A DNA stretch of 64,000 nt from Pelecanus crispus (taxonomy: Eukaryota > Chordata > Aves > Pelecaniformes > Pelecanidae). Positions 1-64,000 of this stretch are shown piece after piece. Below the pieces are notes generated by a model. That model did no database searches, was not told the DNA's origin, and was given only the letters and a program-made list of their open reading frames with translations. The stretch covers positions 5,309,001-5,373,000 of the forward strand of contig NC_134662.1 of assembly GCF_030463565.1 (NCBI RefSeq). The letters are read 5' to 3'. Both the position numbers and the translations under genes were made by a program. The number at the start of each line of letters is the position of its first letter. The stretch's first letter is position 1.

Positions 1-3000
1 TTTTGTTGAATTAAAAAAACCTGCCCTTGCTAGGGTATAATTCAGCTCCATTTCTCTGAGCCAGTTTAAGCCTGTAAAATGTCTGAAGGAAACACTGACA
101 ACTCCGCTACTCCCGTTGCAGAAACCAGTTCTTACATCAACTTACGAACGGAGACCCTTCAGCCCTTTTTTCTAAACCACAGTACAAAAAAGCTGGATCA
201 GCTAATCCATAGGACGCGTACAAATGAACTTCACATTTCACCGTACAGACGCAGCCCTTCCAAAGGCCGAGCGAGCCGCAGCGCCCTGGGAGCCTGCCTC
301 TGGAGCGAGCCGGGAGCACCTCCAGCGCTTTTCCAGTGCCATCGCTTTGCACTTTGCTCCCCGGCCGCCACGTCCAAACCCCTGCCCTGCTCTCACCGCC
401 CGGTCGAGATTCCTTACACCACAAACCCTGCCACCGGCTGCGGCCTCACCCAAGGCTGCCCTGCACCGTTCCTCCATTACGACGATTTACGCCTACTGAG
501 GGAAGCACGCTGAAGGAAAGAACGCAAGGCTGCATGAATCTGCACAGCTCTCGGACTAATCTTCAAAGATTTAGCAAAATTTCCATCTGGTAGAGAAGAA
601 CATTCCCAGGGGCAGAATACGCATTTCCCGGTAACTCTACAGTTTCCTCGTTAAAAACCTCAACCGCAATTAAAAAACCTCTCGGCGTACTTGCAGAACA
701 GGGCGCCCTTCGATAGACTGAAAGCTTTGTCTGCACGAGGCTGTAACTATATTCAATACAGAACGTCTGAACGAATCGGAGCTTATAGCCCGGCAAACAT
801 ATACCGCATATACGTGCCGTCCCGCAGCGGTCCCGAGACCGGCAGCCTCCAAGCGACGCGACACGGAGCAGTCCCCTCCTTCCCTCGCGCCACGAGGCGT
901 CATCTCCCGAAGGAAGCCATGAACACCGGCTTTGGAGACGTCGAAAGTAAGCGAGCGGTTCTGCTCTTGCGAAAAGCCAGGCGTCAGCGCCCGGGGAGGT
1001 TCGGCCCTGTGTAAGCGACAAAAACGAGACACGGATGGACTCGGTTCAGGACGAGCCCCCTCAGGACCTACGGCCTCTGACTCCGACACTTGCATTTCTC
1101 CAGCAGAAGCACCAACTCGTTTGGTTTTGTCTCAGAGACGCGTTCGAGAGCCGAGCGACGCCTCCTTTGTTCATTAAGTGCGTCAATACAAGGCTCAAAT
1201 ACAGCTTCCATTTGAAGAACACCGATTGCAAGACGAGAGCAGCGAGGGAGATTTGGTGCCCGCTTCTGCGGTCGCTCGATTCACACGCCGAGAGCGCCCG
1301 TTGCAATCTCAGCGCCGTTCGTCCCGATTTATTTATCGAAGGATTCTCTAATGCCTAAGGTAGGCCGGGAGGTGCAATCTAGGTAAGATTTGAGTTGTTT
1401 AACTGCGTGGTGTCCCCCCCAGCCTCTTAGGGCCTTGCAAACGTTGAGCAGAAGGGTCGAATGCCGTGAGGCGGCAACCCTCGCCTGCCAGCGTGTTCAA
1501 CACCCACCAGCTCCTAGCACAGCAAGGCCCGCTTCGCTCCCACTCATCCACCACACAACACCAAGAAAAAAAATACTATAAACCAAAAACTTGATCCAAG
1601 GTGGGTTCAAACCCACCAATTTTAAGGCCGGCAAGAGCCGTGCTAACACGAACATGCCCGTTCGCTCAAAGCCAGGGCACGGCTGTCCACGTTCCCTGCG
1701 CTCACCCGGGTGAAGTTCCCTCCCCGGGAGGTTTCTGCCACAGCGTTACCGGCAAACTACTCCCAGGGCAGCCCCGGTCTCCTACCGCAACAAAAGCAAA
1801 CATCAAGCTCAGGTCTCCGCTAATGCCGAAAGCCACCGTCGCTACTGAAAACCGATTTATTGAAGAGGAGGAATCCGTACACCAGCTCGGAAAACGCCGT
1901 CCCTTCTGCACGGGGATAGAACTGTTAATTCACAATGCAAGGGGAAATGGGTAATTAATGTTCCCGTTGAGCAGAGCTACGGCTCAAATTATTTAGTTTT
2001 GAGCTCAAAGGAGCCTAGAACCAGTGCCAAATTCAAGCCAACATGTCCGCACTCTGAAACAAACCGCTTTAACGTGTGCCCGTCTGCAACGGCAGACCCG
2101 TTTCCTAAACACTGAAGAGATAAGGACGGCAAGAAAACGTGATTTATCCCTAGCGTCGTGCAGTCCTGTACGTGGTTCCCGCAAATACTACAATTAGTTT
2201 TTCTGCTGATGGCTTTATCGCTCTTGCCTGAACACGTCAACAGCCACCAAGGGGAAAGCTGTCTGCAAATTAAAAAAAAAAAAAAAAGCTGTATCTGGAA
2301 TTGGGTATAGGCTGAAGGCAGGCAAAATTAAGGAGTAAAATCATCTAAACTGTCACCTCCGTTTCCACCCTATCATCACGCTGTGAGAAAATGTCTGAAG
2401 TATTGTCATTGTTCGGAGCGGCGTCTCGCGTGCGCGACAGCGGTGACAGACGTACCTATGGCAAGCAAAGGAGTTCGGAAAAAACACAGAGATGCTGCAG
2501 GGACAGGTCCCCCCGGCTCCAGGGTCAGCGATTCCTGAGGCTTTTGTTCCAAGGACCGAAGCTTTGCCGGCGCCACAGCGGGTCCCGCACGCGCTTCGCG
2601 GCAGGGCAGCGGAACGGCTTCCGGCTGCGACCGCGTCCCCAGAGCTCACCCATCCCTCCGCACCGGGGACGGGGCCTCTGCGCTCGCCAAGAGTCGGCCG
2701 TTCCGATGCTCCCGGCCCTGCTGCGTGAGCGCGCCATCGGAAACGGGGAGGAGCCATCGGATAAACTCAAAGCGATGGGATAAGCTCAAAGCGATGGGAT
2801 AAGCTCAAAGCGATGGGATAAGCTCAAAGCAACCAGCTACCGAGAGCCGAACTGAGAGCGGTAATCTGCTACCGAGGCCCAGCAGGCCTATGGGACAGCG
2901 AATGGCTGGGGACGGGTCAAGGACCGCCAGCATTTTTCCCTTTGTCTCTTAAAAAAACAAAGCCGGGTCTCTTGCCACATGGGTTTTCTGCCCCAAATTA

Positions 3001-4190
3001 TGTCGCCTTAAAGCTGAACCAATTACTAAATTAAAACACAATCAACAAAACAGGACCTTCGTACACACCGGCAAACACCAACACTGGATCGCTGCGATTC
3101 TCCAGCGAGCAGAAAACGTACATCGGAAAATTCAACACATAGCATTTACTTTATTCTCCTGTAGCTACTTAACGGCCAAATTTAAAGCAAAAAGAACCAA
3201 GATAAAACAGAACAAATGCTCTTGAGGCACTTCCCTGCCTACTGCTTAGTTACAAGACGACACATGCAACCTCAACGAGGCAACAGGTTGAGCTGGCTCC
3301 GGGCAGGCAGCCGGGGTCAGAACACGAGCGGGGAAACGCGGCTGATGCAGCGGCCGATGCGGCGGCACCACCTCCGGAACCCGGCCGCAGGAGCCTCCCG
3401 CTCCTCCCCACCGACACACGGCTCCACGGGACCCGCGGCTCCACGCCCGAGAGCACGCCGACACGTGCGAAGCGCGTCACCGCGACGCCGCTCCCAGATG
3501 CATCGAGGCAGAACGGATTCGCCGCGTTTGAACCCCGAGAGGGGAGGATCCGCATCTGCTCCAGGCAGCGGCGCGCAGGGAGCTCAAAGCACCGGGGACG
3601 ACCAGAAGCGCCGGGCCAGGGACGATTCCCCCCCACGCCGGGGCCTGGGTGCCCATGCCGCACCTTAACCCGAAACAAGGGGGGCAGGCGCCTCTTCTCG
3701 CTCTTTCCCCTTTGGTCTCGTTACCTGCGACCCTCGGAAATCCGCAGCGCTCAGACAGACGCTTCGTTAGTTCAAAAGCGGAAAACCTGCAACAAGATAA
3801 AGAGCGGCAGGATCTTCTGCAAAGCACCCGCGCTGCCCGTGTGGGGCAGCGCGAGCTCGCCTGAGAAGAGATTTTTCAGGGCTGGTCCAAAAGCCGACCG
3901 TATCGAGTCTCTGGAAAAGAAATCGGGACACGCACGGACGGATCTGGAAGGGCCGGGCGAGGCTCTTCGTACTCGCCACGCGATGACCGGTGTCAAACCG
4001 TCACGTAGGACCCACATCACGGTCAGGCGAGCGCTCCCCGCTACTTGCGGGCATGCGTTACACAGCTGCGTTTTCTTTCTGTACAGATCTCTACACTACG
4101 ATCTGCTTCCCCTTCTGCCTTCTCCTACGCGGTTTTCCACAGCTGCCTCTGCGGCAGCCACGAGTCAATCCACTGAAGAAAACAGTAAAC
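1..4190. other. CpG-rich intergenic region downstream of CRTC1
   Basis: Mixed composition with several CpG-dense patches (about 240-480, 760-1330, 2400-2740 and 3290-4060). Open frames are short and overlap each other in all frames; none resembles a protein I know. In human the next gene past CRTC1 is COMP, in the convergent orientation, but no COMP-like terminal sequence is present here. Apart from the 19-bp repeat, I see nothing to annotate. Confidence 0.6.
2761..2830. repeat. 19-bp tandem repeat, about 3.7 copies
   Basis: The unit ATAAGCTCAAAGCGATGGG repeats at 2761, 2780, 2799 and partially at 2818. The copies are identical except for one base in the first (ATAAACTC), implying recent duplication. 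Confidence 0.95.
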
Positions 4191-4210
4191 GTATTTTACC
4201 CCTTTAGGCC

Positions 4211-4216
4211 TTTATT
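4211..4216 (-). terminator. Candidate distal poly(A) signal of CRTC1 (AATAAA)
   Basis: The minus-strand sequence is TATCAAAATAAAGGCC, followed within about 30 bases by the moderately U-rich TTTACTGTTTTCTTC. The sequence changes character here, from AT-rich UTR-like to CpG-rich flanking DNA. Confidence 0.45.
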
Positions 4217-5394
4217 TTGATAAAATTGGTCAAGCCCACATAAGGCAATATACACCACAGTTAAAACCGCCCCCCTCCCTCCCCACAAAATAATAAAATA
4301 AATAACACAAATGAATATAGTACGTAATGTAGTGTTTTGTTTTGCAGTATAGAAATTCCACACAATGATTCTGTTTAAAAAGGTAAAAATGATTTATAAT
4401 ACACAGTTATAATGTCATCATGGTGCCCGCATAGAAAACTGACATGCAATCCATGCCTACACTGCGCAGTATAAATAATATGCAACTAAAAATACAAAGA
4501 ACGGGAACACTACAAATTTGGTTGGGTGCTTTTTTTTTTTTTTTGCTTTTTTTGTTTTTTAAAAAGAACAGACACACATAACAAACGCTACCTGCGCTTT
4601 CACATTGCCATCACAGTGACGGGGGGTCCGTTTTTCAGAGGAATAAACGCTGCTTTTTTTTTTTTTTCTCTCTCCTGAAAGCACAGCGTACGTTGTAACC
4701 TACGGGGTGACGAGGGGCTTTCCTCTTCCTTCTTGCGCAGAGGGGGTTTCCAGGGCGAGTACCATGCTCAGTAAGGGACAGATCTCAAGCCTTAATTGTT
4801 GTTTCTACAGTAAATCCAAGCTGTTACAAACAAGCACAGTCAAGACCTTATTTCTGAGGGAACTTCAAGCGGTTCCGTAAGTTAGCGGATGCGGCTTTTA
4901 CGCAAACTCAGAGGGCGGCTTTCATCCGTAAGCGCTCTTGTCGCGTGGGTTCGCACCGGGGTTTCTCAGGCACGCTTGTTAAAAGAATTAATTAAATTTA
5001 AAAGAAGGTAATGAAATGTACAGATAATTAACAAGATCTTAAGTTAATTCGCAGCCTCTTTCTGGAAACCTTTTCCCCTCTTAAGAAAATAAAAATATAT
5101 ATAAAAAGGCAGGGAAAAAAGAAAAAAAACCCAACCAAACCCCAAGGTTCTCTGGGCAGGAAAGGCTTTGCGCAGGTACAGACCGCGGGCCGAGCCTCGG
5201 GGCATGCAGAAGCGGGAGCGAGCCGGCCCGCGGGCAGTGGGCTGGTGGCCGAGGCCGCCCCGAGCCGCGCCGCGCCGCGCCGGCGGGGAAGGGAACGCAG
5301 CGGAGTACGCACAGGAGCCGCCCCGCCGCCGCAACCGGCAGCGCAAGTTCTGGGGTTGCTTTTGGAAAAATCACAGTATTTTACACACGGAAGG

Positions 5395-5400
5395 TTTATT
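5395..5400 (-). terminator. Candidate internal poly(A) signal of CRTC1 (AATAAA)
   Basis: Minus-strand AATAAACC is followed by CCGTGTGTAAAATACTGTGA and then a T run, a reasonable GU/U-rich downstream element. It would give a 3' UTR of about 3.8 kb. Confidence 0.35.
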
Positions 5401-5598
5401 CCTGTTACTTCCCCTTTGTATCGGCAAACGCAACAGTCTAGCTTGGGAACTTGCGAAGATAGGTACAAAAACGCGCTGGGGGTTCGCTCAGCAGGCTTGG
5501 ACAGCAACCCTTTGAGACACCAGACAGTTTCAACATCATTTAACCGAGAAAGTTATAAATAATACTACTTTTTTTTTCTTTTTTTTTTTTTTTTTTTC

Positions 5599-5676
5599 AT
5601 AGAATCATAGAATCGTTTAGGTTGGAAAAGACCTTTAAGATCATCCAGTCCAACCATTAACCCACACTACCAAGTC
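5599..5676 (-). mobile_element. CR1 LINE 3'-end fragment (avian type)
   Basis: On the plus strand it starts with a doubled CATAGAAT, the reverse complement of the CR1 terminal ATTCTATG repeat. It continues GGTTGGAAAAGACCTTTAAG, ATCATCCAGTCCAACCATTA and ACCCACACTACCAAGTC. The element therefore runs on the minus strand and is truncated to about 78 bp. It is bounded on both sides by long T tracts (5571-5598 and 5677-5699), suggesting insertion into, or duplication of, a homopolymer target. Confidence 0.88.
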
Positions 5677-8387
5677 TTTTTTTTTTTTTTTTTTTTTTTG
5701 GCTAAGTGATCTTTCTTCTTTCCGCTGCTCTTTCTGCTCTCCCCCGTCCCTGGACGGGAAGGGCCAGCCGCTCCCAACAGCGCTCGCCTTTACACGCACG
5801 ATTTAGAATGAAAACGGTACTACTAAATTTTCAAATAAAATCAGATCACTTCTTCCCGAAACACTGGGGATCCGCTCCACGTTTACATTTGACAACTTAA
5901 CAGATTGGATTTGCTTTAAAAGCAGCCTTATGCAGACATACGTTACGAAAACGTAAATTTGAAGGGGAGAGGAGGGGAAAATTCCCAGCTCCTACACGCC
6001 GCCGTCAGGAAACCGGCTTTCCGGGAAGCGCAGTGCAAGAGCTGCTGAAGAACTGCTCCGGTTCTCAAAGGGTGGGCACCGACCGCAGCCTCGCCGGCCC
6101 GCGCCGGGCTCCCACCCGAGCGCGGCTCGTCCCGCATGGCCGTCGCCCCGCTCCTTCCCGCTCCCCAAGCGCCCTTCGCCGTTTGCCCCGCGCCGAAGGA
6201 ACAAAACCCGCGTTTCTCTCGACTAGATGGTCCCTAATTTTGACAGTTGCATCCAGACGTGTTATTTTTTAAATTAAGGCCATTTTAAATGTCTACTTAC
6301 AAGTCTAATAAACAAGATCTCTTATATACACACGTAGTTTAAAAAAAATTAGAAGGTAGCATTTAGCAACAGCTCCCTGTAAAAGTCTCCAGTGAGGAAT
6401 CTCATCTCTTACTTGGACGCTTCATTCTGAAGTGACTCTGGTTTTAAAAAAATAGATCACAAACAAGAATTTACATGCATGAGAGTCATTCGAACGAGAG
6501 AGCGCTACAGACAGAAATCCCATCGAGGAGCTACGTGCACTGCGAGAAGCGGATCCCACTCGCACTGTACCTGTGGCTGTTTCAAAGCAAAGGGCTCCGA
6601 GTCACCTCTGCCCCCATCCCTCCTGCTCTTTAGGGTATCCTCCTGTTCAAAGCTACCTTTTCTGTCCTCCTTAAATTGAAAAAGCATTAGCAATCTGAAA
6701 TAAGCAGACACCGGGAGTTAGCACGTACTACTGGGCTTAAATCCCGACAAAACCCATTTTCAACACAGATGCAGGATAACCTTTCGATTGCGTGGGAAGG
6801 AAAAAAAAAAAAAAAAAAGACACAGGTAAGCTAAGAGATCTAAAGAAAAAACGTTTTTAGTGCAAATGGTCAACTAATGGCACAAACGTGAGCAAACACG
6901 CACCCAGATTAGAGAGATCCCAACAACGACCCTGCTCAGCAGCGTTTGCATGAATCTCAGGACGGCGTCCCACCGATTTCTGGAAGCACACAGAAACCTA
7001 GTATAACTCATTAAGAGCAGCCCAGCTCCTCCGCGGGCCTGCGGTATGGCTTGCTGAAAACAGCAAGGGAAAAAAAAGAAAAAAATTTCTCAAGGGCAAT
7101 GGGACGGGGAGAAGCGCTGAGGGTTTTTTTGCGTGAACGTCACGACAGCCGAGAAAGAACGGACAGGTTTTTAGACAAAAAGCAAATCCAGCTGATGCAG
7201 ACGGAGTGGAAAGAGAGCAGATGTGGAGCTGCCAGTGCCAGAGGGGGGGAATCACAACTCGTCCTGAAACGAAAACTAAAATGGCTCTTGTATTGAGGCT
7301 ACGCTTAACAAAAATAGGTGCGGATGTTCAACCCCTACCGCCTGGAAATGCTCTCCTCTAGCAGGTGTTCGCTCATCTCACGCGTGAGGTGCACCGAGTT
7401 TTTAATTCGTTAGTAAGACTCAACGTTAATTTGCAACTTCTGCTGAAGAGAAGGGTCCTGCACTTACAGACCCTGTTGCTGTGCAGAGTACCGGGTAACA
7501 AAGGCAACGCTCTGACAGTGCCCCGGGGCAGTTACTCGGAGCCTGCCGGGCTCTCGATAAATCTTTAAACGCGTTTTCCAGATCTGATAAGAGGCCAAAG
7601 TGCAGGGATCTGGGAATCATCACCGACTCAGCCGTGACACTGAAGTGAAACCACCGGCTCGGAGTCAGGGGGCGGTTTGTGGTTTGGGTTTGGGTTTTTT
7701 TTAACCTGCCATTGATAAAGTGTCATTCACCAGTCCGCTCTACTGCAGCACAGAATATTAACAAGGACTAACAGAAATAGTCGATTCTAAATTTAACAGA
7801 ATCTCAACCTGCTCGAGGATACGATACAGTACGGTTCACTGTGGAGCAAGCTATTTTTTCCCCGGGGTGAAAGAAGGAATATCTAAGTTCCTGCCACCCT
7901 ACTGTGACTACATAAAAGGAAAAAATCTAGACTTGCCTCAGGCTCCCTTACTCGTGCTCAACATCTGTTTAAAATTCCAGTTAGTTAAAAATACCTATAT
8001 ATATAATATATATAATATATTTCTGGAATAAAAACACAAAAAAGATGTACTGTACAAGTATTATGTAGAGTGCTTCAATTGGCTGTATGTAGTTTAGCTA
8101 CTTTCCTAATATCCAAATACTTAAATAAAAAACAAAAAGATCATAAATAATGGTAACAGAATAAGTAATGAATAAGAATAAAAAATAAAAAATAGTCATC
8201 ATGATTTGAGCCAGGCATTGCTATAGAAATGCCCTTCCTGTTGCCCAGGAATCTCTCACAAGGTAAAACTAGAAATACGCTCTGCAACGTTAGTCTCCTA
8301 TACTCTTGTAGCTGCTTTAAAATGTTCTGATCCTTCCTCCGTGCTAATCAAGTAATGAATTATAGTACTTTTTTGTGTGCTCAGAAA

Positions 8388-8455
8388 TGCTATATATATA
8401 TGTATACATATATTTATAAATATATATATTACATATATATTTTTTAAAAAAAAAA
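8388..8455. repeat. AT-rich, partly self-complementary tract
   Basis: A block of alternating TA with short interruptions, containing TATATGTATACATATA (palindromic TATGTATACATA) and TATTTATAAATATA (palindromic). A related TA-rich tract lies at 7994-8021. Both lie in the putative CRTC1 3' UTR and could form hairpins in RNA. Confidence 0.75.
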
Positions 8456-9193
8456 GCTTTGAAAATAGTGTTTACATTGCCTTTTTTGACTAGCCGGCTA
8501 CAAAAGGCCCTGGGGCTGCCGGGCTGCTTTTCCGCTTTGCCAAGGACGCGAGTTTGCTCAGGGCGGGAGGAGAGGCGGTGGGTGCAGGACGACAGGCAAG
8601 GGAACAAACCTGAAACCCAAGGGGGCATGTCGCTAAGGGAGGAGCGTTTTACTCGAGGAAGCAGCTGTCACAGAGCAGAGTGGAAACGGCCGAAGCCCCC
8701 CGGCCCCTCGCAGAGGGTGGCAACGCAGAGGTTTGCTTTCGGATGGGGGGCGGGGGGAGAGGGGGGGCGTTCCCCCGCCCCGGCCCGAACAGCAGCCAAC
8801 AATCTGGTCCGTTCCAAAGAATCTCTCTACCCTTGGCTCTGAGCCTTCCTCGCCTGCCCCCAAACCCCCCCTTTTCTAGTGCAAAGGCCAAACCGACAAC
8901 TGGACGCGGGAGCTCTGGTGGGAGGCGGGGGGGCTCTGAGGGGACGATGCTGATGGGAACTCCTTACTCATTAATGGCAACGAGTGGGTAAGGGGTGAAA
9001 TACGGCGCGACAGGGAGTAGGGGTCTGCAGCGCTGCAAGCTTAGAACGACAAGCTTTACTCATTGTACATGTTGTACAGGACAGAGCTACTGCTCTCAGC
9101 AACTCCTGTTCTGACACGACTGACCCGTCGGACTCTCTAGTTCGGCTGGGCTCCAGGAACAAGCGTCATTCCCACGCTCCCGGTGTCCGCGCG

Positions 9194-9405
9194 TCACAGC
9201 CGGTCCATCCTGAACGTGTCCTCTGTGGCGGGGTCGGTGAGGACCATGTCTGGGTCATTCAGCATGTGCAGTCCATCCAAGGTTAAAGGGTCAATTTTGA
9301 GTTCATCCAGAGGGAACTGGGAATCCGTATCAAAGCTGACGTCTCCCACTCCTGCCAAAGAGCTGGTCAGTTCTTTTGATAAGCTGGGAGGAGATTCTCC
9401 TGTCA
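9194..9405 (-). CDS. CRTC1: CRTC1 terminal coding exon 14 (residues 550-619 and stop)
   Basis: The acceptor is TTCCCTGCAG. It encodes [20 protein letters not shown], then an acidic, hydrophobic-patterned tail with [20 protein letters not shown], and ends FRMDRL and TGA. This is the conserved transactivation domain; it is almost identical to the mammalian tail I recall. Confidence 0.98.
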
Positions 9406-12400
9406 CTGCAGGGAAGAGGAAGGGAAAGGTGTCGGCAGGACTTAGCAAACACACATTCTGCAGGCAGACGAGTCACAAAACAGCTTGCAAAAATTCTGCA
9501 ATAATTTATTGAACCAAGGCTGAAGTTCAGATGAGAAACATTTCCAGCTGGATGAATTACAGATTTGTCAGAGTATCTCAAAAGCATATAATGGCCTAAC
9601 ACAAACCAAAATTGATACACATCTATTTGGGGGCCACAAAGCAGTGTCGCTTCAGTCTCTTCCCCCCGCTTAGGTTTAGGAGCAATAACCTTAATTTAGG
9701 TGATCCTAATCAGCAGTCCTTGGCTGAAATATGGATCGAGCTATGGTTTTCTCAGTGGCCTGTGCAGAAATTGTTTCCAAACGTCCAACCGTGACCAGAT
9801 TCGCTACCATATGCGACACTTAAAAAATCCTTCGTTGGCAAGCTCCAGCGGAGCAGCAGAGGAAGAAGTTCGGCTTTCACCGCTTCTCCCTCGCTGTGAC
9901 AGAGGATCCAGTAAACTCAGAGGCAGGGCAAGTCTGTAAGACAACGAGCGCTGCCTTCGCAGCTCTACCTGTTTGCTGGGATTAAACGAGAGCCATCAGG
10001 CTCCCCGGCACGCGGGGAATACGCCAGAGCAGCAGCACCAACGTTTACGCAAGGTGAAACAAACCCTTCAAAGGCAAGGATACCCTTTTCCTTTCTTGGC
10101 TCACTCCTAACGTTGCACAATGAAGAGAAACCACCGACACCGGGACGGTTTTACTTGTCGGTTAAGTCTGTGGTTTTCTTACCTGTAAGAATGATGTTGG
10201 GGATGTTTCCATGGCTGGAGTAATTCAGCTGCTGCGAGTCCTGCAAGCTGCCATGACTGCCGGTAAGTCCCATCATGGCTGCCTGGGAGTAGTTAAGGGT
10301 GGAACAAGGGCTGTACAGGCTGTTGGAACTAATGGCGTTTTCTATCATATTAAACTGTTCAAGCTGAAGACCAAGGCACAAAGGAATTATTACTTCCAAC
10401 CATCAGGAAATACAGCAAAACAACTTACAAAGCTCAAGTAGGGGAGGTAATGTTGAAAGAGACAGGCAAACAAATTCATCTTTAGGTTTCGTTGACAAAA
10501 TATAGTCTATTTTCACTAAACTTTCCAGAATCGTTTACTGCCAAATTCAGAGTGCAGGGGAATGAGGAGAGGGTGGATGCAAAAACAAAACCTGTTGCTT
10601 TTGATATTGTAAGAACAAAAGAAAAGGTAGTTCTAAAACAAAGTAAAAAACCCCATAATTCATGCTGCCAACTCAGGTATCTGCCCCTCGAGCACTGCCT
10701 CCCAGAAGCGCTCTCGTTTTCTCCTGCTACCAGAGCAGATTTCACAGTGGAACGAATCAACGCGCTGGTCGGCCGAGCTAACGAAGGCATGGGTTCTGCT
10801 TGCTAGGTTTTGGTACCGTGAGCGAGTTGTTTGCCAAATTCAGGAGTAAATATTGTTACCACCTACAAGTGAAACCTTCCCAAATGCAATTGCGGACAGA
10901 GATGTGGGGTTTTTTTAAATTTATTTTCATTATTTTTAATCCAATAAACTTGGCAGAACACCTCTAAAAACATCTGCTACAATGGCTAAGAGGGAGGAAG
11001 GGGAAGGAAGAGTCGGGGGAAAAAGAAAAAGAAAAAAAAAAAAAAACAGAAGAAAAGAAATCCCCGAGAATTGTAAACTCAAAATAACAGAAGTAAAACT
11101 ATATGGACAAAATGTGATCTCACATAAAATAATCAGAAGTTGATCTATATTTATTTTAAGCTGAAAGTGGCCGAAATATAGCTGAAAATCTGAGATGAAT
11201 TTGCTCACCTGATGGGATAGGGCATTAGCCTGCCTAGCTGTCATCTGCTGATCATAATAGGAGTCACCAAATACACTCCCCAGAATGGAAGAATGCTGAA
11301 AACAAAACAGAGTCTTTATGGTGCAAAAATCTCACAAACAGACGTACCCACGGTGTGCGAGTGACTCGAGCCTTCCAACCGATTCTTCTCCAAGTTAGTT
11401 AGCAGCGCCCTTTATTATTACCAACCACTAACCATCGGCAAATTCATAAAATATTCAGTGTTTCCCGCCAAGACACAAATCCTTCCACGTTACGCTGCCT
11501 TTCGGTAAGCACAAAAACACAGTCAGGTAAACCAAACAAACTTCCTCACGGAGGACATACAACATAGAAAACTTCTGGTTTATGAAAACAGACGAGTGCG
11601 CTAGGTAACACGAGAAATAATAATAAAAAAAATTAATTAAAAAAACCAAACCCACTCTGCAACTTCAGCTTTTTTGTGAACTTTTGTTTTGGGGGGTGAA
11701 AGACAAACCCCGCACGGAGGTAAACTGCACGTTAAAACAAAATGCAATGCAAAGCTGACCACCGGCACGCCAGTAGCGGCTAGCTCACTGTCTCTGCATC
11801 CTCGTGTTCACGGAGCAGCCAACTCCCCCGAGACAGCACCACGCCAAAATAAAACGGACATTTTAAAGTCACTTCACTTTAGCTGCAGATCAGAAAAGTT
11901 AACGGGAAAGCCCGGTAAAGCATGTTATCAGCAGTTCGAAGGCAAGAATCTCAGGAGGAATTCCTCAGCCTTGCTAATTTTACTGTCCCCTCTAGCACGA
12001 CAAGCACTTATCAGTTATTCTCCATCATTTACCAATTATTCTAAAGGTGACCAAGAATTTGAGGTCAACTTTTCCATGCTATTCAGTACTGTCCCAAAGA
12101 AGTGCCAGATATAAAAGAAATCACAGAGAGATCACTTCTTATTTGAAACTGTCACAAATTCTGACGCTCCAGCTGGAAAAAAAAAAATCTGCTAACAAAG
12201 AGGGCACCTATAAAAGATGATGTCTGTGAAAGACAATTTCCATGGAGAGTTTCTATCAATCTTGGAAAAAAAAAAATTCAATACCTTGCAGAGCATTTTC
12301 CAGCCGTTTTATCTACGCATTAAAAGAGGAAGGCTGCAAGTTTTCTCCTTAGAAACCTAATCAGCATATGAAGTTAAGCAAAAGCCTAGGAAATATCAGA

Positions 12401-15400
12401 GCAGAGTTACAACAGCCACCGCAGTTAAAAGCACTGAACACAGCCAAAGATTAAGATACTCAAAAAACCACAGGATGATGTCCACAACAGTGAACATAAG
12501 AATTTCAGCAACCATCACATTTTAAACATTCTCTCTCCTACGTCAGTAGCATATCTCAGTGCAGCTTATTTGCAGTTTGCATGCAAGGAAAAGAATGGAA
12601 GTCTTGTATTAAAAAAAAAAAAACAAGTGACTAAATTGCCCACAACCTCAATGAGAGGGGACTATCAGGAAAGAAGCAACAATATATTCTTTTTAAAGCA
12701 AACAAAACCTTCCCACCTGCAGCCAGAATCCTTGGCTATCACGTTATATGGGTGCTTTTGGATAAATGTGCCATCAGGGGAGGAATTTACAGCCCGAGAA
12801 TGAGACTCCGTGGGGGAAGGTGGCTGAAAGTTCAGCCGCGCGTGCTACAAATCTCCTTGCTGAGCAGATCCCGTTTGATCCAAGAACCGCTCCGAGCATC
12901 GCGGCGAAGCGCTCTCCACCGCTGCGTGCGAGGGTGCGGGTACGGTCTGAATGCACGTGGAGAGGAGAGAAATGTGCTGCAGAGCAGCGCTGCTGGGTAA
13001 CATCAGCACCCGGAACACAAGCCTGGCGGACCTCCACGGTGCTGCATTTAAAGCACGATACTGGCAGTCAGAAAGGTAGCAGGCAACTGCCTCCAAACCT
13101 TTGTCAGAGCAGATCGTAACGGTAACTTCTCAGTAAGAAATGGTTTAACTAAATGAAGGCAGCTCATCCTTCAAGACTGATTAAACGGAGCCTGAGCCAA
13201 GAACAGGGTTTTATGGACAAAAAGAAGATTTTGGTTCACTTTCCTGGGCATTTATGATCTGTCACAGCAATCACCACAGAACAATAATGACATCTTTGCA
13301 GCTTAACACCCTACTCGATGCCCTCAGAAGCGGGTAAAAATGGAAAATGGTTGTAATTGGAACCAGTCTTCCAATTTATCATCTGGTCCTCAAAACCACG
13401 GTGGCTGCTCTATCCCTCGCAAAGGACGGGGCTACGGGGAAGTTACCAAACAGCACAGGCAAGAGCCGCGTTACACCTGACAAGAGAAAAAGCAAAGCGC
13501 TACTTAAATAAAAAACCCCACGCTTTTCTTTAAACCACTGATACCTTACTTGCTGCCCAGCCACACATTGACCAACTACTCAAACTCCACATTATTCAAC
13601 CTGCTACATGTGTTACTTTTCTTAAAAAAAACCAAAAGGAGTCAGAACCTAGAGCTAACTCAAGCAAGCAGATCAGGACCAGCCAAGCTTAACTCTATCA
13701 CAGGAAAATCGTTCCCATCTTAAGGGGCAGGCATGGCTTCAGAGCTGCGTGATGTTTTATAACAACTTCTAATGAAAAATTTGGGCTTCAGGATGTCCCA
13801 TACTCAACGTGAATCAAAGCCAGTTTGGACCAGCACCAGAAATACAACTGATGTTTTTGAGAGCTCCAAAGAGGATCAGGGTGGTTCTTTCCTTTAACTT
13901 CTGACATTTCATTTTTACAGGAGCTTTTCAGAAGTAGGGCAAAACCTAAAACCTTTGCATTCCACTAAGCACTGTTCCCGTCCTAAAAAGTTTGGGCAAC
14001 AATAATGAACACAAGACCCAAACCTATTTGTGCAAGTCTACCTTAGTAACCCCTAACAAAACATACAAGCCCGTATTTATTCCTCAGCTCTGAAGTATCC
14101 CGGTTATTACATCTGTAAGCACTGAAACTCCCAAAGGAAATCAACTGGAAATGTCGTTACTTCAACACTTCAGAGTCCTAGAATAATTTATCAACAACTC
14201 TGTGAAAAACATCTTGCTAACACCATCTCCTCCAGAAACACTAGATGAGGTCTGTTTTGTCAACAGTACATCTTCTTGGGTTAATGATGTGGTGACTGCA
14301 AGAAAAAAAACCCCAAACCACAAAACCCCTGGCTTAAATTATTAATCTCAAAATACATACCATATTATCCAAGTATACAGCCATTCTACTAAAAAAAGCA
14401 GATTTCTATCTAATTGGAACACTATGCCAGGTGTTAGAGGAGAAAAGCGAAGTAGTAATAAACAAGCCATTGTCAATGAAAAGCCATGCAAACACAAAGC
14501 TGAGAACTACAAGCAGAGCTTTTCAATTCGTGTTTGAACAGGAAGACCTTCATATAACAAACACACGTCCAAAACACAAGAGCAAATAGATCTGGAGATG
14601 TGGAAAGATGAAAAATAACTTCTGGTGAATGAACCGTATGTGATAAAAAAATCAAACCACAGATTTCTATTTTTAGAGCGTGTCACTCATCATACTGATA
14701 CGCTGCGGAACGATTTAACCTAAAATTAATCAGAGAAACAGGAGCAAGTGGAGGACGCCCACCCGGTCACACCTACTTTATTCCGCTCTTGTCAGCCAGT
14801 GCCAGACTGTTCCACAATGGGCATATTCTGCTGTTGGAACCAATCTGCCTTTCCTCTTTTGGCAGATTACTCTACAGTCTAATGGATCCTGCTATTTGGG
14901 AGCTGAACCAACCCAAATTTTTCTTCTGAACTGTTTTTTCTTTCCCCACTGCCTCTCTCCATTGCAACCACGACAGATAGCTCGCTCGCCCCTACCAGCT
15001 TTTGGTTCATTGATGGAGGCAGGAAAGCTGTCTCGTTTTTAATTTAGCAAAAATAAAGAACTGTGTGGGTATTTTTAAGAGGCCAACGCTAAGTTAAGTG
15101 GCATTGATAAACCCTCTTCCTTTCGCGTGTGAGTTATGGTGTCCCACTTGAAAACAGCAAAACCTAAGCAAGAGTTTACAGGATAAAACAGGCCCAGCAG
15201 GAAAAAAATTATATTATAGCGTGTGCTCCACTGGGGAGTGCTTGCTGCACTCCAGTACTTTGGACTGACCAGTGGCAACAAGCCTGTGGACAAAACCAAG
15301 AAAGGGTTATTGAGAAGTCAAGGGGGAAGGAAAATCAGCGCAAAAAATCAAAATTGGATGCGTTGCCCAAACGAGAACTGGACCTGAGATTTGCAGCAAG

Positions 15401-18400
15401 ACTGGCAACAGCTTTGCTCTACAAGACAGCCTAGAGGAATAAGTTTGCTTGTTTTCTTTGAGCCACACACAGAACACAGCAGAACTGGCAGAAGCAGGCA
15501 GAAGAGAGAGAAGTTAAGAAGCAATTAAGCAAGGGTTAAGAAAATCCAGACAGTCCTGACACTCGGATCTATTACTGAGCTTACCAGTGACCTGTCTCTG
15601 GCTAATGGCAAGGAGAGACGAAGCTTCTGCTTTGGAACCATGAAGGGGCAGCACTTATTTAGATAGGATCCTCCTTACAGCCTTAAACGTTAAATGATGA
15701 AACAGAAAATGTATTTTCAGACTCTGTTGTGATGTTCTGGAATAATTTCCTGCACCTTGTTTCTACAGGTGGGATTTAGGAAAAGGGCAGCCATATGGAG
15801 CTATTTTAGCAGCATGGGATTATTTCCGTACTGAAAATGCACTCACTCCTTACATTAGGGGCACCCCCAAAGACTGCCTTGTTTTCAACTGTCTTGCTGC
15901 TAGCATATAAAAATTCCCCTTCATAGGATTACACACACACCAAGCTACAACTTGCATATAGGACGCGTGGATGTATGAGTAGATACATATACAGGAAGAA
16001 AAACCAGCTAGCATGCAAGAAAGCGTGTTTACTAACCCACTACTTGCAAGCCACAAGACGCAACAGCTCATTTTAAGAGCGTTTTCTTTCCAAGTGGATG
16101 TTCCCACGTAAAAAAAGGTCCTGATGCGAATGGATTTGGCCACACAAGGGATACTCAGTGCCACAGGAGTTACCCTGCTGCAGCAGGCACTCAAGCTTCC
16201 CTCTCTCCCCTGCCCTCCCAACCTTATCCGTCAGCTCCTACGCGATATTGCTAATTGAAAGGGAGGTTCTGTCCACGGTACACCCCAAAGAAATAACTGG
16301 GTTTAATTGCTTTCAAATAGTAGCTTTGATCAATAAAAAGGCAATTCACCAGCTATTGAAAAACTCTGGAACTGAATGAAACCGCAAACAAGATGAGACA
16401 TCAGTAATGCATGAGGCACATACAATTACAGTGAGACAACTATGGGTCAGTAATGGAGAGACTCAACTAAAAACAAACACGAGAAGCAAGGCCTGTGGAA
16501 GCACAGAGTCCCTTACTTGAGGGGAGCTGCCAGGAGAGAAGCCTTGATTGGAGACAGGAGAGGTGGGAGACTGGTTGGCTGGGGATCCAGCATTACTGCG
16601 GTACTGCTGGAGTGAAGCCTACAGAACAACACAGAATTAAAGACCATGGGATTGATGGAAGGTTGGAAAATTATAAACTTCTGGCGTACACAGCTCGAGG
16701 AAGCTGGGAGAAACCATCCTCTTCAGCAACTCTTGGCTATGTATGAAGACACGATTACTGTGAACAATGCCGCAAAAAGGAAAGAGTTACGATACCAGCG
16801 TGGCATGGTCTTGTCTGACTGAATGGCCGAGAGCAGGGCGGTGCTGTTGTACAAGCAAAACTGTTGAGATGTTTTCTCACTGTTCTCAGTTACGATCAAT
16901 TAAAAAAAAAAAAAATTCTGGTCAGCCAATGATTTAGGGAAAAGTAGTACTGAGAGCTGGGAATAACTAAAAAATAATGTAATTTATTCTTCAATTCAGC
17001 TGCCATACCCACACATTCTTAACCTGTGTTTACACTGCTCTGGAAATCCTGCTCCTATTACTCTGCCTAGTCTTAAACAGCCCGGGTGCGTTATCAAGAT
17101 TGAAGCGTATAACCATGCAGACTGGAATCCTTCCCAAAGCTGCATTTTACCCCAGGACGTGGAACAGACATTATCTGAGAATTCACACTATGTTTTGCAG
17201 GTTTACATTAGTTACGTTTACATTGCTCTCAGTCGCCCTGAGAACACATTGTCAAAGATTTACCTTTTTTTAGTCATAAAGAACCCCGGCTTTGAACATT
17301 TTAATAATCTTAATGGCATTTAAATAGAATGTCGCGCTAATTAACATAAACAGAAAGTATAGTTCTTCTCATGGTACTTCCTTTAGAAATTAACAGATGA
17401 TTGAGGAAAACCTGCAATCCGGTAGTTCTAAGAAAAGAAGTAATTTAATCACATAGCTTTGCAGCATGGGAGAACGTTGTACTACCACTGCTTTCTGACA
17501 CTGAATTCTGTAAGTCTCACGAAAATACGTCTTAACCCTTTTTGCTATGCATTGCTACTTACGCACTTTAAGCAGACATCCAAACTACAGCAAAATTATT
17601 TCAATTTTGCTTTACAAAAACTGCATAAAAGTTGTCGGTGAGACTGTAACGCAGCTCAAATGGCTTTTTGATAAACTAGCTTTAAATTTAAGTTTATTTA
17701 CGATTTTAGTTGCTTTAAAAGATAAGCACAGCACCCTAAAAGTTAAGGTCATAAAGAAGTTTAGGATGAGGAAAGCAACACAGAAAGCAAAGAATGAAAA
17801 TCAGAATCATCTGTACTGGTAGCTACATGAGTATTAGAATCAAAACATTCAGACACGTTTTGAGTGGGTCAGTATCCTTTCCACTGTGGGATTTGAGCTT
17901 CCTCTTCCCCTTCCAATCCTGAAAGGGAAGCAGCTTCTTTCAAGAAGCGCTTAGCAGCACAAACTGTTAAAAATTTCATCCACAAATGAAATCCACGATC
18001 AAGTGCTAGATCGACAGACAATGTGTTCTTCTCATTCTCGCGCCAGTCAGTCACTCCAACACTGCCAGAAGGACCCAACAGGTCAGACAACAGAGATCCT
18101 ATACAGCAGGGCAGAATGAGCAGAGAAGGAGCTGTGAAATTCCTCCCTAGCTGGCCTGTAACCCTGATCTTGCTCTGCATTTTGGATTTTCATGGGCAGA
18201 GACACACGCCATTTCGTAACAGACCATGTCAAAACAAGCAAAAAAAGAAGCCTGTCCATAAATCATTGCTACGTGTGTGCATACACTCCATTTCTTCTGG
18301 GCATCTGAAGGCAGCCACGAATCCAATTTTTGCAGATCATAATGTATGCTCTAAAATTCTTTAAAATGAAAGGGTTCTAAATATAGAAAGTATAAGAAAA

Positions 18401-21400
18401 TACCTGGTTCTCTCCAACTTTTGGAAAATGCTTGTTAGCAGGTTTCTTTATCAAAGTTCTGTTAACTCCTCCAGTCTATAGCACACTGTATAACATACAA
18501 CGTGTTGCGGGTGCATTACATTTAACAGCCTGAAAATATATCAGTGCAACAGCAGCAGCAAGGTATGAAATAAATGCTGATATATTTAAGCGGATCTAAT
18601 CAAACACGGAGTCGTAAGGGACACCGTTCTATGAAACTATGGCCACCCTAAGTGTACACTAAAACCAAATTTTCCTCTATAAAACATTTAAACGTGGATT
18701 CAACCAAAACCATTCTAAGACTACTTGAGGCTCTGCCTAAAAGTATACTTATTACACGGGCTGTCCAGCTTGAACGCTGACGCTACGCTGTATGCTACCA
18801 GGTTTTCCAAACGAAAGCTCTGCCATTTTCGGCTGTGCCCAAGCTTACCGAGTTGATGTCTATTCCCATTGAGGGCTGGGTCTGGCTACCCGGAGGCGAC
18901 TGTGGGATGGTAGAAGGTACCGTGACGGAGAGTGGGGGGAGTTGTGTTCCTCGCTGTAAACCAGAGGTCTGCATTAAAGGAGTGTTCTGAGGCAGGGTGC
19001 TTGCCACCTGGGTCTGCTGCTGTTGCTGGGAAGTTGTCTGGGTAAAAAACGGATATGGGGGAAGCTGCTGCTCCAGAGACAACGCATCCATAGCCACGGC
19101 CTTAAAAAGAAGAATCAAAATCACCCACGCTGGCAGGTAATTCCCCTTCATTTTCAAGCACATCAAGTTTCACAGCAAGAGAACCAAGTCAATCTTGTCT
19201 TGCATTTAAAAAACATTACCTAAAGGTTCAGCAACAGTCAAGAACATGTTTCAAAAGACTTAATATCACCTCCAGTCTACAATAAACAAATTCTCTAAAA
19301 TTTGTTGAATGTCCAGGTTAGAAATTGATAACTTAGTCAGTCACAGAGTCACACTTATGAAATCAATTTAAAAAGCTAATTGAGCTTCTCTCATGAATTA
19401 GAGAAATGTCTTTGAAATTTCACAACTAACCTTGGGACAACAGTGTTACAGAAAAGTGTCCTAATAGATGGCTTTTACCATGGTTCTAGAAAAGCGAAAG
19501 TAGACTCTGTCCCCTCTACAAACCTCTCCCTTTTTAAGGCTCTGGATTAATGAACACATTTAAAGAGGAAAATGACAGAACGAGAGAGATGAAGTTACAG
19601 CCAGCTTCTCCCTAGGTAAAATAATTACTCTGTGATTGAAAAATTTTAATTCTCCCAGCAAGTTCCTACCTGAGTAATGGGTGACAAAGGGGAAAGCGTA
19701 GGAGACATTTGCTGTGACTGTGGTCGTCTTGAGTCTGCACTCAATGAGAGAGGACTGACGGCTGGCTGACGGTGCTGCTGGGAAGGGGCTGGCGTCGTCG
19801 TCATTCCTGCAGGAAGGAACAAACCAACTTAAACGGGAACAGAGCAACGGTCTGTTGATACTTGTGTACAGGTAATTACCTAAATGATGAAAAATGAACG
19901 GCCTAAGTGGACAACCACTTAATGCAAAGTGCTGAACGCGCCTCGGCCAATCAGGCTGAAACTCATTAGCTAATTTGCAATTAATTTTGTCAGGCTGAAG
20001 AGCATCAGGATGAGAGGAAGATCCCCGCGGTTTATCTTGGACCAAAACCAGTCACAGTTGTTCAGGTTCGTGCACAGATATGGACTTAAATATGCAGAGC
20101 AGCGTCAGCGGTTTATAGAAACCACAGGGCATCGTTCTCACACACCTCCCGGGCTGCACGCACTGACCCCAGGAGAAGCACACTCTGCTCTATTTGCAAG
20201 GGCTCAAACTTCAGGAAGAAGATAACAGATCATGTAACAAGACTAATCAGAGGGCACTTGCGATATTATAAAAGCAAACACCTATTTAATGGAAAATGCA
20301 GAAGAAAAACTGGTTACACAGGAAGTACTCCATTTTTAATGGCATACCAGTGCACAGGAAGGCAGGAAATATCCTTTACACTCTAAAGAGCCACGACCTA
20401 GCAGGGGGTAGGGATAAACAATCCAACTATTGTAGTTTTGTTCAAATTCAAGACAAAAATCTGGAAGTTTTGAAACCTCTCCTATTTTCTGCCTCACCCT
20501 AGAGGAACTGAGACACCCTGGAAAGTGATTTCAGGACAATCTAGCTAGCGAGCTGTTCTTCTAGAGCTGCCAGAAAGGAGGAATTCACAAGAGCCTGCGA
20601 GCTCCTAGGCACCTGGCAAATGTTCAAGGCTTCCAGGCAGGCTGCCAGGGAGCCAGGAAGTCCAGGCTGCCAAGGAGCCAGCAGGCAAACTGGCTCAAAC
20701 CGCGCAGATTCTGAAGACTGCCTGGCTTCCCCTGCAATGTTTTCAAAATCAACACCGTCTCACGGAACATGTCAGCGAACTGACAAACTCAAATGCACAA
20801 ATGTGTAGTCTTAAGTTGCTGGCAGTTCTTTGTAACCTGACAGGTGTTTGCTTCCCCACCTTTTCTTGGGGCTGCTGGGGGCACGCCTGTGCAATGCACA
20901 GAGCTCCTGCAAAAGGGTCAAAAGCCTTTACATTTTCTGCTGGAGAGCTAGAAGATAGAGAGAGGCAAGGAAGGTTTGGAAAAATCAGTTCAAAAAAGCA
21001 CCAAACACTGACTATGCCAATGATTAAACTATGGGATAGTCTCCAAAGAGAAACAGGAAAATCATCAATGAGTCTATCTTTTTAATTCATGTCTTTGATA
21101 GATCAGGAAGCGTTTTCAAAGCAACTCTATACTTACTGGTTTGGTTTTATACCGTTCACTTTGCTAATTATGGGTACGGCAAAAAATTTAGCGACCCAGT
21201 CTGGCCTAACTGCATGCAAGTAGTTTGTTTCTTTTTATACACACAACAGCGCTCGCAGCACAGACTCTCAGTGACAGCCCATCTCTGAAACTTTGTACAG
21301 TCTCTTCCGAGAGCAGAAAACTCATCAAAAAGATGCTGCAAGCTGCTGGCCTACTCTGTACTCAAATGGTTAAACCATCTTCTTGCTTCATTCTTTAATA

Positions 21401-24400
21401 TAACTGCTCAGTCATAACACTACATTAACCTGATTACAATTACTTCCTTTTCCCAATATATGAGAGAACTTTTAAGTGGGTAAGGGAATCCTGTCTAACA
21501 CAGGAAATACACTTGTATTTTTGGATACAGCACCTTATTTCTATTCTAGGAAATCAACTGACTGCAACTGTCACTGACAATGAAAAAATGCAACCCTCTT
21601 CACAACTATTCTTGAGTACAACCCAGTGAGATTATTTAAAAGACAACAATCACCAGCTTAAGCTATTTGCCTGTAATGTTAACAAGTCCTGAAGTTATCA
21701 GCTGATCAGTATGAATACTGTAAATGCCAGCCTGGCAAATAATGTTTGTTTGTGGATTTGGTTGGTTGGTTGATTTTTTTAAATAGTTGTCAGTATTGGC
21801 AAAGTCCAAAAACCCCAACAAACATAACTCAGACTCACCATGCTGAACAGCTCAAACAGCACTCAGGAAGAGCTTGCAACAAAAACTACACTGCTAGGAA
21901 GGCAACAATTTCAACACAAAGGCACCGTAGTGAGAGCTGTGAGATATCAAGGTGCGTACTTGGTATTGTTTCCCAAAGCCCAGCTATATTATATAGCCTG
22001 AATATTCAGGATATTTTCAAAACTTAAGCAGCCAAGCTTACAAAAACTAGCACACCTTGTAAAGGTTCCACGTTATTCTTGATTGCTCAAAAAAGAAAAT
22101 TTGCTTCGGATGAAGCAAGCAATGTTCTCTCTCCAAAAGAACCCTCACACTGGAAAAAAAGACATTCTAAAGGAATGAAAACAAAAGGCCTACTTAAGAT
22201 ATTTCGATAACACAAGTGCTGTTGGGGTCAAGTACAATGAAGTACAAGGGAGGCACACTTTGGATGCTCTTCTCTCCTGTAATCTTATACATAAAATAAA
22301 CAAAAAAACCCCAAACCCAAACCAGCAGATTTGGGCACCAAGAACGTGAGAAAAAATGAAAGACAATTTGTAACTCATATAACTAAATACAGCTTTCTCA
22401 CTTTTTCATACAGAAATGGCTTGATAGAACTTGTTTACAAAGAAATGTCAATCAACAGCGAAGTGCAATTACCTCTCAGACAAAACAGTCATACCCAGCA
22501 ATGCAACTTCTGTAATTTAAGACAAGTGACATATTATGGACAAACTGTAAAAACACCTCAGTTAGGATCTTACCCTGATTGGCAGTGCTGATGCCCAAGT
22601 GAGTCAGATTGGCAGCAAGATTTCCGGTGCTATTGGAGCTACTCAGGGCTGGGAATGTGGATTCCTCAGGATCTAACGGTGTCGGGAGAGGGGAAGGGAA
22701 ATGGATGTTTGTCAGGTCTGGCAGGGAGCCGCCTGTGTTATGCGTGGCAGGAATCAGTGTTGTAGTGTTTTCCTGGTCAGCTGATGGAAAGATGCTAAGG
22801 AAGGGAGAGAGGGGGAAGGAAAAAAAAACAAAGACACATCTCAATTTAAATTTCAGCCTGGACAGATCTTTATAAAATCTATTTTAAAAAATGAAGGTGT
22901 CTTATACAGAATTATATATTGTATTTCTGATAAAACAGAGATGTAATAGCCAGTGGTTTACTCATAGAGGTCCGGGCTTGTCTTTTATCTATTGTGCTGT
23001 TATACCGTCTAAGGGCTTTTCAGAAAACTCAAAAGCAAGACAATGTTCAATATACAACATTCTTTCTTCAAGATCTCAATGCTCTTTAAAAAAAAAAAAA
23101 AAAACAAAAAAAAAAAAACCAAAACCATTGCTTAAAACTTACTTGATTCCTGGAACTTCACATGATTTAGGTCTTGATGACCCAGTCTAAAATAGAAGGA
23201 AGACATTTTTAAAGGCAAAGATACTGCTAGAGATTAATGTTCAGGATATATTTCAATTAGTAAGTTTTATTTAATTTAATACATTTCTACAGAAGAGCTA
23301 TTCTTCTACACAAGAGCTCTGTGAAGCTCTTAGAAGATATCTGTCACCTTTTTTGCTTTATTGGCCCAAGGAGGCTCCAATTTTAAGAGTTTCTCCTGAT
23401 ATAATCAAACGTGTGCATTCACACATACCTATAAAGTGCCTTTCTGATCTAATGTTTAGTGATTTGTTGCTAAATACAGCATTTAATCTCTAATCTCTGC
23501 AAGTAGTTTGTCTTGGTTGACAATAGAGAATTAATTTACCTAAATATGTTTAGAAAGTAAAATCTCTACACTTTGAAATGTGAGATTCCTACCTTTTTAG
23601 TGTCCCATCCTTGCTTAGAGAGGGTTTTGTCTGCCTCAGAGGTGGTTTCCTCCATTCCAGGGACAGTCAGTAATAGAACTAAAAAAAATGAGAACAAAAG
23701 GAATCATAGGATAATATTAAGCTTCTCAGTAAGAAATTTTCAGATTGGAAGTTTAACCATTTGAAAACTCTTAAGTAACCCATTATCAATGAATATGAAA
23801 CAGTGGCACTCCACTGTTATGAGACCAAAATTTAAAATACCAGACACCAGAAGAGACTAAAATTGTATTAATTAGCAAGGAGATGACATCAGCTTCAAAA
23901 AAACCCCCAAACAGTACTTCAAAAAAATTTTGGCCTCCAATTTAGTCTGCTTAGATCTAAATGGAAGACTGTATCTTGGGACCCAGTTTTTCCTATCTTT
24001 TGCATTTTGCACAAGTGATGTACACCTGGTACATCTAATGGGTGGCCAATAGGACAATTCCAGTGGGGAAAAATCCAGACCGTGTCCCCTAGGATAGAGC
24101 AAGCTGTTACTTCTCCATATTCCAAGCACATTCGTTTGTTCAAAGCAATCAACTGTTTCATCATGCTAATAGCACGGTGACAAAGAAACATCAAAAGAAA
24201 GCTCAGTCAGAGAGATGTATCAACAGAAGCCTTTCACACTGATGACTACAAATCCGTATTTATGCAACACCATTTAAGATGATCATTAATTAATGTTTTA
24301 CAGCTCTAGAAGTATATGGCAGAGCTGCAGTACAGTGCATGTGCACCTGAGTGTTGCGTGTTCACCTCTCTCTGGGCGGTTGTTCAAGGATTACATTTCT

Positions 24401-27400
24401 CTACAGAGATTTAAGAGCTTTTTAATGTATTTCTTGAACTGACAGCAGGAACAAGGGCCAGCAGAGGGCACCAGAATTGTTAGTGCCGGAGGGCTGCGCT
24501 GCTCCAGCTCCTAACTGGAAATATTATCAGAGACTATTGTTTGTAAGCATTGCCTCTGAGGGTATACTCACCGGGGATCTCAATCCCATAAATAAAAACT
24601 AGGTGAAGTCTTGCTACTTTACGATATTGTATCACTGACCACAAAATGCCTGTGATCTCTACATTTGCCTAGAAGTTACTACAAACTGCAAACCTCTAGT
24701 ACCACTGAGAGCAGTCTAACCACCAGAGTCCCACAAGCCCAGATTACTTTTCCCCATAGGGCAAGGTCTTAGAATAACAGAATACGGGGTTCAGGAAAAT
24801 GTTCTAGCTTGGCTTTGTATAATCTTTTCTGGATCTCAGTACCCAGAAGAGTAAATGTGGTCCTTTGTTCCAATTCCTGCCTAACTGAATCTAGAAAGTG
24901 TTACGGATACCTGTATTTATAGAAACAGATGAACATCAATACACGTGCATATAATCTGAAGTACAATGCTTTGAATGTTACGAATATTTTTACTGTTTTT
25001 CTCTGTTTACCTCTTTTCTGCTGCATGTCCTGTGACCCTCCTGAAAAGGAATCTTGTTGAGCTGGAGTCATAGTACTCTGGTGCAAGGCAGAATCGGAAT
25101 TTGTCCTGAAAGGAAGGCAAAACCAACATTTTTATTATCAGTTTCCCTAAATAAAAGAATGCTTAATCTCAGATAAATGTAACCAACTCAGTAAACCCTG
25201 AATACTCTGCATTAAAAACCCGAAATCTATATATGGCATATACCAGGCACCACTTCCTCGTGAAACAATCAATTCTCAGAATAAATTAGTTCAAGTTTGA
25301 AGAGCAATTGTTTCAATAATGGGATTGAGAGGAATACAGGATAAATCAGTTGCCATCATTAGAAAATAATTTGATATGCTTTGTTAAGATTACACATGAT
25401 CAAATAACGCAATTTTTAAGTTGAAAGCTGCTTATACATATTTTGGTTATAGTAGTCTTTGAAAAGAAAGCATCCCTGTTTCGTAGGGAGGGAAAATGAC
25501 TGGTTCAGGATGCGTGTACATTGTGGAGATGGGAACCTCCACGGTCAACACGTCTCTCGTGATGAACTGTCCTTCGCTCGGGAACGTCGGCCGCCACTTG
25601 GGCAACTCGGCACCTCCAGTGCCAGGAGCATGAGGGGTAGGAACAGCCAGCTCGGTGCTCCTTTCCACTCGAACGCTTGTGCAGGCCGACTAGCCCAGCC
25701 TCTGCACAGTGAGAAATATCCAAGTTTTTTTACAACTCAGCAATTTTGGGGTATGCCTTAGAACACCTGGCAAGATTTACCCTCAAAAAGATCACATTGG
25801 CTGACACACTTTAAGTTTAAAAGCAGGTCATCTAAAAGAATAAGCATAATGGAAGGAAAAAAAAAAAATCAATTTCTAAATTCAGGAAGTCGTGGCAATT
25901 CAGATGACCAACTGCTGTGGGGAATAATAAAGGCCTTTGTTGCACATGAGAGTGCTGTAGTATCAGAGAACGCAGCGCAAATACTAACACACATGCACAC
26001 GACTGTGCTACTAACCTTCTCCAGCTCGTGTCCGATGGGGGTGACAGATACACAGTGCCATACGGACAGCTGTCCACGTGATTCCATCAGTTAAGGGGAA
26101 GAACACCACTTTCTCACTTAAGTAGGAGGCCTGTTTGAAATTTTTTCCTAAGGAATAATTCAAATTACCCTGTCAGAACCACTAAGTTCACATGAGAAAG
26201 GCAAGCAGACTCCCTATGGGGAACATACTGACTTTAAAAGGACACTCAAAACAAAATATGGTCTGAATTGTTGTAATGTTTGAGCAACAGGACAACCACC
26301 TTCCTTTTCCTTTTCAGAGCATCTACCTCTTCGCTGAGAAGCCATCATCTCTCCACTCTCCCACTCACACATCCCCTTTAGCCCCATCAAGCCAGTCTGA
26401 TTGCAGCACATTTTAAGCCAGTCAGAAATAATCAGCTAATTCATTTTCACAAATGGCAAGAAGAAATCACCGTTGGCAAATGCTAAGCTGATGAATCAAC
26501 GTGTAATAAAATGCACAATGAACTGCAAAGAATTACTCTGGTTTGGGTTTACTCAGTTCTGAAGGGAAACTCAGTTTCACCAAGACCGCCTTGCCTTTTC
26601 CATCAAAGGATCTCAATCCCTCTCAGCTTCATGTGTATCATTATCCCCACTTAGGGCTGAGGAAACAGAGAACGGTAAATGCTTACTTTACAGAATAGCA
26701 GGTATTTATAGACTGGATCACAGTTCAGAAAAAGCAGATGACATTAACTGCACAGAGATGGGAAGCAACTCTGCTGACAGGTGAGGAGGGGAGGAAGAAG
26801 GGAACTGTAAAAACTGAAAACCGTGATATTGTTGAAAAGGTAGGTGTTCACTGCCAGCTCATGAACCAAAGGATATTTGTCTTCCATGTTTATCCACAGA
26901 GAGAGGGCGTCGATGCGGGGAGCCGAGACGGTTTCTGTCACGATACACTCTGTCCACCAGACCATGATGCCGAGTTGTTCTGCTTGTGTCCAATCCTGAT
27001 GACTGAAAAGGAGTCTGAGAGAGACATGTGAAGTTATAAGCAGAAAAATACATGCACGAGCACCCAGAACCTATTCACGTTGTATGCAAGGCTGTATTAT
27101 TCTAAGGAATAAAACTCAAAAAAGATACGGACAAGTGTAGCCATGTAAATTTTTCATCCGACAACATTTTCACTACAGCCATGGAAAGCAATTACCAAGG
27201 CTATCTCTTCCAGACAGAGATTAGAGACAAGTGGAGGCAGACCATGCTAGACCTGCCCTCTCGTAAATCAGCACTGCTCTCCGACCTTTGCATCTCTAGA
27301 ATACCACAAGTGAGCGTGGCAGGGAGCCTACTGCCAACTGCTGTTTACATTCCCTTGGTGCAGCATGCAGCATGCATCCAGAAGGAACATGCTGACAACC

Positions 27401-30400
27401 AGAGCTTAAACTACAAGGGCAGGAGATGCAGGAAGATGATGCACGGTGAGCCTAACATTCATCGGAACACGCCACGCTCCCTCAAAACTTCCCTTCACCC
27501 CTCCTTTCAGCATCATTATTTTAAGGGGACACTGATAGAATTGAAAGAAAAAGAAAAGCAGTTTCCTTCCTCCTCTGTCTAGAAAAAGTTACAGCACCCA
27601 GTATTTTTTAAGTGATTTTCATTTCTTTCAGGTTGCGCAGTGAACCTAGGTGGGTTGATTCCACTTTGAATCGTATCAGCGCTGTTATCTCGAGGGTATT
27701 TACGTGTCAGCAACTAATTTCAGACAATGAGGATGGCAGAGAAAAGACAGGGAAGATAAATTCCCAGGCTAAACCGGAAAACTTCTCCCACATTTTCAAG
27801 AGCCCTTCGCAGTGTATACCTGTGGGGAGGGGGGAAAAGGAAGTGCCGAATGGTCAACCTCTACTCCTACTTCAACAGCAATATATGGGTCTCTGGGGGA
27901 AAAAAAGCTACACAGTCTTCCACTGCTTGCCAATGTGAACAGCTTTGCTGAGTCCCTCAACACCATCTGTTTGGAAATCCAAAATTTCCTCCTCCATTCA
28001 GGTGCTGAACGTGGCAAACGCACTGTCCTCTCTGCCAAGCCATGAAACCATCTGGCTTCCACATTAATCTTTTTTTCTTTTTCTCTTTTTTTTTCTTTTA
28101 AAGTGTCCAGCTTTGGCTCTTTAAATGATTATTTCTAAAAAGTTTTACATTTATTTTTAAATGTTTTGTTTGTAATAATTTTTTAAAGAGTCTTTCTACT
28201 ATTTTAAACTCTTTTCTATTTAGTAAATATTAGTCTCCTCTCCCTCTATGAACACATAACCGTGTTAATATAAATGGATGCAAAGTGGCTGTGGTGTTTA
28301 TTTTCTCATTTCTGGGCCAACATTTTATATGCAGCAGAATATTGCTTAAGTCAACATGGGACTAGCAAGAGAGCACAGTGACTTTACCGTACTCTCAGTC
28401 ATTAAGATCATGGTGTTTTGCTTCAGTTCCTTCACAAGTATGACTTTCTTATATGAAGACTTAGAAACCTCAAGTCATAGCATCTCAATTTTAAGTAATT
28501 TAAATTAAAACTTGTTGGTTTAATCTCTGCTGCAAACACTAAACCACAATACAGTTCTACCTAACCGGCACCACACAGAACTGGGAATATTCGTAATTCC
28601 AAAACAACAACAAAAGGTCTCAAACTCTTCCTTGTACTGTTGTTACATCAATTCATCAAAAAGGCAGCAAAATTTGCAAATACATGCATGCTTGGTAGGT
28701 CAACAGGAAAAGCAATTTCCTATGCCAGTGGTCCCAACCACAATGTTACTAAAAAAGGAGAAGCCAGTCTGAAGCATACAGAATGCAGACCTCACCTGGA
28801 ATTTAAAAGGAAGCCAATGCATGTGAGCATACAAACAAAAAGCTGAATGCAAAAATAGTTACTTCTTGAGTTTTTCCTTTTTTTGGCACAACTTCTATAC
28901 AAAAACACCAGAAAAATCTAATTTGAGTGGCACAAGTAAACATGGACCATGCCCCGTCACAGGGCTACAATTTACAGAGCGAGGAATTTTTGGGCAACGC
29001 TGTTGTCTGGCTTTCCAGGAACAAAGATCCCAAGTGAATCCCTAAGTTGCTTAGGGAAATCAGAAAAGACAACAAACACTCCAGAAAATGGGCATCACCT
29101 CCAACAGGTCTAGCTTCTCTCAGGAACCATCCCATGAAACTTACTCTGGACCAAACACCAGGCAACACACCTTCATTAAAATCCCCATCCCTGCAGGGCA
29201 TGTGATGCTTAACTATAGTAAACAACTGCGATTAAAAAAAACCCAAAGAACAGATCTAAGCATCAATTTTATTTGGAAAATGAAGAACTAGAACTGTTTT
29301 GCTTCCCTGAAAAACATTCAAGGATTTGAGATCAGAACCAAAACTCCACAAAACATTAAAAAAAAGCAGCAGCTAAATACAGACGGGAAGGAAAAAGCTC
29401 AGCGCTCTAAAGCAACAGTGTCCCTTTAAGATTTATCAAGACGTTGACTTAAGGAATAAAAATGAGCAAGACGGATGAGGGGGAAAGTGAGGAGTGGTAC
29501 CTACTGACAGGTCACATTTCGGTGCCCCCGGTGACAAGCAGCATTTGGGTAATCATTCTGCCTTTCCCGATGGAGTTTAACATGCAGGCTAAGTGCACAT
29601 GCTCAGAGATTGCTTAAACCACAGGCCAAGCCAGTGCCAAATAAACCACCGTCTGCACCAAATTAATCCGCCATAAATCACGAGTAATCACATGACAGAC
29701 CACAGCAAGTCCAGGGAGTCTGTACAGGAATTATTATGCATGTTCCAAACTGGGATGCATGGCAAAACCTGTATTTATGTGACAGACCATAACTCCTTTG
29801 GAGCTGGGACGGTGAATCAAATAAATACTGTGCATACCAGAAAAAGTGTAACATGTGCTAAAATACGTATCTACCTGGGCAAACAGTACACCAGTCCTAA
29901 ATACGTATTTGCACAAACCTAAATACTTGTTTACCAAAGACACAGGAACTGCTCCAAAGGCTTCTGCCAGAGCTCCGTTGTGCTGCAAATGCAAAGAACC
30001 AAGATTCTCAGACACTAACGCTCTCCCCAGAGACAACCAGCCAGGCTTCACCTGATCGGCACATCGTACAAGTATCTTTTGGCAATTTCATCGTATTTTA
30101 GCTTAAAATTGAAAAACCTGGAAAGCATTCATCACTGATACAAACACATGACTTGTTTTGTTGCTTGCCACCATTTGTTATCTGTAACAGTATTAACTTT
30201 GGATTTGTGTGTGTGTGTGTGTGTGAAAAAAATATACAAAAACCTGGAGTTTAAGGACAATTTGTTTCCATATCCTCCTCCAGTCATTCATAAACTTTGG
30301 AACATTCACTTTCAAGCACTCTGTTAGCTTCAGGACTAAAAGAGTCTATGTAATAACCATCAGTGATGGCCATCGAGCACAAAAATACTGAAATACGATT

Positions 30401-33400
30401 GCTTAAAAAGAACAGTAGCTGTGAACCTCCGTAGCAAGAAACTAAAGACAAAAACTTGTTGAGACCAGACGTCTGTGGAGTAATGCTAAGGACTTCATAA
30501 CATTACAAATCTCTGCACTGTATTCCCTAAAGGCAACCAGATTAAAATGGACATTTGCTTCTCCTCTTGCACGAGGGTCAATCTTTTAACCTCCACAAAT
30601 TCAGCTGTCTACATGTATTTCAAAAGGCACTGTTAGATGTTATTGTCATCAATAGTTTCTCTGTATTTATTAAGTGAGCCTTCATCAGAAAAACCACAAA
30701 CTGCAAAATTTAATTCTTACCACATCCGTGTGAGATAAAAGGTAAGTGTTGCTGCTCAAAAAAGGCAAACTAATGCAGAAATTTTAATTATTTTGAGCAC
30801 TCTAAATCAACTAACTATAGAAATCAGGAGTCCCAAAATATCCATCACTAATCCTATCCACTATACAACATCTTATGTCCAAATATGTTTACTAACAGCA
30901 AAACTTTCATATAAAACAATAATTTTCTGTTTATAGTGCATTACCTCTGGAGTCACAACAGCAGGAGGAAAAAAAAAAAAAACAACAAAAAAACCCAGTA
31001 CATTTCTACATTTACTTTTCAGGCAGACCAAGGAAAAGTGACTATTGTGATACTGGTTTGTGTCCCATTCCCCCTTCTCCTCCCCTAAAATCCATGCGTT
31101 ACTCCCACGGAACATGCACACCACCATGGGGTGCTTCTTCCACACCCCCATCTGCCAGCGCTTTCCGCATCACCTTGCATTATTTGCTTCCACTTTTGCT
31201 TTGAGTCTACAGTATCTTCGCAGAAGATTTCATTATGAATTTGGTACTGAACAAAAAACCCCCCACCACCACCACGAATATTCGCTGACAAAGAAATTGC
31301 CTTGCCTCTGCGTATTCTTGACACAGAAGCATCACGACTGGGGACAGGAGAACTAATATCTAACACTAGATATATACAACACAAAAATTATAGATATATA
31401 CAATACAAAATACTAGATATATTCAATACAAAAATACAACACACCCCATACACAACTACACTCCATTACAAAAGAGCAAAAAGTTTTAAACCAGGGTGAC
31501 CTGCTGAGGCCATGGTGCCATGTTCTGAACAAGCAGCTAGCTCATGGTCTTCTGTGAGGAAAAAATAGCACGCAGGCACAGCACTGATCACCAAAAAAGA
31601 AAGAACCCCCCTATTAAACTCACCTGGAAGGGCAGATCCATGGCACTGTTTCCAATCTGATTCACATTTGGCAGTGACCCACCGTAGTACTGGGCACGAC
31701 TCTGTCCCAGTTGCAAATACTGGGTTTTCTGCAGCTGTAACTGAAAGAAAAGGAGGAGGAAAGCGTAAGGACAACTCATTTATTTTTCAACTGCTTTAGC
31801 TGACTCAACTCGACACCATGTCCGTTATCGCCGAGAATGGATACCATCTATAAACAGCATGAATTCAACTTCTCCACAAAGCACGGCTGGCAAACTGCCA
31901 CGTTAGGTCTTGAGTGATAGTGTAAAGTGATGGAAGAAAAATCAACTTCATCGTCAGCGATCGTATTCAATTTCCAACAAATAACCACCACGTGAAACCA
32001 CATGGTTCTTATGTCACCTGCTATTCTGAAAACCGGGACATAAAAACCCCATGTCACTCAGACCATGACCCTAATATAAAAATTAACCAGCTGTTCATGT
32101 GTGCGATATACAAATAAGAAACTAATCTTAATTTAGTATATTGAGTATACTGTTTAACCAAATATTCAACTTTTTAGCAATCTAGATAACAGAGACGTCA
32201 GAGCAAGTTGTAGCTTTCCACCAGTACATAAGCGTTCTTGTTTCCTGCACCCACCAGGAAAAGCTCTGCAGGAAGGGCAGAGGCACAAGTTTTCAAAGCA
32301 AACCCAACCAACCAAAGCAAAAGAGAACAGCAAAGAATTCCTTACTGAACATGCATGAAAACAAATGTGACAGTCTGCAAAGTTTCACTAAATGCTAGGT
32401 ATCACTCTCCAGCTCTGAATGACACCTCTCTACTAAAATATTCTAGTATGCTTTCCCGTAGTTGTATAGATTTCTGGTGTACAGAAAGGCGTGCAAGAAG
32501 AAGCTGTTTCTTTTCTACTCAAACCTCAACTTATTTTCCTTGTCACTTCTTTCAGAAGACTATACTGTCTCAACAGCTCGTTAATAAGCGCTACCATTTT
32601 TGATCAATCTTTTGTTAGTGACCTTTCTCAATTTTTTAGTTTAGTAGTACCAGTATTTAAAATAATTCCTCATTCAATTCTGTAAATGTTTCCACTCAAC
32701 ACATCTAGGTTTAATACCACGCTGCCACTGAAGCCCTATTTTACATTGATAAAGCAGAATTTGCAATCATCCGAACACAACAATCCTGCTCCCAGGGATG
32801 CATCTTCCAAGGACTCGAGAAACTACAATTAAAGTAGCAAAGAAATGAGCTTACATAAGTTCCCTCTCCTCCCACTGTGGAGGAGTACGTATTTTATAAT
32901 GTATGTTGTTCCTCACTAGATGTCAACTGGCTGGTTTTGCACTCTGAAATGCAAGAACATTCCTAGATTGGTAGCAAAGGATTGTTTAAAGACTAAATGT
33001 TCAGATCTTGGACTAGATGCAGGTTGGTTGCTAAGGTACAGCAGTGTGTACATCAACAAATCTGGTTTAGTTTCATTCAAACAGATCCGAAAGCCTTTGT
33101 CTCGCAATGCCACAATTCTGAAGAGCAAAGTTTGGAAAAGTACTAGAAAACGCGGCATCCCCAAAACCGGATGTTTCTATGGGGTTTTTTCTTCACACTT
33201 TCTTCAAGCAAAGGAAATGGCAGGATGGAAACGAGTAGTCCTGCCTCTACAGCTTTACCACAAAGGCCCTGAGGTTGAGTGAAGATGTTTCTAGCAAAGC
33301 AAAGGAAGAGCTAGCACCTTCCGTGTTGACAAGGTGATGCATGCAGAGTCCCCTGATAAAACGGCAACACACAAGCAGGGACGCTGAGCGGCGGTGACAG

Positions 33401-36400
33401 TGAAGATACCACGCTGCGCACCGGTAGCACCAAGACAGGACAGAGAGCAAAGGGACCAGTCTGCTTACATCGTGCTGACACGATATAAGTATATATCGTA
33501 TATTAATGTATGTATATTAATGTGGTCCCTCAACAGAGGAGGAGAAAACGAGATCACCCCGAGGGAAACAGTGCATGCAGTCTTCCGACTGTATCCCTAG
33601 GAAAGCAACTCAAATACCCTTTATTCACACAATCTCCCCTAGAAGCCACCAATTTCCAAATACACAGGCAGTCAAAATCTACTGCTTTAGCCGAGGGACC
33701 AAATCAATCCAAGGCTTCCAAGACAGCTCTTAGAGATGAAACCTCTGTATGGAGCAGGCGCTCTCAAAAGCCTCAACGATTTGGGCAGGACACCAGTCAC
33801 AAAGCGGCTAATGGTTTTTTTCTTAACCAAAGGGCAGATAAATTCCCTCAGCCCGAAGACTTATAAAATATTCACAGTGCGCCGTATCAAACGGTTCAAC
33901 AAGATCCCATCTAAAAAGCAGGAAAGTGCCCCCCTCCCCCCCCGCTTTCTTTTGCAATCTTTTGACACGCAATTACAATCCAGTGCTCTCTAAGCAATAC
34001 ATGAAATTAGAGAAACGCTCCGCGCTGGTATCATTTAATGAGTCACAGCCCCTCTAACTCATAGCTGCAGATCACTAAAAGCACAATATCAGAACTAGCT
34101 GTGCTTTTTGCCTGGCCCGTACATATGTTTTTGTTGTTAAAAAAAGGCTTGCTTGGGATGGGTGCCAAGCATTGAAGTAACTATTTCAACAGGTGTTGGT
34201 TTCTTTTAAAGAAGCCCGGGGGTGTGTGTGGGGGGGGTTGCTTTATGTTTTTTTAATGTTTTGGCCTTCCCCAGTACATACCTACCTCAAAGCGGAATGT
34301 AATAAGGAGGTCACGACCATTTGTCTTTCCACTGCAGTTCAACGTGGAAATGAGGAAACACAAGAGATCGAGAACTAAAGCGGTTCTCAAGAACGAGCTT
34401 GTTAAATGGCTTTGCAGTATCATTAATTTTAGTAACGCTACCTTCGATAAACACTTTTGGAGATCCATGCCAAAAATAAGAAAACCGATTGCTTGTTATT
34501 GCTATCATACATCATTACACCAGCGTGCAGATCTGTAGCGGTTCCTCTCTTCAGCCTCCTGCCTTCGCACAGCGAGCGGCCCCCAGACTACGCGGTTTAT
34601 AGGAGACCATCAACAACTGCCACTTGCAATCTCTGAAGATCAAGCGTAAGCAGAGCAGGCCAGCGTGCCGAGCGCCTCAAATCTCCAGCTTTTTCGCTGG
34701 GAAGAAAGCGTTTTTAAATACCGCGACATTAGACCTTACTGTCATTCCAGCAGGAGATCTCAAGCAAGATCAGCTCAAGTCTTTCCTCAAGCAGAGGAGC
34801 AGCAAAAAAACCTGCAAATGTCACTGTCATGCTTCGAGATAACTCAGGAGTCTCACGTCTTACTAAGGGGACCTGTGCGCAAGGAAAAGCAGCGCTGAAA
34901 ATGAAAGCAGACATCGGTTGTGACTAAAATGAACATTTCCTCCTTTTTCTGTAAAACTACCTTGCGAGGTAAATTAAGTATACTGCACAATTTGGGGATT
35001 GGGGATTAGGTTTGAAGAGGGGGGTTGTGGGGTTTTATTTTAAAAGGAAAAAAAAAAAAAAGCCTTTTCTTAATAGAAAAATTCAGATTACTCTTAAAAT
35101 GTTAACAAGTCTCATGACAACTCTAGCTTTATCTCCTAGGGTTAGATTCAATTAGTGACAACTTGCTTTCTATATGAATTTAGATAGCAAAGTATGATAA
35201 TGAATTACTTAGTGTTCACCAGACATATTAATTTCTTGAACCATGAGAACTCAGTGACTCTACATTACAGCTTTTCCATTTATGTATTATGTGGCCAAGA
35301 TAATAGCTCCTTGACAGTTGAAAATACTGCTAAATTCCAGGTCTTTCCTGAGAAAGCTTTTGGTAAGGAAAAAGCTTTTGCTTGTTAAACAATTTTGTTT
35401 CTGCTTGGCATTCTTGCTCAGAAGAAATGTTTCCCAAACGACAGATCCTAACTGAATCTCTAATTTTCCCTCCACCAGCATTTCTCTTATGCTACTTAAA
35501 GAAAAAAATGAAGATTTTAAGTTAAAACCCAATTTAACCGTTAAAAACCAAATACTTCTGCACAAGCAGTTTTCTAGAATAGCTGAAAACATTCCCCAAA
35601 TAAAAGGTTGACACACTGTTGGTTTGCCAGATTTGAAGTTATGTTAAAACCAATAAATTGCTGCAATGCTTCAAGAGTAACAATCTGCGAGGCAGTAGCA
35701 GCATCTTTACAGCAAACAGGAAAGGAATCATTACCTTTCCATGTACTAATCAGGAGTTTGCAAGCAATTACATTCTTAACTCAGCCATCAGCTGAATAAC
35801 ATGACGCGATCTTACTCTGGTTAATGGCACTAGACACACACAACGCTGGTAAGAAATCAAAAATTTTCGATTTAACACAATCACTGACTTGCTAACAATG
35901 GAACACTCTTCCAGACACTAGCTTTTACGTGAACCCGTTTATATGAACTACCTCAATTTTTCCATTTGGATTGGGTTAAAGTTTGCTGGATGTACAGCTG
36001 TGTTTGTAGGGAGAGATTCAAGTTAAACAATAATTAAAAAAGAAGGAGAGAAACACATCCCTCAAAGCATATCCAGTTTTCCTACAGACTTTCTAAGTGT
36101 CCAAAATATGCAGATGGGAATCAAAGGAAGCATTTTACTAAAATTCAACACTTCAGCTTCTCTAAATTCTTCCCCCAAAAATCTGGGCAAATTACAAACT
36201 TATGGACAGAACTCAACTGTAATCAGACAGCAAATCTGACGCTAGAATGAAGTCAATCAAAATCCACTCTAACCGCTTCTTTTAAAATGCCCTTTTTAAT
36301 ACATAAAAATTTGATTCCCATAAGTGCAATAAAAGGGTGGAGTGTCCTTTTGATAAAAAAAACCCTAAGATATCTGATGAATACAGGAAGTAAGATTTCA

Positions 36401-39400
36401 TGATAACTGCTCTTTTGCTGGTTTGCAGTTTCCATACCAAGCTTTCTTACAAATTTTAGCTTTCCACTTTAGAAAGCTTTCTCTTTAGCACGTTGATGCT
36501 AATAAGCAGCAAAACGAGTGCAGATTACAATTAGAAATGTCTTATTGAAGCTTAATTGGAAATGAAATTCTGTTTAAAGGATTAACTGGAAGTTTTAGAG
36601 ACTGCATGATAGGCAAATCCTGTTGTTCAAGTCAGTTCCAAGTTTCCCAGTTGGATACGTCTGAAATGTCTTAGGAAGGCTTTCTCCTAGAGCAACCAGA
36701 GGCAGGACCAAGAAAATACAGTCGCCTGGAGTTTTTAAACCGGCTGGCATTGATTTGGCATCCTCAATAATATGTCACTCCTATTTTTTGATCTCTCCCT
36801 AGGAATGAACTCACAGCCCAACTCTTGGTAGAAAGCTCTGCCTCAATGAAAAGGCACTTATACTACTATTTTTGGCCTCCCTGCAGAAAAGCCAAAGATA
36901 GGCAGTAGAGACCAAGTGCCCCTTTATCCGCAGAACTGGACTTTTCCAATTACAGGCAGGGCAGCAAAAGAGAAACTTTCCAGGTCAAACGTGCACGCTC
37001 TGCCTCTCCTGCGAGCAAGCAGAAGGCAGAGTCTCCCAAACTACTAATCTGGCTTCTTTCTCCAGCACGAAATTAAACACCAAGTCAAACAAACCCTCGA
37101 GACAAGTCAGTTACTCAGTGGAATCCCAGGGGAAGTATTTGCTTCAAAGGGAGATTTCTTCCCATTCACAATCCTCATGTTGATAAGAAACGCAAATACA
37201 GTCTTAAAAAGAAAGATAAGTTAACATCAATTTAATGATTCACAGTTATTGCATTCTGGCTTAGTGGCAATATAGCCACTAGCTAAAAATCACCTAATTA
37301 CCCATCTAACTATTAAATTTAAAAAGTTCTTTCTGTTTGTGTCCAAGTTGCCAAAAACTATCCAACAATTAACTAACTGCTCTGACCACCAAAAGAGTTT
37401 GGCTCCTCCCTTCCCCTCACACTAACCCTCTTCTGTTAATATTCTAAAGTTCGTATTAGAATTTGAATTTTAAAAACTCTGCACTCGCTACCCAACCAAT
37501 TTCTAAAATTAATATACATCAAAATAACTGCTCATTTACTAAAACCACCCTCCATGAAAGCTGTCTAGAATTTATTTAATTAAATGAGGAGGGATTCACA
37601 AATCAATAAAAGAGAATCCTGGTAAGCCAAGGAAAAGAACATTTAAATGTTAGCCACAATTTCATTAATTATAGCAGGTATTCATCTGCCAGTCCCTCCC
37701 TACATCAACAGACTCAGACACAATCTCATTAAAGCCAAGAACCTAAAATTAATATCAATAATGAGAAGACACAGAAGGTTATGAGCAGAAAAGTTTCACG
37801 AGCAACGGAGGGTGTAGTTTTATAACACAACGGGGCAGATTGCACCGTGGGGAGCACAGCCCCAGTGCTCTGGCTGCCTCTTCTGTCCCAGGAAAGCTGT
37901 ATAACCTCGCCGCTCTGCGCCCAAGCTCTTACGACCCGAAAGAAACCCGGTTAAAGAAGCTGACCCAGCAGAAAAACCGCGTGGGTTAGCTTGGTTTCTC
38001 TTAACTTGCTCACCCCACAGCCAGGTGAATTTCTGATAGCAGGAGGGAAACAGGAGAGAGCAGCGGCAGCCGACAAAGGGACAAGTTCTTCCGACGTTCA
38101 GCTACCAGGCTAACGCAGCTGTACGCTCCGATTTCACACCAAGCTTGAGGGCTGCCTGCCGAAGCTGGTGTCTGAGCAAACCTCATCTTCGCTCTCACGC
38201 AAGCTGGGAAGAATGAAAAGAATGAGTCAAATGAACGACGAGAGAACGGGCCTCGCGCTACAGCAGCCCGGCATTTCTGTCTGCACCACCAAAGCTCCGC
38301 AGGACGCTACGTGAGCAATTAAAGCCTTTTTCAGGGGCAATTGCTAATTTTCAGGTTACTCAACACAAAGTATCAGGAGTGTGTCAAAATTACCAGCTGG
38401 GGTCTAAAGTACTACGTCTCCTGGAGTCCACTGGACCTGTGCTGCAAGCGTATAAAGCATTTTAAAAACCAAAGACCTGCTGTTGGGTTTCCCCCCCCGA
38501 GTACCAAGTGTATCAAATCGGACGTTCAAAGCATCAATTTCTTCTATTTTACTGCTTGCATCTTAGTTATCCTCCTATAAAATGAGAATGATCACACCAG
38601 AAGAACATCGTAAAGATTAAGTTGGTTTTGAACTACTCAGACTCCTTAACAGAGTAAGGCACAGAGCACTTCCCTGGGGGTTTAATTATCCTATCAGCAA
38701 ACCAAAGCGTGAGTGGTGCGCTCTATGGCCCAGAGCTACCCTCTGAACAATGGGGATAAATCAAGATATTCAACAGCCTCCCAGTAAGCCACCATTATCT
38801 CCTTTTGTGCTGAAAGAGGCAGGGGTCTCTCAGTCTCACTACGGGAGTGGGGAATATATGATAAATTAATTAAAGACTATCATACTGCTCACGCAGAAGG
38901 AGAAGAATGAAGATTGGAAAGACTTTTGGAATGCTTGACTTTTTAATCTATATAATGCTTTTGTAGTTTGAGTACAACCGATAAGTTAATACTGACCGTT
39001 TTTATAGTGCTATCAAGTTTTTGACAATTTATTGCAAAGAATAAAAGAAGACTTCCATTATTTAGATGTTACAGATTAAAATCCACCTACACGTGTTATC
39101 TAATAGCTGAATAGGTGGCTAAGAGATGGATGTCTATTTGCAGTTTTAGCCCTTTACTTTCATTTTCCAAGTAATTAAAAATTAGATGATGAAATCTAGT
39201 AACATCAATACTTTCCCTTTCATCTGAGCATGCACCCGCAGAAGTGTGTACATGACAGATGTTTGTTTTAAATCCAAAGCACGTCCTGATGGTCAGGGGA
39301 AATAAACGTTATGATGTAAACCCACTTCTCTTAAATTCTCCTTCAGAGCACCTAATGCTACTCTGCCTAATACAAAAGAAAAAGGTGCAGTATCGGGAAA

Positions 39401-42400
39401 CTACAGCTCGGGTTCTTTTATCAAAGACACCAATTCTCTAGAAAATGGCTTGACCACAGAGCTAGATTAAAAATATCTAGAATTACACAGAATTATGCAG
39501 TCTGCTATCAGCCCCTTAAAGCTAATGCATGCTGAAATATAAAAAGGGAAGTCTGAAAACTGCGTTCCTTTAAAAATCAGAACACATTTAAATGTGTGTG
39601 CTGCAAAGCAAGGGACGCTGTTCTTCTATTTCTGAATAATCAACCGTTCATGGCAACAACAAAAAGCGAACACGGCACACAGAGTAATGCTAGAATAGGA
39701 AAAGCGTAGCTAGCTTCTTCACAACTCTTCCTGGCTAATGGAGACAGACTACACGGACTAATTTATCAAAGAAAAAGACAAGAGAATCCCTTGCATTTCT
39801 CTCTCATTTGGGCTGTCACAATCAGGAAGAAACAGCATCAAGCCAAATTTCTAAAGTAACTTATTTCCTGCAATTTCAAGTACCGATCCAACAGCAGCAG
39901 CGGATCCAAATGCACAGCTGTTCCTCCCAGGAAGACTGGTAAAGGAAATGAAGCCTGAAGTTTAGAGGAAAGGTATAATCCGCAGTGATAGCAGCTGCTC
40001 TGTCTGGGTCACTTGGGATTTAAAATATTCCATCATCAGCTTTGTAACAAAATGTTTTGCAATTTTCATTTTTATTTTAGTATGTTTTTATTTTCATAAA
40101 AGTGAAGATTTTAACACTGGCTAGAAACAGACAAGTGTGGACAAGCCGAGCAAAAGTTTCCCTTGTTGCCTCTGCCAATCATATTTGGCCTTCAAATGCT
40201 ATTAGCATCCTAGCGCAATAGATATTGCAGAGAAAAGTACTACCAAGCCAAAACAGGAAGCCAAATGTCTACTACAAACTAAGTGAAAATTACCACGAAA
40301 AAATCCAGACATATGATATGAACTGGACTTGAACCCATGCTTTTAGAACTGCTACATCATTGTTTACTCTTCCATCACCGTAAGTGTCATTTAAGTCACT
40401 TTCAAGTGTTGGATCCATCATCACATGGACATGTCAGGACACAAACAGAAAAACTCTGCAGGCCAGCCAAACACAGTCATTAAGAATAAAAATTCAAGAA
40501 AAGAAAAAAAAAAAAGGCATTTTTTTCTGCTTTTTTTCTTTTAGGGAAGGAATCTGTTGTAATATATTGGAATTTAGCAGCCACAAAAGAGCAACAGCTT
40601 TGTTTCTGCCACACCGAAACACTTGACAACCAACTCTTTGCTCATAGCAGAGCTGCAAACACAAGGCCAGCACTGCACTTGATTTTTACCAGTGAACAGC
40701 TATGGTACCCTACCAAACATACTGTTCAAGGATTGAGGGGGTTCCCAATGCACTAAAATACTCACATTTTCTCAAAGACTTCAGAAATGAACAGCAAAAC
40801 GGGAGGGGACGTATTCGAGGGCCAGAACCAAAGGGATTCTGCTCCAGCCTGTGTGTGTCCCAGGTCACATGAACCCAGTCCGAGGGTCTGCGGGGAGGGA
40901 AGGGGAAGCAGAATCCTCCCCCTCTATCTCACGGAGCCAGAGCTTGAAAGGAAAGAGGAATGCTCCCCAGACGCCATGAAAAAATAAACTGGGAATCAGA
41001 AGAAGGGCTTTTCATCGATAGAGTAATGAAATCTGCTAGTCAGAGGAAAAGGGAACAGCAAGACAGCTAACTTAAGATTTTATAAACCCGATTAAGCTTA
41101 AAGGTTACCCGACAGTATTACATACACGCTGCAATTCCAGTTGCTTACCAGTAAAACTGTAAGGTCTCAAAGGGTGTGCATCTACTGGAACACCTGCGTG
41201 GGTCCCTTGCAGCTGCGTAAAGCCTCTACAAAATTAAGGCAGTCCTGAATGATTCTGTGCTTTGAAAAGGAGAAAGGAGATGATGCAGTAAGCTCTTATC
41301 GCTAGCGCCTAGGACAATGCTAGCCACTTGAGGAAGGTACTCCCATCGGTTTCTTTTCGGGACTATGTAAAACCATTTAGTTTTTGCAGCTAGCATGTCC
41401 ACAAAGCAAAGACCTGCAAAGGCAAAGACCTCCTTCTCTCCATTTCAGGAGGTGCAGCCGTTATCGTAGGTTCTTCCTCATCAAAAAACCATCTCGGTCA
41501 CCTGGCTGATTCATGTAGTGAAGAGCAGAGAGCAGGAGAAAAAGCAAACCCAAAAAGATTAAACGTAGCCCTGGCCCACGCAGCCGAGGTGCAAAGTGTC
41601 ACTACCGTAAACCAACTTAAAATAAACTTCTCCCAACTGGTAACTGTTAATACTGCTTTGCTAAAAGCATTATAGTCCAGTCAAGTAAATTTCATTCATA
41701 AGAGCTGAGATATATATTGATCAGCAAAGCTTAAACAGGAATCATCTGAATCCCTGCCAACTCGCGATCACTGCACTTTTAGCACTCCAAGAGAGCCAAT
41801 TATTACTCATGAGTTCATGATGTTTTCTTCACCTTCCTGTTGAAGAGGTTATTTAAGACCTCAAATCACTTAACTGGATTGTTTTGTCCTGTTATGAGTC
41901 ATCTACAAATTCCAAGGCACCATTAGATTCTCCTTCAGGAGCTGCAACCAACTCCCCAGATTGCCTCAGCCATAAAACTGTGAGGAAACGGGGCTGTAAA
42001 AATTACACGCATACTCGGACCTCTACCCCCAGGTGTCTTCTAGAATTCATGTGAAAGTGAGAAGATCTCACCCCCTAACGTACGCTTACTATTTATAAAC
42101 CACCCCAAATCTGCGTTACACTCCAGATGAAAAGTCCTTTTTCTTGTGAACCCAAAGAGAACAATCCAGAACGTTTAACTTTTGCGGAGAAAGTGGGAGG
42201 GCACAGGGAAGAAGGTAATAGCATTTAATGCTGCAATTTTTTAAAAATTATTATTACTTATTTCTGTTTTACACGAGCAGAACTTTGAACAGTGGCACTT
42301 CTTTACACATTAGCTGCATTTAACTTTCTCCAAAAAAATGAACGAATATGAACTAATATGATGGTTTGGGGTTTGAGGGCAAAGCATTGGTAAGAACACA

Positions 42401-45400
42401 CCTTGCAGAATTTGAGTAAACAAAGTACTACTAATAAATAATAAGTAGTAAAATTTAATACACAGTCACTTTGTGTTTAAAAACACTTTGCTATTTCTGG
42501 TGAACAAAGGTTTACTGTTTAAAACTTAACAGTCACAACTGAGTAGCAAGTAAAAACAGGATACAGCACAACTAGAGACTTAAAATAGTGACTATTCTTC
42601 AGAGTTCTGCTCTATCACCGGGCAGAGAGCCAAGCTAAGCTACAATATGAACCAAACCTGATTTGCACTGCTTTTAAAAACAAACCGGATCCCGTGGCAG
42701 TTCTGCAAATGCCACCCTTCTTTTCCAAAAGGGTTTCAAAAAGAGAAAGGCGTGTATGTTGCTGATAATTCAATGTAATACATCAGAGAGGACTCATACT
42801 CGAAGCTCATTGATTATTTGATAGCAAAAAGAATTCTTAGCCTCCCTGATATATTTAAATCTAGCGCAACGCTCTCAAAATCTATTTACTTTAATGATCA
42901 TTAGCTAACAATGTACTTTTAAAGAAAATCCTCATTCTGAGCAGGCCAATGTGTCTGTTTGCTGGTTGATGGGCAACACGTCAGAGAACAACAGAGAATG
43001 AGTGTCCAGGCTAAAAAAAAACCATTCCTAAGCCATCCCCATTCCTCCTATTGAAATGTCTCAGAAAAGATGAAATAAAAGCAGAGATGCCCTCATTAAG
43101 CAAGATAAAAATAGCTTTTATGTTCCATTTTTTATTTTTAGCTAAAGAATGAAAATTCAGTTATGTAACCCTACAAGTTTCGTAAATTAGGAGACAAGCA
43201 GGGCATGTTTGCACTCTTCGGAGTTTATGAGCGATCAGGAGAGCGCCTAACTCTGCACCAGTAGTAGCCACGAGCACAGCTGGTTCAGTCAAAAACCTAC
43301 TGGCACAGAACAAACGCGTGATTTAGCTGCCGCCAAGGTTCGCGTTGGTTCACACGCATTTCACGATGACCTTCAGGCCATGATACCAAGGTAACAACTC
43401 ACCAGCCCCCAGCACCACCGTGGCCTTCACAGCATGTTCTTCCCTCCAACACTTCCTCCTGCTGCAGCTCAACCTTAAGCCCTCCTATTACAGCTCAAGA
43501 ACTTGTTCGTAGCTCTTAAGATGAGGCATCAGACAAATTCTCTAGGTATTAAAAATATCTGCCATTACAGTCAAAATTCTTCGAATGCAAAAGGCTCGTA
43601 CAATGTAATCATTTCACCGCACAAGGGAAAAATCTAATTACAATGAGAAGGTCAATAAGACATTTGAATCTGAGTAGGCTGGTGGAAACTTGCGCAATAA
43701 AGATATTATTTTTGCTCTTCTCTCGCTAGCGGAGAAATGCCACAGAGGTGGCGAGGGGGAACAGGGTCTTGTGGAATTGTGAATAAAAGACTGCAACAAG
43801 GACAATCCTTGTCCATTGCATGCGCAGACAGGACAAGGAGAAACCCAGTAACACCACTCCAGTGACTGGTGGCTGCTGAATGGATGCCATGAATACAATC
43901 TACATAAGACTTTGCAAGGAAAGAAAAAGGTGAAAAGTCAGTATATTAAACAATCACTGTCTTCCCTTTTGCTACCGAGGTTGGGTTTTTTTCCCTTAAT
44001 CCAGTTTACGGATGTCAAAACACCACTTAAGGACTCCAGAGCTAGAAAAGATCTTCTGCACCGCTTCACATCGCTACAAGACGCTGCTTCTACAAGAGGT
44101 CCGACGAGGCACCAACGTACAGAAAGGCAGGTCACAAATAACCGATATGCTTTCTGAGCCGAGAACTATCACCATCTGCCTGAAAATACATATATTTCAG
44201 AAAATCAACTCAAATTCCCTCCCTTTGAGACCTCAGCCGTCCAAGGAAAATAATACTAACATAAATAGTAATAGCTGGGTATCAAAATTAATTGAAAATT
44301 CATCTAACAGAGCTACAGTCTTACATTAACGCATCTTACTACTACGCAGTGATTAAGTAACCATACTAAAAAACACGAGCGAGTAGCCCAGCAGGGATAT
44401 CGGAGGATATTTTCCCAGTCGTCAAGTAAAGTGATAGACCAGGCAGACAAGAAAGTAAAATGCCCATTGAGAAAATCTGCCTGTAAAATACAGACTTTTA
44501 GACAAGGATCATGAAGTGCTGCAGAATTATTACTGAAGCCTAAAGCCAGAACGCATCACTTCATTCTCCTCTACTTCATTATTTAAGACGCACTTTTTGT
44601 GGGTGTGTGCTGTTGTTGATTTATTGCAAAGGATTGTTCTGGTACAAGGGGAAGAATTTTCATTTCCCAAGAAGTAATTCGCAAAACAAGACTATTATCA
44701 ACACTCCATTACAACTTTATAATTTATAAAGTACCAATGAGATCATACAAAAACATCCCTGGTTGACAAATATGCACTTTTGCAACGCTTGTTTGGCTCG
44801 ACAAGTACCAGTGGAGATCTTGACAGAAATCTTATTCCTGGATATCACTTACACAGCGCTAAACAAGCTATGCAAACCATTTAAAACAAATCAAAGCAAC
44901 TTTTTCAATTTTAACTCCTACGCACTATCGCATACGCCGATCTTAGCTAATGAGTTAATAAAGACTCACAAGTTTAGCTACCACCTCAAGTTTACGCCAA
45001 AGCCTCTGGGACCACATTTGTTTATCCAAATGCAAGCAGTTTAGACCAAAAGAAGAAAAGGGAAGCAGCACTGAGGTCACAACCGGTTGCTGCCACAAAA
45101 TTAACACTACTGCAAGCTTATGCTCACAAAAACTCTACCAGATTCTGACAGTTTGCTGCTTTTCACCCACTTACTCCAGCCCTGTCAGCTACCACATACC
45201 CTCAACTACACAGCAACAGCTACTCCAGCACATCTATGGAAACACCGGGGTAAAAATCCAGCCATCACAACCAGAAATGTTATTTGAAAAAAGAAAAGCT
45301 TATTTTATTTTTTTTAAGATACAGTATTACATTTGCTGAAAAGTGCCCTGAAGTATACTTGAGTTTCAGATCCTACATTAGGTACAAAAATATCGATGCT

Positions 45401-48400
45401 GGTGTGGAACACACCATTCTAGAGACTGATCGATGCTGTCGGGGAGCCTGACAAAACCGCTATAATGCAGCCCAAGAAAACGCTCCTTTGCAATTAGAGA
45501 TAGATAATAGAAACCAAAGACAAATATTTAGCCTTTAAGACATTTTGTTTAAATCCCTATTGATCGTTTTGGAGAAGATGTCTACTTTTTGCCAAATTAG
45601 CATTTTATTACCACTACAATGAAAGTGTCTAGAAATACTCGATGAATTCTTACAGAACAACTTACACGTCTAGTCAGAGCAGGAAACGGCCAGGGCTGAA
45701 GTTCACTTCAAAGAAATCCCAAACCCTTCGGTTTGATATAACACGGTCAACCCCTGATGCAAGCCACCGCACGGCCATGCCGGAGCTAGTGCTAACACGG
45801 CACTGGGCAGCCGCAGGAGCGAAAGCTTACACGAGCTTAAACGTAGACGATGCTGCTGCCTCAGCGAAGAATCAGGGTCTTGATCTCGATAAGGTACGGT
45901 AAATGCTTCATAACTAAAGTCAATGACATCGATAAATTGATTATAAAACTGAAAACAAATGGTTAGTGCTAGAAGTGGTGGTTTGACGAACGGCAGATTA
46001 AAATAAAAGTCTTTTCCAAATTAGCACAGGTAATCCAAGACAGTTAGAAAAATAAAAATGCAGTTTACATGATAAAAAAAATAAAATAAGAAGTCATCTG
46101 ATTGAGAAACCGAACTACAGTTAAAAATGGTCAGCACCATGTCCTTACACAAACACATTACGGGCTTTCCAGGGCTTAGGCGTTTCCTCCCCTCCTTTTT
46201 TTTGTGTAAAGAACAGCTCTTTTCCGTTTCATCTAACAGGTACTGAACAAAGTTTGCATCTAGGACACATCGCTACTAAAATAATTTTTCAGCACAACAT
46301 GTTCTTGGAAGCTACTTTAAGGAATGATTCTTGTTGTACTGTTTTGTGGTCTAATGCTTTACTTACACAGAGAACGTTCGTTTACCTCTGCCCTTCTACT
46401 GATGCCAGCAGATAATTCAGATTAACACAGCATCAACTCCTCCTGTTGACTGATGTTTTTGCCACATCTGTAACTTCTACAGGAGGTTTGTAGCTTCTGC
46501 ACTCGCAACTAGAACTCAAAGTCATCAAAACTACATACTTCAGTTTGTAAATACAAGACCAAGAAAATCAGTTATCTAGACCTAAAACTTTCCAGGATCT
46601 CAACTACAGGCAGGGCTCACCTCTGCAAGAACGGCTTTGCAGCTCAGTAATTCACTTCGAGGGAAAACCCCAAATCACCCTCAAAGAGATGGAAGAGCTG
46701 ACTGTACATAACCTCAAGAACGTATTCTCTCACTAAATGAGTAGCTTCTCTAAATGCAAATTACTGCAAATGCTCTCCACCGCTGAAGCTAAAGAAAACT
46801 TTGAAACGCAGCACACTGAGCCGAGTTCCACATGTTCATCCTGTGAGCTACAATTAATACACTGAAATACAGTGGTCATACAATTATAATTTCATATAAT
46901 AACAGATCCTTCATAGCTTTGCTACATCATTAAAACAGATGGACTTGGCCACTGCACAGAAAAAGACTTTGAGAGCTCAAGCAAGCAGTTGTAACGCATG
47001 GTAATGATGGAATAATAATAAAAAAAAGTCATCATCTCCTTAAAAAAAAAAAAAAACCAAACCACAACAAAAACCTAACTGGGTTTACCAGAAGAAACAT
47101 TATGCTGCTAACTGAAGTATGCGTCTTCTCCAGCATGGCATATCAGAAGCCGACTCGCGTGTTTACCTTGGACAGCTCAGACGAGTTAAGGAAAGCCGAG
47201 TGTTGCACAAGAACAGAGATTCTTTGTGCCCCTGCGGGTAGCTCACCTCTGCATTTTCACTCTCTGATTTACAATAATTCTTTCAAAGAATTAACACCAC
47301 TGCACCATTATTTCAGTGTGTTCGATGCAGTTACTCGCCCAGCCTGTGTTTGTCAAAAGAACGGCGATGCCCGCAGCCGGTGGTACAGATGCTGCGACGT
47401 GGGGAGCGTGTTTTGGCGGCACAGAAACCAGCTGACTCGGCTCTGTGTCCTGCTTCATCAGAGAAATTAGAGGAAGATCACGGACGAAGCCTAAGCGACC
47501 TATTTCTTGGCCTGGAAATGTGCAAATTCAGGGTCCAAACCCTGTAGCTGGGAAAGTAACGAAGAAAAACACTGCCTAGAGCTTGAAAAATTAACATTTC
47601 TGGTTTGAGAGAAACTCACAATACTAATAACTTGAACAAAACTACTTCCAGATGGAAGCATTAATCTCTGTGCTTGGAGGGCTCAGTCCTGATTTTGATG
47701 CATTTCTTTAATATCTTTCAGATATTCAAAAATACTACTACGGAGTCAGGAATTTCTTTTTTATCAAATTATTTAATAAAAACATGATGAAGACATTAGG
47801 AAACATTGCGACACTGTATCATCATCATTAGTGTTTCTCATTTTTAAAACCACAGATTAGCATTCCTGATTTAACTAAGCTTTTAAATACCGTTTTGCAC
47901 ACTGTCTACATCGAACGATGATCTGTGAATGCACAAAGAGACATTTTAATCTCTTCTGCAGCCAGGAGGAAGAAGCAAATGAGTGACTGTCTCATACGTA
48001 AGTACAAATTTTGTTACAGGGAGGCGTGTGCCTGTGTTTGTGTTTTACACGCGCATGAACACAAACTATGGGGTTTTTACTTGATTTTTCTTTAATTTCA
48101 CTTCAGTCAAATGGCCACCTATGGATAGCTATGCCATTACAAGACATTCTACTTGAAAAAATTAAAGTAAACCAGAATCTTCCTATTAAAAATATTCAGG
48201 TTTAAAATATAAACAACTTTTTTTTCCAAGAACTCAAAAAAGCAACACAGGCACACACAACTTTTGATAACAGCTAAAAACACGCAAGCAAACCCTGTCA
48301 CGGCACCATCATATGGATTGACAAAAGCATTGAATTCTGTACTTGGGAACGCAGAAAATAAGTTTTGTGTCACTGAGGAATACAGGTTATTACTAAAGAT

Positions 48401-51400
48401 CCTCTTTTTGAGAAGTGCTCAAAATTTTGAGTAGTAGCTCACCGAGACACTTTCTGCAAGTTGCCTGCATGGGGGGCTTTGCACGCAGGAAAAGACTGCG
48501 CAAGTAGTGCTGGAATTTTGCAGAATGTTTCCAAACATCACCATTAACCTGTTTTTTCTGCCCTGTTTTTGCTCCAGTAACATCAACCACCAGCACAGCT
48601 CTCCAGGCAGGTGGGGCTGCGTGAAACCAGGGCTGGCAGGTTTTTTGGAGTTAGAGGTATGGGGGGGGGGGGGGGTGTGTCTCTTTTTTAAGGTAAGACT
48701 GCAAGGTCCATAAGAAGGAGCTCAAACACAGCTCCGGCTGAAATCCCTCAAAACTAAGTGACTTTAACAATATATATTAAAAAACCAATCCTGGAAACCC
48801 GAGGACACCTCCAACTGAAAAAGAACCACCTTTAAAATGCAGTTCACAAGCTATGCCCGAATTTTCTTTAAAATCTTACATTCTCTAGTGTTTGAAGAGC
48901 CATACATTGAAGAGTTCAGCACTATCCTGCATGTTAATGTTTTGTTAATTACAATTTTAAAGGGCAGCAACAGCCTTTTTGAGTAAATACCTGCAACGCA
49001 GCAAGCATCGCTGGGCTGTGTTACAACAGAAACTGAGAGTAGGCCCTGGTAAACAACCTGTCCTTAAAACACAGAAATCAGTGCGGTTCTAGAATTTCAT
49101 GCTTCGCATAAAAAAGAAAAAAGGAAAGGAGCAGAACCACAAGCAAAATACAGGAGTCAATGTCACACAGGGGGGGAAAAAAAAACCTCCCCCTCTTCTC
49201 ACCCACTTTGTTATTATGGGACTCGCAGAAATCTCTGGATTATAAACACCAAGGTCCCACTCACAAGACAATTAAGCAGCTTCAGTGCTTCTATCGGCCA
49301 CCCACCTCCACGACTCTTCACAAGGTGTCCCAGAAAAGCTAAAATGCATTCTTGAATTTGCCAGCTGAAAGACAGGACTTTGTCACTCCTGAGAACGGGG
49401 GAACACTTTTGAAACCAAGGCGATTTATTTTTCAAAGGAATTATTTTTTTTCCAACTGAATGCTGAGTGCAATAGAGAAAGGAGGAGTTAATATCATGCT
49501 CTGTTTTGTGCTGGGCAAGAAAGATGTATCATAACTTAAAAATCTCAGATGGCCTGAGCAGCATAAATAGGTGGAAGACTACCAAGTCAGAAAGCAAGCT
49601 CAGAAACAGCATGGGTATGCACAAGACATGGTGGAATAGGAGTTCTCTGCCTCTGCTAGGACCAGTAACTAACAATAAAACAGACAAGATGGTAAACATT
49701 GCAAAAAAGACAATTACTAATAATGAAAAGGCAACAGAAATTTTGGGCTGCTTCCACAAACTGAGTAACGCGTTTTCAAACTGACAGCAAAGTGTCGGTT
49801 GCCAAATGAAAATGAGAGCAAACAGCAAAGTTGTGCTTAACCCCTTTTTGCTTTTATACTGCATTTTAAACACAGATGAAATCATGGAATTTAGAAGAAA
49901 AAGTCTACAAAGGAGACATTTTACTCAGCTATGTGGTCAGTGTTTCCATCACTTCAGTACCCAGAATCCTCAGACAACTTATTCATCTTGGGTCCTTTTC
50001 TCAATACCAGGTTCTTGAAAATAAGATGGGTTTCCATCTGCAAAACCTGGGTTAGGAACACTCAGATTTGGGAGAAACTGAATTAGGATTCTGACTTATC
50101 TTGCAGAAGGTGAATGCCAAACGGAAGAGTTAATTGAAGGACAACCTGTAATTGCAGACTTCAAGAACTCTCTCTCTCGAGAACCCAGCTCTCGCGCGGC
50201 AGCCGAGGTCTGACCACCGCAAGGCAAAACCCCGGGGTACGGAGCTACGCAGGCGTGACAGAGGTGCAAGAAACAAGACGACTCCAGCAACTGCAAACAT
50301 CTCTAAATTGTCCTCGCTCTGCTCTCAACTATAACAGTACCTCTGGCAGCATCCTCTGTGAAACACCAACAAATAGTTTAGCATGAACAAAGCTTCGGCC
50401 TCCCACCTCCCCCAGCAGGTGCTGACAGAAGCAGCACGCCTTGCTTTTACATCTGACCACCAGCAGCACCGATGCAAAACACGTTTACCCTATCCTGACA
50501 CAGAGGAATAAAAGGAAACACCGGCCTGCAAATCCGACCGTATGTTCTCTTGTTCTCATTCCCGCAAAGGTTTAGCCACAAACGAGAGCGTAAATTTTCT
50601 TTAAACAGTTAAAAGAAAAACAAAAATGTTGACACAAGCAGGTGAGAACCATACAGAAAGCTCTGACATCCCTACACCTAAACCAGGAAAGGCATCTGAT
50701 GTTTGGAAAGCGCATTCGTTACTCTGCTGATGGGCTTTGCAGAGACATCAGAAGCCAAGGAGGATTTGGAAGCGCAGCGATTTGCACCTACGACAACTGG
50801 AGCGTAACAGGAACAACATTTGTGACACCAAGTCCGGCAACTCCCGCCGGGTCCTGCAGCCCCCGCAGCAGGGACACCAGGGACACCGGGGCACCGGGCC
50901 TTGCGCCGCCGCTCCGGAAGGAGCCGGGGATGCTGCGCAGGGGCCCGGGGGACACGCTCCTTGGGCAGGCGGGTGCAAGGCTGCGACCCCCCGCCCCAAC
51001 CTGGACCTGGCCCAGGGTGAGGAACCGGGACTCCCCCTCAGACCCGGGTGAAGGAACCGGGACCCCTCCCCTTCAGACCGGGGCCTGTCCCAGGGTGAGA
51101 AACCGGGGCAACCTCCCCCCAAGACTGCAGCGTGTCCTGCGGTGAGGAACCGGGACCCCCCCTCAGACTGGGGCCTGTCCCGGGGTGAGGAGGAACCGGG
51201 ACCCCTCCCCTCAGACCCCAGTGAAGGAACCAGGACCCCCCCCCTCAGTCCGGGGCCTGTCCGGGGTGAGGAACCGGGACCCCCCCCTCAGACCGGGGCC
51301 TGTCCGGGGTGAGGAACCGGGACCCCCCCTCAGAGCCGTCCCAGGGGAGCGGGGATCCCCCCGCCCCAGCCCCGGCACGGAGGAGCCCCCCCCCCACCCC

Positions 51401-52000
51401 CCAGCCGGGCCCGCTCCCGCGCAGACGTGAGGGGACGGGGACGGCCCCGACCCTGCCCCGGCGCAAGGCCACCCCCCCCTTTCCCTCCGACCGGGGCACT
51501 GGTGACTCCCCCCCGCCCCGGCCAGGCCCTGCCCCGGTGCCCCGCGGAGCGCACCTGCCCCCGCCGCCCCGGCCGGCCCCGCCCGGCGGCAGGTGCCGCT
51601 CTCCGGTGGACGCTGCGGGCCCGGTGCCGGGGAAAGGCGGCGGCGGCGGGCGGGGGGGGGGGTGTGAGCGCCGGTGGGGGCGGCGCGCGGCCCCCCGCCC
51701 CGCACCGAGGGCGCCGCCCGCCCCCGCCAGGGGGCGCTGCCCGCCGCCCCGCCCGCCGCGCGCCGCCGCTGCCCCCGGCCCGGGGGGCGCCGCCCCTCCC
51801 CCCCCCCCCGCCTCCGCCGGGGGCGCGCGCGGCGGGCAGCGGCGGGGGCGCGGGCGGCGGCGGCAGCGGCTCACCCGGTGGGCGCGGGTCAGGCTCAGGT
51901 CCTTCATGACCTCCTCGAAGGCCGCCGTCTCCTCCGCCTGCTTCTGGTTGTGCAGCGCGATCTTCTCGCTGAATTTCCGCGGGTTGTTCGAGGCCGCCAT
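9194..52000 (-). CDS. CRTC1: CREB-regulated transcription coactivator 1, complete gene (14 constitutive coding exons)
   Basis: CRTC1 binds the bZIP domain of CREB and recruits transcription machinery in response to cAMP and calcium; it shuttles between cytoplasm and nucleus. Joining the exons listed separately keeps one frame throughout, giving 1860 nt and 619 residues (human, from memory, 634). Residues 1-42 are the CREB-binding region and start [20 protein letters not shown]. The SIK/AMPK sites lie at Ser64 (context YYGGSLPN), Ser151 (RRTNSDSAL) and Ser246 (NTGGSLPD). The C-terminal acidic transactivation region ends TFRMDRL. The start is the ATG at 51998-52000, in a CpG island; the stop is TGA at 9194-9196. 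Paralogues CRTC2 and CRTC3 differ clearly at both ends of the protein. The adjacent KLHL26 supports orthology. The mammalian proline-rich block after residue about 365 is absent and replaced by a short glutamine run. Exon joins come from splice motifs and phase, not from transcripts. Confidence 0.97.
10183..10363 (-). CDS. CRTC1: CRTC1 coding exon 13 (residues 490-549)
   Basis: The acceptor is GTCTTCAG and the donor GTAAGA. It encodes [20 protein letters not shown], then [20 protein letters not shown] and [20 protein letters not shown], plus the first base of Val550. This is the start of the C-terminal transactivation region. Confidence 0.97.
11209..11295 (-). CDS. CRTC1: CRTC1 coding exon 12 (residues 461-489)
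   Basis: The acceptor is TTTTGTTTTCAG and the donor GTGAGC; phase 0. It encodes [20 protein letters not shown] and RQANALSHQ, a conserved CRTC1 C-terminal segment. Exons 11 and 12 are separated by a 5.2-kb intron. Confidence 0.96.
11296..16516 (-). other. CRTC1: CRTC1 intron 11 (5.2 kb, no gene seen)
   Basis: GTAAGG donor and TTTTGTTTTCAG acceptor. Moderately AT-rich, with short poly-A tracts and no recognisable transposon, RNA gene or conserved coding segment. Confidence 0.75.
16517..16618 (-). CDS. CRTC1: CRTC1 coding exon 11 (residues 427-460)
   Basis: The acceptor is GTTCTGTAG and the donor GTAAGG; phase 0 at both ends. It encodes [20 protein letters not shown] and [14 protein letters not shown], which aligns without gaps to CRTC1. 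The ATG-initiated frame on the opposite strand here is a shadow. Confidence 0.95.
16619..18848 (-). other. CRTC1: CRTC1 intron 10 (2.2 kb, no gene seen)
   Basis: GTAAGC donor and GTTCTGTAG acceptor. Unremarkable AT-rich intronic DNA. Confidence 0.75.
18849..19100 (-). CDS. CRTC1: CRTC1 coding exon 10 (residues 343-426, Gln-rich)
   Basis: The acceptor is CTTTTTAAG and the donor GTAAGC; both ends are phase 0. It starts [21 protein letters not shown] five-residue glutamine run (367-371) sits where mammals have a long proline-rich stretch. It ends [10 protein letters not shown], matching CRTC1. The acceptor uses AAG rather than CAG but fits phase and homology. Confidence 0.95.
19670..19806 (-). 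CDS. CRTC1: CRTC1 coding exon 9 (residues 297-342)
   Basis: The acceptor is TTCCTGCAG and the donor GTAGGA. It encodes [20 protein letters not shown] followed by [20 protein letters not shown] and LSPITQ. This is the Ser/Pro/Gln-rich central region, with several SP dipeptides that are potential proline-directed kinase sites. Confidence 0.95.
19807..22573 (-). other. CRTC1: CRTC1 intron 8 (2.8 kb, no gene seen)
   Basis: GTAAGA donor and TTCCTGCAG acceptor. Reading both strands I find no recognisable alternative exon or repeat; the open frames in it are short. Confidence 0.75.
22574..22794 (-). CDS. CRTC1: CRTC1 coding exon 8 (residues 223-296, phosphosite Ser246)
   Basis: The acceptor is CCTTAG and the donor GTAAGA. 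It encodes [20 protein letters not shown], then [20 protein letters not shown] and the Ser/Asn-rich [20 protein letters not shown]. Ser246 sits in the conserved [10 protein letters not shown] motif, the third SIK-type site of the family. It ends in phase 1. Confidence 0.97.
23143..23186 (-). CDS. CRTC1: CRTC1 coding exon 7 (residues 209-222)
   Basis: A 44-nt micro-sized exon with acceptor CTATTTTAG and donor GTAAGT. It encodes [14 protein letters not shown] plus two bases of Asn223. One extra serine relative to the human sequence I recall shifts downstream numbering by one, so human Ser245 corresponds to Ser246 here. Confidence 0.94.
23593..23678 (-). CDS. CRTC1: CRTC1 coding exon 6 (residues 180-208)
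   Basis: The acceptor is TTTTTTTAG and the donor GTAGGA. It encodes the rest of Val180, then [20 protein letters not shown] and KQGWDTKK, ending in phase 0. The match to CRTC1 is nearly colinear. The leucine/valine-rich start resembles the nuclear-export segment described in CRTC family proteins, but I infer that only from position. Confidence 0.95.
24458..24472 (+). promoter_or_regulatory. Candidate CTCF site in CRTC1 intron 5
   Basis: CCAGCAGAGGGCACC is a good match to the CTCF core, standing in otherwise AT-rich intronic sequence. Confidence 0.45.
25011..25105 (-). CDS. CRTC1: CRTC1 coding exon 5 (residues 148-179, SIK site Ser151)
   Basis: The acceptor is CCTTTCAG and the donor GTAAAC. 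The first base completes Arg148, followed by [14 protein letters not shown]. Ser151 has the basic context of the SIK/AMPK phosphorylation site that creates a 14-3-3 docking motif; it falls at exactly the human residue number. The exon ends in phase 1 after QQKR. Confidence 0.96.
26016..26077 (-). CDS. CRTC1: CRTC1 coding exon 4 (residues 128-147 plus two bases of codon 148)
   Basis: It encodes [20 protein letters not shown] and two bases of Arg148. Immediately upstream is CAC, so the intron ends in AC, not AG. The downstream donor is GTTAGT. Any AG acceptor nearby would put this well-conserved peptide out of frame, which fixes the start at 26077. Confidence 0.94.
26078..26876 (-). other. CRTC1: CRTC1 intron 3, predicted U12-type AT-AC intron
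   Basis: The 799-nt intron begins ATATCCTTT directly after the Gln127 codon and ends TGATGGAATCAC directly before the Val128 codon. CCCTTAAC, close to the U12 branch-point consensus TCCTTAAC, lies about a dozen bases upstream of the terminal AC, and there is no long polypyrimidine tract. These are the three hallmarks of minor-spliceosome introns. The other twelve constitutive introns and the cassette exon are GT-AG. The GT nearest the donor (GTTCAT) with the nearest AG would break the frame. Confidence 0.9.
26877..27014 (-). CDS. CRTC1: CRTC1 coding exon 3 (residues 82-127)
   Basis: The acceptor is CTCTCTCAG and the exon starts in phase 0. It encodes [20 protein letters not shown], then the Arg-rich stretch [20 protein letters not shown] and HGRQ; basic residues here fall in the region ascribed to nuclear localisation in CRTCs. 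The exon ends after codon CAA, directly followed by ATATCCTTT, the minor-spliceosome donor consensus, rather than a GT. Confidence 0.95.
29935..29982 (-). CDS. CRTC1: CRTC1 alternative cassette exon (16 residues)
   Basis: A 48-nt segment encoding [16 protein letters not shown] lies inside intron 2. It has a good acceptor (CATTTGCAG) and a donor (GTAAAC), and is phase 0 at both ends, so inclusion adds 16 residues between Gln81 and the following Thr without a frameshift. From memory, the longer human isoform carries a 16-residue insert at this position ending APVSL; the bird sequence ends VPVSL and shares the GxLxEAxxAxPVSL pattern. Inclusion would give 635 residues. Actual use needs RNA evidence. 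Confidence 0.85.
30206..30225. repeat. GT dinucleotide microsatellite
   Basis: Ten uninterrupted TG units in CRTC1 intron 2, followed by an A run. Confidence 0.9.
31367..31437. repeat. AT-rich tandem repeat, three copies of 23-24 bp
   Basis: The unit TAGATATATACAATACAAAA plus TAC starts at 31367, 31391 and 31414, with a few substitutions. It lies in CRTC1 intron 2, about 190 bp from exon 2. Confidence 0.85.
31624..31740 (-). CDS. CRTC1: CRTC1 coding exon 2 (residues 43-81)
   Basis: The acceptor is TTTCTTTCAG and the donor GTGAGT; both ends are phase 0. It encodes [15 protein letters not shown], then the conserved [13 protein letters not shown] block containing Ser64, the position matching the SIK-regulated Ser70 of CRTC2. 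It ends with MDLPFQ. About 20 kb of intron 1 separates it from exon 1. Confidence 0.97.
48661..48675. repeat. 15-base G homopolymer in CRTC1 intron 1
   Basis: Uninterrupted G run followed by GTGT-like sequence (TGTGT). Length uncertain because it is a homopolymer. Confidence 0.85.
51012..51340. repeat. Degenerate 40-48-bp G/C-rich minisatellite in CRTC1 intron 1
   Basis: About eight imperfect copies of a unit reading, on the plus strand, GGTGAGGAACCGGGACC, then CCCCTCAGACC, then GGGGCCTGTCC. Copies begin near 51016, 51050, 51095, 51141, 51184, 51221, 51264 and 51308. Unit length varies through the C runs and a few lost segments. Confidence 0.8.
51724..51739 (+). promoter_or_regulatory. Candidate CTCF site beside exon 1
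   Basis: CCGCCAGGGGGCGCTG fits the CTCF core consensus (CCANNAGGGGGCGC-type) very closely. It lies about 135 bp inside intron 1 from the exon 1 donor. Confidence 0.55.
51875..52000 (-). CDS. CRTC1: CRTC1 coding exon 1 (residues 1-42)
   Basis: This exon encodes the CREB-binding amphipathic region, rich in Lys, Gln and Glu, with the family core [19 protein letters not shown]. It ends in phase 0 after codon CGG, followed by donor GTGAGC. Forty-two residues is also the length of human exon 1, the part retained in CRTC1-MAML2 tumour fusions. The frame stays open far into intron 1 only because the sequence is extremely GC-rich. Confidence 0.96.
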
Positions 52001-52043
52001 CTTCCCCCGTCCGCATCCCCCTCCCCGCGCCGGAGGGGGCGAG

Positions 52044-52252
52044 GCGCATGCGCCGGGCGGGCCGGGCGGGGGGGCGGGGGGGGAGCCGCAGGGCGCCTGC
52101 GCGGCGGCGGCGCGGGGCGGGAGGGGGCGGTGAGGGGGCGGAGGGGCGCATGCGCGGGGCGGCCGGCGGCGCGCGCGGGGGGCGGGGGCGGGCGGCGCGC
52201 ATGCGCAGCAGAGGGGGCTTCCCCGGGTGGGGGGGCGGGGGCGCGCATGCGC
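52044..52252. promoter_or_regulatory. Four NRF1-type palindromic sites
   Basis: The exact palindrome GCGCATGCGC, the core of the NRF1 consensus, occurs at 52044-52053, 52146-52155, 52197-52206 and 52243-52252. All four are within 252 bp upstream of the CRTC1 ATG. NRF1 commonly acts at CpG-island promoters; binding here is inferred. Confidence 0.7.
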
Positions 52253-52266
52253 GGGGCCGGCCCAGA

Positions 52267-52287
52267 GGCGGCGGCGGCGGCGGCGGG
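52267..52287. repeat. GGC/GCC triplet tract in the CRTC1 5' region
   Basis: Six uninterrupted GGC triplets then GGG on the plus strand, so GCC repeats in the CRTC1 transcript sense, about 270 bp upstream of the ATG. It may fall in the 5' UTR or core promoter. Confidence 0.75.
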
Positions 52288-52305
52288 GCCGGCCCGGCCC
52301 AGCCT

Positions 52306-52324
52306 CCCCCCCCCCCCCCCCCCC
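52306..52324. repeat. 19-base C homopolymer
   Basis: Uninterrupted run of 19 C on the plus strand next to the GGC tract; poly-G in the CRTC1 sense. The length should be treated as uncertain because such runs are error-prone in sequencing. Confidence 0.8.
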
Positions 52325-52624
52325 GCCGCCCGCTGCCTTCGCCGTCCTCTCCCGGGGCGGGGCGGCTCGGTCGGGACCGCAGCGGCCTCATCCGGAGCCT
52401 GCGGGCATCCCCGCCTCCCTGCTGCCCCGGCCCGCGCCAGGCGGCTCCGGGCAGGCCCCGCGCCTCGCGGCTGAGGGCGCTTCCCGCCCAAACTCGGCGC
52501 GGTCCTTCGGGGCGGTCGCCGGTGTCCGCCGCGGCGCAGCGAGCGGGCCCGGCCCGGAGCCACGCGGGAATGGGGCGATGCCAGGCGGGAAGAAGGACTT
52601 GAGGGGTGCTCGTGTGTCCCCACT

Positions 52625-55600
52625 GGGCACTCAGACGGCTAAGACCTTACCCTGAAAGGGGAGGTAAATCCCAAATCTCTATAAAAACCCAGGTATTTTC
52701 TGACCAGTGCATTTAAAATCTCAATTTCACTTTTTTTTCTTTAAAGTTACTGAGAGGTTAGTTGGCTTGTTTCAGAGGGTGTTTTTCCCCCCATCCCCTT
52801 CAGAAAATGGAGTCGGGAGAATTTCCCAAACAAACCAGTTGTCCCCGCACCGCACACAGATCAGGCTGGGCCCCGCTGAGGCATGAGATGTAAAAGATAC
52901 CCAGCTCCCCTCAGCCACCTGCCAGGGCTCGGATGGAGCAGCGTGTGCAGCAGGGAGAGGGACACAAGCTAGGAAATCATTAGCAAGTCCTTTAAGATAA
53001 GCAACAGTTGCTACTCTGCGATGGCTGGCTCTTCCTGCAAGATGAGATACACGAAGCTACAAGACAGGCGGTACCTGAACAGCGGAAATCTAGTACCGAG
53101 ATACCAAATAAAGGCATTTCTGGCAAAGGGTTAGGAACTGGGAAAGTCTCCCGTTTCCCTGCTCCACTTAGGTGCATTGTACAGCGAAGCAGAAGATGCT
53201 ACCGCAGCTCTGTTCTGAACTACACAGAACAAAACGGCGCGGTCTTCCCACGCAAGCGCGTCTGCGCTGCCAAACTCCTGCGAGCGCATCCAGCTCCACC
53301 CTTCTCCCTCTCCTGCGGTGTTCTGCATATGCAGATTTCTTCCTGGTGAACCCCAACGCTACGTCAACACCGCCAGAGACTTGTTCCCCCTTCCCGAGGA
53401 GTCGGGACCTTGGCCGACGCAGCCGGCGATGCGCGTGGGACGCGGTGTATCTGTCACGGGGACGGGGTGACGGGCAGGGATGACCCCGCTGGGCTGTGAG
53501 CGCGCAGTTCCAGGGAGTACAGCCGTTTCGAAACACAAGCTTAGGCTGCTAAGCCATTGATTCCAGCTGTGTTAACATCAGATGGGTCCAAAGCACTGTG
53601 ATATGCAGGACACACGCATCAGGCAGTAATAAATCCCGACAGTACTGTTTCCCAACACCCACGCGCTGCCCTTTACACTTTCCTTTTTACAAAGCGACAG
53701 AGATAAAGTGGACACTCTCCTTTTTTGGTGCGTCGCTCTGCCCCTGAGCAGTGCTTACTCCAGTAACCGAGTCCTGCCACGGTTGAACTATCGGATCAAA
53801 GAAATTAGACTCCGCTCTCACTTCCACTACTGACCACCTTTGTGGCCTTGGTTCAGTCAGTTTACCACTCATTTATAAGCATTTCCTGCCCACGTAAAAA
53901 TAAGAGATTACAATTATCCACCGCTGCAAGGCTGTTAGAGATGGATGGATGAAACTCAGCTCAGCAACTGTCAGGCTTAGTGTTAGCCACAAAGTCACGT
54001 CCTACCCTAAATTCTAGTTGCCGACTTGCACTTAAAGTTTATAACATGGTATGAGATACCATCGCAGAAAACAGAGCTGGGACTTAAAAGATCATCCAGG
54101 CCCTGGCAGGATCAGCCATTCCTCTGTCATTCCTGACAGATGTTAGTCTAACCACTTCCTGCATTTTTCACCAGGAATAAACAACCGGCACGCATGTTCA
54201 GTTAAATACCCTCTAGCTGCGTACATGAACAGTGTATGACCTGCAAAATTGGCCTGTCATGCTAAAAGCACATAAATCATAAAGATTTAGCACTAGGATG
54301 CCTATTAGCCACATTGTTTTTGCTCAAGAAGCGAGACGATGATAAATAATTTGTTAAGTTGTCCTGGATTGAATACCGTACGTGGTAATATCAAACATCT
54401 AGAGACTCGGCTGCCACTCTGCCTCTTCTATAGCACCAAAAGATTAAGTGGCTAAGATGAAACTTGATAAATTTTCCCTTCTTGGATCTCCCGAGATTGA
54501 AGAGAGTGAAATCTCCCCTCCGACGGCTGCTCCTGCTCGCGGTTCCGCAGGGAAGGAATGCAGATGGCCAGGGAGGTGGGGGGGTTACAACTTCCTCCCT
54601 TAAGACAAGTCCCTTTTCTTATTGTTTCGCCTGTGCAGCTTTATCAGATCGAATTCCAGCGTACACCCTGGACCCTGCTTCTGTTCTTCAATTCTCGGCT
54701 TTTAAAACAGTTTGCGTAACAAACTTCTCTTCAATACAACATTTGTGTTTGCCCGGTTGCTTCTGGAATTTCTCACCCACTCACAGCTCCACGTTTTGGG
54801 ATGTGGGTGGATCTGAATGGCTGCTAAGTGCATGACCTAGCAGACAATGTAAATCTTGACTGCATTAAGGCATTGGCAAGGAGACATTTTAGATGGGTGC
54901 CAGGTTTCCTTCTTCCTCCACCGAAGGAGATATGCCATGCATTTGACAAAATGATGAGCTCATACCGTAAGCATTATTTATGTCTCCTGCCATCTTCACC
55001 TTGAGCACATATGGGGCCATGTGAGAACAACTTGATCTCACTAAAAGCTGCGATGGGATCCCCCGAGACAGCAGCTCTATCTCCCCCAGCCTTCCAGACG
55101 TGTTATGAAAAAGTTTCTTGTAACAGAGCTTTGCTCTGAAGCGAACAAAGAGTCATTGGAGGACCGGGCTGTTGCGTTCACATCTGCTTTTGCTGCAAAC
55201 AACTCCTCACTGAGCAACCTGCAGCTTCTTAGCGCAGATGCAGCTGAGAGCAAGCGGGTTGCAGGGAGGAGGTTGTGTTTACTTATCGCTTGTTTGTTAT
55301 CCTCCAGGTCCTTTGGAATTGCTCTGGCAGACGAGATCCAGCTACTTCCGTATTCTCCCTTAGAGGCTTCGGAGGAAGGTGTGAGGTTGAACAACTTACA
55401 CAACAGCAGACAGCAGGAGATTGTGCCTTGATCGACAAATAAGCTGACATTTTTTTGCCTACAGACACAAAGATTTTGATCTCTCACACTTCCTACTTAA
55501 TGTTCCTGTTGACGTTCCCATTATCCTCAGACAAGAATATCCTGTGAAGTCCACAGAGTCCCTAGTTCCAATGCTGTTTTGAACCGAGCTCCAAACTGTG

Positions 55601-58600
55601 CTTTCAGTAGGAAACCATTCTCTTGTTTCACTTGGAATTTGTGACCCGTTCTTTAGTTTCAGATAGCCTTGTTTCCAGAGGGCAGATAAAAGCACGTGAA
55701 TCTACACTGCTCATCAAATCTGAGGAGCAGTCCAAGCACACCAGCTCGCAGTGACACAGAACGCTCGGTTCTGCTCTCTATACCGATACTCCCTTGTCAT
55801 CCTCCCAGTTTAGTTTCTTTACCACTCCCTGTAAACTGTAAAATTACAGAAAGCAAGCAAACGCTGACCGCTGAAAGATATTATTCTCATTTCTACAAGT
55901 CATATCTTCTGGTGCTCTGAAATACTTTGGCAACCACACAGAGGATTCTGTTACGGTTATTTTTCCCAGAATCAAGGCTTGGCTTCATGCCACGCTGAAG
56001 CAAGAAGTATTCCCATGATGCGAAGGTGATGTGGTGAGCCGGTAAAGCGGCAGCCACTTTATGTCTTTCCAAAGATAACGCCTGGATGGTAGGCAAAGTA
56101 ATTCTATGCGGGTATATTCACAGTCAGCACTAAAAAGTGAGGCACCAGTAAGAATCGTGCACTTTATTGAAACAAACAGGAAACCGGGAAATACTTTTTC
56201 ACCACTAAGAGATTACACCATTGCAAATCAAATTGTAGATCAGACAGAGAACCATGTCAGAGAGCAAGATGCTTCCTTCCATAGCCTTCTGTCAAATCGA
56301 AGTTCAGAGAATTTGGTGATATGCTATATACAAAGTAGCAGAAAATATTTTCTTTTTAAATTTCATGGTTCGGTTTCAGAGACGTGTGCTAAAAGGGTCA
56401 CAAGTAACAGACTTAAAATCCAAAGTTTTTTTGCAGACGTTTCCTGAGTGTATAATAAAACAGCTACAGGGTAGGCAACAATCCCTGGTGTGAAACCGCA
56501 CAAGGATCAGGCCTCGTCCTGCTCTCTCCTGCTACGCGCGAGCAGAAATACAAAGCAACAGAAATATAATACTGCGAACGATTAGCTTCAACTGTGGCTA
56601 GCAGGCTCCACAGAGTCAACGACCTGCCTACTCCTCTGGTTCACGTCCCAGTGCAAAACCAACCTCTGCTATTTCCGTGCCTTGGGACAGATGTTTTCCT
56701 ACAAGTTAAAGGCTCGATTTTCGTGCTGAAGGTATTAAAAAAAAAAAAAATCTAAGCGTGAAGGAGAATTCAGTGTGGTTTTTTGCAGGTACAGGTAATT
56801 TTTGCATGAAAACCTGATGAACACTTAGACAAACGTGCCAGCCAAATTTGGACACCTCCTGAGTTTCAATCATTTCACTCTCAGTAAAGTAGGAGCATTA
56901 CAGAAAGTCGATTTCTCAGCAGGAGACTAAGCAACCACCATAGCAGTCCGGCTTTTGTGGCTTTGGGGACCGAGCTGTTCTCGTTGCCCTACACACACCA
57001 ATTTCATTTGCACACCAAATGAACAAGGTGTGCAAATGCAGCACAGGTTACGTCTCTAAGAGGACTGCTTTACCGGGACAGGAACAGCGGCGTGCCCTAA
57101 CAGAAAAGCATTTCTTCTACGATGCAGCCGTGCTTGCAAACTGTTTTTTAGCTGCAAAGTAAAAGTGCCTCCTTTCTCCCTCCCTCTTCCTGCTACCGAA
57201 GCAAAACAAACTGCATTGATAAACCTGCCAAATGGAACAATTCAATGGGGGAGAAATTAATTTTCTTTTTCAGGGACACTGGCAGATTTCTTTTGCAAAG
57301 CCTGTAGTGCAGATCTGGTCGCTGGCTGTAGCCATTTTAAGGCTGCAATTCAGCAGAGCACATCAGTACACGGCAACTTGAAACACGTGGTTATACCCTA
57401 TTTCAACAAAATACCTACTCGTACTCGTACACTTAACAGCAAACTCTACACTGGACTGAAATACCATCTTACGTGCCTCACAGAACGGGGTGCCTTGCAC
57501 TACTTGCAAGCCTCTGGGCTTTGCAGATGAAGGATCCGCGTCTCCAGAAAAGTGCACTTCTAAGAAGTTCCTTTCGGGTCTCTTGGATAGCAGCAGCGAA
57601 TCATTCACTCGAACTCTAATTGCTGTCCTGAAAAAGCCTCAGAAGGAATGTAACAACTTGTTTTTCACTGTGAAAATGGGAGGTTCTCCACTGCAAGCTA
57701 TAAGCCTTCGGCTGAAAACCTGCTGAACATCTGGCCTGGGATCAAGGTTTGCTTTGATGGTTGTTCACGGTACAATGGGTGGACACATTTCTAGGTTAAC
57801 ACTACCAAGAAAATCGGGAAGGCTCGAGTCCCTCTTCCTTCCTCCTCTTACCCCCAGCGTAACTGCAACAGCTGCGGTCCAACAGAACACACCAGGCTCT
57901 CAGAAAGACTCAGACACCGCGAGGAAAAGCCTCAAGCACGGTGCAGCCCCGCAGAAAGCGGAGGAAGGCTGTTGCAAGTCGCATGGGACAGCTGCCCTAG
58001 CCTGCACGACTCGTGAGCGAACGCACATGGCTTGCGCCTCTACTCATCCAAGGACTCAACCTGACCCCCCTTCCGTGGTATACACTCTGATTTTCTTCCT
58101 AAGAAAGAGCAAGTACACGCTTTTGGCTTAAGGAAGCTTTCATCACATGAGAACCTCGAAGCACGCAAAATTAAGGTCCAGACACGCTAACTGCACCGCA
58201 AGGCAAATTTCTCCCTTCCAAACTTCAGTGAAATTCATACATTCCTTCTAAATCCAGTTGTAAACCAGTATCCTTAAGGCACTAATACTGAACGCAAGTA
58301 TTGATAGTGCCAAAGAGTAAATCTGCATCTGTTAGGAGGATCACATGTTTAAACAAGACCCCAGGCCACGGTGAGGAAAAAAAAAGGGACGCACTTAAAG
58401 CAAATAATTGCAAACTTTGTAGGGAGACACAGATTAGCAGCCTAATTACAAACATCAGATAACCATATGTAGAATACTTTTTAGTACATTTTCAAACATT
58501 GTGACCAGAAGATACACATCAAAAACACTAAACTCAGCTAAAAGGATAAATTCTGCTCTAGGTCCTCCAGTGTTAATGTAGTGCAACTCCAGTGACTTCA

Positions 58601-61600
58601 AAGGAATTGCTCCAGATATAAAGCAGTGTAGCCAGAAGCAGACTGGCTGGTAGCCTGCATAAACAGGCAAGAAAGATTTTCATTTTTTAAGAAGCCATAT
58701 AAACTAGTTCTAGCTAATTACGTGACAGGGGCCTGGGTGTGAAATAGCAACTGCAAAGCCTCGGGGACCGAGCCAAGAACCTTTGATTTGCTCTCCACAG
58801 CTTATAAAACCTCCTGAAATCTTTTGCTCTAACAGCTTTTCTACTTGCCATTGCAAACGGCACGCACTGCTCCAGTGCTGCCCTCCTGCAGGCCCCCACC
58901 ATCGCTCTCTACTAAGCCTTTACCCTTTGTCTTACGATCTGAGGCTAATTTCAGGTTGTGCAGCTAAACCAGCAGCTGTTTCCAAGCAAAAAGCACATTT
59001 CGCGTTCATTTTATGGAACGTTCAATGTTGGAGCAGTTGAAATCGTACCCGCCCCACAAATAAATTTTAAAACTTCTCTGTGAAACTCCCTGAAGTTGAA
59101 ATATTAAACTGAAAAGTGCCAAACTTGTGTCACTGAAACTCAGTTATTAGTTTGGAATGAGAAACAAAAGTTCTGGAGTCTGTGGGATGATACTGTGCCT
59201 ACTCACCATTAAAATGCAGAGTAGAATCTAAGCTGTCTCTGTAAAAAATAACTTGAAGGGAGAGATGTCTATATGATATATATACACTCCCAGGTGAAAT
59301 TCAGGATAGCTGAGCCCTCCTAGGAAGGCAACGCTAGCCAGCTCTGCTCCCTCACTCGCCTGACATGCCAATGCACCCAGGCTAGACTGTAAATTTATTC
59401 AGCCACATTAACTTTTCCTGGTCCTTAAGTCACAAGTGATGAAACCTCATTCATTTATGCAAGCAACTGGAAGATTTATTGTAAATAAAGTTCTGCACAT
59501 TACACAACTGGCTAAAAATCATAATTAGAGTTGCACTGGGAAACATGTTTTATTTATTCTGACAGTAGTCTGGCTTCAATAATCCTAGCATGATAAATGT
59601 CCCTAAAGTTTGCAGAGTTTCAGCAACTAAAGACCTTATCACAGACATGGAAGTGGAAACGTCTGACTAGGTTTGATGTGGCTTACAAGAGGTCCCGAGC
59701 AGTTCTGTTGCACAGCATCGTTTTAAATCAGCACCAGGGTACTAAGAGCTAGTGGGAGTGCCTTCATTCACTGTAAATCAAAGAAATGAAATTTTCCGCT
59801 CCTATTACACTTCCAAGACCTCGGCAGGAAAGCTCGGACGCGTCCGCGCGAATTAGCAAGGTTCTAGGATAGGGAGAAATGACAGTCGGATTGCCGAGCC
59901 GACAGACCCTCTGGAAAAGGGTCAGTGACACCATTAATAGGATGCAGACATTCCCAATCTCGAGCTATTCTGCACCCTGCCAAGAGTTCTAGTGCTTTCT
60001 TTCTTTATAGTTTTAAGTACAATTTCAGGCCCATAAAACATCAGAGAAGACAGAAGCTATTATCCTGGCCATGACAGGAGTCCCTAATGGGACATGCATA
60101 CTCTGCAAATACCTAGAACTAATGATGCTGCGCTTTTACTGTTCCCCATCTGTTCAAGGGTATTTTAAAATGTACCAAATCAGGTTTACCCCTATAATGT
60201 TTATTGCTGCTCTGAGACTAATAAATGACTCCGAGTGCAATCAAACATTTATCTGGCTTTGCTCATTCTTGAAGAGGAGAGGAGCCCAGTCCACTTGCTT
60301 TTCATGCGGGGCATCCTGTAAAGCGTTTTCTCCGACCCAGCCAGGGAGCACGATCACTTAGATATTTATGTGAAGACCCTCATCCAGCTGTCAAGTTGTT
60401 GCGATACAGCAAAAGAATCAAACCCGTTTATTGTCAGAATAACAGACAGGTTATGCACAGAACAGCCCAGAGCCACAACTACATACTTCACAGGGGTAAA
60501 ACAAACTTTATTATCAATATGGATGATACGCACTTCCACAAGTATTTTAGCCAGTCTCTGCTCAATTTAGAACAGCTAGAATATTTCTAGCTAACATTAT
60601 GAAAAATAGTTATTTATATTGCTATAAAAAGAACATTCCAGTAACAAAGAGAGGTGGTGCACAGCAGCGCTCTATCGCAAGTCTCGGTGAAAGAATCTGG
60701 AAACCTTTCCCAGCACCCGCTCCGCAGTGCCAGGGAATGGGAACGCGGGTAGCAGGCCAGTTTGCTGCGTGGCAGGCCACAGTTGGTCTGTTTATTAAAC
60801 ACAGTTACAGAATGGCTTTGTGTATCCTCCTATCTGCAAAGCCACCGTTCCAATATGCATGAATACAGAGGTTAAGTTTATTTTTGCAAGGCTGACCTTA
60901 AAAGCGAGACCAAACACGCTGTACCCCCCGCCACACGCACGTACCTTAGAAGCTTGAAGTGAAAAATAAAGCATGGTTTCCTTGGGAAGAGATGCCAACT
61001 ACGGTCATCGCGTGGCTTCTCCAGTCATCTGATGGTGCGGCTTATGAGCACTAAGGCTGCACGTTCAGAAAAACTCTGTTATTAGAGAACACCCAGACCA
61101 TCAATTGCTGCTGTAGAAATGCTTTTGGTAGGAAAATTTAAATAAAACAGGGAAGAATACTTAAGTATTTTAGGAAGGCAATGATGAAGGAATGACACAC
61201 TCGTAAGAGGATTAATCGTATTCTGCAAATAGGAAGGCAAGTAACCTTCCATTTGTTACTAACCTACGAAAGTACCCTTTTCATAAACATATGGAAGCGT
61301 TAAAAAAAGAAAATCCATTATTTTGTAACTTTGAAGCTTGTATCGAGTTACATTTCATCCTTTCAAAATTTGCTCGTTATCTGCCAAGACTGTTCTGCAG
61401 TGTTTCTAGCTTCCATGCCAGACCAAATGAACAGAGAATGGAGTAAATTAACTGCCTAAGAGCTAGAAAGCAGAGCTTGCCCACTGACTTTAGCATACTA
61501 TACAACAAGAAGTACTTTTCATTAATTTATTATTGGCAAACCAGCAAATAGATAGGAACAGATGAAACTATGCGTCATTTTATCTAAAATTTAGAATGCA

Positions 61601-62640
61601 GAGCTTAACTGAGGAGCATGTTCCTCACCGTATCATATCCAAAGGTGCTTTGATTTCATTATTAGAGAAAAATATCTTTAAGTGAATCTGAGGTATGGAG
61701 TTCATGCTTTACACAGACCTGATCAATGATTCATTAGCAAAACAGACATTATATATTGTCTCTAAAGGTTACAGCACGGTATTTATTTAACAGCAGAATG
61801 CAACGGTTTCTCTAAAAAGAGGGCTGCATACATCAAAATCAAACTTACACAGATACAAAACAAAGCCCTTGAAACAGAATACCTGATAAAAGGAGAAACT
61901 TTCGATTCATTAATCAGTCAAACTAATTAGAAAAAATGGCTTGGAGGAAAGGAAAGTTCAGGAAGTAACAGTATTCTGTGCAGTAAATGCAGATTTTACA
62001 AAAATGACAGAGTCATCTTAAAATTAATCTCTTGATTTAAAATACCCACTGGCAACAACAACAACAACAACAAAAAAAAAACATTCCACTTAGACTTCCA
62101 TCATACTACGATGCCAAGTATCTTATTTACAAGTCAAGGGAGAAAACCTTCAAGCTTATGAACAAGTAGCACCCACCTCCTTTACTGCACGGAAAGAGTC
62201 TGGATGAACGTGTCTTGGTGGAGCGATCGGAACGGCAAAGGCAGCGGGGTCCTAAACCAGAAACTCCGGGTGCTCTCTGCTCTAGTGGGTCAGCCCAGAC
62301 GAACAGCTGCAGAGCTCTTATTGCCAGTAAAGCCAAACAAATTTTTGGCAGTTATAAAAAAAATCGTGCCCGTTTATATGTCATCAAGCTATCAACATGG
62401 CTTTAGTGTTGCAAACTCTGGGTGCCCCACTTAAGGGAGAATTTCTGGACTAGAGTATCATGCTGCTATCTGGAGGGGTGAGGGAGGGATCTGGAATTGC
62501 AGTGTAACCCAAGCAATGAAGAACCAACGGAGACCAGAGGTGTGCAGGGCCAAGTATCCCCCTCTTAGGAGGGGAAAAAAAAAAAAACCAGTCACCTTTG
62601 AAAAGCAAGAATATGCTTTCATAATCCAAGCACCTGAGCT
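52625..62640. other. Intergenic region between KLHL26 and CRTC1
   Basis: About 10 kb of ordinary AT-rich DNA with short poly-A tracts, one CR1 relic at about 54.1 kb and a modest CpG-rich patch around 53.2-53.5 kb. No open frame has recognisable domains, and I find no paired splice sites with conserved coding. KLHL26 3' UTR could extend into the right part. Confidence 0.6.
54070..54155 (-). mobile_element. Degenerate ancient CR1/L3-like relic
   Basis: Plus-strand phrases GAGCTGGGACTTAAAAGATC, ATCCAGGCCCTGGCAGGATC and CTGACAGATGTTAGTCTAACC resemble the 3' region of old amniote CR1-type LINEs (typically ATCTAGTCC...CAGGATCA...GACAGATGTTTGTCTAACC). The terminal octamer repeat is not evident. 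Identification is from memory of the consensus. Confidence 0.55.
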
Positions 62641-62660
62641 CTTCTAGCTCCCACTGTCCC

Positions 62661-62666
62661 TTTATT
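62661..62666 (-). terminator. Candidate poly(A) signal of KLHL26 (AATAAA)
   Basis: Minus-strand GAAGCAATAAAGGGAC lies about 480 bases past the KLHL26 stop codon, with no earlier AATAAA that I find. The downstream GU-rich element is weak, so a longer UTR is possible. Confidence 0.4.
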
Positions 62667-63145
62667 GCTTCTGGAGGTCAGTATGTTATACAGGTTTTGG
62701 TTTTTTTTGTTTGCTAAAAAACAACAAAGCGACATACAATGGTTTTCGGAGCTATTCATAAAAATGGCACCTGAACTCTTTTAAACATACCACAGTACTT
62801 AGTTACTCCTGAGCTGTCAATGTTTGCAATGTGTAACATTGTTAAAAATATGAAAAGTTGGCAAAATGCACCCCCCCATCAAAAAAAAGAAAAAAAGAGA
62901 AAAGCTTTTTCCAGCTGTAACATCTGTTAAGTCTAACTAGCTGACAAGTGCTTCTGCTGAAACATGCTTGCCAGAACACTACATAAGAGGAGGAGGGACT
63001 TTATGGAGGAGGGAACGCAAGCTATTTTTCTCCTTCCCTCACCCACAAAATGCACAATACCGTTTGCAAACAACAAAGGAACAACACAGCATCCCGATAA
63101 CATGCAACACGAGGCGATCCCACAGGCCGACGCAGTCGCACGCAG

Positions 63146-64000
63146 TTATCTCTGGGTCGTTACCTGCGGTAGTATAACGGGAGCGCACGCTATCCCAGCA
63201 AAAGATTCTGGAAAATGTAGGTCCCTTTCCCATTCATCAGTTTCCGTGTTATACACCTGCACAATGCTTGTAACATTGTTCAGGTGCCAATTGTACCCTC
63301 CTACGATATAAATCTTTTTTTCTAGTAAACAACAGCCAGCTTCCGACTGACCTGCACGCATAGGGCTCACCGTTGTCCATTGGTCTGTTTCAGGCACGTA
63401 ATACTCCACAGCCAAAACATCGAAACAACGGTCAACATGGTCCATGCGGCCTCCCAGAGCGTAAATCCTGTTATTGGCACTGACCATGGCATGCAGAACT
63501 CTGGGTTCGTTCATTGGGGTTTTAAACTCCCACTGGTCCACGGCGGGGTCGTAACAGTGCAGGGCTTTTTTGTCTTCCACTGAAATGCCATACCCACCTG
63601 ATATGTACAGTTTGTCTCCTACCGTGGCTCCAGCATGCCCCCACGTCCTGCGTTTCAGGGAGCACACGTACGACCACTCGTTATTTTTGGGGCAGTACTT
63701 CTCTACGGAGGCCAAGCTCCCTGAGCGGTTCCTCCCACCGGTGGCATACACCATACCGTGGAGGACGTTGAGCTGGAACTGGATCCTGCTCTCCTGCATG
63801 GCCTGGATGCGCAGCCACTGGTTCAGGTGCGGATCGTAACGGTAGCAGATATCCACCGCTCCCTCGCCACTCCGGTACTGCAGGTGCTGCCCTCCTACGA
63901 TGTAGACAAAGTTGTCGAGCACGGCCACGCAAGAATGGCTGCTGCCCACCTCCATTTCCGTCAGCTCCTTAAACTGGCGCACGCTGGCGTCCGGCAGGTA
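63146..64000 (-). CDS. KLHL26: Kelch-like protein 26, C-terminal part (cut by window edge)
   Basis: The open frame runs from the window edge to TAA at 63146-63148, giving 284 residues and no start. Visible text shows at least five kelch blades, each with the Gly-Gly doublet: IVGGQH, ATGGRN, ISGGYG, ALGGRM and IVGGYN. They are spaced about 50 residues apart with the conserved downstream Tyr and Trp (for example YDPHLNQW, YDPAVDQW, YNTETDEW). KLHL proteins carry N-terminal BTB and BACK domains, expected beyond the edge, and act as substrate adaptors of CUL3 E3 ligases through this propeller. The ending FAGIACAPVILP resembles the KLHL26 C-terminus I recall, and KLHL26 is the known neighbour of CRTC1. 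Another KLHL paralogue is possible but unlikely given synteny. No intron interrupts the part seen. Confidence 0.88.
   Translation of the reverse strand, partial: YLPDASVRQFKELTEMEVGSSHSCVAVLDNFVYIVGGQHLQYRSGEGAVDICYRYDPHLNQWLRIQAMQESRIQFQLNVLHGMVYATGGRNRSGSLASVEKYCPKNNEWSYVCSLKRRTWGHAGATVGDKLYISGGYGISVEDKKALHCYDPAVDQWEFKTPMNEPRVLHAMVSANNRIYALGGRMDHVDRCFDVLAVEYYVPETDQWTTVSPMRAGQSEAGCCLLEKKIYIVGGYNWHLNNVTSIVQVYNTETDEWERDLHFPESFAGIACAPVILPQVTTQR

Follow-up and report, generated by a model that had tools for sequence, protein, structure and literature searches.

Intron 3 of CRTC1, a gene lying within the 64-kb window of Pelecanus crispus DNA that we analysed (the window being the whole stretch of 64,000 nucleotides), is very probably a U12-type intron of the AT-AC subtype that would be removed by the minor spliceosome. 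We put the probability of this reading, which is drawn from the sequence, at about 0.95. The assignment is the most likely one because a join that neither removes nor adds a coding base coincides with a characteristic donor, branch-site core and terminal AC. On this assignment, CRTC1 mRNA would be expected to need U11/U12/U4atac/U6atac function.

The gene model was built by tblastn with a human CRTC1 sequence. This probe matched all 14 exons; identity was 76-100% in 12 of them, 67% for exon 9 and 52% for exon 10, CRTC1 being the only family member compared. When joined, the 14 exons form a single open frame of 619 residues from ATG to stop. The translation of exons 1-5 contains the Pfam domains TORC_N (3.4e-26) and TORC_M (2e-11), and thus the domains of the CRTC (TORC) family are present. 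Two short motifs are also kept, PNIILT in exon 13 (10183-10363, minus strand) and PGINIF across exons 7 and 8 (22574-23186, minus strand); PMC6317279 describes them as two calcineurin-docking motifs of mouse CRTC1. About 540 bases into intron 1 of CRTC1 lies a tandem array (51046-51334) of approximately 6.7 copies of a 43-base GC-rich unit with 72% matches, the consensus of which carries GGGTGAGG on the plus strand, antisense to CRTC1. Upstream of CRTC1, an open frame that leaves the window (63146-64000, minus strand) encodes kelch repeats, with five stretches of Kelch_1, and is probably the end of KLHL26, a gene that adjoins CRTC1 in human. Rfam at gathering thresholds returned no matches in the 64-kb window. 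The features that bear on intron 3 are listed in Table 1.

Table 1 Coordinates of CRTC1 and of the elements of intron 3 (positions in the window)
Feature	Position	Strand	Description	Remarks
CRTC1 coding region	9194..52000	minus	14 exons, 619 residues and stop	
CRTC1 exon 3	26877..27014	minus	138 bases, ends ...SVDKHGRQ	96% identity to residues 81-127 of the human CRTC1 probe
CRTC1 exon 4	26016..26077	minus	62 bases, 20 residues and 2 bases, then donor GTTAGT	
CRTC1 exon 5	25011..25105	minus	95 bases, holds the Ser151 codon	
CRTC1 intron 3	26078..26876	minus	799 bases, phase 0, AT-AC termini, very probably U12-type	Exact boundaries, only lossless join
Intron 3 5' splice site ATATCCTTT	26868..26876	minus	9/9 against RTATCCTTT, C at +5	
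Intron 3 branch-site motif CCCTTAAC (putative)	26090..26097	minus	Followed by 12 bases, then exon 4	
Intron 3 3' terminal AC	26078..26079	minus	Read from the sequence	

U12-type introns have the consensus RTATCCTTT at the donor and TTCCTTRAC at the branch site. In the CRTC1 gene, exon 3 ends in CATGGAAGACAA at 26877 (minus strand; codons GTG GAT AAA CAT GGA AGA CAA), the intron sequence runs from ATATCCTTT to TTCCCCTTAACTGATGGAATCAC, with CCCTTAACTGATGGAATCAC at its 3' end and CAC as its last three bases, and exon 4 starts with GTGGACAGC at 26077 (minus strand; codons GTG GAC AGC TGT). The nine bases of the putative branch site, CCCCTTAAC, match TTCCTTRAC at 7 of 9 positions, with C for T at positions 1 and 2 and the core CCTTAAC intact, and the motif CCCTTAAC differs by a single base from TCCTTAAC. 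The candidate branch adenosines are at 26092 and 26091, 14 and 13 bases before the last base of the intron. The first-pass annotation of this DNA had described AT-AC termini together with a U12-like donor and branch motif, and all three are present on the minus strand as it described them; its gene, its intron boundaries and the phase of the intron were likewise correct, the exact sites being 26876 and 26078.

Passages of PMC3584512 and PMC8199999 indicate that membership of the U12-type class is set by the 5' splice site and the branch site, with no distinct pyrimidine tract, and PMC8199999 gives a distance of 10-20 bases between branch site and 3' end, with an optimum of 11-13. The spacing in intron 3 falls within this range, with 12 bases between the motif and the exon and 13 after the last A. 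Moreover, AT-AC ends occur in chicken in 18% of U12-type introns and in 0.01% of U2-type introns, according to PMC7367187. Following the established pathway, excision of intron 3 by the minor spliceosome would begin with recognition of the donor ATATCCTTT by the U11 snRNP and of the branch site CCCTTAAC by U12. U6atac would then take the place of U11, and the intron would be excised with AC as its 3' end, such that CAA is joined to GTG (Gln127-Val128) in phase 0.

The remaining 12 introns of CRTC1 provide a comparison within the gene. (Their boundaries were set manually, with GT-AG sites chosen to fit both the tblastn matches and the frame, and the open joined frame served as a check; rival sites were enumerated for intron 3 only.) Among the 13 introns, intron 3 alone has AT-AC ends. 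Its donor matches the U12-type consensus at 9 of 9 positions, with the donors of the others matching at 2 to 6 of 9, and its +5 position is C, the corresponding base being G in 11 of the other 12 and A in one. Note that the branch-site count by itself cannot separate the classes, because intron 7, an ordinary intron, also reaches 7/9 with TTCCTTCCC, a stretch that has no branch adenosine and lies inside a pyrimidine run. It had also been claimed that intron 3 has no long pyrimidine tract, and this holds: the pyrimidine share of the 20 bases preceding the last three is 0.60, the lowest among the gene's 13 introns. The share of intron 11 near its 3' end is 0.65, only one base above that of intron 3, so the low value is weak evidence.

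Because AT-AC ends alone leave the class of an intron unsettled (passages of PMC2831892 and PMC3584512), we considered whether intron 3 might instead be excised by the major (U2) spliceosome, as some AT-AC introns of sodium channel genes are. We regard this as very improbable. The entire donor agrees with the U12-type consensus, CCTTAAC sits at the spacing typical of U12-type branch sites, and the base at +5 is C rather than the G that such introns carry; it was on this last point that a U2-dependent AT-AC intron was rejected.

A second alternative, that intron 3 is an ordinary GT-AG intron with a misplaced boundary and the true join nearby, has a precedent, since for most U2-type introns annotated with odd ends in chicken and Tetraodon a normal site is only a few bases away, as stated in PMC7367187. 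Within the segment running from the first base of exon 3 to the last base of exon 4, we enumerated all GT-AG, GC-AG, AT-AC and AT-AG pairs separated by 60 bases or more, 6291 in total (1857, 1230, 1229 and 1975, respectively). The frame was kept without a stop by 41 of these (6 GT-AG, 6 GC-AG, 17 AT-AC and 12 AT-AG), and exactly one pair, the AT-AC pair 26876/26078, removed or added no coding base. All six frame-keeping GT-AG joins lose at least 78 coding bases, the mildest of them discarding 26 codons of conserved sequence that is near to that of human, and the mildest GC-AG join between exons 3 and 4 loses 48. This enumeration led us to reject a misplaced GT-AG boundary, a reading that we find scarcely credible. 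The first-pass annotation had called the AT-AC join the only one that keeps the frame; 26876/26078 is indeed the sole lossless join, but it is one of 41 that maintain an open frame, and the claim is therefore better worded as the sole join that preserves the whole protein. The nearest alternative join pairs the donor at 26876 with an AC at 26072 and drops six bases (Val-Asp). This AC (minus strand), six bases beyond the 3' splice site, is a possible minor alternative end; its use would yield an in-frame isoform in which exon 4 lacks its initial Val-Asp.

How often the motifs arise by chance depends on whether the boundaries are fixed. ATATCCTTT occurs once per strand in the 64-kb window, and an unanchored scan (RTATCCTT, then CCTTRAY within 5000 bases, a short spacer and AC) returned three pairs, all on the minus strand, two of which have no relation to exon ends (26876-21930 and 10083-6261, minus strand). 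Since the scan yields three pairs and not one, the motifs by themselves are poor evidence. At boundaries previously set by protein homology, a first-order Markov model for the minus strand gives the combination of the donor 9-mer, CCTTRAC in any of seven spacings and AC a probability of approximately 2e-10, and on this estimate we rejected a chance motif. It is hardly conceivable, even though a single assembly was examined, that the junction stems from an error of assembly or from a mutation that left it non-working in a gene decaying at this exon, given that the 619-residue frame is intact throughout and that an error would hardly create a 9/9 U12-type donor with a correctly spaced branch core (~2e-10).

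With respect to the function of the protein, the first-pass annotation had tied the intron to splicing of the segment that precedes the phosphosite Ser151. The position is right, as the serine of RRTNSDS is residue 151, 24 residues past intron 3, but its codon is in exon 5, and intron 4, an ordinary GT-AG intron, stands between exon 4 and that exon. Until there is proof to the contrary, the tie between the class of intron 3 and Ser151 is to be taken as a positional coincidence. (An S151A mutant increases nuclear CRTC1, according to PMC5116671.) Retention of intron 3 would end translation after 132 residues (the first 127 and five more), and skipping of exon 4 (62 bases) would shift the frame and lead to a stop after 172 residues. 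Speculatively, if the minor spliceosome were limiting, the retained transcript would encode an N-terminal portion with TORC_N but lacking Ser151 and the remainder, and such a truncated product could oppose CREB signalling if the RNA escapes decay. PMC3728624 reports that U6atac is short-lived, that p38 MAPK raises its level and that hundreds of minor-intron genes are limited by this level. It is tempting to imagine that the output of CRTC1 depends through intron 3 on U6atac raised by p38 MAPK, and that a CREB coactivator would in this way be tuned by splicing, but this is speculation and we think it unlikely.

We also searched for relatives of the gene. With the protein of exons 3-5 as query, a search of the bird's own genome (1.31 billion bases in 310 contigs) gave six matches, three of which are CRTC1 itself. 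The other three lie on contig C22 (3654054-3657553) and resemble exons 3, 4 and 5 in that order, with E-values of 1.9e-4, 0.06 and 0.18, the first alone being significant; this locus is probably a CRTC paralogue. The first two of these matches are 219 bases apart, and therefore an intron may occupy the same interval. The second contains one TAA, perhaps a run-on into an intron. No other CRTC genes were found in two public collections of prokaryote and viral contigs, as expected there. A search of PDB chains returned five sequences, three being N-terminal pieces of CRTC2 that end before the exon 3/4 junction and the remaining two having E-values of 0.3 and 0.99.

CRTC1 was not found as a minor-intron gene in the article texts that we searched. 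No word beginning with CRTC occurs in the main texts of PMC7367187, PMC2831892, PMC8199999 and PMC6717393. Pairing CRTC1 with ZRSR2 retrieved what titles and abstract openings indicate to be cancer-sequencing studies and a case report, and pairing CRTC2 with U12-type retrieved a review in which the mention is unrelated. In a broader mixed search, none of the matches listed combined a CRTC name with a minor-intron term. CRTC1 intron 3 is probably already present in minor-intron tables, and it is a sound, ordinary example of a well-known class.

Intron 3 is easily misannotated, and it offers a clear test case for gene predictors limited to GT-AG. In addition, CRTC1, a CREB coactivator, joins the genes whose mRNA should require the minor spliceosome, and should intron 3 prove to be conserved in mammals, disorders of minor splicing would have CRTC1 as a candidate target.

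Compared with the vertebrate U12-type AT-AC introns collected in U12DB, IAOD and the Minor Intron Database, intron 3 shares the donor ATATCCTTT, the terminal AC and the core CCTTAAC 12 bases before the exon, and it follows the same pattern in that it is the lone minor intron among many ordinary ones. It differs from them in opening TTCCTTRAC with CC rather than TT, and in its phase. Phase 0 is under-represented among U12-type introns, as PMC7367187 reports, and intron 3 is therefore a less usual, though not an odd, member of the class. With the U2-dependent AT-AC introns of SCN4A (intron 21) and other sodium channel genes, intron 3 has its AT-AC termini in common. However, the sodium channel introns have G at +5 (PMC2831892), whereas intron 3 of CRTC1 has C at +5 and a branch core of the U12 type.
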